Positions 1-64,000 of a stretch of DNA of 64,000 bases are shown piece by piece. Origin of the DNA: Porphyra umbilicalis (Eukaryota > Rhodophyta > Bangiophyceae > Bangiales > Bangiaceae); NCBI GenBank assembly GCA_002049455.2, contig KV918802.1, positions 275,057 through 339,056 on the forward strand, given 5' to 3'. Both the position numbers and the translations under genes were made by a program. The notes beneath the pieces are model-generated. The model ran no database searches, had not been told where the DNA came from, and saw nothing but the letters and a program-made list of their open reading frames with translations. Numbering within the stretch: the first letter of the stretch is position 1; the number at the start of each line of letters is the position of its first letter.

Positions 1-1129
1 GGGAACCATCAGCAGTGTCGCCATATCACAGGTGACGAACTGCCCGTCAACGAAGGACAGTCTCGACGAGGCTAGGTCTCCCTGATTCCAGTGACCGCCC
101 ACAGCCCGCCACCACGCTGGAAACTTGACAGGTCTATATCTTGGACGGGGGACTTCGGGTATGTTGGCAGATTTCCGAGGGATCTGCTCCCGGATGATCG
201 CCCATCGACGCCCCCACTGTGTACGAGGCATGGGCTGGTATGGGTAGAACGCCTGGGTGGCCGGAGTGTGGAGCGTCAGAATCATCGTTATGAAACCAGG
301 ACCTACTATTGCTTTTCATAGCTTCCTTCTTTCTGACCATGCGTGTTTACTGCTGCACGCGGGCGGTCCGCTCCTTTGACAAAGCTAAGGTACTGTTTGT
401 GTACTTTTGCATGATTGCGGCATTGGGTGTGGTGAGATCAGCGGTTGCCGGCGCGGGCGGCGAGACAATGAGCAGCCACCGAAAAGAAACCAGCGTCAGT
501 CGGGCAGGTCCTGAGTCCGCTCCAATACCGGAGTGAAGCGGGTAGGAACGCGGCCACTGGTGGTGGACTAGTGCGGCTGAGCGGGCCGGCTGGTGGAGAC
601 TGCAGGGGCCGGCGCGACAACAGGTCGCACGCGGGGCACCACCTCGGTGAGAGGCGGCACATATATAGGAAACAGGAGCCTCCCGTGCCGTGGAGCCTGG
701 AATCGGCTGCTGCGAAGCCTGCATCGCCCGTATCGATACACGTACGGGGGTCTAACCCTAGGTCACTAGGTCACAAACCCATATCCCTATCCGTTTTTGG
801 ATCGGCCCAGTAGAATCGGAAAAGAAAGACTGTCTCTTTCTGAACAATATCGCACCCACAACGAAACGAACCAGAGCAGACAGCTGTTGGAACGTCATGC
901 TCAACGCCGCTGTAAGCGCTGCTGCTGTAAAAAGCAAAGTTCAAGAAACCAGGTATTGACAGGGCTCGAACCCCCGACTCCCGGACGCGACCCGAAGGTC
1001 ACGCCCAATGAAAAACCCTTACTTCCCCTTAGCCTACCCATGCGACTTCCTCGCGGTTTGGTGACCGCTGGTGCATTCGACATTTGTACCCGTGCGATTT
1101 TGAGTGAAAGTTTTGCGATTTCACATTTT
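1..1129. other. No recognised gene; left edge
   Basis: Nothing here reads as a convincing coding region: only short frames on both strands without motifs. A T-arm-like stretch at about 961-1000 (minus) resembles the 3' part of a class II tRNA, but it lacks a pairing acceptor arm and is listed under rejected items. I see no repeats shared with the rest of the window before about 1130. Confidence 0.5.
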
Positions 1130-1424
1130 TTTTCTTGCGCTTCAGATGCTTTGATTTGCATGGGCTTTGCTTTGATCCCTGATGCTTTGATTTGGTGAGC
1201 GTTTTGATTTTGAGTGTGGGCGGGCGCGTGCGCGGGCGAGCTGCTTGGGCTGCGTGGTGGGCTTGAGTGCTCCGACTTGGACTACTTGAGGAGTGCCCTT
1301 GATGGGAAGTGGGGCGCTTTGGAGTGATAACCAACAAAGCACGTTCGCACTCATACACACAAGCTCAAACCACTCAACCACTTCACCGTGGTCCCTCATC
1401 CCCTATCCTCACTGCGTTTTAACA
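1130..1424 (+). repeat. Diverged Ty1/copia LTR fragment (3' part)
   Basis: This stretch follows the same order of blocks as the intact copia LTR at 22640-23057: a T-rich GATTTGGTGAG block, a GGGCGTGGGCG-like block, CAACAAAGCACG, a CACACAAGCTCAA block, ACTTCACCGTGGTCCC and a terminal TTTTAACA where the intact LTR has GATTCAACA. The first roughly 100 bp of the LTR are missing or unrecognisable. No internal copia sequence follows it, so it is a truncated solo LTR or the relic of an older, related family. The many substitutions make it far older than the copia insertion at 22.6 kb. Confidence 0.75.
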
Positions 1425-2211
1425 ACAGCACCTCCAGGGCCCTCACAGCGCGTTGAAAAGATCTGAAAGTGGGCGATATGCCTCATGGATATCACGGGCT
1501 GTAGAATATCCAGCGAGTTCCTCCGACCCGGACGATATGAGTGAAATGACCAATTCCTGACGAGGTAATAGGTTGGGCGGCATTCCTGTCTCCGCGGACC
1601 GATGCGGTATACGGGGCAGGTTGTCCACCTCGTGTCGGGGCCTGACCTAGTCAGCTGTTCAAAATACAGGAAAAGCTATCTCCTGGGAACAAAGTGGACC
1701 GTCCTAAAAGTATTCTCTCAGGGAAATGAAAGTCTAAGTCGAACTGGTATTTCAAAATTGTCAGACGAAACCCAGCGGAAGGCGCTTCATGTTCGTGGGC
1801 GGATCGGCCTTTGATGTTCGCACCTTTGCAGATGACGCTTGGCACTACTGTCATCCCATTTTTGACTGCGCCATCATTTTCTTGTGCATCCTGCAAGAAC
1901 GGTTCTAAATGGGTGTCTGATTCGATGTTTGTCCGAAGTGTTGTTGGTTGTGCTCAGGAAAATATGTCCATCTAGATACGGTAGCCCCCTTCGCCACCAC
2001 TGTGCGGCCCAATGCTCCCCGATCACCCGCCCAGATCGGGCCGCGTGCGCGCCCGATCAACCGCACCGTCGGGCAGCTGGCAGCCGCATTTTTCCGAGTA
2101 CGCTGACCTCTGCAGGCGTACTGGTCCATCTTGGGCACCGGCTTCGCCCCGTGCTGTTCGGTGGCACTTGTGTGTGCTTGAGGAGCATAGTGGCGCTTTT
2201 CGTTTCGCTGG
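1425..2211. other. No recognised gene
   Basis: Spacer between the copia LTR relic and the helicase reading frame. Short frames occur on both strands but carry no motif I recognise. From about 1980 the sequence becomes GC-rich and the helicase frame opens at 2212. Confidence 0.4.
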
Positions 2212-5199
2212 TTGCGTTCGCGCCTTGTAGGTGCTTCCCCCTACTCCCCACTCCCCCTCCCACACACGCTAGCGTGTTTGTCCTTATCGTCCCCTCCCGC
2301 TCTGCCGTCAGGCATTTCCCGCCCCTGGTCCTGCTCTACCCGGCCGTGGTCGTCTATTTTGGGTCGTGGGGTAGCAAGAGTCGACGGGCGGTACCGGTCT
2401 TCTTCCGCCTGTTATCTGGTGGAGATGCCACCTACTCCTGGAGCGGTGGGCTCTCGTTTGGTGCTTGCGGTCATCACGCCCCTGACCTCCATCCTCCTCC
2501 GGGCCTCCGATGACGGCAGCATTGCCCAGCAGCTGCTTTCCCTGGAGCGAGGTAGCGTCCTTGCCTGCTGCTCCTTTTCTTCATCCGAGCCGGCCATGTG
2601 TTGGCTAACGGACCCTGCCGCGATTGCTGCTGTGATGAGTGGCATGGCCGGCGGGCCATCCCGTCCTCGCTCGCCAGGACGGGGCTCCTCGGTCTGGCTC
2701 GTTGTGGTCGGCCGGGGTACACGCGCTTGCTTCGAGATGGATACTTCGGGTGTTGGCGGAGCGGTGCAGATGCTACAAGCGTCGGCGTCTTCTTTTTGTG
2801 TTGCTGCCCGCTTCGCCTCCGCCCCTGACGCCTACATGTGGTTGGCCAGCGACGCTCCTGTGACGTTGCTTGAGCTGCTTGGGAAAACTACGGCCCCGTT
2901 TGCACCTGCCGCCATGCAGCCGTCACGACCGGAACCCACGCACCCATCACGGATCGAGTCGCCGCTGGCTTCAGCACGGTCGCCCGCTGCGTGGTCGAGT
3001 GTGGCTGCTCCGGTTGCATCGTCCTCGTCGACCCGAGCGCGGTTCGACGAGATTTCGTCGTCATTGTCGAGAACGCCGGGCCGGCCGGTCACATCAACGA
3101 TGCAGTTCAAGGGCTCCCACGGCTCGCTTGACGTGCGCTCCGACCGGATGCCACCAACAACCGGTGCGGCCTCTGGGGCTGTCGGCGGACGCGGTCCAAA
3201 TCGTGGGCCTGGTCGACAGGGTGGCTCCATGGCGTCGGGGTCAAGGCCGCAACCGCCTGACCGGGCACCACCCGGGAGCAGCGCTCCATTCTCTGGGCGT
3301 TGCGGGTCTGGTCATCACTCGCACGACTCGGGTACGCGGCACGGTAGCAGTAGCTGCTCGCGCGGCTCGACGGTGGATGCGATGCCGCGGTCAGTCCATG
3401 TTGGCGTTAAGCGCTCGCGTGTGTGCGACGCAGAGGACGGGCCAGCTGCTTCTCTTAACCCTGCAAATGCTAGCCCTGATGGGTGTCAGCTCATGTTTAC
3501 CTTTGGAAGCATCCAGAAGATGGTAGCGGACTCCGCTGCGTCGCGGGAGAACGTGAACATGGAGGAGGCGCTCCGTCGCGGCGCCGTCATCGCGGCTCAG
3601 CGTCGTGCGACAGCCAAGGACCCTGACGCGGCCGCTCTCTGCTCTCAACTTGTCGTTTCGTAGCATGGGTACGATGCACGCCTTGGCGGTGGCGGCGGCG
3701 GCGCTGCAGTTGCAGGTGCGCACCGGCTGGTACGCGACGTGGCAGGAACAAGTGCCAACCCCGTCGGCAGCGACGGTCCACCGCACAAGGGCCCCCTCTC
3801 TCGGTAAGCGGCGGAGCAGTCCTGGACGGCAGTCTATGGGAGGTTATGTAAGCGCGCGCACAGCACGTTCGTCACTGGTGGACCCGGCGTCGGCAAGTCG
3901 TCCTTCCTGCGGGCCTTCTCGTGCTTTTTGCGTAGTCGGACGATCGGCGACAGGGCGGTAGTGACTGTCGCTCCTACAGGAAGCGACGCCAAGACGGCCA
4001 AGGGCGTCGCTTACCACTCCTGTTTCGGGTTTGTAAAGGACGACAAGATGATGTGCTCCGACGGTCTTCAAGAAGCTGCTCGTCTTCTGGCGCTGGACCG
4101 GTGGGCGCCCATCGCCCGCCGACTGGCCAAGGTTCAGGTCCTCCGGATCGACGACATCTCGATGGTGTCGGCGGAAAACATGGACGTGATGTACCAGCTA
4201 CTGCGGCAGTCGCGCCCGGCCAGCGCGGCGCCGGTCGTGTTGTACGCGTTTGGAGATTTCTTGCAGCTGTGCCCCCCGTTCGGCAAGATGGCGTTCACCG
4301 CGTCGTGCTGGACGACCGTGTTTGGGGCGGCGTTCCTGGAGCTGACCCACGTGCATCGTCACGGCCAGCCGGAATTCGTCGCCGCTCTTCACGACGCGCG
4401 ACTTGGACGGTGTACCGCAGCTGTGCAAGCGCTCATGGACGAGTGGACGGTCTCCGATGAGGCAAACGAGGCGCTCGAGTGTGAGGTGTTGCACCTCATG
4501 CCTCCACACAAAGACGTTGTCGCTCACTTCGCGACGTGTTTGAGGCGGTTGTGCCCGGACAAGCGGCTTCCCGACTTGATTGCCGTGGACCGTGTGAAGG
4601 AGGATCACAATCGCGACCGCACGGTGCGTGTTCCCAACTTGGATGCCATCTCCTCGGACACCATCGCCGCAGCTTTGATTGATTGTGTGGCTCCCCCGCG
4701 AGTGCCCCACTGTCGTGGCGCCTGCGTGATGCTCATCTCCAACTAGTTACTGGCACTTGATCTCTTTCACGGGAGCATTGGCAACCTGGTTGACTATGAG
4801 GAGAACGGCGACCGGGTCGTGCACTTTGCCGACCATCAGGTTATGGCGACTACGCGCCGCGGCGTCTAGGGGGTGCGGGATGCTGGTGCCGACTGGGTCG
4901 AGGTGCTTTGTCCTCCTGTTGAGTTTGAGTCGCGCATTTTGTCTTGCTCTGGTGCCGTTGCTGTGCGTTTTCAGGTTCCTTTTGTGCTTGGCTGGGGAAT
5001 CACTGTGCACCGCTCGCAGAGCTTGACTTTGTCAGAGGCCGTACTGGACGTGGGGCAGGCTTTCGGGGCGGGTATGGTCTTGGCCGCCATGAGTCGGGGG
5101 CCCGACAAGAGGCGCATGCATGTGCGCTCCTTTTGTTGGAGCCTCTTAGTTGCTAACCGTGATGTGCTGCAGCTGTACCGTGCTAGCTCACGTTTGTAG
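2212..5199 (+). pseudogene. PIF1-like DNA helicase, four in-frame stops
   Basis: One plus-strand frame runs from 2212 to the stop at 5197-5199 without a frameshift. It is interrupted by TAG at 3661, TAA at 3805, TAG at 4744 and TAG at 4867. An ATG at 2425 is a plausible start. The last 460 codons carry superfamily 1B PIF1 helicase motifs in order: Walker A GGPGVGKS (near 3880), a TAPTGS-like motif Ia (VAPTGS near 3970), Walker B as RIDDISM (usually IDEISM), the GDFLQLCPP motif near 4253, and the late VPFVLGWGITVHRSQSLTL block near 4975 followed by AAMSR. This family unwinds DNA 5' to 3' in the nucleus and is common both as a host gene and as a helicase carried by mobile elements. The first about 500 codons are Ser/Pro-rich and unrecognised. 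No HUH Rep domain was seen, so it cannot be called a Helitron. All four stops could derive from CAG, CAA or TGG by C-to-T change. The 3' end converges on the next gene. Confidence 0.8.
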
Positions 5200-5427
5200 C
5201 TATTTTTCAAACGAGTGATGCCGTTGTTCCTTTCCTGCCGCCCCCAAGCCTCTGCCAGTCTCGCTTCCAAGACTGCATACGTCCCTCTGGCCACCACCGG
5301 TCCAAGATGCGTGGGCTCGGACCGCCGTCAGTCAGCCGGTAGTAGCCTTATCAACGTCCATCCGAAAATGTTCCCTATCAGCAACGAGCCACAGGGCTCT
5401 GGTCAACAAACGGAACCAAGGTAGGGC

Positions 5428-5433
5428 AATAAA
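5428..5433 (+). terminator. Candidate polyadenylation signal AATAAA
   Basis: AATAAA lies 229 bp after the helicase stop codon and just before the convergent minus-strand gene ends. It fits a 3' end for the helicase transcript. This is motif match and position only. Confidence 0.35.
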
Positions 5434-5454
5434 ATAGTACAGTTTACTTCATGC

Positions 5455-8403
5455 TCAGTAAGGTCCCGCCGATCCATCCTCGTCCTCATCGTCCAAGGCG
5501 GGCACGTCTGTGTCACCATCGAGGGGTTGCAAGCCAGCGCCAGAGGTAAGCGGCAAAGGAGTGCGAGACACAAACGGGGAAGAGCGGGAAATTGAGCGGG
5601 CACTTGGCAAGGTGCGGGGTGCAGGTGCCCCGTCAGTACCAGCAACCATGCTATCGAGGGATAAAGACGGCGTGACAGAAAGAGAACCATCGGCAGAGGT
5701 CACGGACGGAGGCACAAAAGAAACATCACGGTGGGGCACACTGGATCCATGTGATGAGAGTCCCAGATGCATGTTCACACCCATGGATGCACACGGTGCA
5801 GGTAGACCAGCGGCCCTCGGCAGCGAGACAGGCACCCCCTCTCTCGTTGCTCTGTCCTCGACAGGAGCGAGTCCCTCTGCAGAAGACGGAGGTGCCGTGA
5901 CTTGGCTCGTGCTCAATGCTCCACAATCCGCGGGCGGGTCACCCCTCGGCTTCTTGTGAGCCACGCTTCTGGGCTCAGCTGCCGTCTTTGTGCTAGGTGG
6001 TGGGCGCTTGGAGCGACTGCGCACTGGTCGTGCAGGACGCTGGGAAGCCGACAGTGCTGCTGGTGGCGCTGCAAGCGGCTCTGCGGTAGGCGCCGCCGGC
6101 GGTGGTGGCGCGTCGGCTTGGTCTGCTGCGGCATGGGCTTCGTCATGCACCGGTGGCCCCCCACGATGGCGAACGTCCTTGCGGTAGGCGCGACGGAGGG
6201 TGGCGTTCTTGGCCTTGTCAGCCGCAAGGAGAACGTCAACCTCCGCTAGACGCTCAGCAAGAAGCTCGCTGCTTCGGCGTGCAGGCGGCGCCGCCGACGT
6301 TCCACTGTCGACCGCCTCAGCGCCGCCACCATCCTTGAGTGCCAGCAACAGTGCGACGGCGTCTGCCAGACCGGCCGTCTCAAAGTTGTGGCAGGCCGCC
6401 GCCTCAAGTGGCACCATGCTAACAACAGGTGCACGACCGTCGGACGCCATCTGCGTCCGGATGAAGCAAAACGAGGGCTCCCAAGTGCCCACGAGGAGCA
6501 AGCAGGCAATAGTGGCTGCAAGCAGGGGCTTGAGGGACGAGGCAATGTGGACGACGTCGATAGTTTTGTCCAGGTTGTGGAACTTGAAGTACCGGAGCGC
6601 CTTCACCGCCCACCGGTCGATGACGGGGTTGATACTGCTCATGTTGACCGTGACGATCCACTTGGACGAGCACGTCGTCCGCGTCGGGTGCAACGCGAAC
6701 GCGGCGGTCCCAGCCACGGGCAGGACGGGCGCGGCGCAGCGCGGGAGGCTCCAGGATGGCCACCATCGTGTGAAGAGGTTTCGAACAAAAGACCAGTCCG
6801 GCTCCGCGTCGGTTGCCGAGATGATGCCCGGGTTGGTGCTTTCGCCACTGTGCAAGCGGGTCAGCGTCACTAGCCCGTCCAGCAGTATCTTGCGGAGCAC
6901 ATCCTTGCAGTCCGATCGCACTAGCATCTTCTCAAGCACAGCCTTGACAGCGACCACCGCTTCCGTTGAAGGCATGACTATAGGTTGGCTCTTGACCTCG
7001 GTCTTCTTGGCTGCGTCACCAGCAACCTCGACCAGCGACGCATCTGTGGGGTCGTCCGTGGTGACGTCAGGCGGGCGTCGATTGCGGCGATCGACGACAA
7101 GGCCGCCCTAGTTGGGCAGCCCATCAGCGTCGCAGCCGCCAGCATCAACCTCCCCAGTGGCATCTTCTCAAGAGGCACCAAACGGTCGATCCTGACGCAG
7201 GACCAAACTGCCCTCTGGGATGAGGCTGCCGCCACCGTCGTCGCCATCGTGCTCGGCGACTGGATCGGCGTCACCCTCCGCCACCTTGTAGTCGCCATGA
7301 GTTGCCAAGCTTGCTTCCCTGTTTCTAAGACCGACAGCAGTTACAGGAGCGCGGTTGGCGCGAGTCGCGGCAATGCGCAGGTTCTCCAACTGAAGCGTGT
7401 TGGCCTCGGAGAGCGCCTCCAGCTCCTCGTTCCGGTCAGCAAACGCCAGCCCCATGTTGATGACCCGACTGCCATGGTCCTCCCCGTCAGAGAAGAAGCC
7501 CAGTCTGTCTTGAATGCGGATTCACCGATGTTGCGGGGCGTCCATGGGGATGTCGTCCTGGCACATGCGACTAACGGCCGCGTGCAAGACGGCTCCTGTG
7601 GGCGCCAGGTGCTCGTCCAACTTGATGGCCATGTTGTAGAAGGCCTGCAGCATCCGTGCGAGGAAGGCCACCTTCGAATTGTCCATGATGCCGAGCGACC
7701 GGAAAAACTGCAAGTACTCCTCGTTGGGGTCCGTGGGCATGGCCCCGGCACCGACCTCCATCGTCTGCAAAACCAATCACAATGCTATGCACCAGTAAAC
7801 GAACAAGCAAACAGTATGACAGAGCCGTCAGCAAGCTGCAGGGATCGGGCAGAGAAAGCGCACCAGCGCGTACCGCGAGGCACTATCGGAACAGTGACCT
7901 GCCGCACGGCAGTGCGCCCTCAGTCGCAGCATACAATGACCACCCGACACCGACAAAAGGCGGGGAGCTCATGGCAACTCCGGGGAGAACGCTGGACACT
8001 CAGGGGAAACAATAGGGAATCGCGTGAGGCGGGTATTGGAAAGTACACGAGAGAAGGGCGGCAATGAACATACCGGCAACAGCTCAAACGCCGACAGCAA
8101 CCACTCAGCAGTGCCGGGTGCGACGGAAGCGCGCGCAAGGGTGCACAATGCCGCTCCGCCCGAGGGAGACGCACGCCTGGGCAAAGCGGCGCCATGGTGG
8201 TGGGCGCGACGACGGTGGCGTCGACGGGGACGGCAGCAGCGTCCACCGCGCGGGCACATCGTGGTGGCGGATTCGGTGCGGCGACGTGGGGACCGATCCG
8301 TTCGGTCTGGGGCCGTTGAGCTGTCTTCGACGACAGTGAGGTCCGATTCGGCACCCCGACCCGGAGATCTTTGATGTCGGGCCGCTGTGCAGTGTGGCCC
8401 CAA
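5455..8403 (-). pseudogene. Unknown two-exon protein with disordered tail, three in-frame stops
   Basis: Exon 2 (7764 down to 5455) is a single frame of about 770 codons. It is interrupted only by TGA at 7522, TGA at 7168 and TAG at 7108, all explainable by C-to-T change. A good 3' splice site (a pyrimidine-rich stretch ending TTTTGCAG) precedes 7764. A GTATGT 5' splice site at 8073 joins an upstream exon in phase 0, giving ...FELLP joined to TMEVGAG.... The N-terminal half of exon 2 has helical stretches (residues such as LQFFRSLGIMDNSKVAFLARML). The middle has an ordered block with WFxRWW-like and hydrophobic segments. The last about 200 residues are Pro/Ser/Ala-rich, basic (RSRSKRPPPSTK) and then acidic, as in nuclear proteins. 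I recognise no family. It converges on the helicase with about 255 bp between stop codons, so the two may belong to one mobile unit. Confidence 0.6.
7765..8073 (-). other. Predicted 309-bp spliceosomal intron
   Basis: On the minus strand the intron begins GTATGTTC after ...TTGCCG and ends in a pyrimidine-rich TTTTGCAG before ACGATGG. Both flanking exons are open in the joined phase (phase 0). The similar size and 5' site of the intron at 12780-13061 support the call. Confidence 0.6.
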
Positions 8404-11034
8404 TCGGTCCTGATTGCCAGCGCCAATGTCGGGGATGCGCCCGGAACCGAAGGAATCTCGTTATTGATTTTGTCAATCGACCAGCGCATCTGGCCCCCCC
8501 CCGAGGCGCGCGGAGCGCGCGCGTCCCCCCCCCCCCCCCCGCGTTTTCAGTGAAAACTTTTCACATCGCACATTCACGCGAATGTCATGTGAAAGCTGCA
8601 CGGCGCATTTCCTAACTCGATGAAGGATTCAAGAGAGCGCCAACGCCAAAACGTCGGAGCTACTGGGCTTCTCGGTCTGATGGTTCGTTTAGTAGACCGG
8701 GCAACAATCACGTGAGACTTCGGCCAAGCTTGGAGCTGGCCGGAGCACCTGGCCACGGCAACCGCGGCGATCAGCGCGCCGACAGCGGCGCGTGGCCAGG
8801 CCACACACCGGTGCCCGCCCCACTGTCGTTGAGCGACGCTGCAGCGCAGAGCGCCACGCCCGCCAGGCGCGGCACGGCAATAGCCGCGCCGGCCGCCGCG
8901 TCGGCCGCCGCCCACCGCCCGACGCCGCCGGCGCCGACTGACTGCGCGGCCGTGGGAGAGGCCAACCACCGGCGCGGCGGCGGCCGCCTCGCCCGCCGCC
9001 ACCGTGCCGTCGGTGCCGCCAAGGTGCGCCGCCACCCGCCCAAGTACTTGTCCGAAGGGCGACACTCGGCGCCGCCGCGGGCGGGGGGGGCGGGGGGGGG
9101 GCGCCCCCGCCCGCGCCGCCGCCGCGCGTCAACGACGCGACGCGGGCGGCGAGCACCGCCCGCGCCCGGCGGCGGGCTGCGGGGAGCGAAGCCCCCTCCA
9201 CCGCGACAGTGCCGTGCGGCGCGCCGCTCCCACCCGCGCCCAAGGCGGCGCGACGCGTGTCGCCGCGCGCGCGCGACGGGCGCGCGCGCGCCACGCCGCC
9301 GCCGGCCGCACACCAAGCACCCCCGCCGCCAGCGGCGCCGCAGCGTGCAAGGGCCGCCCGCTGGCCGGTCGCCCGTGCTGGTAGCGCCATTGCGACAGGC
9401 GATGGGGGCGTCTCGAGGCCGCCCGAGGGGCGCACGGGCGTCCCCGCCGCCCCCGCCCCCACCGCCACTACCGCCGACGCCGGTGTGGCGTTGCGGGCGG
9501 CTGCGGTGGCCGCCCGTCTACTGACATGGTCGACCGTCGCGGCGAGCGCCGCGAGGTAGCCGCGCCCGCAACGGCCCCGCCCTTAGCTACGAACGACCTC
9601 GTCTCCAATGCGGGCCCGGCGTCTGTTGTCAATCGAAGGTGGTGGTGGTCGAAGTGTGGTTACCTACTCCCTCTGTCCTACTCCCCGGGCTCGCACTCCC
9701 TGCTTATCTACCCCCAGCGCCGCCCAGGCGGGGTGCTCCGACCCTGTCCAGGGGCCGCCTCGGCCCACAGGCACCGCGCGCGCCCCAAACGTCCACACAC
9801 TAGGCTGTCTCGGCTGCCGCACCCAGGGCGGCCGCCTGCCCACGTCGCCCGCTGCTCCCTCTCCTCGGCACCCCGCTCTCACGGAGCCGACGAGGGCTGC
9901 TCATCAGCAGCGTCACTGGAACGACTGTCTTGACTCTCTCTTCCCTGCGCCCGAGCCCACCGGCTCCAACGCGCGGTGCCCGTGCCCGAGCTCACCGGCT
10001 CCCGCGCGACAGTGTCCGTTGGCGGCGCGGCGGATGCTCGCCGCGTCCACCCGCCCTTAAATTCGATCCCGAGTGCCCGGGCCTTGTCAAGTCCGGCCGA
10101 TCGCCCAAGTCCAGGACGACGACCAATTCCTCAGTTTCCAACAGCGTCGGCCGTGGCCACTGCGCAGCGGGCCCAAAACCGTCGTCAAAAGCACGTCTGC
10201 TGGTGGGTGTTTTGGGGCGAACAGATAACCTGCAAACCGCCCTGGGGCTCTGTCAGGGCTGCTTTTTTCCATAAAGGGCGCCAAAATCATCTGGTCGCCG
10301 GGATACATGGAACTCCACTCGTAAAAAGAGAGACACAGCATAAGACGTATACACCTCACCCTTCCAGAAAGAGAGAGAGACTGAGAAGCATCTATGGTCC
10401 TGCTAGCCGGCGCAATGTGTGGAGTGAGGAACGATTCCTGTTCTCGCGAACACAAATATGCAAGGACCTCGCATGGGATGGCCTCTAAGGCCTTGTCTTG
10501 ACGGTGAGCACATGTGAACGCGATCGACCCGAATATGACATCTAAGTCCTGTTTTTCGTCGTGCTGGGGTGGCGGTTGTCTTGACGGCGCAGCAGAAATA
10601 TTCGCAAATCGGGTGGAAAGGAGATCGATGGACGCCAGCCACGCGATCTCGGTTGCTATAAAACAGGCGAGAGCCGTGGCCGCAAGCGCCCAATCAGTGA
10701 CGATCATCCATCTCTGCCCCTGTTGTGTGGTGCCTCGTATCGTGGTCTGTCACGTGTGCGCAATACTTTCTGACAGTCGACCCGGGTCCAAAAACCGATC
10801 TGGGATCATCTGATGGCCTCGCCACGCGTGTTCGTGTGCGAGATATTCCAGAAACTCTCGCACACGCTCACGTCCCGACTGCAATCGTCCCAAAAGGAGG
10901 CGGTTTTCAGCGTAAGTCCTTCGTGAGCGGAACTACCGTTCGAGGCAGATTTATATAAATGAAGCAGCCGTGATTGGAACGCAGCGCTCTCATTGGTTCA
11001 CACGCGTGCGTGCACGCTGAGAGCCCGTCGTCAA
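8404..11034. other. GC-rich low-complexity region without a recognised gene
   Basis: From about 8490 there are long C or G homopolymers, then an 800-bp stretch (8700-9560) of almost pure GC codons. In it several overlapping frames on both strands stay open simply because AT-rich stop codons are rare. These frames encode Ala/Arg/Pro/Gly runs with no motif. Between 9560 and 11030 composition relaxes and no frame stands out. A block at about 10176-10206 (AAACCGTCGTCAAAAGCACG...) recurs almost unchanged at about 36188, so at least part of this is dispersed repeat. Confidence 0.5.
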
Positions 11035-11102
11035 GAACGAGAGTCGCTCCCGTTCTCCTTCCGTTCGGGGCCGTCCGCCCGAACGGGAGTGACTCCCGTT
11101 CT
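11035..11102. repeat. GAACGGGAG palindrome cluster
   Basis: Two imperfect palindromes built on GAACGGGAG and its complement CTCCCGTTC lie either side of a short spacer containing CCTTCCGTTCG. The same arrangement, including the CCTTCCGTTCG spacer, recurs at 45786-45862, and a shortened form lies at about 36326-36350. Those last two directly flank the PIF/Harbinger element. Confidence 0.7.
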
Positions 11103-11771
11103 AGACGAGTTCGGGGTCCCCAAGTTCCAAGTCACGAGGCCGTTGTGGCGGTATCAGTCGCTAGACCTCTGTGGGCTTAAATGTGGTAGCGGGCCAGGAC
11201 GTAAGGACAGATGCAGCGGCCTGGCGAATGCAGTGGCGGCCCTGTGCATTTATTATTGCACGACACCGGGCGCCAGTTTCCGGCCGCACCGGCATCGACA
11301 GTCGTGTTTCTCTGTTATGTTTGAGCGCCTGGCATACCGTGCAGTACATCTTTTTCTGACCGCTGCTACATGCACATTGTAGCGCAACTTTCGGGGCGCG
11401 TGATGCAAACTCCCAACCATCACGCTGTCCCGACAGGGCGGTGTGGGGAACTTAAAACTATGACTACACGTGCGCTCCCGATTCATCCATAGGAGTGCCG
11501 GGTGCCACTGGCAGACCCCTACCAGCCGGCATACAACCTGCCAAAGATAAGAAACAAAAGGCGTGGCTCCCCGGACGCTCACCTTCCGGCAGAACTGGCA
11601 GTAAGCACCACCCTTCCGACGAGAACAACCCAACAGCACGAGCGCCGCCACTCCGCGAGCACATCCGAGACGAGTGCAGGACACGTCCAAGCAACGAGAC
11701 GCAGGCGAAACTTACGGTCCCTTCACCGTCAGCGCAAGCTCACGGCCTGCGGGTGACAAACAGGACGCCCG
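11103..11771. other. Spacer without a recognised gene
   Basis: I see no supported gene here. It lies 3' of the minus-strand gene ending at 11772. An AATAAA on the minus strand near 11250 is far (about 520 bp) from that stop and is weak evidence for a transcript end. Confidence 0.4.
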
Positions 11772-14492
11772 TCAGTCGAGCGCCTGGTACACGCCCTCCA
11801 GTGCGTGCGCCACCGCGGCGTGGGCAGCGTCAATAGCAGCCTGGTCCAAGGGAGCGACCGTGTCCCCGTCCGACGGGTCCTCGCCGTCGAGGTCGTCAGC
11901 GCTCGAGAGGTTCGAATCGGCAGCGGGTGTCTGCTGCGCAGCATTCGGCGTCGGGTGAGAGCTAGAGCCCAGTGGGGCAGAGACAACCGCTCGCGACGGC
12001 GTGGACGGACGCCGGTGTGCCGGGTCGGTGCACCTCGTGTCGCTGCCATCGGTGATGCGCAGCCCATAGCTGGGCCGCGCGCCTTGGGCAGCAAACGCCT
12101 GCCGGACGCTTGCGAGCTCCTCGACCCACTCCGCGCGATGGCCGCCGTTGAAGACGGGCAGCCCATCGTCGCCATCCTCTCCGTTGGGCTCGGTTGCGGC
12201 CCACTTCTTGAGATGGGCACGGATTTTCATGGTCACGAAGGAGACGTGCGCCAGAAGGCAGCACACTGCAGTTGAGCCGCCAGGGACGGGGCCCGCTTCC
12301 GTGTAGCGGTCGAGGACGCCTGTGACGGAGAAGACGACCTCAAGCGCGCGGATAATTTCTGCTCGGTACGGGAACTCCGTCAGGAAGCTGTCGTCGGCCA
12401 ACATTGGCACCGCCTCGCCGGGAGAAGAGACCACTTCATACTTCGTTTGCGTGCCGCGGACACAACGCAAGCTGCCAATCTCCTCCTCGTTGTTGACAAA
12501 CGTCGCAGAGGCCGACACCGCCTTGTTCCCGAGGCTCTGGTAGAAGTGGGAGACAGCGCGATGCAGGTACTTGTAGCCCATTGTCTTACCGCGGTTTGCG
12601 GGGGCACCCGCCCCTTCGTCGGCCGTCGCCGTGTCGCCCGGCATTGTCGCCGACGACCGCGGCGCACGCTGCGGCAGTCGCCACTTGCGCTCGAGCAGCG
12701 CATCAGCACCGCTCGTGTCAACGTCAAAGCGGACGCTGGTCCAGTGCTGGATCTTGTCATTGACGACGGCAATGTCCACCTAGACGTCGGCCGCACCGCG
12801 GGGTGACACAAAACTCTTGCGGAGGAACCCCACGAGATGCGGCTGGGATGCGGCTGGGAATAAGGGACACGAGAAAAAAACAGCGACAAATGGACGCGAG
12901 CGGACCACAAAAGTGACAGTTTGTGTCTGCAGTCGGCGTGCCCGCGACGGACAGGTGCTGGTAGCGACATTTCACGCTGCGGACGGACGCAACAGTAACA
13001 CTCGAGGAAAAGCATGCGCGCTCTCCCAGCACTGCACACACGTCGTGCACAAGCCACATACCTTTAGCTCCTGAATCCACTGCGCTTGCTGCACTTCCCC
13101 CTCAGTCGTTACCGCCGGCACGTTGGTGGCATCCCCCATCGCGTCGGCTGCGCCGTGCACAGCAGCGCCCGCGCCCGACGTCAGCGCCGCCGAGCTGCCC
13201 GCGGCAGTACGCGCCAAGACGGTGGTGATGTCTCCCGCCAAGTTGATGATGGCCCGACGCTGGTAGAACAAGGAAGCAGTGAGGCGGTCGGCGAGAACCG
13301 CCACGTCGTCCACCTTCTTGGTGACTGCCCGCATTTGGCTGTTCATAATCGCCACCTCCTTGCGCTGTGCCGTGAGCTCTCGTCGCACGCCGGCAAAGCC
13401 CGTGGCGACCGTCCGCATGACGTCGGCAATGTGCGCGGCGGTCGCGACGCCGCTCACGACGCCGCCGGTCGCCGCTGCCACTGCCGCAGGGCACGCCTGG
13501 CGAGTGGGCGGCGTCGACCCCGAGGAACCGACAGAGGCACGACGCGTCCGTGGGGACGCGCTGCCGGCTGCAGCCACATGCCCCACAGACAGACCACCAC
13601 CGGCCGGTAGCGACGGGCACGTCCTGGCGCCGGTGACGCCGCTCATGATCCCCGGTGCGGCGCCGCCGGGGCCTCGAACGGGGCTTCCGAGGCGCGCACC
13701 GCCAGTCTCAGGCGGCGCGCCAGACCGCGACATGGTCAGAGGGGGGGGAGCGCCACGCGCCGCCGCCCTTCCGCGGCGCTTCTTGTTGATCGGTAGCGCA
13801 GACGAAGCACCCGGAGTCGTACGAGGAAGTGTGGTCCCCGGACCGGCAACGGCGGCGAAGTCATCGTCCTCCTCGTGCAGTAAGCCGTCGTTCTCTTCCT
13901 CGTCATCGCCGTCATCGACCGGACCGGGCGGCGCGTAGCAGCGCAGGCTCGGCAGTCCCGGCGACGGCACGACCGCGGGGTAGGCGGTCGACCCCGAGCC
14001 TTGCACGCGGCGCGGTGAGACCGCGGCAATGGGCGGTGCCCCAGGCAGCGATGCCCGGGGAGTTCCAGACGCACTCGACGGCGCCGCGCCGCCAACGCCA
14101 AGCGCAGTTTCTTGGCCAGCCTCTCCGTTGCCAACCAGTGCAGCCGGCGCAGCCATCGGCGACGCTCGGACGCCGACTGGCGCGACCCCATAGAGGTTGT
14201 GCGGCAGACGGGAGCAAGCTGCAGACGCGGCTGCGGTCGTGGATGCTAACAAGGGGATGACAAAAAGACGGGCGGCCGGAAGAGCAGGGGCGGCCGGAAG
14301 AGCAGGGGCGGCATGACGCAGAGCCTCGGGGAAGCGTTGCGCGCCGGCCCGGCGGGCCGCGACCTCGCCGGCGTACTGAGCGCCCGTCAAAAAGCGCATC
14401 GGCGCCGCGGCAGGGCGCGCTCCCGTGTTGCCGTCTTGGTGGTAGACGAACGCCAGGGCCCCACCGGCGACGGAGTGGTGCATCGGGTTCAT
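11772..14492 (-). CDS. Unknown two-exon protein with coiled coil
   Basis: Exon 1 runs from the ATG at 14492 down to 13062 (477 codons). A 282-bp intron follows, then exon 2 from 12779 to the stop at 11772, about 812 residues in all and intact. Exon 1 begins with an Ala/Pro-rich disordered region, then an acidic patch (DDGDDEEEND), a basic patch (NKKRRGRAAARG) suitable for nuclear import, and near its end a heptad-like helix (RRELTAQRKEVAIMNSQMRA). Exon 2 starts VDIAVVNDKIQHW, contains a probable folded block of about 150 residues (GYKYLHRAVSHFYQSLG through LLAHVSFVTMKIRAHLKKW), and ends with a Ser/Asp-rich tail and a short amphipathic helix. I recognise no family. Gene architecture (disordered exon 1, short phase-0 intron, folded exon 2, acidic tail) resembles the pseudogene at 5.5-8.4 kb, but I cannot align the two reliably. 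It may be a host gene or a mobile-element accessory gene. Confidence 0.6.
12780..13061 (-). other. Predicted 282-bp spliceosomal intron
   Basis: Starts GTATGTGG after ...GAGCTAAAG and ends GACGTCTAG before GTGGACATT, joining two long open frames in phase 0. The read-through frame ends within the intron region, and exon 2 has no good upstream ATG. Both facts favour splicing. Confidence 0.7.
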
Positions 14493-16166
14493 GGCACCAA
14501 GCCACGTTGGCTACACGCAACAGGCGGGGGGGGGGGAGCAGCGAGGCAAGCGTCGCACACAGGTGGGGCAAGGCGGTCATAGCGCGGGAGCACAAGCACG
14601 GTGGGGAGCGCTGTGGCAAGTCAGCCTGCGACTCCAAGCACGAAAAGCAGGCCCTCTTAAGCGGTCGTACCCCTCCCTGCTGCGACAAAGGCACGGTGCG
14701 GGGGCGGTGCAGGGGCCTTAGTCAAGCACATGAGGGGGCCCATCGTCGCGGCCGGCGGCAGTGCTCAGAACACACGCAAAAGAGTGCGGCCCACACGGTA
14801 GCTCAATAACGTTCACACCGCGTCAGCGGGAGCGCGATGCGGATCGGCCCGTCCGCCGCGAGAGCATACCACTGTCGTAAGCACCCACTCGCAGACTCGG
14901 AAGCGGTACACATGCCAGGAGTTCCATACCATGACGGACGCCTGAAACCCGGGGGTGTAGTGGGACTGGGTAAAGAGGTTGTGGCAGAACAGGCAGTCGA
15001 CCACCTTGGATCGGGAGGGGGGGGGGGGGTGGGGGGGGTGGCCAATGCGGCGTGTGCCAGACAGATGGGCCATGCGCACGTACGAAAGGACTGGTGCCAG
15101 ACAAGTGACATGGAATCGGCCGCAGGGAGCACCCCCACTCCACTACGACGGCGACGTCGGGGAGGGGGCGGGTGGAGGAGAAATGATCATGTAGGAGGCC
15201 ACGCGGGCTCGAGCTCCGCTGCGGAACGACAAATCGGGCGAGGGATGCCGGAGTCATTGTCAAAGACGAATCAGAATAACTGTGGGTGCCATGTCCTGCG
15301 TGCGACATTCCGTGACATAGCAATTTTGACAACGACTGACCGAGATGATTGGGAATTTAACACGGACAAGGTTAACTGGTTTCACTCCAGGCGAGGCGCT
15401 GGCGCTACATGGCGGAAAAGCAGCATCTATTGGCTGTGGACAACCGGCCGATTGCGATGTGGCCTCGGAGCCCCCCTCAAATCGCGAGGCTTTCGCACTG
15501 ACAATAGTGGGGTGGCGATGGTCAATACTGTCAGCTGGGAGCATTGTCCATGCAGTTGCGCCGCTCAGCGCCACAGGAGTGCGGAGCGACTTTCTCAGCG
15601 CCACAGTCCGGACGCGCTGGCGACTTCCGCGATTTGCCTGGCCTGGCGTGCGCTTCTTGGCCACACGCTGCTTCGTCCAAGTTCGTTACCCCCGCCTTTG
15701 GCAGCACATGGTCCCTGATCGCTGTTGCGGCTGTCTGTGAGGCCGCCGCGGAGGGCTTGTCGGTGTTCGACGGGGTCTCGAGGCCGACCGCCCGCGTGGG
15801 CCATCTGGCCAAAGCCGTTCTGTGGGCATTGGCCCTGCTCTGACGCTGGGGCATGTACCGGGACAACACGGACGCTGGCGCCAGACGCCGATGCGACGAG
15901 ATGGCTTGTCGTCGGAGTTATGTCGCGCCCTTGTGTGTGCTCACAGTAGGTGTCTGCCCATGTCGATGCCCCGCCGAGGCGGCGGGGGGGCGGGGGAGCA
16001 TTCGTATTGTTTTTTCGAGGTCATGCATGAACTGAGGGAGGGCGCATGGCACGCCCACCGGTGGTGTCACCGTACCGCTTCCGCCAATCGCTCCAGCCGC
16101 ATTGGCGACTACCGCGCAAACGGTACCGCCACGCCAAGGGGCACGGTGTTATAACGGCGGGCCTGG
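14493..16166. other. Spacer with homopolymers; no firm gene
   Basis: Contains G homopolymers near 14525 and 15018-15040 and mixed short frames. One minus-strand segment at about 14813-15010 encodes a compact CLFCHNLFTQS-type stretch with balanced composition and could be a relic exon, but no start or splice sites can be fixed. From about 15300 to 16160 nothing is recognised. It may hold the unrecognised 5' end of the transposase that follows. Confidence 0.35.
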
Positions 16167-18696
16167 GTGGTCCGGTGCGAGTGGGACTCAAGCCACGGAT
16201 GCGCTGCGGTGTTCCCGGCTCGTAGTGCAGCCGCTCGCGGCTCCATACCGTGCTGCTGGAGCTCGCCGCGAAGAAGCGTCGGTGAGCAACGGCTCGTGGT
16301 CGTAGCCGCCTGCCGCAGCGTGACCGCGAGCTCATCAGAGAGTGCGCGCCGTCCATCCCTCTTTACGTCGCCCGCGATGCGGGGAGCACACCGCTTTGCG
16401 CTGACGGCGGGAGGGTGCGGTCTGACGCAGCGTGACCACGTCGCCTACGCTCAAACGCTGTGTGCGGTGGAGCGCGAGACCGCGCAGGGTGGCACCGGCG
16501 TGGGCCGCATCACGGCGGCATTCCCGTCAGCGCACGGGTTTCTTACTGCCGAGCGCCACGAGCAGAACCGCGTCTTGGCCACGCGCCTGTGGATGCACGT
16601 GCCTGTGAAGATTTCCGGGAGAACATTCTCGTACTACTATCGCGACGTGATGCAGGTGGTGTTGGGCTCTCTGGCCGGCGCGGACACTGTGTCGTTGGGC
16701 GTGGTGCCCTCGGCGGCAGCCGACGCCGCAGCCGCTCATCCAGACGGGTACGAAACTCGCGCGGACCACGTTCGCCGCGGGACGCTTGACGCAGACCTGT
16801 ACGTCGACGAGAGACGCGCTGTACGCCGAATCCACGGTCGGGAGGCGCGGGTGGCGGGGGTGCAACTGCACGCCGATGAGGCGTTGGTGTCGTGTAGTGG
16901 GGCCCATAAAATGTTCCCCCTGCGCGTCAACGTCGTCAATGTACTCGACAATGGCGGACAGTGGTAGACGGTCGGCTACTTGGAGCACATCTCGAAGTCC
17001 GCGTCGCGGACCGCCGCTGCCAAGCTCGCCGTCAGCGACATGCGCAACGACCTGCTGCAGAGGTGCCTCGCTGTTTCTTTGCGCGCTCTGACGCTGGCCA
17101 GCGAGGAGGGCGTGACGGCACCCGTAGCCGGTCACGGCACCGTCTTGTTGGTGCCGAGGGTTCTCGGCCTTGTTGTGGACCAAGTGGAGGAGCGCAGCAT
17201 GTTGGCCCTGATGGGCAACAGACGCCGGTTCTTTTGCTCGCCGTAAATGGAGGATAAGAACGTGAGCGGCGGCTTACTCGGCGTGCGAGCGGTGGATCGC
17301 GACGTGACGACCACCTTCGACGCGCAGCTGGAGGCTGCGTCTGTGCGGGAGGTCGACCCGCGCCCGAGCCGTCGCCGCCAACTCGCGCAGAAGCACAGCG
17401 CGCTCGCGTTTGTTCCCGCGCAAGAGGCTGTACACCTCCTCGGTACGGGCGCGCACAACCTCTACCGATTCGTTTCGTTCGACCTGATGCATGTTTAGAA
17501 GCTCGGTATCCTTCGTCTGCTCGCTCAGAGGCTGCCATCCGTTCTGTCAGCGCTGTGTCGGGACGGCGGCCGTGCTCGACTTGGCACCGTGCAGGACACT
17601 TTGGACGCGCTCAACTTCCGGGGCTTTGAGCTCGGTCGAAACTACAAGGTCACGCCGTCGCCGCCAGAGTAGGTGCTGCTGCTACTGCAGCGTGAAGCGG
17701 GTGGCCTGATGCGCAACGAGCGGGTGGAGCCTAAGGGAATCTCGTGAGCTCTGGTACGGTGCCTAAGAGGCTCGTGAACTGACCGATGCATTGGTCGCTT
17801 GACGCTTTGCTGCCCTCTTTTACTTTTGCGCTCTTTGGAATCGTAGCTGCTTTGTGCGCACGTCGGAGGCGCAAGCTACCATTACGGGGCGCAGTTGGCG
17901 CCTTTTCAGCGTTTTCTGGCCTTTTATGGTCGCCGGCCTGAACGCCCGCGCTCACGTGGCTGAGCCGATTCCTGCAACGGTGGACGGCAGCCCCATCGCC
18001 CCAACTGGAGGCCTGCCCCACGTCGCGGCGGCGATGGGGAGCAGCGGTAGTGGCACATCCAGCGACGACGAAAGCGATGCGGTCTGTGGCTCTTCGTGTG
18101 CCTCGGGAGGGGACGCGCGCGGCTGGGGGCCTGTGCAGGACGACAACCTCGCCGCGGCCGACGTCGGCGGGGACTCCCTGCCTGACGAGCATCTTCATCG
18201 CTCCAGTGATTTCATCTCGTTCTTCCCCGAGACGTCTGTGCAAGACGCTTACCTCGAGTTGTTCTGCCAGGCGGCGCGCCTTGGCGGGATGCTCTTCGGC
18301 GACAACGTGGCTGACGCGACGACGCTCACCGACGGGGTAATTGACGACATGGAAGAGGTCGCTGAGGGGCTCGGCGTCGACTCGCTACAGACACTGTACG
18401 GGCATGTGAACACGACGAAACTGCACCGTCTCGTGGCCCATCTCGGCGACGAGCTGCGCTCGCGTGGCAACCTCTGGGAGGGCGACACGTTGGTCAACGA
18501 AAAGCTCCACGGCAGCTGCAAGCGGATGTACAACAGAAGCAACAAGCGCGGTCCTGGGGTCGCCCTTCAGATGATGCGGTGCGAGGAGACTCAGTCGGCC
18601 GTCCTACGGGAGCTGTGCGATGCCTATGTGGACGACGACGCGTCGGCCGGCCGCAGCCAGTCGACTACGAGTGGCAGCGGCAGCGACGGGAGCGAC
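16167..18696 (+). pseudogene. Decayed CMC/KDZ-type DNA transposase, 5' part
   Basis: A plus-strand frame continues through stops at 16965 (TAG), 17244 (TAA), 17496 (TAG) and 17670 (TAG), then needs a frameshift near 17.7 kb. Further stops follow near 17764 and 17794 before a long clean stretch to 18696. The ordered motifs resemble transposases of the CACTA/Plavaka/KDZ assemblage. There is a strand-like segment ADEALVSCSGAHKMFPLRV, then VVDQVEERSMLALMG followed by a Cys-containing FFCSP knuckle. A D-x2-H motif (FDLMH, 17481-17492) is followed by stop and KLGILRLL, where relatives usually have a Trp. The C-terminal part has a helix-rich block ending NEKLHGSCKRMYNRSNKRG. These enzymes cut and paste DNA in the nucleus. 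The Ser/Asp-rich tail is cut at 18696 by the gypsy element and resumes in frame at 34252. I am confident it is a transposase relic, less so of the superfamily. Confidence 0.65.
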
Positions 18697-19089
18697 TGTG
18701 GTATTAATAACGGTAGTTTAATTACCAGTGTACTGAGACCGACCGTAGCCAAGCAATAAAGCGAGTTCTATCGCCGTCGCGGCGAGGAAGAAGACCTTTT
18801 GTTGAAGGGCATCCGATGGGGAGCCGGGTGGTGCCCACGACGGCGACCCCGGACCCACGGTGATTTAATACAACAACGGCACTGGTCGATCGACCATCCG
18901 ATCAAGCGATCGTAATGAGTGCCGGCAGACAGATAAGACAGGCAAGCAAACAAGCAATAAAAAAATTAACAATGCGGAAGTAACCCCCCGAAGGGCGTGC
19001 CACAAGCCGAGTCACACACATCCGTGGATTCGGCCAGTCAAGAAGGCTACTCGTGGCTAATTGCCAATTGGTAGCAGAGATATGCTACA
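18697..19089 (-). repeat. 3' LTR of the gypsy element
   Basis: 393 bp, reading TGTGGTATTA...TATGCTACA on the plus strand, with short inverted ends. It is nearly identical to 33859-34251 and close to 61906-62300. The purine-rich GTTGGAGG, read on the minus strand, abuts its inner edge (plus 19091-19100) and fits a polypurine tract for second-strand priming. Confidence 0.9.
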
Positions 19090-20198
19090 TACCTCCAACG
19101 CGAGATTCGAACCGTCCCGGTGAGATCCGAGGATGGTGAAACCCGATTGGGCGATCGCGGCCTCTTACGGGCCCGCGCGGGCGCAGCCGCCCAGGCGGCG
19201 GGAGCCGGGGGGGGGGGGGCGCGTCGCCCAGTCCCGATTGGGGGGAGGTGTCGGTTCGCCGTCGTCGGTCGCGACCGTCCTGCCACACACGCGTGGGCGT
19301 GAATGGTGGGCAGCTGACGCTGCGGGTTCGACCGGCGCTTGCGCGTACGCGCGCCCTCGCAGGCAAGTCGGCGTCGGCGTCGGCGTGGTGGCCAGACGGC
19401 CGGTTGACAGGCGACGAGCGTCGGGGTTAAGACCCGTTGGTGCGTGGGTGCGTCGTGCAACACGCGTTGGGGCAACCGTCGTCGGCGCCGAGTGGCGCCT
19501 CCTTCGTCGGGGGTTTGACTACCCCGACGACACGGCGAAAGCCAGGACGCGGGTCCGTGATGGTGCCGAGCGTGGGGGTGGGGTTCACACCTCAAGGCAG
19601 GTTAGCACCGAGGCGTGCGCGCGGGGCAGCACCAGCTGGGTGGTGGTCGTCGTGACGGCATGCGCCGCCCTCGTCGGGGTGTTCACTCCCCCGACGACAC
19701 GGCTGAAGCCGGGGTGCGGGTCCGCGTTGTGTCGGCACGGGGCCATCCCGTGTCTTCGTGCTCGCGCACAGGTCGCTGCCTAACGGCAAGGTTGAGTAGC
19801 GGTGCGCCGCCGCAAGGTGGCACACCGCGAGGTGGGGGGCCCGGTGAGTGTGGGTTTGCGCGGGGTGGGGGGGGGCGGCGAGCACGGCGGCAAGGGCGGC
19901 AAGCCCGGCGGCGACGGCGGCAAGGGCGGCAAGGGCGGCAAGCCCGGCGGCGACGGCGGCAAGGGCGGCAAGCGCTGCGGCAAGGGCGGCAAGCGCGGCC
20001 AGCCCGGCGGCGACGGCGGCAAGGGCAGCAAGCGCTGCGGCAAGGGCGGCAAGCGCGGCCAGCCCGGCGGGGGCGGCGGCAAGGGCGGCAAGCGCTGCGG
20101 CAAGGGCGGCAAGCGCGGCAAGCCCGGCGGCGACGGCGGCAAGGGCGGCAAGCCCGGCGGCGACAGCCAGGGTAAACACCCCCCGGACGGCCAACGCG
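19090..20198 (+). repeat. Leader of the antisense gene: stem-loops and Gly/Lys-coding repeats
   Basis: Between the 3' LTR and the antisense ORF lie two copies (near 19494-19565 and 19670-19730) of a unit with an inverted repeat around TCGTCGGGG...CCCCGACGA, followed by ACGGCGAAAGCC-like sequence. The same pair exists in the second gypsy copy at about 62705-62770 and 62870-62935. From about 19870 to 20165 there is a dense tandem array of GGCAAGGGCGGCAAGCCCGG-type units, which on the plus strand encodes Lys-Gly-Gly-Lys-Pro-Gly-Gly-Asp repeats. In the copy at 63.0 kb this array is in frame with the ORF start. Here a 1-bp difference just before the ATG puts it out of frame. Confidence 0.7.
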
Positions 20199-22157
20199 AT
20201 GGCGGATTCCGCCGCGATGGCGGTGGACGTCGGCGTTTCCGGTGGCGGTGAGGCCATCGACGGGGCGCATGCCGCCGCGGGTGGCCATCCGGAAGTGGAT
20301 TGCTCCGCGGACCCAGAGGTCTTGCGCCAGTTTCGGCCTCGCGGCTCGTACTACGTGCACGCCAACCCTGTGGAGGTGGTCGATGGGGTGCCGCGAGTCA
20401 CCGACAACCGTCTGTACGAGATGTGCGTACGCAACCGCGCTCGTGCGCACACGCGCCGTGTTTACGCGCACTACGAGGCGTTGCCCGACTTCATCGACGT
20501 GATGGCGCATGCCGGGTTGCCGGACCACGCGGGCGACCGCGTGGCCGAGGTCCATGGGGACCCGTACTTTGGAAACCAGGGACCTCAGCGTCGTGTATAC
20601 CAGGTGATGTCGTTTTGCAACGAGGTCGTGCGGTACCAACTGCCGTTGCACCCGTTCCACCGTTTGGTGTACGTCAATGCGCTTATGTTCCCTGTGAAGG
20701 GTACAGAGTCGATCGAGGCGGCGGCCAACTCGTTTTGCCGCTTGCTGCGCAATTGGCCAAAGGCCGTCTTCCTCAAGCGGGCTCTCGCCGAGGACCTGTC
20801 GGTCCCGTTCGGGCACGACTCCGGTCTGGAGCCGTACCTCGAGCAGCTCGCGCTAGTAAAGCACGAGGAGAACGACAACGTCGAGGATGACCGCAGTCCG
20901 CAGGTCACCGGGTTGCCGAACCCCTTTCGGCTGCCGATGTTCCCATCCGACCACCGTCGGGCCGCTGACACGCGCTTCTTTCGCGGTCGCGAGTTGATGC
21001 CTACCGCGTGGGCGGCTGGATTTCTCCGTGCACCACGGGCGTTCGACTTGTACCGTTGGCTTCCGCCTATCCCGGACTGGGAGCCCCACACGGGGTTGTG
21101 GGTGGCGACCCCCGTGGTGGTGTCGTACATGGCGGATGCGTTGCGCAACGCCTACAGCTCCGTCTGGCAGGAGGTGTACTCCGAGTACTGCTGCAACTTA
21201 GTTGCTGCGTGGGTTCACACCCTGCAGGAGGACAAGCTCTTTGTCCACTTGGACACGAAGACGCTTCGTCATTTCGACGCGTTGGATACGTCCAAGTTGA
21301 AGGACGCGCCCGACGGCGAGGCCAAGTACGTCTTGTACGGCAAGATGCGTCAAGCCGTGACGGCGTTTTCCTGGCAAGAGGTCCTCAAGGACGTCGTCTG
21401 GCGCGACCGCGACTCCGGGGAAGCCCGTCAGGTGCGGGTCACGGTCGACCCGACCAAGGAGTACGGCTTTTGCCTTCGCCACCCTTGTGTCGATTTCGAC
21501 TGGGCGTTGGTCCCGAACGCGCCACTCCCGATGGCTCGAATTACTTCGAACCATCCCAGGGTGTGACGTCGTGGTCGTCGGACCTGGGCTCACGCCGTTG
21601 GCGACGCCCGCGAGGGCCGCTACCGCCCGCGTTCACCGCGGCGCGATCGCTCGCCATCTCCGCCCCGGTCAGTGGATGCCACTTGGCCGACCCGCGCGTC
21701 GTCCACAGCGGCAGTTGCCTTGTTTGGGTCGGCGCGCGCGCGCGATGTACGCGTTCGCGCGCCCCGCGGGGCAGCCTTGTCGGCGGTGGCTAGCGCCTGG
21801 GTCGAGCAGATCGCAGGCTTACGTACCGCTGTTGAGCGCGCGGACGGACGGGGTGTGGAGTCGGCTTTGTCCATTATTGGACAGGCCGTGGCTCGCGCCG
21901 TTGACGGCGAGGCCAACTACGGGCGCATCGCCCAGCACCTCGAGGCTATCCAGCCAGAGGAGGAGGCCGCGCCGGCGCGCTTCAACGCGCAGAGCATCCT
22001 TGGTCGTCGAACCCACGAGGGCAGTGGCCCGTCGACGGGGGTTCCGCACTCGGCGCGCAACACGCGTGCGCGTAGTGTCTCGCAGGAGTCGGCGGCCAGT
22101 GTTGTCGCGAGCCGCGATTCCCGCCGGGACTCGCGTTGTCGTGACGACGAGGAGTAG
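20199..22157 (+). pseudogene. Antisense ORF of the gypsy element, unknown about 650-aa protein
   Basis: A 653-codon frame runs opposite to gag-pol, broken only by TGA at 21564-21566 (residues around it read HPRV-stop-RRGRR, consistent with CGA to TGA). The ATG at 20199 matches the start in the second copy (63308). The first 455 residues look like one folded domain with balanced composition (for example RPRGSYYVHANPVEVVDG, LPLHPFHRLVYVNAL, FCRLLRNWPKAVFLKRAL, DLYRWLPPIPDWEPHTGLW, EYGFCLRHPCVDFDWALV). Next comes an RS-rich linker (RYRPRSPRRDRSPSPPRS), then a helical segment (WVEQIAGLRTAVERADG...) and a Ser/Arg tail ending DDEE. I recognise no catalytic motif and no family. Conservation of the protein between two insertions and mainly silent or conservative differences suggest it was selected. 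It could be a silencing suppressor, a Gag-like or an RNA-binding accessory protein; these are guesses. Confidence 0.7.
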
Positions 22158-22299
22158 CGAGGTTCACTGTTCAGTGACTTGCTCGGTTGACCCCGGTGGG
22201 GGGGTGGGGTTGACGATGTCGGGGTCTTACGCCTTTTTAGGGTGTCGATGTTTCTTCGTCTTGTTATTGTTTGTCGTTTGACATGTTTGTATCCACTTC

Positions 22300-22639
22300 T
22301 CAGTTTTTCTGTTTATCGTCATAGCGATGAAGGAAGTGGCAGGCCATCATGGCCCATGTTGTGGGATTTGTATCCTTTGAGTCTGCTGATAAAAGCACTT
22401 CGTACTCGAAACATGCACGTATGGCAGAAGCGTACCAACTGGTGTTGGTCCATTGTGGTATTACCACGGTTGCTTCTTCTGTGGTCGTTACCAAGCGTCG
22501 CAGGACGGAGTCCAAGTGTTGCACTGGAGGTACCATAAACCCGTCGGGGAGCACTGGTACACGGGGATCGCTCCCGATCAGTGTCGCTTGTGCGGATTTC
22601 GGCCACACATATGTGTACGGGCCGTAAACACGGTTCAGC
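22300..22639 (-). pseudogene. C-terminal extension of gypsy Pol (severed by copia)
   Basis: After removing the copia element and one copy of its CAGC duplication, the pol frame continues without a break from 27849 to 22639 and ends at the stop 22300-22302. The module contains a YGPYTYVWP segment, an FMVPPVQHLDSVLRRL segment, and ATVVIPQWTNTSWY. The same order appears in the DIRS element of this window (YGPHSVDLF, WANPPF, ATVTLVAPVW, near 54.9-55.3 kb). In DIRS-like elements this region follows RNase H and has been compared with methyltransferase-like folds. Here an NPPF-type motif is reduced to VPP, so activity is doubtful. Confidence 0.75.
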
Positions 22640-23057
22640 TGTTGGACTGTGATGCTCGTCGCCGACTCCACTGGCGGTTCGCGGATGGATGATGGTCGGT
22701 GACCCTTATGGTACCCCACATGGTACATTTGCAAGACGTGGTCAAGTTGCACACATTTGTGTTGGGTCATCTTGGGGCGTTACTTTTGGCATGTTTTGGA
22801 TTTGATCTTCGCTTTGCTCTAGTGGCTTTTGATTTGGTGAGTGATTCGATTTGGTGCGAGGGCGTGGGCGTCGGTGTGGGCGCGAGAGGGGGGAGCACTT
22901 GGGCCGGTGGGGACTATTTGAGAGGTGCTCTCGGTTGGGAGAGGCGGGCGAACCTGAGGACAACCAACAAAGCACGATCGCACACACACACACAAGCTCA
23001 AGCCACTCAACCACTTCACCGTGGTCCCCCAACACCTATCCCCACTGCGATTCAACA
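22640..23057 (+). repeat. Copia 5' LTR
   Basis: 418 bp from TGTTGGACTG to GATTCAACA with TGTTGGA/TTCAACA short inverted ends. It is essentially identical to the 3' LTR. A related but diverged LTR piece occurs at 1130-1424. Confidence 0.95.
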
Positions 23058-23071
23058 GGTTATGGGCCCAG
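23058..23071 (+). promoter_or_regulatory. Copia primer-binding site (initiator tRNA-Met, internal)
   Basis: Directly after the 5' LTR the sequence GGTTATGGGCCCAG is complementary to the anticodon loop and flanking stem of eukaryotic initiator tRNA-Met, not to a tRNA 3' end. Drosophila copia and some algal copia elements prime from a half-tRNA cut at this place. The tRNA match is from known tRNA sequence features. Confidence 0.75.
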
Positions 23072-23218
23072 AGCCGGGGCTGTGACAAGAGCAAGGTGTG
23101 CCAGCTGGTGTCGCGGCGGTCGCGGCAAGTGCGAAGAAGACGAGGTCAAGGTGGTTCAAGGACGTGACGGTCAAGGCGCACGGCTCGGCAAGGTCGGGCG
23201 CTACGACAAGAAGACATC

Positions 23219-26200
23219 ATGGACGGAGGCGCTGCCGGCATGGGCGGCATCAAGATCGACAAGTTGACGGAGACGAACTTCCACGAGTGGCGTCAGCGCA
23301 TTAAGATGGTCCTCGCGCTGCGCGACCTGGACGATATGCTTGACGAAGACGGCAAGCCGACGGACGCGGATGCCCGCGAGTTGGCGGTGTGGAAGAGTCG
23401 AGACACGAAGGCGAGCGCCATCATCGGGCTCACCCTTGGATCTGAGCAGCTCGAGCACGTGGCGGGCTGCAAGACGACGGCGGAAATGTGGTCGACGCTG
23501 CAAGGTGTCTTCCAGCGCAAGAGTTTGATGAACAAGATGAAGGCGCGACGCGAGTTCTACACCGTCGAAATGACCGTCGGCGAGGGCATGCTGGGCTACA
23601 TCAACCGCGTGCGCAACCTCGGCGAGAACCTTAAGGCCATGGGCGGCGAGGTGACGGAGATGGACGTTGCGATGAGCGTCCTGAACGGGCTGACGTCCAA
23701 GTACGAGAACCTGCTGGTGGCTCTCGACGCCAAGGGCAAGGACGAGCTCAGCCTCGACTTTGTCAAGAGCCGCTTGCTTCAGGAGGAGCGGCGGCAGGCG
23801 GACAAGTCACCGGCGACGAAGCGCATTGGCGACATGGCACTCGTCGGCGCCAACTATCGAGGTCAAGGCCGCCGTGGTGACCTCTCCAGGATCGAGTGCT
23901 ACTACTGCCATACGTTTGGGCACATCTCTCGCGATTGCCCAGAGCTCAAGGCCAAGAAGCAGAGGCAGGACAAGGTGGCCGCGATTGCGGCTGACGATGG
24001 TAGCGACAGCGACGACGCCATCTGTCTGGTGGGCAATGCGGCTGACACCGATGACATCTCCAAGTCGTGGCTTGTCGATACTGCGGCGTCTGCACACATG
24101 TGCTGGATGCGCGGGTGCTTCGACGACTACCAGACGACCACGGGACGCAGCGTCACCATGGGTGACAAGGGGTCCGTAGCCACGGCGGGCGTCGGAACCG
24201 TCGTGCTCAATTTCATCGTTCACGGCAGGACGCGCAAGATCAAGTTGGAGAAGGTACTCCATGTTCCTACCATGGGCTTCAACCTCATGTCGGTCGGCAT
24301 GATGGAGGAACGTGGTGCGGAAGTGTCATTCAAGGGCGGTAAGACGATCATCAAGATTAGCGACAAGGTCGCTGCGTGCGGCACGCGGAAGAGTGGGCTC
24401 TACCACCTGGACATGGCCCCACTGTTGGATATTGCTGCGGTGGCCTCCCTTCAGCTTTGGCATGAGCGCCTTGGGCACGTCAACGTGGCTGGCGTTAAGC
24501 GGATGATCCAGAACAAGGACATCAATGGACTCAAGTGCTCTTCCATGGCGGTCAAGGACGTCCGCGAGCCGTGCGTGTATGGGAAGGCAGCTATGACGCC
24601 TATGCCTAGTGCAGGAGGAGGTCGAGTCAGCAAGCGCCTGCAGCTCGTGCACTCGGACCTGGGCGGGCCAATGTCGGAGCCGTCGCGTGGCGGTGCGCTC
24701 TACTTTGGCACCTTCACTGACGACTTCTCCCGCTGGACAGACGTGGTATTCCTGCAGAAGAAGAGCGATCTGCTCTCGGAGCACAAGAAGTGGCTGTCGA
24801 AGGCCCAGCTGCATACGGGAACCAAGATCAAGATCCTACGTTCCGATAATGGCGGCGAGTATGTGTCGAATGCATTCAAGGCTCTTCACGATGAGAACGG
24901 CACGACGCACCAAACCACGGTGCCCGACACGCCACAGCAGAATGGGGTTGCTGAGCGGCTCAACCGAGTTCTCGTGGAGATGGCTCGCACCATGATGCGA
25001 CACAAGGACGTCGATCAAGACCTTTGGGCGGATGCCATCAAGACGGCGGTCTACATCAAGAGCCGCGTCACCAGCCGGGCGCTTCCCGTCGGCAAGACGC
25101 CTTTTGAGCTGTGGACCGGAAATAAGCCCGACGTAAGCCACATGCGGGTTTTTGGGTCGACATGCTGGGTGGTGCTGCACAAGAGTCACATCGACGGCAA
25201 GTTTGGCGACAAGGCAGCGAAGGGCGTCTTCTTAGGCTATCCAGACGGTAGCAAGGCGTACAAGGTCATCCTCGACGACGGCAAGGTCGTCAAGGCACGA
25301 AGCGTCGTGTTCGCCGAGACGAACGTGAGCGAGGTTGCAGAAGTTGCAGAGGAGCTTCCCGCAGACGAAAACGTCGGAGTCGAGACGGGTTTGCGCTCTG
25401 AAAGCGACGGCGGAGACGTGGATGCTGACAATGACGACAAGGATGACAAGCAAGACGATGGATCTGACAAGTCCGCGGACGACAATCAAGGTTGTGGCGG
25501 CTCTCAAGACACGCTGCGTCGGAGCGGCAGAGCGCGGCGACCCCCTGTCGAGTACTGGCGCCCGGTGAGCCTGGTTGCTCACGAGGCGCCCACGACGTAC
25601 GTGCAAGCCGTTCAAGGGCAGGAAGCTGCTAAGTGGCAGATTGCCATGGACGAGGAGATGGAGGCCATCCGCAAGAACAAGACTTGGCGCTTGACGGATC
25701 GCCCGGCCAGTCGACGCGTGCTGAAGGGCAAGTGGGTTTACAAGGTCAAGAACGAGGTTGACAAGAACGGGAACAACACGACGCGTCACAAGGCGCGCCT
25801 GTGCTTCATGGGGAACCGGCAGATCAAGGGGCTCGACTTCAACGAGACGTTCGCGCCGGTGGCCAAGTTCACCACCATTCGATGCATCCTGGCAATGACG
25901 GCGGCGAACGGGTGGGAGCTACATCAGATGGACGTCAAGACGGCATTCCTCAACGGCGACCTTGACGAGGAGGTCTACATGGAGCAGCCAGACGGCTATG
26001 TCGATCCGACGTATCCTGACAAAGTGTGTCGTCTCCTCCAAGCGCTGTATGGGCTGAAGCAAGCTCCCAAGATGTGGTACGCCAAGCTCGACGACTTCCT
26101 CAAGTCGCAGGGGTTTGACAACATTGACCCGGATGCATGCCTCTACCTCCTCATGGATGACGGCGAAATCATCATCGTCCTGGTGTACGTCGACGATCTC

Positions 26201-27395
26201 CTGTTGGTGGCATCATGCCTGGCGGCAATCTACAAGATTAAGGACGCTCTGCACAAGCGTTTTGAGATGAAGGACCTGGGCGAGGCGAAGGTCATCCTCG
26301 GGCTAGAGATTAGGCGTGACAAGGCGTTGGGCACCCTGAAGCTGTTGCAGGGCAAGTACGCGGCGCAAGTGCTGGAGAAGTTCGGGATGGCGGAGTGCAA
26401 CCCGATCGGAACGCCGCTGGAGGTGGGCCTGCAGCTGGTCAAGGCCGACGAGAGCGACGACGCGCTGCCCTACCGCGAAGCCGTCGGCAGTCTGATGTAC
26501 CTGATGGTCGGGACACGTCCTGACCTCGCCTTCGCTATCGGGAAGCTGAGTCGGTTTGTTTCGTGCTACGGCAAGGAGCATTGGGCGGCGATCAAGCGCG
26601 TTCTACGGTACGTCAAGGGTTCGATGGACAAGGGGCTGGTCTTCGACAAGAACTCTTCCTGTGTTCTACAAGGCTTTAGTGATGCCGACTGGGCGGGTGA
26701 CCACGAGACGCGACGTTCTACGACGGGCTTCACCTTCATCTTTGGCGGAGCAGCCGTCAGCTGGGGTTCTAAGTTGCAGAAGACGGTGGCGCTGTCGACG
26801 ATGGAAGCCGAGTACATGGCTCTATGTGAGGCCAGCAAGGAAGCTGTTTGGCTCAACAAGCTCGTGCAAAGCGTGGCAACTCAAGGGCTGCGGACAGCGA
26901 TCTGGGGCGGGCCGATCAACATCAAGGTCGACAACAGCGGGTGCATTGACTTCTCCGAGAACCCCGTCGAGCACAAGCGCACTAAGCACCAGGGGTTGTC
27001 AGAATATGGTTTTTTGGCCGTATCCGGGCCAGAATACGGATATTATCCAGAATATGTCGCAGAATATTCGTCCATGATTGTCCATTGAAAAATAAAAGAC
27101 CACCTACGGAATGCTCTGGACGTCACTATGTCAATATCCCGAGCTGCTCGGGCAAAATGACGTCGAATATAGTCGTTTTGTTTGCAATTACAGTAGCCCA
27201 GGATATCAGATATATATCCTGACAACCCCTGCTAAGCACATCGACATTCGCTACCACTTTGTGCGCGAGGCCATCACGACGGACAAGGTGACACTGGAGC
27301 ATTGTGCAACGGACGACATGGTGGCGGACCCGATGACGAAGGAGCTCGGCAAGACCAAGCACGACAAGCATGTCGAGGCCATGGGGCTTTGCTGA
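23219..27395 (+). pseudogene. Copia Gag-Pol polyprotein, disrupted only by a MITE
   Basis: One frame from ATG 23219 runs to 26989 and resumes after the MITE at 27240, ending at the stop 27393-27395. About 1,310 residues result if the MITE and one 8-bp repeat are ignored. Order: Gag capsid-like block with WRQRIKMVLALRDL; CCHC knuckle CYYCHTFGHISRDC (near residue 227); protease VDTAASAHM (near 286; DTAA in place of DTGA); GAG-pre-integrase zinc region LWHERLGHVN...PCVYGK, where the first Cys of the expected CxxC appears to be Arg; integrase DDE in HSDLGGP, SDNGGEY and NGVAER; RT with YVDD (near 989); RNase H with SDADWAGD and TMEAEYMAL. The MITE separates the last about 50 residues (HIDIRYHFVREAI...). 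There are no internal nonsense changes before the MITE, which agrees with very recent insertion. Confidence 0.9.
26990..27231. mobile_element. 242-bp hAT-type MITE
   Basis: Ends are CAGGGGTTGTCAG on the left and CTGACAACCCCTG on the right, perfect inverted repeats of 13 bp. The flanks are an exact 8-bp duplication CTAAGCAC (26982-26989, 27232-27239), the hallmark of hAT transposition. The inside is AT-rich compared with the host element, with repeated CAGAATAT-like motifs near both ends, and has no coding capacity. It interrupts the copia RNase H, and precise removal would restore that frame. Confidence 0.92.
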
Positions 27396-27430
27396 ATACA
27401 AGAACCGCCGCGGGAACAAGCAAGGAGGAG

Positions 27431-27848
27431 TGTTGGACTGTGATGCTCGTCGCCGACTCCACTGGCGGTTCGCGGATGGATGATGGTCGGTGACCCTTAT
27501 GGTACCCCACATGGTACATTTGCAAGACGTGGTCAAGTTGCACACATTTGTGTTGGGTCATCTTGGGGCGTTACTTTTGGCATGTTTTGGATTTGATCTT
27601 CGCTTTGCTCTAGTGGCTTTTGATTTGGTGAGTGATTCGATTTGGTGCGAGGGCGTGGGCGTCGGTGTGGGCGCGAGAGGGGGGAGCACTTGGGCCGGTG
27701 GGGACTATTTGAGAGGTGCTCTCGGTTGGGAGAGGCGGGCGAACCTGAGGACAACCAACAAAGCACGATCGCACACACACACACAAGCTCAAGCCACTCA
27801 ACCACTTCACCGTGGTCCCCCAACCCCTATCCCCACTGCGATTCAACA
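27431..27848 (+). repeat. Copia 3' LTR
   Basis: 418 bp, same as 22640-23057 apart from one base near its end. It follows the polypurine run CAAGGAGGAG and is followed by the CAGC target duplication. Confidence 0.95.
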
Positions 27849-30800
27849 CAGCCGAGAGAAATGCCGCAAGGCAAGTTGGGGATCATACGCAAAGTTGCGC
27901 GTCATGGACGGCAGAGTGGACTTGAGCCACGCCACAGGAATTACTTCCTTGATTGCAACGTCGGTACTTGACTCTGTCCAAGAGACATTGGCATGGATAA
28001 CTCCGTCACCGGTAACATGGACATGTTGGATAGTGGGTATCCACGTGGAGTCCGTGACGATGTTGGCCACGGTTGTGAGCCCGGCCTGTCGGCGACTTCG
28101 TCGCGTTGGCGTTTGCCACTCGTACCCCGGTACATGCTTCTTCTTCAGTCGAAGGAAACGCACCACCAGGTTGCAGGGGAGGTTCTCCAGGGGTTCCCAG
28201 GTGTCGTCTTTCGACCCGTAGTCGAACCAGCGCACCTTAGCGCTATAGCTGTCACCTGTCTGGCGTAAGCCTAGGAGTTCGTCGATCACATACTCATCGG
28301 CAGTTGCCGGGGTTGACATGCGTTGGTCTAGACCATCTAGCAAGGGGTGTGGAACCTTGTCCGTCGTCGTTGGACGAGGAGCTGGGGTGACATGGTCACT
28401 GCTGACGCGTTTCTCCTCGCCGTCCATGTCAATGACAAACGTGGAGGCGTCCGCGTCCGCGTCGACGACCACGAAGGGGCCAATGGCTTTGCTTTGCAGC
28501 TTGTTTTGCCGATCGTGGTTGGTCGTGTATACGTAGTCGCCGATCTTGACGTCCGCATTGCGGGATGCGACCCGATGGTCGAAGTTACGTTTGTAACGTT
28601 GTTGCGTCTTACGTAAGGCCTCGACCACGATGGGGATCTGCTTGCGCAGGCGGGCCATGAACTCGCGCTTGCGAGCTAGGGGTGACCCATCCTTGAGCGT
28701 TCCCTTATTGGTAAGCGGAGTGCCCGGGGGCAAGTTGCGAACCGTGAGGTTGGGGATCCGCCTTGGGATAACGAGCTCAAATGGGGCGATGCCCGTCGAC
28801 CGATGTGGTTGGCTATTATACGCCATGGTGATTACCGGGAGTAGCGCATCCCATCGTGATGGGTCGTCGGCGACGTAGTGTCACAGCTGCGTAGCCATGG
28901 TACGGTTGTACCGTTCAACTTGCCCATTGGTTTGGGGATGATAAGCCGTGGTGCGAACCGTTTCAATGCCAAGCATTTTCATCACAGCGATGAAGAAGTT
29001 CGACATGAACTGGGGCCCTTGGTCCGATAGGATACGGTCCGGTGGCCCGTAGGCTGACACCCACGCGTCGATGATGGCTGACGCCACTGACATAGCCGTG
29101 ATTCGCCGCAAGGCGACGCACTTGGTGAGCTTGGCGAAGCGGTCGGTGATAACCAAGATGAAGCGGTTGCCCTTCTTGGAGACCGGGATGGGCCCAAAGA
29201 TGTCAACGGATAGCTCCGTGAGAGGCTCGGTAGCCTGGAACAGGGTCAAGGGTGTGGTGTGTCGCCGCAAGGCGAGGCGGTTTTGCGCACACGTTGTGCA
29301 TTTGGTGATGGTCGAATGAATATCCGTCACCATTGAAGGCCAGTAGTATGCCTTACGCATTGTGTAGTACATCCGGTCCATACCAGGATGGGCGGCCACG
29401 GTTGCGTGGTGCTCGAGGGTCAACACGCGTTCGCGTAGCGACTTTGGAATAACCAGTTGATTGCCGTAAGGCGCACGGCGGTACAGAGCGTGGTGCTTAT
29501 CGCGGAAGAAGGCCTTGGCCGTTCCGCGCTCCACGCGAGTGGACATCTCGACGCAAAAGTCGTCTGTTTGTTGTGCTTCGACAACATCGTCGAACTCCAC
29601 CGGTTCCGGTGTGTCGGTACCCGTGTACCTCCCCGTTCTTAAGCCGTTGGCCGTCTCGGCCAACGCCAGACAAGGTCTATCATCGTGGATATCTTCTGGC
29701 GGCGCCACCGTAGAGGCGCGCGACAGGAAGTCGGGCAAGTGGTGCGATGCACCTGGTTTATAAACCATATCGAATGTGTATTCGGAGAGGCGAAGTCGCC
29801 ATCGCATCAAGCGTCCGCTTGAGTCGGTCGTGCTGTAGATCCAGCTAAGTGCTTGGTGATCCGTTCGGATGAGGAACCGTTGTCCGTCGAGGAGGTGCCT
29901 CAACTTGAGGACAGCCTACACAACGCCGAGGCATTCTCGCTCCGTGGTGGAGTAGTTTTGCTCTGCAGCAGTGAGTCCTCGGCTCCAATGCCCGACAGGG
30001 TGAAGCAGTTCGCCCGGCTCCTCTTGGAGGAGGGTACAACCAACTTGGTCGGCGCATGCGTCCACGTCAACGACGAGCTTCCGATTGGCCTTCGGCAAGG
30101 CAAGTACCGGTGGGCACAACAGTGCGTTGCGCAGGTCCTCGAAGGCGGCGATAGCCACGTCCGTCGGTGGTGGTAAATCCGGTGGGATCTCGGCCCTAGT
30201 CAGGGCGTTCAGGGGCTTTGCTCGTTTGGCAAAGTCTTTGACAAACCGTCGATAGACGTTGCACATTCCCAAGAAGCTTTTCAGCTGGGTCTTTGTGGTT
30301 GGGAACTTGGCATGCTTCAGAGCATCCACGTTCTTGTTGTGCACGTGCAGTTGCCCGGGGCGGACAATGTGTCCTAGGTACTCGACCTCATCGGAGAACC
30401 ACGTACACTTTTCCTAGTTGAGGGTGACCCCGGCTTCACGGAGACGGTGAAGAACCGTGTCAACGTCTTTGACGTGTTGTTCCGCGTTGGCGGAGAAGAT
30501 GATGACATCGTCTAAGTAGACGAGGCATATCTGCCACTTCAAACCCGAGAGGATAATATCCAACGCGCGCTGAAAGGTAGCGGGCGCGTTCGTCAAGCCG
30601 AAAGGCATGGATAACCAGTGGTATATACCACAATGCGTTGTGAACGCTGTCTTCTCTTGGTCTTCCTTGCGTAAGGGTACTTGCCAGTACCCCGCGGTGC
30701 AGTCGAGAGACGTGAACACCTGGGCATCTCCCAAGGAGTCGAGGCAGTCCTCCATCCGAGGCAAGGGATAAGCATCCTTCTTGGTGATGTTGTTTAACCG

Positions 30801-31862
30801 CCGATAGTCGATACAGAATCGGGCCTTGCCGTTCTTCTTTGGTACAATTACCACGGGGCTTGCCAAAGCACTATGGCTACGGGCAATGACGTTGAGCTTC
30901 AACATCTTGTTGATCTGATCAGCGATGATCTGCTGTTTGAACGGCCCGGTTCGGTAGGGTTGGGCCCGTATGGGCAGAGCGTCGGGAGGAGTGACGATGG
31001 CGTGCTCCGTAGCATGGATGACGCCCAGGGTTCCATCCCACATAGACGAATGCGTCTTCAGCATGTCTCGAATCTGCTTGTGCAGGTACTCGGGTGCCTC
31101 ACTGAGGTCGAGGTCGTCTAGTGGGTCACGACTCGCGTCGTCCGATGAGTTATCGGTTCCACCCTTTGGGGTGTTGTCATCCAAGACGGCGGAAAGCATC
31201 GGCCCTTGGTAGGGTTCCGCAAACCCCAAGGTAGAGTTCTTGCGAACAATGACTTGGTCCTTGCCGAAGTTGCATAACTTGACCAGGAATGGTTCGTCCG
31301 GTTTGACGATGGCGATGCCGCGGGCGACTGCCATGGACTTGTGTCGGCACAACCGAATGTTCGGTGTGATCGTCACCATGCCCGAGGTGTCGCACGTGGC
31401 CATGATCCACTCCTCCTTGTGTCCGTTGACACGCACCTGTTTGCAGGCTCGAACCCGAGCGGGTTTATCTTGCCAGTGGCGGTCCCACGCGCTGTCGTTA
31501 AGACAAGCTAAGATCGGCGTTGGCCGAGGTTGCTCTTTCGTGCATCGCACGTGCTCTTGCCAGACGATCTTGCGCAAGCGCGGCAGAATGCCCTCGATGT
31601 TTTGTTCAATGAACTCGGTGCCAAGAATGCACGGGACTGACAAGTTGTCGGCAACGAGGAATCGGTCAAATAGACGCACACCTCCGGTGTCTACATACAG
31701 ATGTATGGCATACTTCGTCACAAGACGATTGTTGTTTGCATCTCGGATGCGCGGAAGCGTAGTCAACTCTTCGGCGTAAGCCATCCAGTTCGAAGGGAGA
31801 ACACTATTTCGCACTATGTTCACCCCGGCGCCCGTGTCTAAGACAGGGCGGCAACTTCGCAT
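27849..31862 (-). pseudogene. Gypsy Pol: protease, RT, RNase H, integrase, chromodomain
   Basis: A single minus-strand frame from 31862 runs to the copia insertion at 27849 with only three stops: TAG 30414, TAG 29916 and TGA 28881. None involves a frameshift. Order: aspartic protease LDTGAG at the very start; RT with the YLDD catalytic site (LVYLDDVIIF, near 30500); RNase H (VVDVDACADQVGC, then TTEREC); integrase with an H-H-C-C zinc motif (HHATVAAHPG...CTTCAQ), DDE residues in VDIFGP, SDQGPQF and NGQVERYNR; and a chromodomain-like segment (YVIDELLGLR...WEPLENL) typical of chromoviruses that target chromatin. After the chromodomain the frame continues about 100 codons and resumes beyond the copia element at 22639. 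The stops fit CAG to TAG, TGG to TAG and CGA to TGA. Confidence 0.9.
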
Positions 31863-31981
31863 TACGCGCAGGCATGGGCCTAACGTGGCTGCGATCTAAT
31901 AGTGCCGAAGGGCACGACGTAAGAGTCTTGTCACCGTACGCTTTTGCGTTCCGCCGGGCAACCCCAAGTCGGGCACCCGGC

Positions 31982-33628
31982 CTAGACGTTTTTCGAGTCG
32001 TCCACGGCGTCGGCCGGATGCTCGACCTCGTCTTCCTCGACGTTACCGTCGGCAAGGGCATGAACGCCGATAGGCGGTTGCCGACGCTCGCGAGGGCGAT
32101 AAGGCTCGGCACACTGTGCGGCGAAGTGCCCCGGCTTGTTACAGTTGTAACAGATGTCAGCCCGATTGGCTTGAGGGACGGCGGCCCGAGGGGGCGGCGG
32201 GGTGCGAACCGGTGTGAACGGTCGTTCCGTCGTCGTCCGCTGGTCTTGTGTCGCGTAAGCGACTTTGATCGCCGTTGGGCGGGTCGTCTTGAGTTGCAAA
32301 CGCAACTTGTTCGTACCGTCCCAATACATCTGGGCGGTGGCGACTGTCTCAGACAGGGTTCGGTCTGGGAACTGGTCGTTCAGTACCCGTACGTGCGCTT
32401 GCACAAGGTCCGAAAGACCAGTGATGAAGACGTCCTTAACGTCTTGGATGTCGAACAAACCGTTCAGGAGGTCGCATTGCGTTCCCACGCGATTACCAAA
32501 GGCCGTGGGCGCCTCGTTGTCTTGTTGCTTCATCGTAATGATGTCTTGATAGGCGTTAGCCATAGTTGCGTGTGTCGCATACTTCGAAAGAAGCCAGTTG
32601 ACGGCATCTCCGTAGGTACGGATGGCGTAACGCTTACGTCCGAGGGTGCTGTTAAGCGCGCCGGAGAAGGCCATCTTGGCGTTGCCGGCTTGTCGAAAGA
32701 CCATAAGCGGAAGGGCTTGACCGTGCGTCAGCCCATCCACGTCGCATGCGCGGCGAAAGGTCGTCAGGAACGTGAAGATGCCCAAGGGCAGGGCTCCCGT
32801 GAATGGCTGTTGCCGATGGAACGCTCCGTCTAAACGTTTGCTAAGACGATGCGACCGTTGTGCCTCCTTAGGCGTATACGTCAGTTGACGGCGGATCAGG
32901 AAGTACGTCCTGTAGTCCAGGAGTGTCTTGAAGCGGCTATTAGCCGGGCGGATCACCTTGATCCTATCGGCTTTTTCAAGTCGCTCCTTCCGTTTGGTGG
33001 GGGGCGCGGGGCGCTTGCGCGCGGCCGCGTCCGACTCGCTCGAGCTTTCGCTCGGCGAGGACCCACTTGGGGGCGACGGCGGGTGTGGGGGCCCGTGGCC
33101 ATCGTCCGAAGAGGACGTGTCCGTCGCGTTGGGGTTGTCGTCGTCTGACGACGTCGGGCTTGACCCAGAAGCGGAATCGTCCGAAGATGAGGAAAGCGCG
33201 GCGTTAGCCGGAGCGTCCTTGCGGACGGACTTGTCCTTAATCACCTTGCTCGTCTTCTTGACATCCTTGGTCTTGTCGCCCGACCGGCGGCGAGACTTAG
33301 CCACACGGCGTTCCTCCTCATGGGAGTCAACCTTGCGCAGGGCCTCGACGTCGTCGACCAACTTGTCATTGGCTCGCGCCAGAGACTCGTTAGTCTGTTC
33401 TTGGGCCGTTTGGCGTCGCTGAAGTGCTTCAACGGCCGCCTTCAGGCTCTCCACCACCTGCATCTGCCCAGAGGCGGCTTGATCCGCAGGGATAGGAGGA
33501 GTTGGAGCACCGTCCGTTGGGGCGTCGGAGGCGGCAGGAGTGCCTTGTCCCCCGCCCGGCGGCCGGTAGCCAGATGGCAATTTGCCGTCTCTGGCTCGCC
33601 GAGTGCCGCCGGTACCACCAGTAGACAT
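31982..33628 (-). CDS. Gypsy Gag with CCHC zinc knuckle
   Basis: An intact 548-codon frame. The N-terminus is Gly/Pro-rich. Residues about 60-110 form a coiled coil (VVESLKAAVEALQRRQTAQE). A long Ser/Asp-rich linker follows. A retrotransposon capsid-like helical block starts near residue 230, and a CCHC knuckle CYNCNKPGHFAAQC (near residue 495) binds element RNA. It packages the transcript into cytoplasmic particles. The frame differs from that of pol, which opens about 80 bp after the gag stop, so pol expression needs a frameshift, bypass or re-initiation. Confidence 0.85.
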   Translation of the reverse strand: MSTGGTGGTRRARDGKLPSGYRPPGGGQGTPAASDAPTDGAPTPPIPADQAASGQMQVVESLKAAVEALQRRQTAQEQTNESLARANDKLVDDVEALRKVDSHEEERRVAKSRRRSGDKTKDVKKTSKVIKDKSVRKDAPANAALSSSSDDSASGSSPTSSDDDNPNATDTSSSDDGHGPPHPPSPPSGSSPSESSSESDAAARKRPAPPTKRKERLEKADRIKVIRPANSRFKTLLDYRTYFLIRRQLTYTPKEAQRSHRLSKRLDGAFHRQQPFTGALPLGIFTFLTTFRRACDVDGLTHGQALPLMVFRQAGNAKMAFSGALNSTLGRKRYAIRTYGDAVNWLLSKYATHATMANAYQDIITMKQQDNEAPTAFGNRVGTQCDLLNGLFDIQDVKDVFITGLSDLVQAHVRVLNDQFPDRTLSETVATAQMYWDGTNKLRLQLKTTRPTAIKVAYATQDQRTTTERPFTPVRTPPPPRAAVPQANRADICYNCNKPGHFAAQCAEPYRPRERRQPPIGVHALADGNVEEDEVEHPADAVDDSKNV

Positions 33629-33839
33629 ACTGCGACCTGAACAAAGTGTTCCGACTTGGCTTACGCCCTGCGCGCCAACGTCGGAGATCTCAACCGTGAT
33701 GCCCCCGGCACGACGCCCACAAGTCGATGGCTTACGCCCCGCGCGCCAAGCGACCGTATCGACACCGTCACAATGCCACGAGGCAGCGAGAAAGTTCTCG
33801 GGGACACCGTGCCGCGAGGCACGATGAAGGCGAGGGTAT

Positions 33840-33856
33840 CCCCTGCTGCTCCACCA
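33840..33856 (-). promoter_or_regulatory. Gypsy primer-binding site
   Basis: Two bases inside the 5' LTR the minus strand reads TGGTGGAGCAGCAGGGG. It starts with the TGG expected to pair with a tRNA 3' CCA end. The exact tRNA is not identified. Position and the leading TGG are the evidence. Confidence 0.65.
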
Positions 33857-33858
33857 AA

Positions 33859-34251
33859 TGTGGTATTAATAACGTTAGTTCAATTACCAGTGTACTGAGA
33901 CCGACCGTAGCCAAGCAATAAAGCGAGTTCTATCGCCGTCGCGGCGAGGAAGAAGACCTTTTGTTGAAGGGCATCCGATGGGGAGCCGGGTGGTGCCCAC
34001 GACGGCGACCCCGGACCCACGGTGATTTAATACAACAACGGCACTGGTCGATCGACCATCCGATCAAGCGATCGTAATGAGTGCCGGCAGACAGATAAGA
34101 CAGGCAAGCAAACAAGCAATAAAAATTTAAACAATGCGGAAGTAACTCCCCAAAGGGCGTGCCACAAGCCGAGTCACACACATCCGTGGATTCGGCCAGT
34201 CAAGGGGGCTACTCGTGGCTAATTGCCAATTGGTAGCAGAGATATGCTACA
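33859..34251 (-). repeat. 5' LTR of the gypsy element
   Basis: 393 bp, the partner of 18697-19089. It has the same TG...CA ends and about nine differences, mostly around an A-rich run and a C-rich run. It should hold the promoter for gag-pol on the minus strand. The target duplication GCGAC follows at 34252. Confidence 0.9.
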
Positions 34252-34991
34252 GCGACGATGGGGCCGCCACCCCCGGTGAGAACGCCAGGATCCACCGTCC
34301 AACGAGCAGCAGCCGTGCCGCTGGCGGCGCTGGCGGGAGCAACACGACGCTGCCGCCGCCTCTTCATACAACGCGTCTCTCGTTCAGCGGGCGCGGGCAG
34401 CGCGTTGCCATCGGCGACCTGCGCCGTGTGCCGGCCCTGGCCAGAGTCGGTGCTGTGCTCGGCATGGGGGACGCGGATTGGGTGACGCAGCACAGCACGA
34501 TGCGGATTGTCGCGCGCTTTGAGTGGGGCGCGCCATCGGCCTTGCAGCATCTGCGAGCAACCGACAGCTTCTTCGGGAAGGCTTGGTACTCCTTCGTGCG
34601 CTACAATGACGTCGCGGGTGGCGTGTGCTGGGGGCGCACGCGAATCGTGCTGCGCTCGCTCGGCGACGACCGGCGCAGTTGCGTAGTCGTCCAGCGCATG
34701 CGTCGGGCGACGCCGCGGCCAGGTTGCGTTCTCACGCGGTACGGATGCGTACGACTCGCGTGGCACTTTGAGGACGAGCACGCTTCCCACCCCGCCTTGG
34801 AGTTGGTGGATGCGACCCGCATCCTGCGGGCAAAGGACGTGCAGGCCGACTGGCGCGACCTCGGGGACCGCCTCGGCCTCCGCGCGACGCCGCGAAACAA
34901 GCACAACTCGGTGTCCGAACGCCGGGCGGCGCGTTACTTCACGAACGTGTTCTACCCATGGACGAGCCGCGAGCAGCAGCCGGGTTTCTAG
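34252..34991 (+). pseudogene. Decayed CMC/KDZ-type DNA transposase, 3' part
   Basis: This is the continuation of the frame broken at 18696. The 5-bp duplication GCGAC lies at the end of the left piece and the start of the right piece, and the codon phase is identical on both sides (Ser-Asp in each). The first 40 residues complete the disordered acidic tail. The remaining about 200 form a folded-looking domain with WVTQHSTMRIVARFEWG, SFFGKAWYSFVRYND, a beta-rich VCWGRTRIVLRSL segment and CVRLAWHFEDEHASHPALELV. The stop is at 34989-34991. The function of this C-terminal domain is not known to me. Confidence 0.6.
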
Positions 34992-35695
34992 AACCGCAAG
35001 GAGGGGCTGAAGCGGTGCGACGGCGGACGGAGTGCCGTGCGCGTCCGGCGTTTGTCCCGTCTGCACTAGTCGTGCTTGTGCGTTCGTGTGCTTTTGCTTT
35101 TTCTGATTGCGTCATAGTATAGAGCTCGTGTAGCCGTCCGCCGTCCGCAATAGTATTCCTGTTGGCTCCTCATCGCATTTGGTCAGACCACGACGTGGGA
35201 CCACGAATTCATGGGCACGTCCTTGTCGTGTGCGCGACTGGCACACGGCCGTCACTGAGAGCTCGCTCGTTGTCACGAACACGGCCGCTCGCCGTACTCG
35301 TTGCGGCCAGCATGGGCACCAGAACAATACTGCAGCGTGGCCTGGTCGTGTCACGCACCGAGTGCGCATGCCAGCCGCTGACGAGTGCCCCTCGATGACG
35401 ATGCCACCCGCCCAGTGCCCGCGCTGCGTGTTGGCGTCGGTTGTGTGTCTTTACGACGGCTGGACGGTAGAGTGAGTGCCAGAACGTTGGACATCGCGTC
35501 GAGACAGTCAATGACGTGCTCGCGGTCCCTTCCCTGACGGTCAAATTCCGGCGCCTCAGGGGGCCCCGCGGGTCCGTTAGTCATGCTAACACAGAGATCG
35601 ATGTGATGGATGACATTAGCACTCCCATTGGTCTGTCTTAGTCTGTCACTAGCCACAGCCATCGAGGCCGGTCGCGTGCTTGAAAGTGAAACGGG
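34992..35695. other. Spacer after the transposase relic
   Basis: No supported gene. It may contain the 3' non-coding end of the split DNA transposon. I could not find a terminal inverted repeat partner for it upstream of 16.2 kb. Confidence 0.35.
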
Positions 35696-36140
35696 TATTG
35701 CTGATCCCCCAATTCTGTCCCCATCGCCCCGGAACGGTAGTGGAACGGCAATGAATGCAGATCTCTCATTGGTCGAGCAGTCCGACAGCAGTGCATGTCC
35801 GGCCCGATCTTTACAAAATGTGCCCGTACGGCCCCCAATCGCACAATCGACGCCTTCGTTTTTCTGCACTTTTCTGCGTATCTCCCAGAAAATCTCGATA
35901 TCCCAACGATTGCGGGCCGGTTGCTCCCTTGACACGGAAGGGATCGGAAGAAAATCTCAAGAAAAAGAAGGATCTCGGTTCTGCACGGAAGTGGCGGTGG
36001 GTGAGCCAGTAGGACGTCTCAGATTCGTGCTGAGCAGCTGTTTACCGCTGCGTTTAACGAATAGATGGCCAGTTCCACATGAACCGTACCGCCAGGAACC
36101 GTTCCTGGTCGATGAGGACAAAATTGGGGGATCAGCAATA
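35696..36140. mobile_element. Inverted-repeat MITE-like element
   Basis: The left end TATTGCTGATCCCCCAATT and the right end AATTGGGGGATCAGCAATA are perfect inverted repeats of 19 bp, with weaker matching for another 25 bp. GGG flanks both sides, and TA at the tips could be part of the target duplication. The exact boundary and superfamily are therefore uncertain. The interior of about 400 bp has no recognised coding sequence. Confidence 0.65.
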
Positions 36141-38289
36141 GGGCCTGGCATCGATTGCCCGGCAACCCACACGCGGCGCAGCAGGCCCAGAACCGTCGTC
36201 AAAAGCACGTCTGTTTTTGGCTGTTTTGAGCCTCTTGGAGGCCCGTGTTTCTGTTTGATGAAACAGAATTCCTGTGCAAAAAACAGATCGACCCACCTTG
36301 ACAGCGTCGCAAAGACTGCATCTAGAACGGGAGTCCGAACGGGAGTCCCGCGCGGAGGCTAAGAGCACACCCAACAACGTCGGTTGCGAACGATCTGCGA
36401 ACCGTTTAAGAGCGCAACGTGTGCGCCTATGAGTGGCCAAAAGCGTTTCGGCAGCGATATGCGCAGGCTCTGCGAACCCGCTCCGCTCGGATCCAGAGTA
36501 CTTGTTTTCTTCTGTCGGCAGATCGCAGTGTATGGGAAACGGAGAAGGTGACGTTGCTGGGTTGTCGACCTGCGAACTGGAGCCTGCGAGCGGCTTTCCC
36601 GTGAGATGTCCACATTCCGACAGTCCAGTGCGACATTTCAAGCAAACAGGCCATCGATCGACCTCGCGATCACGCTGATCTGGACCCCAATCGTCAGCAA
36701 ATAAGCCGGTCAAGTGAGACACGCAGCGCGATAGGCTTCAAATGGCTGCAAATTCTTGCGATCGAGTAGACACGCCGAGGTCAAACGCACACATGTCGGA
36801 GACACGTTGGCAGCATCTCGCATCATCTCGCGGCGCTGTCGCATCTCGCGACTGACAGCAGTGATTTGTAGGTCTCTCATTGGTCCGTTCAGCCGGCAGA
36901 CGTACAGCATGCGTGCAATCTGGTGGCGCTTTCGCCTCGATTGACACTGGAGCATTCTGTTCTGAAGCGCCTGTGAGGCGGCCGCGTGGTGTCCGCCGGT
37001 CACCGTGACGCAGGGCAGGCTCCCACGCGGCCGCCTGCGGCGGTCGGGCGGCCCGGCCTGCAAGGCTGCCGAGACGCGGCAGGGGCCACGCACGATCGCG
37101 TCCCTTGCGGAGCCGCAGAATCGTGCGACCCCCTCCGATTTTCGTGTCAGCGATCCGCATGCTCATTGGTCAGACGCACTCTCGCTGTGCACCTCCCCGG
37201 CCACACCCTCGATTGGCCGTCCACCGTGAACGGCCGACTGGGCGCCACATGTCGCGCAGAGAGCTCTGTGGCGTTTGAGCGAGGCCTGCGGGCCACGCGT
37301 GCCACGCTCGGCGTGGCCTGCAGGGCCCCTGAGCGTGACAGGCAAGAAAGGCGGCCGCCCGATTCCCCCCGAGCGAGGGGGCAATCGAGGGCGGCCGCCT
37401 GTTTTTGGGGCGTACGGTGGGGTTGTGCCACCTGCGAGACCGTCGAGAACGGCCGCGGTCGAGTCCTGCGGGCCCCTCTGTCATCGTCTACGCAGTGGCA
37501 GGGTGGGGGCGCCGCGCATCGTCTCGAACGGTCGCTTGCGTTGGAGGCAGACTCTGTTTGTGGACCATTTGTGGGCGGGTTGGCAGCGCCGGGGGCAACC
37601 GCACCGGGGCCGTGACCCGTTCGGCGCCGAGAGAGGAGCATTGTGCATCCGCGTGCGTGCGTGCGGCCGCCATCGTCGCCAGCGGCCGCCGTTGCAGCGC
37701 GGGAGAGGAGACGTCGAGCGCGCGTGCTTTGTAGCGGCCGCCGTTGTCGTTGGCGGCCGCGTTGCATCACGGGAGGGAGGACGTGCGTGTCCGCGCGCTT
37801 TTTAGCGGCCGCCGTTGTCGTTGGCGGCCGCGGCGGCACCGTGTGCGCGTGCGCGCTGCTCTTGGCGGCCGTCTTTCTCTGTGCCCGCCGCTGGTCACGA
37901 CCGTTTTTGGACGAGGGTGTGGCGGAAGGCGGGCTGCCTCACCTTTTTGGCGGCCGATCTGTGCAGAAGCGGCCGCCTTTCGCTCCCTGCCCACGAGGCG
38001 TCGGACTGTGCGAGGACCGGCCGTTGCGGCAGCATGGTTCTTCCCGCGCCGCGTCCGATCTCAAAAACGGAGCGCCGGCGCGGTCTGCGGCAGTTCTGCC
38101 GTATGTGCCGACGCACGCTGGGCGTCGGTGACGATCATCCCCTGTGCGCGCCATCCTGCCCGTGTCCGTGGGCGGCGCGCACTCGGCCCATATCAGAGGC
38201 TCCAGCACGAGCATCTGGGGCCGAGGCGCCACCACGTCAAGCTGTACACCCTCCTTGCCTCGGTCCACTGCCGTCAGGACCGCCGAGCC

Positions 38290-38710
38290 CGCATCGTCAA
38301 GACCCGCGTCCGTCCGCGTGGCGGCCGCCGCCGACGCGGCCGCCCAGCTCATCCCGTCAAGGCCTGCGTCCCCCCGATTGGCGGCCGCCGCCGCAGCGGC
38401 CGCCGCGCCCGCTTCGTCAAGGCCTGCGTCCCCCCGATTGGCGACCGCCGCCGCAGCTTCTGCCGAGCCCGCCCCGTCAAGGCCTGCGTCCCCCCGATTG
38501 GCGGCCGCCGCCGCAGCGGCCGCCGAGCCCGCCCCGTCAAGGCCTGCGTCCCCCTGATTGGCGGCCGCCGCCGCAGCGGCTGCCGAGCCCGCCCCGTCAA
38601 GGCTTGTGTCCCCCCGATTGGCGGCCGCCGCCGCAGCGGCCGCCGAGCCCGCCCCGTCAAGGCCTGCGTCCCCCCGATTGGCGGCCGCCGCCGCAGCGGC
38701 CGCCGAGCCC
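38290..38710 (+). repeat. 60-bp tandem repeat, about seven copies
   Basis: Units of exactly 60 bp run CCCGATTGGCGGCCGCCGCC...GTCAAGGCCTGCGTCC with few differences, each encoding about 20 residues (a Pro/Ser/Arg segment plus an Ala run). They lie in the same frame as the Myb-like ORF downstream. One unit has TGATTGG where the others have CGATTGG, creating a stop at 38555-38557. Confidence 0.85.
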
Positions 38711-39112
38711 CACTCGCGCATGCCATCCGTCGCGAGGCTGGCAGCCACCGACGAGCCCACCTCGAGCAAGCGCGCCCCGTGACCAAGTCCGGCCGTCATC
38801 ATTGGGTCTGGGGAGCCCCCCTTGTCAAGGCGCATCTGGGTCCGCCTGGCGGCCGCCCCCGGCGCGGCCGCCAAGCCCACTTGGTCAAGGCCCACCCTCT
38901 GCAACCCGGCGGCCGTCGCCCCCGCGGCCGCCGAGCCCCTCAAGCCCGCCGCGTCAAGGACCACCTGCGCCGACGTGGCCACCTGTCGGAACATCTAGTC
39001 CGCCAAGTCTCTCGGAGCGAGCGCGGCCACCAACTCCACCGGTGGACGCGGGGGAATTGCGGGAGCTGCAGGAGCTTTCCCGCAGAGCGCACAACGGGGA
39101 CCGGACTGCGCA

Positions 39113-41419
39113 ATGGCTGCTGCGGGAGGGCAGTCCGGACTGCCTGCAGGAGAGCAATTGGTGGGAGGCGCGGCGGCACGGGCGGCAGCAGATGAGACAA
39201 GGTCACCTGCCGCCTCCTCGGCCGCGGCCGGCGGGGCCGCCGATCGGGCGGCCCCCGACGCCGCCGCCACGGCCGCAGACCGACGCGCTGACGGAGATTT
39301 CGAGGCCCCTCCAAGCTGCAGCGTCGCAGGCCGCGGATACAACCTCGTCGCGGGGGGGTCATCGGGGCTTGGGCGCGGCCGCGGACGTGGACATGCACTC
39401 GGCGGACCAATCGGCGCCGGCGGACGCGGTGAACGCGGCGTCGGAGACGCTACCGTCGACGCCGATGCCGGGTTTGCAGTCCGCGGCCGCGGGGCGGGCA
39501 GGCGCGGAGCACTCGGAGGGTGCTGCCCTCCCGGCGGCCGCGGTGCAGGGGTTGCAGAGGTGCGCGGGGCTGAACAGGCTGTCGCTGCAGCCACCGCTGG
39601 TCTCCCGGCCTCTGACGCTACACGAGGCGATGGCGGCGACGCAGAGTCCCGCGGCGTCACGTCGCCCAGCCGATCAGGTCACGGAGCGGCCGCCTCAGCG
39701 GCCGCTCACGGGAGTGGATCTGGCAACACAGCCGGAGCCGCGGCCGCCGACGGCGGCCGCGGCGACGGAAGCGGAGTCGTCGATAGAGGGCGTGCACTCA
39801 CCGCCGGCCCAGGCGGGGACGGACATGTAGGGGGTGCAGCGGCCGCCGGTGGAGGCGGGGACGGCGGCGGTCCCCCTTCCTCCTCAGCGGCCGCTGCCAC
39901 AGCCGACGCCGTCGCCGCTGGCGACAACGAGTCCCCCACCGCCAGGGGCAGAGGACGCGGCCGAGGATGGACCGAGGCAGAGCGAGTAGCTCTCTGCCAG
40001 GCCTGGTTGGCGGTGGCGCAAGACCCGGTGGTCGGTACCGACCAGAGCCGAGCAACCTTTGCCGCTGCAATCGTCAACGGGTACAAGTCCCATTGCCCGA
40101 TGGGCCCTGGACGCAGGGCGCGCACGGACACTGCCATCGACCGCGAACTGCGCTATTCAGTCTTCAAGAACGTTAAACGCTTTTCATCCTCTATGGTGGC
40201 CGTCGGGCGTCGCCAGATGACGGGCAATTTGACAGACGAGGACCTGATACGCATGGCCACCGCGCACTTTGACGCCGAGAGCCTGTATGAGGCCGTGCAA
40301 GCGGACGACAACGACGGGGACGGGCCGGTCTTGGTGGTGAAGAAGGGCGGCACGAGAGGAGCCGATTGGGTCAAGTGTTGGACGGTCATGCGCAAGTTGG
40401 ACAAGTTCAGCGGCGCGTCGGGGGCGGCCGCCACGGCGGCCGCCGCTCGCGGCCGCCGTCCTGTGCCAGACGGGGGCGTCGAGGACATTTCGGACGACGA
40501 CTCGAGCTCCACGGTCGGTAGGCGGCGCGGCCTCTTCCAAGAGCGGCCCATCGGTACGAAGGCCGCCAAAGCGGCGGCCTCGACTGAAATTGCTATCCAA
40601 AGGGAGGCCGCCACGACGGCTGCCGCCCTCAAGTCCTCATCTGAGACGGCCATCGAGCGCGCCGACATTGACTTTTGGAAGGCCAAGGACGTGCGTGAGA
40701 CGGGTGAGGCGGAGCAGTGGCGCAAGAACGAGATGGAGCGGCGGCTTCTGCTCTCCAACGCCAGACTGCGCAAGGCCAAGGCCGCGGAGGCACGGGTCGC
40801 TTCGCGCTCGACAACAACTGCGCCGTCTATGTCGGGCACCTCTGCGGCCGCTACCGCGGCCGCTGAGGCGGCGGCGGGTGCAGCCGCAGGTAGGGCTCCA
40901 AGTGCGGCCGCATCGACAGCATCTGCAGTTTCTCCAAGTGGTGGTGCGGCCGCGTCTCCCGGGTCTGGTGGAGCGCCCGGTACTCCTGGCGGCGTGGCTG
41001 TGAACGGCGGCGAAGCGGCCGCGTTGGCGCCGGCCGCTGACAACACAGTCGGGTCCCTGGCGTCTGGCGCGGCCGCGAGTGCGGCCGCATTGCCTCCATC
41101 TTCATCTTCTCCGAGTGACGGCGTCGACGCGTCGCCGCGTACCGGCGCATCACCAGCCGCGGCCGGAAGCGCGGCCGTTGCCCGCCGCGGTGCGGCCTCG
41201 GCCGGTATCGGCTCGGTCAAGCGGAGGAAGGGGCGACGCTGGAACTCGTTGCAGACCAAGCAGGCCCGCTTCACGGCGGCCAGGAACACCGTATCGGGTC
41301 CAAGCCGTTCCATGACGCCGCGGCCGCATAATGCGGCCGCTGGCGAATCGGGCGACGACGAGGAGGACGCTGCCTGTGGTACCAGTGGCAGCGATTGCGC
41401 GGATGGTGACTTGGCTTGA
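39113..41419 (+). CDS. Harbinger Myb/SANT-like DNA-binding protein
   Basis: A 768-codon frame whose core (near residues 285-430) starts GRGWTEAERVALCQAW and continues DPVVGTDQSRATFAAAIVNGYKSH, the trihelix/Myb-like pattern of the second PIF/Harbinger gene. After it comes ADWVKCWTVMRKLDKFSG and a charged helical region (AEQWRKNEMERRLLLSNARLR). In known elements this protein binds the element ends and carries the transposase into the nucleus. The N- and C-terminal parts are Ala/Ser/Gly-rich. The same frame is also open upstream to about 38144 except for stops at 38555 (TGA), 38780 (TGA) and 38996 (TAG), all of C-to-T type. The ancestral protein was therefore probably longer and this copy may be 5'-truncated by mutation. 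Confidence 0.8.
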   Translation: MAAAGGQSGLPAGEQLVGGAAARAAADETRSPAASSAAAGGAADRAAPDAAATAADRRADGDFEAPPSCSVAGRGYNLVAGGSSGLGRGRGRGHALGGPIGAGGRGERGVGDATVDADAGFAVRGRGAGRRGALGGCCPPGGRGAGVAEVRGAEQAVAAATAGLPASDATRGDGGDAESRGVTSPSRSGHGAAASAAAHGSGSGNTAGAAAADGGRGDGSGVVDRGRALTAGPGGDGHVGGAAAAGGGGDGGGPPSSSAAAATADAVAAGDNESPTARGRGRGRGWTEAERVALCQAWLAVAQDPVVGTDQSRATFAAAIVNGYKSHCPMGPGRRARTDTAIDRELRYSVFKNVKRFSSSMVAVGRRQMTGNLTDEDLIRMATAHFDAESLYEAVQADDNDGDGPVLVVKKGGTRGADWVKCWTVMRKLDKFSGASGAAATAAAARGRRPVPDGGVEDISDDDSSSTVGRRRGLFQERPIGTKAAKAAASTEIAIQREAATTAAALKSSSETAIERADIDFWKAKDVRETGEAEQWRKNEMERRLLLSNARLRKAKAAEARVASRSTTTAPSMSGTSAAATAAAEAAAGAAAGRAPSAAASTASAVSPSGGAAASPGSGGAPGTPGGVAVNGGEAAALAPAADNTVGSLASGAAASAAALPPSSSSPSDGVDASPRTGASPAAAGSAAVARRGAASAGIGSVKRRKGRRWNSLQTKQARFTAARNTVSGPSRSMTPRPHNAAAGESGDDEEDAACGTSGSDCADGDLA

Positions 41420-41822
41420 CTTGTATCTCTGTTCATATTTGTGACGGTGGGGTCTCTGCGCGTGTGGAGTGCTCGACTACTGCATCGACTATTGTACGAC
41501 AATCATACACGGTTTTTTTTTCCCCTTCGCCGGGTTTTTTTTTCCTACACACCGACTCTGTCCGACCCTGCGACTCCGTCCGAGAAGCGAGCACGGCAAA
41601 ATCCTCTCACTTGTACACCAGTCATGCTGCAGCTTGAAAGTATAAGCCACTGGTGGACATCCGCCTACGCCATACAGAGCGGCGGCCTCGTCCGTCTTCC
41701 TAGATAGAACGGAGGCCGTCCAAGCGTCTTTCCTATCCCGGGTCGGCGTGGTGGCGTCCGCCGACGTGCCAATGTGTGAGGAAAAAAAAAAGCCATGATG
41801 GCAAAAAAAAAACCATTGAACG

Positions 41823-44690
41823 CTACAAATACGGCTCCAGAAGGGACCCGCGATCAACAAAGATATGGGCCGCCAGGTCGTCGCGGAGATAGAAGAATTC
41901 TGCTCTATCCGTGGCGGTCTGGCGCGCCCACAACTGGAACAGAAAAGAACCCGGCGGGGGGTCCGCGCCGCCCAAAACCACGGGAGCGTGCGGCAAAGCC
42001 GCCAAACGGGGAGCTGCGGCCGCCACGGCGGCCGCATCAGCGGCCGGTCCTGCGGCTGTGGAGCCACCTCCGGCAACCGCACGCGGACCGACAAGGCCGG
42101 CGGCCGCGGCGGCGGCGCCCGCACCACCAGCTCCCTCCCCGACACGCACGCCCGCCGGCAAGTGGCCGCCAGCGGTGGCCGCCGAGCCACCAAAGCCGGC
42201 GGCCGCGGCGGCGGCGCCCGCACCACCAGCTCCCTCCCCGACACGCACGCCCGCCGGCAAGTGGCCGCCAGCGGCGGCCGCCGAGCCATTAAAGCCGGCG
42301 GCCGCGGCGGCGGCGCCCGCACCACCAGCTCCCTCCCCGACACGCACGCCCGCCGGCAAGTGGCCGCCAGCGGCGGCCGCCGAGCCACCAAAGCCGGCGG
42401 CCGCGGCGGCGGCGCCCGCTCCACCAGCTTCGTCTCCTCCACGCACGCCCGCTGGCGAGTCGCCGCCGGCGGCGGCCGCCGAGCCACCAAAGTTGGCGGC
42501 CGCGGCGGCGGCGCCCGCACCACCAGCTGCATCTCCAGAACGCACGCCCGCTGGCGAGTCGCCGCCAGCGGCGGCCTCCGAGCCATTAAAGTCGGCGGCC
42601 GCGGCGGCGGCGCCCGTACCACCAGCTCCGTCGCCTCCACGCATGCCCGCTGGCGAGTCGCCGCCGGCGGCGGCCGCCGAGCCACCAAAGTTGGCGGCCG
42701 CGGCGGCGGCACCCGCACCACCAGCTGCATCTCCAGAACGCACGCCCGCTGGCGAGTCGCCGCCGGCGGCGGCCGCCGAGCCACCAAAGTTGGCGGCCGC
42801 GGCGGCGCTGCCTGCTTCACCAGCTCCTTCTTCGCCCCGCACGCCCGCTGGCGAGTCGCCGCCGGCGGCGGCCGCCGAGCCACCAAAGTTGGCGGCCGCG
42901 GCGGCGGCGCCCGCACCACCAGCGCTCTCTCCTCCACGCAAGCCCGCTGGCGAGTCGCCGCCAGCGGCGGCCGCCGATCCAACAAAGTCGGCGGCCGCGG
43001 CGGCGGCGGCCGCACCACCAGCTCGTTCTCCGCCACGCACGCCCGCTGGCGAGTCGCCGCCGGCGGCGGCCGCCGAGCCACCAAAGTTGGCGGCCGCGGC
43101 GGCGGCGCCCGCTCTTCCAGCTCCTTCTCCGCCACGCACGGCCGCTGGCGAGCCACCTCCGGCGGCCGCCGCCGGGCCAACCAGACCGGCGGCCGCGGCG
43201 GTGGCGCCCGCACCATCAGCTGCTCCGCCACCGCCGATGCCCGCTGGCGATCGATCGCCGGCGGCCGCCGCCGCGGCGCCCAGGCCGGCGGCCGCGGCAG
43301 CGGCGTCATCGGCACCAGCTCCTCCCTGCCCAACTGCGCCGGCGAAGGGGTCTCCGCCGGCGGCCGCCCCCGATTCGACATCGCCGGCGGCCGCCACACC
43401 TGTTCCCGTATTGCCAGCCCAGCCGACGTCGCCTGCGCCAACGGCATGGCCATGATCGGCGGCGGCCGCAGGTTCGCCATCCCTTGCGGCCGCCGCCGCT
43501 GCCATACGCTCATGAGCGACATACCGGCCACGCCTCTGCTCAAAGACCATGTTGTGCAGAATGGCGGCCGCCTTGCCGGCAAGCATCATCTGCTCTACAG
43601 AGCCAAATCGGCCAGGGTGTAGAAGAGTGTGGAATCTCGCGGTCATAACCCCGTAGAGCCGCTCGACATCCTTGCGCAGCGCTTCCTGGAGCCGGTTGAA
43701 ACATTTTTCTGCGGGTGTGATGGGGTTGGGGTACGGAGACACAAAAAATGGATACTTGGGATAAACACCGTCAGTAAGATAATACAACAAACGACGAGAA
43801 CGACCATTAACACAGAAAGAGAAAGACTTCGGCGGCCACACACCCTCCACCACATCAAAATACAACGGTGAGATGCGTAACACGTTGAGGTCATTGAGGC
43901 TCCCCGGCGCCCCGATAAAGAAATGCCAGATGTAAAGGTCCTCATCACAAACCGTCTCCATGACAATGGAGCGCCGCTTCTTGCGGTTTTGATACTGCCC
44001 AGGAAGCCCCTTTGGGCACGCGGCCCACTCCCAGTGCGAACAATCGAGGCTGCCGATGCATCCCGGCATGCCCCGTGCTGCGTTGCGATCCAGCATGCGC
44101 TTGACATCCTCGTCGTTAGGAGGCCGCAGGTAGACGGGCTCCCACTCCTCAACAATAAACTCAATCAGCTTCTTCGTGGCCACCTCAATTGTAGACTTGG
44201 ACAGCCGGACATACTCATCCGCACGATCATACGACTCCCCGTACGCGAGGACACGGAAGGCGGCCACCAGCTTCTGCAGAGCATAAGCTTGTGGCCGCCC
44301 CGTCGCATTGATGCTCTGCCGCCAAAATGGCCGGTCCCGGATGGCCTCATAAATGCGCATAAAAACAGACCGTGGCACACGGAAGCGACGCTCAAACGTC
44401 TCTTCTCCATACACAGGCGGCTGCCCATCCACACCAAAATAATCCCGCATGATGCCGCGCATACCCTGGTCGAAATCACGTGGCCGGTTGGGACGCCGCC
44501 CGGCCACAGACCCGACAAAACGCCGTCTGCGCGCTCGCTGCGCCGCATTCCTGCGATGACGGCGCATTAGGAACAGAGATCGCGCTCCGATGACGGCCGC
44601 AAGCAGCTCGTCCGCGGAGCCCTCCGACTGCCCGCGGCCGTCATCGCTCGACGACCCAGACCCATCATCAGTGGACGCGTCCATCTCCAT
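41823..44690 (-). CDS. Harbinger DDE transposase with long repeat tail
   Basis: Intact 955-codon frame. Residues about 90-395 form a PIF/Harbinger (DDE_Tnp_4-like) nuclease: helix-rich N-terminal part (FERRFRVPRSVFMRIYEAI), then catalytic D216 in GSLDCSHW, D267 in APGSLNDLNV and E343 in DVERLYGVMTARF. All three acidic residues are present. It would cut the element out and insert it at TAA-like sites. From residue about 400 to the end the protein is an Ala/Gly/Ser-rich repeat tail of about 550 residues, unlike ordinary Harbinger transposases of about 400 residues. The start at 44690 precedes an acidic Ser/Asp-rich stretch and a basic patch (RRHRRNAAQRARRRR). No stop codon interrupts it, in contrast to most other genes here. 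Confidence 0.9.
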   Translation of the reverse strand: MEMDASTDDGSGSSSDDGRGQSEGSADELLAAVIGARSLFLMRRHRRNAAQRARRRRFVGSVAGRRPNRPRDFDQGMRGIMRDYFGVDGQPPVYGEETFERRFRVPRSVFMRIYEAIRDRPFWRQSINATGRPQAYALQKLVAAFRVLAYGESYDRADEYVRLSKSTIEVATKKLIEFIVEEWEPVYLRPPNDEDVKRMLDRNAARGMPGCIGSLDCSHWEWAACPKGLPGQYQNRKKRRSIVMETVCDEDLYIWHFFIGAPGSLNDLNVLRISPLYFDVVEGVWPPKSFSFCVNGRSRRLLYYLTDGVYPKYPFFVSPYPNPITPAEKCFNRLQEALRKDVERLYGVMTARFHTLLHPGRFGSVEQMMLAGKAAAILHNMVFEQRRGRYVAHERMAAAAAARDGEPAAAADHGHAVGAGDVGWAGNTGTGVAAAGDVESGAAAGGDPFAGAVGQGGAGADDAAAAAAGLGAAAAAAGDRSPAGIGGGGAADGAGATAAAAGLVGPAAAAGGGSPAAVRGGEGAGRAGAAAAAANFGGSAAAAGGDSPAGVRGGERAGGAAAAAAAADFVGSAAAAGGDSPAGLRGGESAGGAGAAAAAANFGGSAAAAGGDSPAGVRGEEGAGEAGSAAAAANFGGSAAAAGGDSPAGVRSGDAAGGAGAAAAAANFGGSAAAAGGDSPAGMRGGDGAGGTGAAAAAADFNGSEAAAGGDSPAGVRSGDAAGGAGAAAAAANFGGSAAAAGGDSPAGVRGGDEAGGAGAAAAAAGFGGSAAAAGGHLPAGVRVGEGAGGAGAAAAAAGFNGSAAAAGGHLPAGVRVGEGAGGAGAAAAAAGFGGSAATAGGHLPAGVRVGEGAGGAGAAAAAAGLVGPRAVAGGGSTAAGPAADAAAVAAAAPRLAALPHAPVVLGGADPPPGSFLFQLWARQTATDRAEFFYLRDDLAAHIFVDRGSLLEPYL
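42060..43290 (-). repeat. About 99-bp coding minisatellite in the transposase tail
   Basis: About a dozen units of about 99 bp, each with a GCGGCCGC core and a CGCACGCCCGCTGGCGAGTC-type segment, encode 33-residue repeats of an Ala run plus a GGDSPAGVRGG-type segment. Unit length is a multiple of three throughout, so the frame is kept. Some neighbouring units are almost identical, indicating recent unequal exchange or replication slippage. Confidence 0.85.
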
Positions 44691-45785
44691 CCACCAGTGC
44701 AGCCGACGTCACGAGAGCTAGAGCGGCCGCAGAAGCGGCCGCAAAGGCGGCCGTCAACACGGCCGCTCACGGCCGCTGCGCAGGCGAAGGAGACGGGCAG
44801 AACGGAGAAACGGGATGGACGACGCCGACGACGGCGGTGCCGCAATCGCGCTGCCCCCGACGACGACGGTGTGGTCGACGTGGCGCTGGTGGCGGCCGCA
44901 CCGCGCCGATCTGTTGCTCCGCGCCCCCCCCCCACAGAAAGCGCGATTGGCAGGTCCCGGGCGGCCGCGTGACCAATAATGTGGGCTGCGCGGCGCTGCC
45001 TGAAAACCCCCATGCACGGCCCATTCCCGCGGGTGCGGCTGCGCGCGGACAGGCACATGCCGGCCACACAATGTTGCGCTGCGCGGAACCCCCCCCCGAT
45101 TGGCTCCCAGCACAGGTTGGTGGCACCAGCAGCGCGTCAACTGGGGGCCACCCCGCCAAAGAATTCCGCTGGACGACCGCATTGGGGCCGCGCGCCAACC
45201 CATGCGACAGTGCCTCTAGGCGGCCCCCCCCCCCTAATCAAACCGTTCAGCCGTGGGGGGACCGACCCAGAATCGCGCGTGGCGGCGGATGTCCACCAGG
45301 AAAAAACGGTGTCCCGCCGGCCCCTCCCCCCACAGGGCCCGGCAATGAGCGCCGCCTGCGCCTCGAACGGAATCTGCGGCCACTCGCGACCGCATGCTCA
45401 TGAATATCAGATCTCGAGACGCCTGTGCGATCGTCAACGCAACGTGTGTTTGTCTGCGATCGTCCCGATTTGGGTATTTGACCCCCGTTTAGACACAACT
45501 GTAGACAGATTCGGTTCGCAAAACGTTCGGAAATGCACAAACGTCTGCCCAAACGCCAGTGGTATGGTCGGCCGATGGAAAAATGCGAACCTCCTGCGAA
45601 CCAGCGCCATATTATCCGGTTGGACTTATATCTGGCCCACCAGTAGCTCGGTTCGCAGATCTGGTTCGCGACGTTGGTGGGATGACCGGTTTTCCCATAC
45701 CTCTGCCCATAACTGGCAAATATGCCACGTTTAAAGAATAATACGCAAAAGCGGTTCGCAACCGACGTTGTTGGGTGTGCTCTAA

Positions 45786-45862
45786 CCGAACGGGAGCGAC
45801 TCCCGTTCTGCCTTCCGTTCGCGAACGGGAGGCAGAACGGGAGTGGCTCCCGTTCGGGAGCC
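45786..45862. repeat. GAACGGGAG palindrome cluster at the Harbinger right flank
   Basis: Immediately after the TAA duplication: an imperfect palindrome on GAACGGGAG/CTCCCGTTC, spacer CCTTCCGTTCG, then another palindrome. It matches the cluster at 11035-11102. The left flank of the Harbinger element (about 36326-36350) carries the beginning of the same motif, so the transposon inserted within such a cluster. Confidence 0.7.
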
Positions 45863-46031
45863 GGTCGGTCAATTGTATTTGATTGCCGTCCGTGTCGCCC
45901 TGGTGCGCGACCCCCACGTGTGCGGCGCCCCCACGGCGTGTGCTTCCACCCCCCCGAGCGGTCCTCGTTCCCCCACGCCCCCCCCACCTCCCCCAGCCAC
46001 CAGGTGTGCCCCGCTCGACCACCCCGCGGTC

Positions 46032-46520
46032 ATGGCGGCCGACGCCCCTCCTCCCGCCGACGCGCCCGCGGCGGGCGGCAGCGGCGGCAGCGACGGCGGC
46101 GGCGGCGGCGGAGGCAGCCCCCCCGCCACTGGCGGCGTGACATTGACGCCCTTTGAACTCCCGACGCGGGTGAACCGGCACCTGGCGGGCGCGTCGGCGG
46201 CGGCGGTAGCGCGTCGGGAGGTTGCAGACGACCACGACGGCGACAGCGACGGCGACGCCGGCGCCGGCGCCGGTGCCGATGGTGGTGGCGGCGTCGGCGC
46301 CGACGGCGCTGTGGCTGCAACGGCGGCGGGTGATGACCGCGCCGCCCCGCTGGCAGCGTCGGCGGGGGATGGGGGTGGCGGCGGCGTCCGTTTTGGGGCC
46401 GTGCCACTGCCGGGCCGCATCAACCGCTTCTTGGCCAGCCGCTCCGCCGAGGCGGCGGCCAAGGGAGATGGCGGCCGGGGTGCGGAGGGGGGGGGGGGGG
46501 GTCTTGAGCGTTTGACCTAG
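46032..46520 (+). CDS. Small Gly-rich protein with a duplicated LPxRxNRxLA motif
   Basis: 162 codons, ATG 46032 to TAG 46518. Two similar motifs of about 20 residues, FELPTRVNRHLAGASAAAVA (41-60) and GAVPLPGRINRFLASRSAEA (122-141), are joined and flanked by Gly/Asp/Ala-rich linkers. The repeated pattern L/P-x-R-x-N-R-x-L-A-x-x-S-A suggests a short amphipathic helix used twice, for example as a peptide docking site. I recognise no family. It is the nearest neighbour of the amine oxidase gene and convergent with it. The frame is also open upstream to 45843, but that part begins in the palindrome repeat, so the internal ATG is preferred. Confidence 0.55.
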   Translation: MAADAPPPADAPAAGGSGGSDGGGGGGGSPPATGGVTLTPFELPTRVNRHLAGASAAAVARREVADDHDGDSDGDAGAGAGADGGGGVGADGAVAATAAGDDRAAPLAASAGDGGGGGVRFGAVPLPGRINRFLASRSAEAAAKGDGGRGAEGGGGGLERLT

Positions 46521-46806
46521 AGGGTGGCGCCTTGGCAGGGGGGGGAGGCGTGGCGGTGGCCGACAAGGCGCCGCGTGGTGGGCGAGAGCAACTGGGGCGC
46601 CGGAGGGGGCGTCGGCCCAGTGCGCCGGCGGGCAACGTCATTGGTGCAACACGCACGCGCCCTTGTTGTGGGCAGGGGCCGCCCGCGCGTCACCCGACCA
46701 ACGCCCTACCTGCCCTTTCCGCGCCGCGATGCCGCTTGCTGAGCTACTGGCTGTGCCGCGCGCGTCTCGCATGGTTGCGTGGACCAGTACACTACACGAG
46801 GCGTTG

Positions 46807-46812
46807 TTTATT
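46807..46812 (-). terminator. Candidate polyadenylation signal
   Basis: AATAAA on the minus strand, 159 bp past the amine oxidase stop codon. Position and motif only. Confidence 0.4.
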
Positions 46813-46970
46813 GGCGAGCGCCACCCTCCCATCCCCTACCGCGCTCGGTGTGCTGCACGCCTCGCGGTAGCCACGCCACAAACGGGTGACGCGCGGACCA
46901 GCGCCGCCCGCGGGCGGGCGCAGCCCGATCGACGCCCCCCCCCCCCCCCCCCCCCGCGCGAACCGGGCCC

Positions 46971-48950
46971 TCAAATGCGGGCCACCGGCGCCGGCGCCGC
47001 TTTGCCCGCGTTGAAGTTGGTAATGACCGCCTTGTAAAACAGGGCGTCGAGCCACTTTGGCGGCGCCACGCGCATGTGCACGCCGAGGGCGCGCTCGGCC
47101 ATGAGGAGGCTGCCCTCTGCCCAGCCGACCGTCTCCCCCCACGCCTCGTTGACGAGGTGGATGTTGAGGTCTGGCACCGGCTTCGAAAACAGCCGCGTCG
47201 ACAGGGTGGCTGACAGGCGCGGCACGGGGCGGGGCCAGTGCATCGACACGTCGTACCAGGAGCCCCCGACGCACACGTCGGGCTCGGGGATGGGGCCTGT
47301 CGCGTTCTTGCGCCCGTACAGCCCGCTGTGCGACGCGCGAATGCCGTCGACGATGGCCTTCCACGCGAGCGAGTGGCGGGGCGACAGCGACGCCTTGACC
47401 ATGACCGTCTTGGCGCTGGTGGCGGAGAGGGGCGTGTACGGGGCGTCTGCGTGGTTGGCCGCGTACAAGCCCGACGCGACGCCGGTGGGGTCCCCAAACT
47501 CGTACGAGACGAGGAGGCCCCCCTTGCACGTCGTAAAGTTCTTGGGATCCGTGCACTGCACGGGCCCGTCGTGGTAGCACGTGTCGTGGACGGCGGGCTG
47601 CTCCCCGTGGCCGCTACCGCGGGAGAAGCCGAGGTCGGTCAACCACCACGCCTTTGGCCAGTAGCAGTACATCTTGGAGCCGCCAATGACCTGCTGGCCC
47701 TCGACGCGGCGCCGCACGTCGGCCGACGCGGACTTGATCGGCTCCGACGCGGAGCCGAGCGCGAGCAGATCCGTCTTGCCAACGTTCAAGAAGAGCCGGC
47801 GCGTGATGACCTTGGCGCCATTGGCAAACTCCACCGCGAGTGGCTTGCCCGGCACGGCCTCGTCGGCGCCATACCCGTCGCACTCGCCGACGCGGCGCAC
47901 GGAGATGGCGCGGTGGCCCGTGTAGATACGCACGCCCGCGGTGTCCGCCTCCTTCAGCATCCGCGTCACGATCGACGCCATGCCCGACCGCTTGCGCGCG
48001 GCGCCGACGCCCGCGACGGGCACGGCCATGGCCTTGGCCGGCCCGCGGGCGGGCAGCGCCATGTGGTGCGTCGCGAGGGAGCGCACGAGCTCCGTGGTGA
48101 GGCCGAGGACGTTCATGTTGAACATTTGGGGGCCCCCAAAAGACGTGCCGACCTCCATGGCGAGCTCCTCCGCCGACATGCCCGCGTCGCGCGCCATTTG
48201 GATGACGCTGACTTCGGCGTACGGCACGCCCTTGTACTTTCCAACGGCGAGAGCCGCGAGCGCCTCGTCGGCAACCGCCATGGCCTTCTCGTACGTGGTG
48301 TTGGCGTCCGTCAGCGCCGCCCAGCGGGTCGACAGCTCGGGCAGCATGCTGTTGGGGCCCGCAAACACCGACGGCAGCGTCCGCCGCTCCGTGCGCGCGG
48401 CGGTGGTGCCCCACTTCTCCGCGTCTGTAAACTGAAAGGGCACCGCCGGCGTCCACGCGGGCAGCTTCCACCCGCCGAGGGTCTCCAAGTTACCGACAAA
48501 CGACTTGGTGCGCGTCGTCGCCCAAATTTTGTTGTCCTCTGGGCACTCGGCCACGTTCATCGGTAGCGCCGCAGTCGGGTCGGTGTAGCAAGCCGTCTCC
48601 ATCTTGAGGCGGTCCTCCACCAGCGATCGGATGAGCGGGTGCTCCGTCCGGTGAAAGCGGTACGCGCCAATGTCGGTCGCAAAGCCTGGGTAGCCGGGCA
48701 CGTCTTGCACCGTGAAGATGCGCCCTCCGAAACGGGTTGACGCTTCAAACAGGCAAATGTCGGCGGGGCGCACGACGCGCGCGTCCACGGCCAGCCGCCA
48801 TGCTGTGTAGGCACCGCCAATGCCCCCACCGACGATCGTCACCTTGCACTCAAGGGGCCCGCGTCGCTGCGCCGCGGAGCCGGCGGCGACGGCGGCGGCC
48901 ACGCCGACGGCGGCGAACGCGGCGACCGCCGCACGGTGGGCAGCGCGCAT
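46971..48950 (-). CDS. Secreted FAD-dependent amine oxidase-like protein
   Basis: 659 codons without introns. The ATG at 48950 is chosen because it starts a signal peptide (MRAAHRAAVAAFAAVGVAAA, hydrophobic core, then small residues). The frame is open to 49061, but upstream residues do not look like a targeting signal. A dinucleotide-binding fold follows: VGGGIGG (41-46), acidic E69 closing the ADP-ribose site, and FGGRIF (75-77 GGR), the pattern of flavin amine oxidases/protoporphyrinogen oxidase-type enzymes. Later segments typical of the family include a VPYAEVSVIQMARDAG substrate-cap part and, near the C-terminus, NEAWGETVGWAEGSL, matching the FAD-contacting GWxEGS-type motif. It probably oxidises amino groups outside the plasma membrane or in the endomembrane system; the substrate cannot be told. 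The frame is intact, so this is likely a working host gene. Confidence 0.85.
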   Translation of the reverse strand: MRAAHRAAVAAFAAVGVAAAVAAGSAAQRRGPLECKVTIVGGGIGGAYTAWRLAVDARVVRPADICLFEASTRFGGRIFTVQDVPGYPGFATDIGAYRFHRTEHPLIRSLVEDRLKMETACYTDPTAALPMNVAECPEDNKIWATTRTKSFVGNLETLGGWKLPAWTPAVPFQFTDAEKWGTTAARTERRTLPSVFAGPNSMLPELSTRWAALTDANTTYEKAMAVADEALAALAVGKYKGVPYAEVSVIQMARDAGMSAEELAMEVGTSFGGPQMFNMNVLGLTTELVRSLATHHMALPARGPAKAMAVPVAGVGAARKRSGMASIVTRMLKEADTAGVRIYTGHRAISVRRVGECDGYGADEAVPGKPLAVEFANGAKVITRRLFLNVGKTDLLALGSASEPIKSASADVRRRVEGQQVIGGSKMYCYWPKAWWLTDLGFSRGSGHGEQPAVHDTCYHDGPVQCTDPKNFTTCKGGLLVSYEFGDPTGVASGLYAANHADAPYTPLSATSAKTVMVKASLSPRHSLAWKAIVDGIRASHSGLYGRKNATGPIPEPDVCVGGSWYDVSMHWPRPVPRLSATLSTRLFSKPVPDLNIHLVNEAWGETVGWAEGSLLMAERALGVHMRVAPPKWLDALFYKAVITNFNAGKAAPAPVARI

Positions 48951-49324
48951 GGTGGAGTGGGGGAGGTGGCGGGAGCCCACCGATAAGACAAGAAGACTCC
49001 AAGTCTGGCTAGCCAACGGCAGACACAGCGGCCACTGTGACAGGCCTCGTTGGGCGACCACGACGACAAAAGCAAAGGCACAGCGGCGGGGGCCGTTCCT
49101 CGGTCCGCAAGCGTCTTGCTGGTCACGCGCTCAACGGATTGAGAGAAGGAGCGCTGGCCTTGACCAGGTCCGTGAGCACTGCCATTACATATAGTTCCCT
49201 GACTCCATGAGCGTGCACCACTCAGCCACCGTGGGCAGCCGCTGTAGACGTTGACGGTGGCACGACGGCCGCCCAGAGGTCGCCTACGTTGCGGCGTACA
49301 CTGGCGGCGCTCCCAGGCCACGTA
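48951..49324. other. Upstream region of the amine oxidase gene
   Basis: No gene seen. On the minus strand a TATA-like ACTATATGTAATGG occurs near 49180-49195, about 240 bp before the start codon. Whether it is the promoter is unknown. Confidence 0.3.
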
Positions 49325-50264
49325 CAGTCAATATCCGGTTATATATCACCCTTGCGCACATTGTAGCCCCTGCTCCAGCGATGCATTCTTGTGGCGCACC
49401 GTGCTGGGACGTCGTGCATCGTCCCTGCCGAGACCCAGATCGGGCCTCGAATCAAGCCCGATCGCGAGGTTCTCTGTCACAAACTGGCTGGGTGTCCACG
49501 GTCGATCGCGTCGGGAATTCTTCAATTACGGATTTGATTACACGTGAGACTGCGACCTCGTGTGCTCTTCTGACCGGATCCAACGCCAAGACAAGGCAGA
49601 CTCGCTCAGGCAGCCTTCGACTTAGCCAGGGACGTGGCCCTCTTACCCCCCCACCCCCCAGCCCGCGTCCAGACCTGCCCCCTCCCCTCCCACGATATGT
49701 ATCAGCGTGAACAAATAGCAACAGAAATTGTCGTGATTACTTCTTGTCGCAATAAGACGTTTGTGGTCTTGGGACCGACGACAACTTTAGCGATGCAAGG
49801 AAAAACTCATCCTTCTTCGAGGTCCATGTCACCCTCACTCCCATCACTCTCAGAGACCCCGCTTTGCGGCAGGTCCTCACTCCCGTCATCGTCAGAGTCC
49901 CCGCTATCCGACAGCTCATCCCGCCGCTCCGCGGTCCCCTCACAGTCACAGACCCGGCTGTTCTGCACGCCCTCACTCCGTGCACCGCGCGCGTCGGAAC
50001 CCCCCGCCCACTTTTCAAACAAAAACTCGTCGGCTGTCGCAGCCAGCACACCCTCGTCATCCTCGACTGACAGCCACTCCTGCACCGCCATCTCTCGTGC
50101 GGCCATTGCGGCATTCAATTCCTCCGGATTGGGCTTTTTGCCGACTGTATGCCAGATGACGATCGAGGTTGGCTACTGATCGAGTAGAGAATGTCGATCG
50201 AGAATCTCCCAGTTATATATCACCCTGATATATAACTGGAGCGTATATAACCGGATATAGACTG
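49325..50264. mobile_element. Tc1/mariner-type non-autonomous element, 940 bp
   Basis: Ends CAGTCAATATCCGGTTATAT and the inverse of CAGTCTATATCCGGTTATAT, flanked by TA on both sides (49323-49324, 50265-50266). CAGT ends and TA duplications fit Tc1/mariner/pogo. Near the right end a further palindrome AGTTATATATCA...TGATATATAACT occurs. On the minus strand about 49807-50118 encodes an acidic tail (DSGDSDDDGSEDLPQSG) after a helical piece, like the C-terminus of pogo-type transposases, which suggests a deleted derivative. No catalytic domain remains. Confidence 0.75.
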
Positions 50265-50741
50265 TAATGGACGACACACTCGTGCGGGGGCCTGCTCTGG
50301 CCGTGCCATCCGATCAGCGTAGACAGCACCTTTGGATGGCGCCGATTGACCACCCTGTGCGATTGCGCCGCCGATGGCGTGACGAGCGTAGCCGTAGCGA
50401 GTGCAATAAGGGGGTGCCTACCTCGACCAAGTCCGAAGCGGTCCAATCTGACTCAGCGAACTGCCGCAGTCATGTTTGCGCACGGGGCGTGCCTCACATC
50501 CACCAATAAGGGCCGCCATGCACAACTCGAGGCGCAACGCGCGCACGGTGAAACGTATGCATCCTTTGGCACCTCGGTTCAACTGTCAGGGAATTCCAGC
50601 TGGAGAGGGCCAGCTGTGGCGCATGACAACATGAGGGTTCCGGCACATACATGAAGGGGGTTCATGAAACCAGGATATTCTCCTCATTTTCTCCGCGAGT
50701 CCATGCCTCGAGCGGAGTTGTTGGCAAGGGGCCTCGCTCTA

Positions 50742-50873
50742 CAGTCGTTCTCTCAAGAATCCCGCACTCCAACTGTTGCAAAAGAGGTCCAAATCGGCCT
50801 TCACGATCCCGCAAGGGCCGATTTGGAACTCTTTTGGAACAGTTGGAGTGCGGGATTTCTTGGAGAACGGCTG
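50742..50873. mobile_element. 132-bp foldback MITE, copy 1
   Basis: Almost a perfect hairpin. The left arm CAGTCGTTCTCTCAAGAATC... pairs with the right arm ending GAGAACGGCTG, separated by a loop of about 15 bp. TA flanks both ends. It is the same length as, and clearly homologous to, 51408-51539. Confidence 0.88.
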
Positions 50874-51407
50874 TAGAGCTACAGAAGTGTCCTCCGCGGG
50901 GCACGGAACTGCGGATGAATGTCTCGAATCTCGTTGTTTTCGGACAGCTTCCGAGAAGTTCTGACTTCATACACCACGGTTCCTCAGCTACACCTGCTCC
51001 TCATCCCATACTAGGGTTGCTCAGAACGCCCGGGGCGTCGTTAAGGGCGTCGTTAAGGGCGTCACCAGGGCGTCATTTGGGCGTCGTGCGCCCCTAACGC
51101 CCCAACTCAAAAGGGTGACCGGCCGTGCCCTGTGGAGCGGGACCATCCCGTCATTTCATGCCATCATGCTGAGAAGCGGCGACACTGCAACGTATGAGCA
51201 ACACATCAGTGCGCTCTGAGAGTGGTAAAGACATCTTGAGAAAGACAGCACAGGCAACATATCGTACCAATAACGTATGACAACTTTTCCCCCCTGCCTC
51301 TTGTCTTCCTCAAGGCCATTTTCCTCTGTCTCTTTGTGCTTCTCAGACGCTCCTGGATCATCGATGAGACGATAAGCCTCTCGGAAGCAGAGCTGCCGTG
51401 GAGCGTA

Positions 51408-51539
51408 CAGCCGTTCTCCCAAAAATCGCGCACCCCAACAGTTGCAGAAGAGTTCAAAATCGGCCTCTGCTGGGTCGTAGAGGCCGATTTGGAACTCTTT
51501 TGCAACTGTTGGAGTGCGGGATTTTTGTGAGAACGGCTG
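51408..51539. mobile_element. 132-bp foldback MITE, copy 2
   Basis: Second copy of the TA-flanked hairpin, starting CAGCCGTTCTCCCAAAAATC and ending GAGAACGGCTG. Arms are slightly more diverged from each other than in copy 1. About 530 bp separate the two copies. Confidence 0.88.
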
Positions 51540-51784
51540 TAAGAGCGCCAAGTTGAGTGATTGCAGGCCAACACAAGGGGGGCCAACCACGTGCCCGCAC
51601 GCAACTAGAGACGAGGAGACGTAGCTGTCCTGCACGATTCATCCAGCTTCGGCCCACCCTTTGTGCCAATCATCGTTTGCCATCCGGGAGCAAAACGCCA
51701 CGTGTTCCGACAGCCTTATAGAAGCTTCGCTAATCCTGCTGATTTTGATGACTTGAATCATTTACCGGGAGGGTCTCATCATGT

Positions 51785-53038
51785 AAGGTGCGTGTCCCGA
51801 AAATGAGACATGGCGGTTTTTTCTGTTTTTCTCGGACCACTGGCCTTCTCCAACGGTCCGATGATGTAATGTGACCCACTCGGTCCCACTGTGCTTTCAG
51901 AACGACCCCTGCCAGTGTTAGCAGAGGCACCTCCTGACGTATCATGGGGAACAGTGTAATTCATTTGCAGCTTCGACAGGTGATGATCACGCGCCCCAAT
52001 CAAAGGCACAGATACTAGAGCAGACATGTGCTGACAATTTGTGCACCAAGAAAAGGGCACCCCCCTACCAACGAAAACGTGAAAAAGACCCCCATGTATG
52101 GTGCGTGTCCCAAAAATGAGACATGCGCGTTTTCTCAAGGACTGACACATCAGTGCACAGGGGCAGGCGGCGTGGGGTACGAGAAAATTCTCGACTGGCC
52201 TCCATGGAAAGATCCTCTCCCGACGCGTGCTTGGCTGACAACTCCTTAATACCCGCCTGTGGGCCCTGTTCTGTGGACCTCTCAGATAGCCCCGATCTCG
52301 GAGCCAGTCTTTTTCAGGTTCTTCGGGTTAAAGGTTTGTGACCAGAGGATGACCGACGGGGGGAGGGTGCCAATAACGTGATTTTCATTCCAAAGTAGGC
52401 TACGCTATGGTGCGTGTCCCAAAAGTGAGACATGGCGGTTGCTTTTTTGCTTTCTCGGCCCACTGGCCTTCTGCAACGGTCCGAGAATGTAAAGTGACCC
52501 ACCCGGTCCCACTGTGCTGCCAGAACAGCCCCTGAGAGTGTCAGCAGAGGCTGTACATTCTGATGTGTGATGGGGGAAAGTGTCATTCATTGCCACTTCG
52601 ACAGGTGACGATCACGCGGCCCAATCAAATGCACAGATACTAGAGCAGGCATGTGCTGACAATTTGTGCACGAAGAAAAGGGCACCACCTTACCAATAAA
52701 AACGTGAAAAAGACCCCCATGTAGCCCCCTGTGAGGGAAACACGATTTGGGACACCCCTCATCGAAGCTCCAGTTAGCACATGAGCTTTGGCGTTGCAAA
52801 CCTTTAACCCCAAGAACCTGAAAAAGACTGGCTCCGAGATCGGGGCTATCTGAGAGGTCCACAGAACAGGGCCCACAGGCGGGTATTAAGGAGTTGTCAG
52901 CCAAGCACGCGTCGGGAGAGGCTCTTTCCATGGAGGCCAGTCGAGAATTTTCTCGAACCCCACGCCGCCTGCCTCCGTGCAGTGATGTGTCAGTCCTTGA
53001 GAAAACGCGCATGTCTCATTTTTGGGACACGCACCATA
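51785..53038. repeat. Nested cluster of TGGTGCGTGTCCC inverted-repeat elements
   Basis: A unit of about 245 bp at 52098-52345 recurs inverted at about 52795-53038. Its outer ends are TGGTGCGTGTCCCAAAAATG with TA at both tips, giving a 0.94-kb inverted-repeat element. Inside it lies a unit of about 315 bp (52409-52725) starting with the same tip and directly repeated at 51785-52097, just left of the element. So the same tip occurs four times, three direct and one inverted. No coding capacity. TA flanks and tip sequence suggest Tc1/mariner-related non-autonomous elements inserted into one another. Confidence 0.75.
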
Positions 53039-53798
53039 GTTCCCTCAAGGCGACTAGTTGACCGGCTACCCCGGCCCTACGGAATAATAACAAAGCGGGT
53101 TAGTGCACATGGCTTGCGACCGTTCAACGGCGGCACAGTGATGCGGGAGAGAAGCATATGGGCGCCAAGCCCCATAGGTCATCCACAAGACAAAACGAAC
53201 ACACCACCGACGGTACCACAGCGTCGGTAGTAACGTGCATAGTCGGCAGCGACACGTCGCCGTCGAGGGATGGAGGGAGGGCGACGAGAAGAAATGAACG
53301 CTGCCGGCCAAAGCGGCCGACGAGGAAGACGCTCGTCGTAGCTTCTTGAAGCACCATCCGGCTCCAAGCCACAGCACGCCGACGGCACCGCCGTCCACGG
53401 GCAACACCGCAGTGGCGCCCGCCGCGGGTCGGCGGCGGCAGCTGCGCACCCCCCGCGCCGCCCACCGGCGGCGGGGGAGGACGGGCGGGGAGGCGACTGG
53501 CCCTCCCACCCTGGGGCCCCACTGGTACCGGCCGACCGCCAGCCACGCATCCGTGTAGCCGCTCACCGGCGTCAGCGTCGCCGCCCGCCGTGCGGCGTAG
53601 GCGGTGGTAGGATGACGGCCACGGCTGCGGCACCAGCAGGGGGGAAGACACCCGCCCGGGTCGGTCGCCTGGTGGCCAAAGGCCCCGGGCGCAGCCCGAC
53701 CCACACGCAGCTGCGGGGAGAATCGGGACTTGTGCGGTTACAGGAACAATGGCCATTAAGGACATAACCAGAGGATGACCGACAGGGGGAGAGTGCCA
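53039..53798. other. Spacer between the inverted-repeat cluster and the DIRS element
   Basis: GC-rich, no supported gene. A block at 53768-53806 (ACCAGAGGATGACCGACAGG...) is nearly repeated at 52337-52377. Because it sits just past the tyrosine recombinase stop it could be a DIRS terminal or internal repeat, but no third copy was found at the other end. Confidence 0.35.
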
Positions 53799-56731
53799 TC
53801 ACGGTCGAAGAAGAGCAGGGTCGTACCACCCCAGCACTTCCCAGGCTGCCGGCGACGGGCGCCAGCACGTGCGCACGTACGCGCGGAGGGTGGTGTCCGT
53901 CGACGCGTGTCCCATCATTTCGGCGATCATCGGCAGCGGCAAGCCGATGGCGTACGCCTCAGTGCCGGCGCCGCTGCGCAAGGAGTGTCCCTGGTAGCGG
54001 CCCCCAAGGGGCGCCGGGGTGGGGAGGAGGCATAGCAACCGCTGCAACCAGACGTTGGTGACGCGCGCGGCAAGCCAGAACAGTCGTTGGGCGGGCGGCT
54101 CGGCCGGGTCAGCGAATAGCATGGCCGCCGGAGCACGCCCCGTTGCGTCATGCGCGGCTACCACCAGCCGGAGCAGCATCGCAATCTCGTCTACCTTGGC
54201 CGGCTCGACGTCTATGGGCACCGTAAACGCGAGGCGCTCCCGTCCCGTCCGCAGCGCCATCTGAAAGTCGACAACCTGGAGCTCCAGGCCGTGCGTGATG
54301 AAGCGCACATCGCAGCGCCGCATGCACGCCGCCGCGCCCGGCCTATTGAACAGGATGAATGCGAGGACGAGGCCGGAGCACTGCAGCCGCAACAAGGCAT
54401 TCGGAGTGGCCAGCTTGAGGTCACAGACGCGAAGGATAAAGGCGGCTGGCAGCGGCATACGCTGGAGCGCAAGCTCCCCACCAGCCGCCTCCAGGGCACG
54501 GGCGCGGTGGCAGTAGAGGGCCAGCTGAACCAGCGGGTCCTTCACCGGGTCGGCGTGGCCCGCGAGGCGGTGCAATGACGACACCGCCTACAGGTACTTG
54601 GCCAGCGACGGCGGTGCCAAGGCGCCCCGTTCCAGCTCGTGCAGGATGTAGCCGACCATTGTGGCCGACGTGGCCGGCAGCGGGTCCCGACTATGCCGCG
54701 CACAGTCCGTGAAGAAGGCGCGGCACTTGCTCATGTAGGAGAGCTTGGTGTTGGGCAGGTAGCCACGGGAGAGGAGGTGGAGCGCGGCAGCAGGATCGGG
54801 CAGGTCTGCCACGAAGGGGCGGGCGACGCGAGAGAAGAGCAGATCCCACCGCTGAGTGTCGTTCCTCAAAGCGGGGTTGGCGCGAAGCGGAACACCGCAA
54901 TCCACCAAAAAGCCCGCGGCGCCGCGTCCCACCGCGAATCGCACGGGTAGACGCCCTCCGCCGCCGGTAAAACCTGCCACTCCCAGCACGCTTCCACCGC
55001 CGCGCACCACGACGGCTGCGCCCGCCACACTGGGGCAACCAGGGTGACAGTCGCACGCGTGGCCACAATGCGGTAGAACGCCGCGCCGACGATTTGGAAG
55101 GGCGGGTTGGCCCACGCGTTCTCGCCCGCCCATGGGTGGCGGAGGGCGTTGACGCCCATGGCCCCCGGGCAGTGGCGGCGGGCGTAAAACCGGAGGCAAC
55201 GCGTTCTGAGTTCCGTGGCGAAGAGGTCGACCGAGTGGGGGCCGTACCTCTGATCCAGCTGCTGGAAGGCCGCACCGCTCAAAGTCCAGTCCGTAGATTC
55301 GTTCTCTCGGGAGAGGCGGTCCGCCCAGTTGTTGAGCACGGAGGAGATGTGCTCCACCCGCAACTCGACGCGCATCGCGTCGCACAGCTCGTGCAGCGCC
55401 CAGTACTGGGCCATCACCACCGGCGAGCGGGAAGAGCCGGCCTCCAGGACGCCGAGTGACACCATCGAATCCGTGCGCAAGCGGATTACCGTGCCCGCCG
55501 GCATGAGCGCTCGGAAGGACTGGAGCGCCAGGGTGATGACGCCCAGCTCCAGGCAGTTGATGTGCAGCCCATTGCGGTCCGCCGAATGGTAGCCGCGAGC
55601 CTCCGCGGCCTGGTTGAGCACTGCCCCCCAACCGAAGCGGCTGGCGTCGGTTTCTAGTAGCAGAGACGCCGACCCTGGCCAGATCGACCGACCCGTTGCC
55701 GCCCACCGCTGGAGCTCCACTCACCAGTGGAGGTCCCGCAGGGCCTGGTGGCCGAGCCGGGCGTCGCCGCTGCGTGGGTTCCGGCATTGCAGCGCCGTAA
55801 ACAGGCTGCGCAGGCGGTAGCGGGCGGCCGGAACCGGCAGCGTCGTGGACAAGGCCGTGCCGCAGAACCGGCGCAGCGCCGGGAAATTGACCCACCGGCG
55901 GTGACTGGATGCCGTGCGGCACAGAGCCGCCGACATCGCCACCAGCTTGTCAACCCGGTTCTCTGGCAGCCGGAATTCTGCTTGGACGGTGTCGATGACG
56001 CGCCCGAGCAGCCGGATGCGTGTCGTCCCATGGGTGACTCCCTTGGTCGGGTGCAGCCGCAACCCCAAACATCGGAACAGCGCCGCGACGAGGGTGTAAG
56101 CCGCCGTCGCTTGCGGCGCCGTCACTGGCTCGCCCGGCTCCGCCGGCGGCGCCCCACCAAAGTCGTCGACATACGCAATCATCCGAAGACCCAGCGACCG
56201 CAGGTGCTGGACAACCGAGCGCATGATCTTGGTCCTTGTAATCGGGGCGACGCGGAGGCCAAACGGCATCGTGATGGGGATGAACGTGCGGCCGAGCGTC
56301 CGGAACGCGAGGAAATTACGGTCCACCGGGCGCAGGGTCAGGTGGTGGTATACGTCTTGCACGTCCCATTGCAGCAGCGCGTCGCCCGGTCGAAAGACCT
56401 GGGCGAGGTCCTGCAGCGTCTCGTACTTGCAGCTGCTCACCGCCTGGAACGTGTTGGGGTGTTTGTAGTCGAACACCGCGCGAGGCTTGTGCCCCGAGTG
56501 CACCACGTACGCCGACGACACGCACATCAACTCGTCCTGCGCCGCCGGGTCGTCCACCTCCTGGATGTAGCCCGCCGCCAGCCCGCGCTCGATCTCAGTC
56601 GTCATGACGGCCGTGTCGGCCGCGTCCAGCAGGTACTCGTGGCAGCGGTACGGCTTCGGGGGCGAGTCCCACTCGATCCTGACGCCGTCCGCTATCGTGT
56701 CCACCACCCACTCCGACACCCCGAGGTCGAA
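53799..56731 (-). pseudogene. DIRS Pol: RT, RNase H, C-terminal module, tyrosine recombinase
   Basis: RT (56719-55724) has AVFDYKHPN, LLQWDVQDVYHHLTL, ITMPFGLRVAP and catalytic AYVDDFGG. TGA at 55721 replaces a Trp codon, then RNase H continues in frame (LLLETDASRFGWGAV, INCLELGVITLAL, LRTDSMVSL). Next comes the module YGPHSVDLFATELR ... ENAWANPPFQIVG ... ATVTLVAPVW. A frameshift near 54870 leads to the recombinase core-binding part (YMSKCRAFFTDCARHSRDP). A TAG at 54588 follows, then the catalytic domain with HSLRSGAGTEAYA (H-x-x-R), the GHASTDTTLRAY block and Tyr nucleophile. The enzyme would integrate a circular cDNA by recombination. A further TGA at 56732 lies just before the RT frame. 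Confidence 0.88.
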
Positions 56732-56898
56732 TCAACCGGGAAGGGCGTCGCGGAGGGCGGTAAACACCGGCACATTGCGGCTGGGGCTGGGTCGTGGCAG
56801 CCGCCTCTTGTGTTGGCGCGTGCGCTTGGAGCGCCGCGCGGCCTCTGGGCCTTGGTGCGCCGGGGGAGAGACGGGAGTCCCCGGCGCCGTGCGGAAAG

Positions 56899-58044
56899 CT
56901 AGGCGCGGCAGCCACTGCGGCCGTGGCCGGCGCCACCACCGCCCCCGCCGCCCTTGCCACCACCCCCGCCACCGCGCCCACCGCGCATGATGGCAACGCC
57001 ACCACCGCCGCCGCGGCCGCCGCACCGAGGAGCATCAGGTCCACTGCGGCCGTAGTTGGGTGCCCCGCCGCCCCGACCGTCGCGGTTGCCGTAGCCAAAG
57101 CCACGCTCGGCAGCGCCGATCTTGGCGGAGGCGGTTGTCTCGGCACGGACGACGCGGGGGATGAACCGCCGGGCACCGTCACCGCGCAACGAGTTGCGGG
57201 GGACGGCGTCGGCGTGGGTGAAAGCGTCGGAAAGGTGGGGCTCCGACTGGCGCAGGGCGAGGCAGTCATAGTCCTAGGCCGTGGGGATGCCCCCCATGTC
57301 GCTTGCCTCCTCCCCAAACAGCCGCGGCACAACACGCCGAATCGTCGACAGCGGCACGCCCAGCCGCGCCGCCAGGTAGGACAGCGCCCCGCGAAATCGC
57401 GCCGCATGCTGGCATGTGCCGTCCGCTGGCACCTCCCCGCGGCGCGCAACGAGCGCCACCCGGCCTACGCACGAGCACGCAATGGTGCCATCGTCAGCCA
57501 GCGACGTTGTCACCACCGTCGGCGTCAGCTTGGAGCCGGCCCCGTCGACCAGACCGGCAGGAAACCGCAACAGCACGCCAAAAATGCCGCGCAGCGGCCA
57601 CACTTCGCCACGGTAATACTCACGGGAACGCTGGCTTAGGCCCTCGTAGATGCGCTCGTGCACCTCCGCCGGTGGGCTCCGACCAAACAGGCCGCGCAAA
57701 ACCGGCTCCAAGCCGCGGTTGACGAGGCAGCCACAGAAGGCGCGCTGCATGCCCGGGCCCAGCGTCCGCCAAGTATCTCGGAGGGTGTCCGACGGACGCC
57801 CCGCGCCACCTATTCGCCCACCCGTGTGCAGCTGCCCAGTGGGGCGTGTTGGTCCCGCAGGCGCCTCCCCCGTGTCAACCCCAGCGGCTTCATAGGCCGA
57901 CCGCACCACAGTCGCGACGGGCACGGCGCAAGGTGCAAGGCATGCTACGCGATGGACGCGCCCCGAAGGATCGGGCGGCACCGTAGATGCGGGGGGGGGG
58001 GGGGGGGGGCGGCCGGCAAAAAATGCAGCCAAGGCAGGGGTCAC
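56899..58044 (-). pseudogene. DIRS Gag-like protein with SWIM-type zinc finger
   Basis: A frame from about 58044 down to the stop at 56899, with one internal TAG at 57274. Residues include a folded block (DTWRTLGPGMQRAFCGCLVN ... YYRGEVWPLRGIFGVLLRFP) and a CxC...CxH zinc motif, with CSC near 57475 and CQH near 57415, the SWIM pattern of nucleic-acid or protein-binding fingers. The C-terminal third is Gly/Arg-rich, like an RGG RNA-binding tail. The starting codon is uncertain because a G/C homopolymer at 57990-58008 lies near the N-terminus. Its position upstream of RT and its composition suggest a Gag role. Confidence 0.6.
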
Positions 58045-60151
58045 TGCTACGCCAACTGGTTAGGGTGATTGCGGCGGGCACGCTACCCGCCGTACACGGG
58101 GAGGCATCGCCGCGACCGCAGGCGTTGAGCACGCCGCAGCATCAGGCGATTGGGTGGACGTCGGTGACGGCCGAGGGCACGCAACGCTGCTCTTGGCACG
58201 TCGCCAGGGGGGCCGCTTGGGTGGCCGTGAGCCGGAGGCCTTGGGCGGCAAAGCCGCCGAAACCACGGACGCAAGGGGCAGCAGCGGTGAGGGGGGAGGT
58301 GGAGAGAGGTGGGGGGCGGGGGGGAGGGGGGGGGGGAGGAAGAGGGGGAGGGAGGGAAACGTACATTGGCGGTGGTAGTGGTCTGCGCGTCTGGGTTGGA
58401 GGATGACGGGACAGCCGACGACGGCGGCGTCGGGGCGGCGTCATCGCCGTCGACTAAGGCGGCAGCGGCAGCCACCGCCATCTCGGCAGCTAGCAGAGAA
58501 GGGGGAGGATGCGGCGTTCCTCAAGACGACGCGGGCCCCGCGAGCATCAGCGCTTGTTTGCTGACCGGGCGACGCAGGCACCAAGTCGATCACGCTGCAC
58601 GGGCGCAGGGAAAGCTGCCGCTGGCGCCGGCCGCCGGGCCTGCCGAGAGGCGGTTCTGTGAACACGTGGGACACGACGTGTCGGAGTGCTGACAGCCGCG
58701 GCCAGATCGCAGAAGGTCTCGCTTAGCTTAGTTAATGAAAATCCGACCCTTCTTAGATGGATCCGACCCTTCCTAATGAGAATCCGACCCTGCCATTTCC
58801 CTGGACTTTAGTCTAGGGTACTTATCAACATGCGCATGGGGTCACACACATAACTTTTTTTTCTCTCCAGTGCACGCGCGGGAGTACTTGCGGTTGGCCC
58901 GGTGTGCACACCTTGTCGGGCGGTGCGCAGTGTATCGATCACTGCTGCGGGTCCTTTGGGCATGGTTCGGTGCGCAACATGCGTCCAGCACTTTCTGTAG
59001 CTTTTATCGTTTGTAGCATGTCAGCCGCGGTCATACGGACGCCGTACGTCGCTTTTAGTAGGATGTCCGGGTCAGTTGCCTCAGAATGAGGGTGGTGCGT
59101 TCAGACCCCCGGAAACGTCGATCTGGTCAGACGCGTCGGCTGCATTTTGTGGTTAAGTCCGGCGATGGCGCTCCACGGGACAACCAAGGCACATTCTGTC
59201 CGAACTTTCAAGCAGACGCTCGCGACCCATCGTCCTGGAGGAGAGGGCTCCCGGACGGCCGGCGGGAGCTGCCGATGGCCGCACCACCGCTGCCGTCGGG
59301 TTCACCACCGCGGCGGCCTCACACGCCCGACACACCCCCCGCGCGCGCGTCCGTGCGCGACCGCCCGCGACGAACACAGCCGGGGCGCGGTCGGCGGCCA
59401 CGCCGACGAGGCGACCAGCCCCACTTACCCCCCCGCGCGCGCGTGTGGGTGTCCCCTCCGGCGGCCGCACCGCCCGTCGCGCACGATGTGGCATGGTCCG
59501 AGCCGCCGCCGCCCCCGCGCCGACGCGGCGGCAGCGTTGACGGCGGCCCTGCCCGTTGCGGTGCCCCCACACTCCTCGCCCCCGCCACTGTCTGACGGGG
59601 GAGGAGCTCCGCCGCCGTTGGGAGCGGGGAAGGGCGCCGGCAGCGCCACCACCGCCTCCCCTGCCGCGGCTGCCGCCGCTGTCGCGCCCGCCATCGCCGC
59701 GACTGCGACGGGTGCTGGCTGCGACGGCGGCGGCTGCGGCGGCGGGCTGTGGTCCATGGCCCCACCGTCGCCACTGCCGCCGCTAGCGGGCGTGCGCACC
59801 ACAACCGACGCGCCGGCGGCGGACGGCGGCGCGGAGTTTGACGGCGGCCTGACTGCGGCAGCGGCGGCGGCGCCCAACCGCCGTGGCCGTGGCGACCGGG
59901 ACGGGTGCGACGGTAGGCCGGCGGCGGTGTGCACGTCTGAAGGTCCGGGGATATTCGTCTGCTTGTCTCTGGGGGGGGAAGGCGCGGCGGTGACGGCGGC
60001 GGCGTGGGCGGCGGTGGGGTCGGTTCTTGTTAGCGGTGCATTGTTTGCCGAGGATGCGCGGCCGCGCGAGGGGGGTGGTTCGCGTGGGCTGGTCGTCGGC
60101 GGCTGCTTCGCACGTTGTAAACAAGTCCAGGGTATTTCCGCGAACGCGTTT
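58045..60151. other. GC-rich spacer; short tandem motif; no firm gene
   Basis: Contains long G homopolymers near 57990-58008 and 58320-58335 and open frames on both strands made of Ala/Gly/Pro codons. At 58738-58798 the block ATCCGACCCT occurs three times at about 20-25-bp spacing. A minus-strand frame at 59425-59934 could be a further 3' exon of the pseudogene at 60.2-61.9 kb, but no splice evidence was found. The 5' end of the DIRS element must lie here and is not recognised. Confidence 0.4.
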
Positions 60152-61893
60152 TCAGTACCCCCACTTCTTGTGCGCTACCTTCTTCTCCTCGGTGAAGCCG
60201 GACGGCGCCGCCGCCGCCGTCGCGGCTGCCGTCGCCGCCACCGCCGTGACTGCTACCCCCGCCTTTCCTGCCGACGCTGCCGCCGCTGTCGCGGTCGTGT
60301 GGCTGCTGTCCCGCCGGCCGTTCGGCGAGGAGTTTGACCCGCGCTGCCCGGCGGTGTGTCTGCGGTGGGCATCTGGCGGGGTGGTTGGCTCGACCGCCGC
60401 CCTGTCGACGACCTTGTCGTTCCGCTCCCAGTCGTCGATGCTACCGCCCGCTGGCGTGGCAGCGGCGGTGGGGGTTGCCTCGGCCTCGGAACGGCGCTCT
60501 CAATCCGCCTTCCGGGCGGGGTGGGCGTTGGTTGTCGCGGCGCCGGTGGTGCTAGGTACCCCGCCGTGGCCGGGCGTGCGGCCCGTGACGGTCGACGGTA
60601 GCGCCTCGATGAGCGACAGCTGGTCGAGCAGCTGCAGCGCCGCCGCCGCTCGGGAGCCAAGGAAGCGGCGCTCGCCGCTGCCGCCACAGGCGTTTGCGCC
60701 GCCACTGCTGCTCCCGCCGCCGCCAAGGCCGCTGTGGGATGGTCCCTTCGCGCCCCCAGTGCCGCTCTCGCTGCCGTGGCGGGGACAGGGCACGGTCGGC
60801 GCCGACGCGGGTCCGTCATCTGACGTGGTCTGTGTAAAGGGGGCGTTCCACCGGCCGCGCTCGCTGGTGGGCTCGCTGCCGACGCCCCGCCTCGACCGCG
60901 GGGCACGACGCGGAACGCGGCTGCCCGACTTTGCCAACCGCAGCTTGCCCATCCCGGCAGCCGACACGAGCGCTGCCGCGGCGCTGGCGGCCGCCGCTGT
61001 GGCTGCGCTGGCGTTCTTGCTGGATCTCACGCTCGACTCACGGAAGAAGCGGCGGGGCGACTGCAAGATGCCATCGTCCATTGCCGCACAGTCGCTGCCG
61101 TCCCGACGGTTGCCGACGGGCAAGCTCGCTTGGCGGTCCTGGTCGACATCGCCCGCTTTGTCCGCCACCGTGTCCCTTGGTCCCATCCGGCCGGCGGCCT
61201 CGGTGCGGGCGGCGTGCATGGCGGCCGCTGGTGCCCGTCGCCGGCTCACCGTGGCCCGTCGGCTGTCTTGGAGCAGATGCGTGAGGTCGCTGGTGGCGTA
61301 AGACGGGTCGTCGTTCACACAGCAGTCCGTGACGCGGAGGAGGCCTTAGGAGGCGCCACTCGGCGACGGCCAACCGGTCGACAGGGCGGTGTCGGCGCGC
61401 GTGTCCGCCGCCGCACTAGTGGCGGTGGCGGCCGCCCGCAAGCGCCGATGGTGGGCAGCGGAGGCGTCACGGCGCCGTCTAACAAGTCATGGCTACGGCT
61501 GGTGCCGCTGCGCACGTCCGCGGGCGGACTGGCGTCGGCCGGCCATTCCGCCAAGCCAGGCGGCGTGAGTAGTTCGGGCAGCACTCTGGTACTGAGATGG
61601 CTCCTCCGGTCGCTCGCTGCCAGCCGCAACGGCGCCCCGGTCGACGCGCGACCGTCGAGAATCCGCCCCTGGCTGCTGCTCTCGATGCGTTCGCTGCTCA
61701 CACTGCTGGCAGTGCTGTTGGCGTTGCTGTTGGTGCTCCTCCCATTGATCGAGCTCGACGACGCTCCCGGCGTCAAGCGCACGTTCGTGCTTATTCTGTC
61801 GTCCCAGTCGCTGTGAATGCTGCCTGGCTGCCCGCCCGGCTCACGGAACAGCTGCTGGGACGATGTAGGAAGGGTAACTGGACCGCGCAGCAA
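60152..61893 (-). pseudogene. Ser/Ala-rich unknown protein, interrupted
   Basis: A minus-strand frame from about 61893 to 61318, a 1-bp shift at about 61315, then an open frame to the stop at 60152 broken by one TGA at 60500 (CGA-type change; KAD-stop-ERRSEAE). About 580 residues, hydrophilic, Ser/Arg/Ala-rich, with short basic patches (SPRRFFRESSVRSSKN) and a C-terminus FTEEKKVAHKKWGY. The composition favours this strand over the open plus-strand frame, which is Leu/Pro-rich and motif-free. Its 5' end runs into the LTR at 61906, so the second gypsy copy probably inserted in its upstream part. No family recognised. Confidence 0.45.
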
Positions 61894-61905
61894 GAAAGTG
61901 AGGAT

Positions 61906-62300
61906 TGTGGTATTAATAACGTTAGTTCAATTACCAGTGTACTGAGACCGACCGTAGCCAAGCAATAAAGCGAGTTCTATCGCCGTCGCGGCGAGGAAGA
62001 AAGACCTTTTGTTGAAGGGCATCCGATGGGGAGCCGGGTGGCGCCCACGACGGCGACCCCGGACCCACGGTGATTTAATACAAACGAGGGCACCGGTCGA
62101 TCGACCGTCCGATCACAAGCGATCGTAATGAGTGCCGGCAGACAGATAAGACAGGCAAGCAAACAAACAATAAAAATGAACAATGCGGAGGTAACCCCCC
62201 AAAGGGCGTGCCACAGGCCAATTCCCACAATACATGGGCTTTGGTCAGTCAAGGGGGCCACTTGTGGCCAATTGCCAATTGGGAGCAGAGTTATGCTACA
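61906..62300 (-). repeat. 3' LTR of the second gypsy copy
   Basis: 395 bp with the same ends (TGTGGTATTA...TATGCTACA) as the first copy's LTRs. It differs from both of them by clearly more than they differ from each other (for example in the stretch after AATAAAAATG and in the CAATACATGGGC region). Confidence 0.9.
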
Positions 62301-63004
62301 TACCTCCAACGCGAGATTCGAACCGTCCCGGTGAGATCCGAGGATGGTGAAACCCGATTGGGCGATCGCGGCCTCTTACGGGCCCGCGCGGGCGTAACCG
62401 CCCAGGCGGCGGGAGCCGTGGGGGCGCACCGCCCAGTCCCGATTGGGGGGAGATGGCGGTTCGCTGTCGTCGGTCGAGACCGTCCGGCCACGCACGCGTG
62501 GGCGTGGGTGGCGGGCAGCTGGCGCTGCGTGTCCGATCGGGGCTTGCGCGTACGCGCGCCCGCGAAGGCGGGTCGGCGTCGGCGTGGGCGTGGGGGCCAT
62601 GCGGCCGGTTGCCGGGTGACGAGCGTCGGGGTTAAGACCCGTTGATGTGCGGGTGCGTCGTGCAGCACGTGTTGGGGCGACCGTCGTCGGCGCCGAGTGG
62701 CGCCTCCTTCGTCGGGGTTTTGACTACCCCGAGGACACGGCGAAAGCCGGGACGCGGGTCCGTGTTACCGAGAGTGCGGGTGGGGTCCGCACCTCAAGAC
62801 CGGTTACCACCGAGTCGTGCGCGCGGAGCAGCACTTGCTGGGTCGTCATCGTCGTTGCCGGCAGGCGCCGACCTCGTCGGGGTTTTGACTACTTTGGCGA
62901 CGAGGCGAAAGCCGGGGCGCGGGTCCGCGTTGTGTCGGCATGGGGCCATCCCGTGTCTTCGTGCTCACGCACAGGTCGCTGCCTAACGGCAAGGATGAGT
63001 AGGG

Positions 63005-64000
63005 GTGCGCCACCGCGAGGTGGCAAACCGCGAGGTTGCGGACCCGGTGAGTGTGGGTTTGCGCTGGGTGGGGGGGGGCGGCGCGCACGGCGGTGACGGC
63101 GGCAAGCGCGGCAAGCCCGGCGGCGAGCGCGGCAAGGGCGGCAAGTGCGGCAAGCCTGGCGGCGACGGCGGAAAGGGCGGCAAGCGCGGTAAGCCCGGCG
63201 GCGACGGCGGCAGGGGCGGCAAGCCCGGCGGCGAGCGCGGCAAGGGCGGCAAGGGCGGCAAGCCCGGCGGCGAGACCCAGGGTAAAAACCCCCTAACAGC
63301 CAACGCTATGGCGGATTCAGCCGCGATGGCGGTGGACGGCGGCGTTGCCGATGGCGGGGTGGTCATCGACGGGGCGCATGCCGCCGCGGGGGGCCATCCG
63401 GAAGAAGATTGCTCCACGGACCCGGAGGTCTTGCGCCAGTTTCGGCCTCGCGGCTCGTACTACGCACACGCGGAACCTGTGGAGGTGGTTGATGGGGTCC
63501 CGCTGGTTACCGACAACCGTCTGTATGACATGTGCGTGCGCAACCGCGCTCGTGCGCACACGCGTCGTGTCTACGCGCATTACGAGGCGTTGCCCGACTT
63601 CGTTGACGAGATGGCGCAAGCCGGGTTGCCGGACCGCGCGGGCGACCGCGTGGCCGAGGTCCATGGGGACCCGTACTTTGGGAACCAGGGCCCCAAGCGT
63701 CGTGTGTACGAGGAGATGTCGTTTTGCAACGAGGTCGTGCGCTATTAAGTGCCTTTGCACCCGTTCCACCGCTTGGTTTACGCCAATGCGCTTTTGTTCC
63801 CTGTGAAGGGTACAGAGACGATCGAGGCAGCGGCCAACTCGTTTTGCCGCTTGTTGCGCAACTGGCCGAAGGCCGTCTTCCTCAAGCGGGCTCTCGCCGA
63901 GGACCTTTCGGTCCCGTTTGGGCACGACTCCGGCCTGGAGCCGTACCTCGAGCAGCTCGCGCTGGTGAAGCACGAGGAGAACGACAACGTCGAGGAAGAT
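63005..64000 (+). pseudogene. Antisense ORF of the second gypsy copy (partial)
   Basis: Here a Lys/Gly/Pro repeat of about 90 residues reads in frame into the MADSAAM start (63308), so the protein may naturally begin near 63005 with a collagen-like basic arm. The folded part is highly similar to the first copy (for example VLRQFRPRGSYYAHAEPVEVV, DPYFGNQGPKRRVY). It is broken by TAA at 63746, where the first copy has CAA (Gln), a C-to-T change. The frame continues beyond it to the window end (LALVKHEENDNVEED). Confidence 0.75.

What the first reader, a model, noticed from the sequence alone, without database searches (positions are those of the whole stretch)
18697..22639. A long antisense gene is a constant part of a Ty3/gypsy element
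Seen in sequence: between the end of pol and the 3' LTR, on the opposite strand, lies a 653-codon frame with a single C-to-T-type stop. The second insertion (61906 onward) has the same gene at the same distance from the same LTR, including its leader. The element's boundaries are fixed by LTRs and a GCGAC duplication, so the gene is internal. Antisense extra ORFs are known in a few plant LTR elements, but this protein matches nothing I know. It could be an envelope-like, silencing-suppressor or RNA-binding accessory protein.
Basis: partly seen in the sequence, partly recalled or inferred. Interest (0 to 1): 0.9.

Follow-up and report, generated by a model that had tools for sequence, protein, structure and literature searches.

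The report
Antisense accessory gene of a retrotransposon
A jumping element of the Ty3/gypsy kind carries, on its opposite strand, an extra protein-coding gene of unknown fold that selection keeps working in many copies, although a large group of closely related copies has lost it, so it may be a shared helper rather than an indispensable part of each copy.

Summary
On the + strand at 20199-22157, between pol and the 3' LTR of a minus-strand Ty3/gypsy element, lies a 653-codon frame with one internal stop; 20 of 30 fetched copies are open for 652 codons. It is a real gene: in 26 copies dN/dS is 0.16 (codons 1-455) and 0.28 (rest), against 0.37 for gag; between two subfamilies it is 0.21-0.22. 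No significant Pfam or PDB match.

"Constant part" is wrong. At least 40 places share one deletion junction that leaves a recognisable remnant of about 47 codons. Of the 59 best pol copies 29 have the gene, 22 the junction, 8 are unassigned. Two deleted elements examined are recent (LTRs 393/393 and 392/393, 5-bp duplications), so the gene is not needed in cis. Between subfamilies the gene's synonymous divergence is four times (one pair) or twice (another) that of adjacent pol, with a rise in identity at its stop codon: it behaves like an exchangeable cassette.

Best reading: a trans-acting, perhaps nuclear accessory gene, the same descriptive class as the antisense ORFs of plant Grande, RIRE2 and Retand, with no TRP28 match. 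Transcription, function and host are untested.

The parts
18692..18696 (.). target-site duplication GCGAC, 3' side of the element (other copy 34252-34256)
18697..19089 (-). 3' LTR of the Ty3/gypsy element
   Evidence: 97.7% identical to 33859-34251
19090..19860 (+). leader upstream of the antisense gene; present in gene-bearing, gene-deleted and the two shortened elements seen; splice-donor-like motif at about 19844
19861..20198 (+). GC-rich short tandem repeats before the ATG (open in frame, no ATG)
20199..22157 (+). antisense accessory gene, 652 codons in intact copies; the window copy has one internal stop
22158..22299 (.). 142 nt between the stop of the antisense gene and the stop of pol (tail to tail)
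22300..22639 (-). C-terminal end of pol, cut off from the rest by the nested element
   Evidence: frame 22300-22770 on -; pol residues 649-757 at 22641-22315
22640..27848 (+). nested Ty1/copia element (LTRs 22640-23057 and 27431-27848, 1289-aa ORF 23219-27088)
27849..31862 (-). pol: RT (30414-31862 frame), RNase H and integrase (28881-29903 frame) and the chromodomain region; broken into several frames in this copy
   Evidence: 96.8% identical to P0136 residues 1-650, chromodomain tested in P0136 only
31982..33628 (-). gag, 548 aa, zinc knuckle
33834..33856 (-). putative tRNA primer-binding site 2 nt after the 5' LTR; fits gag-pol as the sense strand
   Evidence: read by eye; inference
33859..34251 (-). 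5' LTR
34252..34256 (.). target-site duplication GCGAC, 5' side
61906..62300 (-). 3' LTR of the second element
   Evidence: 92.2% to 33859-34251
63308..64000 (+). first 231 codons of the antisense gene in the second element, cut by the contig end
   Evidence: 89.6% identity

Best explanation
The frame is a genuine antisense accessory gene of a chromodomain-bearing Ty3/gypsy element. Shown: it lies tail to tail with pol inside the LTRs; it is under purifying selection, most clearly in differences shared between copies; its divergence is out of step with that of its neighbours, as expected of a block exchanged between related elements; and elements with a shared deletion of it have moved recently, so it is not needed in cis. 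Inferred: it is transcribed on the + strand from a promoter in the 1.1-kb leader or the 3' LTR, perhaps with removal of the GC-repeat stretch as an intron. Inferred: its product, with an Arg-rich linker and a tail with some RS/SR pairs, acts in trans, perhaps in the nucleus (helping genomic RNA or integration complexes, or dampening host silencing), so that gene-deleted siblings can use the product of complete ones. A real, selected gene is near certain (0.95); trans action about 0.6; a nuclear regulatory role about 0.4.
For: 30 of 30 fetched gene loci have the LTR within about 1.5 kb upstream. 66 of 93 scored copies show no stop in the 455-codon query part, 27 do (my count; only the best of 447 candidates were scored). 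Open for 652 codons in 20 of 30 fetched loci, 649 in one more. dN/dS 0.163 and 0.280 in 26 of 30 loci; gag 0.365 in 11 of 13 loci. Differences shared by two or more copies, read against copy L011: 58 synonymous, 16 non-synonymous, 0.091 per site. Between subfamilies 0.206 (CI 0.16-0.26) and 0.220 (0.17-0.28); 0.200-0.220 over ten pairs. Other frames closed. Deletion siblings; recent. Cassette: dS of gene v pol end 0.83 v 0.20 (L012/L072) and 0.89 v 0.42 (L012/L071), confidence intervals not overlapping; within the second subfamily the two agree, 0.279 v 0.305. Identity L030/L072 is 0.65-0.83 inside the gene, 0.84-0.89 in windows across its stop, 0.90-0.95 beyond. In copy L011 K+R is 26% in residues 456-520, and 7 RS/SR pairs follow residue 455 against 2 before it.
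Against: No transcript or protein evidence. No homolog of known function. AlphaFold2 models are poor (mean pLDDT 41.7 and 44.5). The junction is found beside 22 of the 59 best pol copies, so the gene may simply be dispensable rather than supplied in trans. The upstream edge of the divergent block is gradual, through the repeats, not sharp. The RS content is modest and nuclear action rests on analogy with Grande.
Confidence: 0.6

Rival explanations
1. The antisense transcript rather than the protein matters: it pairs with the genomic RNA and regulates copy number through small RNAs; the open frame is a by-product.
For: Antisense transcripts and such a role are discussed for LTR elements (PMC7264820, parts 1-2 of 3 read).
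Against: Codon-position pattern, dN/dS 0.09-0.28 and closed alternative frames show that the amino-acid sequence is selected; a role of the RNA alone predicts no such bias.
Confidence: 0.08
2. The gene is dispensable: selected in one lineage for a lineage-specific benefit, with no trans supply to deleted siblings, which are fully independent.
For: Two deleted elements are as recent as two gene-bearing ones (LTRs 393/393 and 392/393 against 393/393 and 390/393); at least 40 places carry the junction. The gag part read is open in both deleted elements checked (L066, L068). 13 of the 22 junction-bearing pol copies have no stop in the 757-aa query part (my count).
Against: The ratio in the gene is lower than in gag (different sets of copies), and it is kept in two subfamilies with dS 0.83-0.89. 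Gene-bearing pol copies are stop-free somewhat more often, 24 of 29 against 13 of 22 (my count).
Confidence: 0.3
3. The gene comes from, or has been taken up as, a host gene: the lone divergent homolog at contig C91 is its cellular counterpart.
For: C91:116769-118115 matches metagenome protein P0137 at 86% over residues 2-450 without a stop; the other 93 rows, many of them gene copies known, are at 33-37% (94 of 280 candidates scored).
Confidence: 0.15
4. A later, unrelated transposon carrying its own gene inserted once into the element and hitch-hikes.
For: The rise of identity at the gene's end.
Against: Two subfamilies carry it at the same place with a shared leader, and no mobile-element domain reached significance in the protein. 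No inverted repeat of 100 nt or more around the gene is listed; shorter ends and an empty site were not searched for.
Confidence: 0.05

Closest known systems
Antisense additional ORFs between pol and 3' LTR (aORF-3R) of plant elements: maize Grande gene23, rice RIRE2, Silene Retand, bean PvRetro13 (PMC7264820, parts 1-2 of 3 read; PMC11963269, abstract and passages)
   Same: Same place, same antisense orientation, present in many copies, conserved like the element's own proteins; tandem repeats in the same region are reported for about half of the Retand elements studied.
   Different: TRP28 (PF04195) is not among the Pfam matches of 65 homologs. Here there is a large natural deletion subfamily and a sign of block exchange. 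This element carries a chromodomain, whereas the Retand lineage is described as non-chromovirus.
brtn of Boty elements in the fungus Botrytis cinerea (PMC7264820 parts 1-2; PMC8365987 passages; the original paper, Zhao et al. 2011, not read)
   Same: Additional antisense gene of a gypsy element outside plants.
   Different: Sequence not compared (no brtn sequence was fetched).
Antisense genes of retroviruses such as HBZ of HTLV-1 (named in PMC11963269, passages)
   Same: Antisense gene with a nuclear product, according to that paper.
   Different: Function here unknown; no sequence relation was tested.

Membership tests
Antisense aORF-3R of LTR retrotransposons (descriptive class) | between pol and 3' LTR, opposite strand | tested here: met
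   window; six second-subfamily loci:
Antisense aORF-3R of LTR retrotransposons (descriptive class) | present in all or most copies of the family | tested here: inconclusive
   29 of 59 best pol copies have it, 22 carry the deletion junction, 8 unassigned; the pol query came from a deleted element, which biases the sample
Antisense aORF-3R of LTR retrotransposons (descriptive class) | sequence conservation like the element's own proteins | tested here: met
   dN/dS 0.16-0.28 against gag 0.365
Antisense aORF-3R of LTR retrotransposons (descriptive class) | antisense transcript from its own promoter; nuclear product (reported for Grande) | not testable with these tools
   no RNA or protein data
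Retand TRP28 proteins (PF04195) | Pfam Transposase_28 domain | tested here: not met
   65 homologs scanned; not among the five families listed at E <= 1, each matched by one member
Envelope-like aORF | sense orientation downstream of pol | tested here: not met
   antisense
Envelope-like aORF | transmembrane segments | not tested
   no predictor was run
Chromodomain-bearing Ty3/gypsy element | chromodomain after the integrase | tested here: met
   in L069 of the same family: PF00385 28.5 bits against cut-off 25.1; chromodomain chains in PDB match within residues 494-555
Chromovirus clade proper | RT phylogeny | not tested
   no RT tree was made; PMC12477816 (passages) notes chromodomain gypsy elements outside the clade

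The most novel reading that the evidence does not exclude
The gene is a shared, trans-acting helper that circulates as an exchangeable cassette among closely related Ty3 elements, and its deletion subfamily is a natural population of cheaters that depends on complete elements; the lone divergent homolog at C91 would be a host-held version.
Probability: 0.25. Interest if true: 0.75.

Novelty: new variant of a known kind. Interest (0 to 1): 0.55.

Why it matters
The function of antisense genes in LTR retrotransposons is open in the papers seen here (PMC7264820, PMC11963269). This family offers a protein under strong constraint without known relatives, together with a natural set of recent siblings that lack it, in one genome. 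Comparing transcripts, small RNAs and insertion ages of the two groups could tell whether the product acts in trans, without any engineering.

Tried and rejected
Led nowhere: Pfam on the gene (best E 0.11), on 65 homologs (five families, one member each, best E 0.11) and on P0137 (none); PDB sequence search with a profile (none at E <= 10); two AlphaFold2 models, both too poor for a fold search, which I therefore did not run; viral-contig scan (32 stretches matched a pattern, none confirmed); Rfam on 18650-20250 (one hit, E 2.2, below its gathering score); tRNA scan of the window (none). A tRNA-like stretch beside the 3' LTR, noticed by eye, was dropped. In-frame repeats upstream of the ATG as a coded N-terminal tail: open for at least 81 codons in the 29 loci read, but without an ATG there, and stops are few in all three frames (0-6 per 450 nt), so not claimed; metagenome protein P0002 does have an upstream ATG. 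A reverse-strand frame with dN/dS 0.30 was rejected: its third positions coincide with those of the forward frame (inference), and it has stops in every copy. Host identity was not established: 83.8 Mb in 665 contigs, window GC 0.64; a bangiophyte red alga is my guess from recall. Rows dropped before counts: L018, L029, L037, L038 of the 30 loci; L041 and L062 (frameshifted) of the 13 gag loci; the earlier gag ratio of 0.668 that still included them is superseded. A first classification counted C10 and C52 as gene-bearing from a motif more than 5 kb away; one search replaces it.

Paper searches for antisense genes in LTR elements of algae or in general; no report of this gene or of one in a red alga was seen in the listings, in a library that lacks most subscription journals.
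Full report
WHAT IS THERE. The window lies at the end of contig C42 of an 83.8-Mb assembly. A Ty3/gypsy element on the minus strand runs from its 5' LTR (33859-34251) through gag (31982-33628; zinc knuckle) and pol to its 3' LTR (18697-19089). The LTRs are 384 of 393 identical and GCGAC flanks both ends. The sense strand follows from gag-pol and fits a tRNA-primer-like site two bases inside the 5' LTR, read by eye. A Ty1/copia element (22640-27848, LTRs 417 of 418 identical) is nested in the last part of pol: pol residues 1-650 map to 29798-27849 and 649-757 to 22641-22315. In a related copy, L069, the pol end carries integrase and a chromodomain (PF00385, 28.5 bits against a cut-off of 25.1) followed by about 200 further residues.

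THE ANTISENSE FRAME. On the plus strand, 20199-22157, tail to tail with pol (pol stop at 22300; 142 nt between the stops), is the 653-codon frame with one internal stop. The 455-aa first part found 93 scored copies in the genome; 66 rows show no stop and 27 do (my count; 93 of 447 candidates scored). All 30 fetched loci have the element's LTR within about 1.5 kb upstream. Of these 30, 20 are open for 652 codons and one for 649; 7 stop early, L018 runs off its contig without a stop, and L037 was not read because my start finder missed its start. The second element in the window has the same arrangement; its 231 codons are 89.6% identical.

IS IT A GENE? Yes. In 26 of the 30 loci, pairwise differences fall at codon positions 1745:1506:5710 in the first part; dN/dS is 0.163 there and 0.280 in the rest. 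By 50-codon windows it is 0.06-0.29 over codons 51-450, 0.35 over 451-500, 0.14-0.20 over 501-600, and high at the two ends (0.69 for 1-50, 0.55 for 601-650). The first 420 codons of gag in 11 of 13 loci give 0.365. Differences from copy L011 that two or more copies share, hence probably present in source elements, count 58 synonymous and 16 non-synonymous, 0.091 per site. The other five frames have 2-17 stops per copy, the forward frame 0-1.

TWO SUBFAMILIES AND A CASSETTE. Metagenome homolog P0006 is 99% identical to a place in the same genome, and places at 79-87% to it form a second subfamily, against 70-71% for the first. Six such loci were fetched: three are open to about their full length (L071, L072, L076) and three stop early. 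All six have antisense pol downstream; five have the LTR in view (86-91%), and L072 does not, its match starting within the leader. Between subfamilies the gene has dS 0.89 (CI 0.76-1.08; L012 v L071) and 0.83 (0.70-1.00; L012 v L072) with dN/dS 0.21-0.22. The pol end of the same loci has dS 0.42 (0.31-0.56) and 0.20 (0.13-0.29). As a control, L071 v L072 within the second subfamily agree: 0.279 for the gene, 0.305 for pol. Identity along L030/L072 is 0.65-0.83 inside the gene, 0.84-0.89 in windows across its stop and 0.90-0.95 beyond; upstream it declines more gradually through the repeats. The simplest reading is exchange of the gene as a block, as by template switching; the mechanism is inferred.

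THE GENE IS NOT CONSTANT. Of 30 LTR loci, 11 have the same LTR (about 97%) and a diverged leader, with no gene match within the 1.5 kb read. Two such elements were read over about 5 kb: leader, GC repeats, a remnant matching residues 46-92 (51% identity), then a jump to just outside the pol stop. In L069 the pol part read is open for 757 codons; in L070 it falls into two frames. The junction was found 14 times at up to 3 mismatches, 11 of them exact, with none for the reversed control; a gene motif was found 90 times, control none. A 331-bp query across the junction matched over its whole length in all 40 rows scored, the cap of that search. By coordinates, of the 59 best pol copies 29 have the gene motif 1.6-1.8 kb beyond pol, 22 have the junction, and 8 could not be assigned; the pol query came from a deleted element. 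Of these, 24 of 29 and 13 of 22 show no stop in the pol query part (my count). LTR pairs of two deleted elements are 393/393 and 392/393, and of two gene-bearing ones 393/393 and 390/393, all four with 5-bp duplications. LTRs of the two groups interleave in a weakly supported tree of 34. So one deletion spread widely, and the gene is not needed in cis.

WHAT STAYS IN SHORT ELEMENTS. C505 (3.6 kb) lacks most of gag-pol and carries the deletion junction; C83 (2.6 kb, LTRs 393/393, four matching bases at its flanks) keeps the 5' region, roughly the first 160 codons of the gene, and the leader. The leader is thus present in every class seen, which suggests a cis role. A splice-donor-like motif about 350 nt before the ATG is exact in 28 of 30 gene-bearing loci and 11 of 11 deleted ones; its core is present in one more of the 30 and in 5 of 6 second-subfamily loci. 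This is a lead for a 5' intron, not evidence of one.

WHAT THE PROTEIN IS. No significant Pfam match in the window protein, in 65 homologs, or in P0137; no PDB sequence match. Database searches returned 90, 187 (120 listed) and 17 proteins, none with a Pfam domain in the rows shown. One distant relative, P0137, is 34% identical over 456 columns. Its nearest place in this genome, C91:116769-118115, is 86% identical without a stop; the other 93 rows scored are at 33-37%. Whether C91 is a host gene or a third element lineage is unknown, because its flanks could not be read. In copy L011 residues 456-520 hold 26% Lys+Arg, and there are 7 RS/SR pairs after residue 455 against 2 before. AlphaFold2 gave mean pLDDT 41.7 and 44.5, so no fold is claimed.

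COMPARISON WITH WHAT IS KNOWN. Antisense ORFs between pol and the 3' LTR are known in Grande, RIRE2, Retand and PvRetro13 and in the fungal Boty element; their functions are undetermined, with a nuclear product for Grande (PMC7264820, parts 1-2 of 3 read). 97% of the Retand clusters studied encode TRP28 antisense proteins, and about half of the elements have tandem repeats in the same region (PMC11963269, abstract and passages). The present gene belongs to that descriptive class by place and orientation, but shows no TRP28 match. I saw no report of it in the paper listings, and the host itself is not established.

VERDICT. A real accessory gene, correctly spotted, but variable rather than constant. 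The best-supported mechanism is a trans-acting accessory protein, perhaps nuclear; the nuclear part rests on analogy and composition. Independence of the deleted siblings is the main rival.

Noticed in passing
window 41826-44690 (-): 955-aa ORF with a Plant_tran/DDE_Tnp_4 transposase domain (residues 187-387) that overlaps a 13-copy tandem array of 99-nt units (33 codons each) at about 41914-43443.
   Followed up: no
window 22640-27848 (+): Very young nested Ty1/copia element: LTRs 417 of 418 identical, single 1289-aa gag-pol ORF, four matching flank bases CAGC; a search with part of its LTR listed 41 matches in the genome.
   Followed up: partly
L069:837-3110: Pol continues about 200 residues past the chromodomain with no Pfam family reaching its cut-off there.
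   Followed up: no
G000:C91:116769-118115: Lone divergent homolog of the antisense gene, 86% to metagenome protein P0137, no stop; flanks unread.
   Followed up: partly
window 52097-52338 and 52797-53038: Inverted repeat of 242 nt, 98% complementary, 458 nt apart: possible DNA transposon ends.
   Followed up: no
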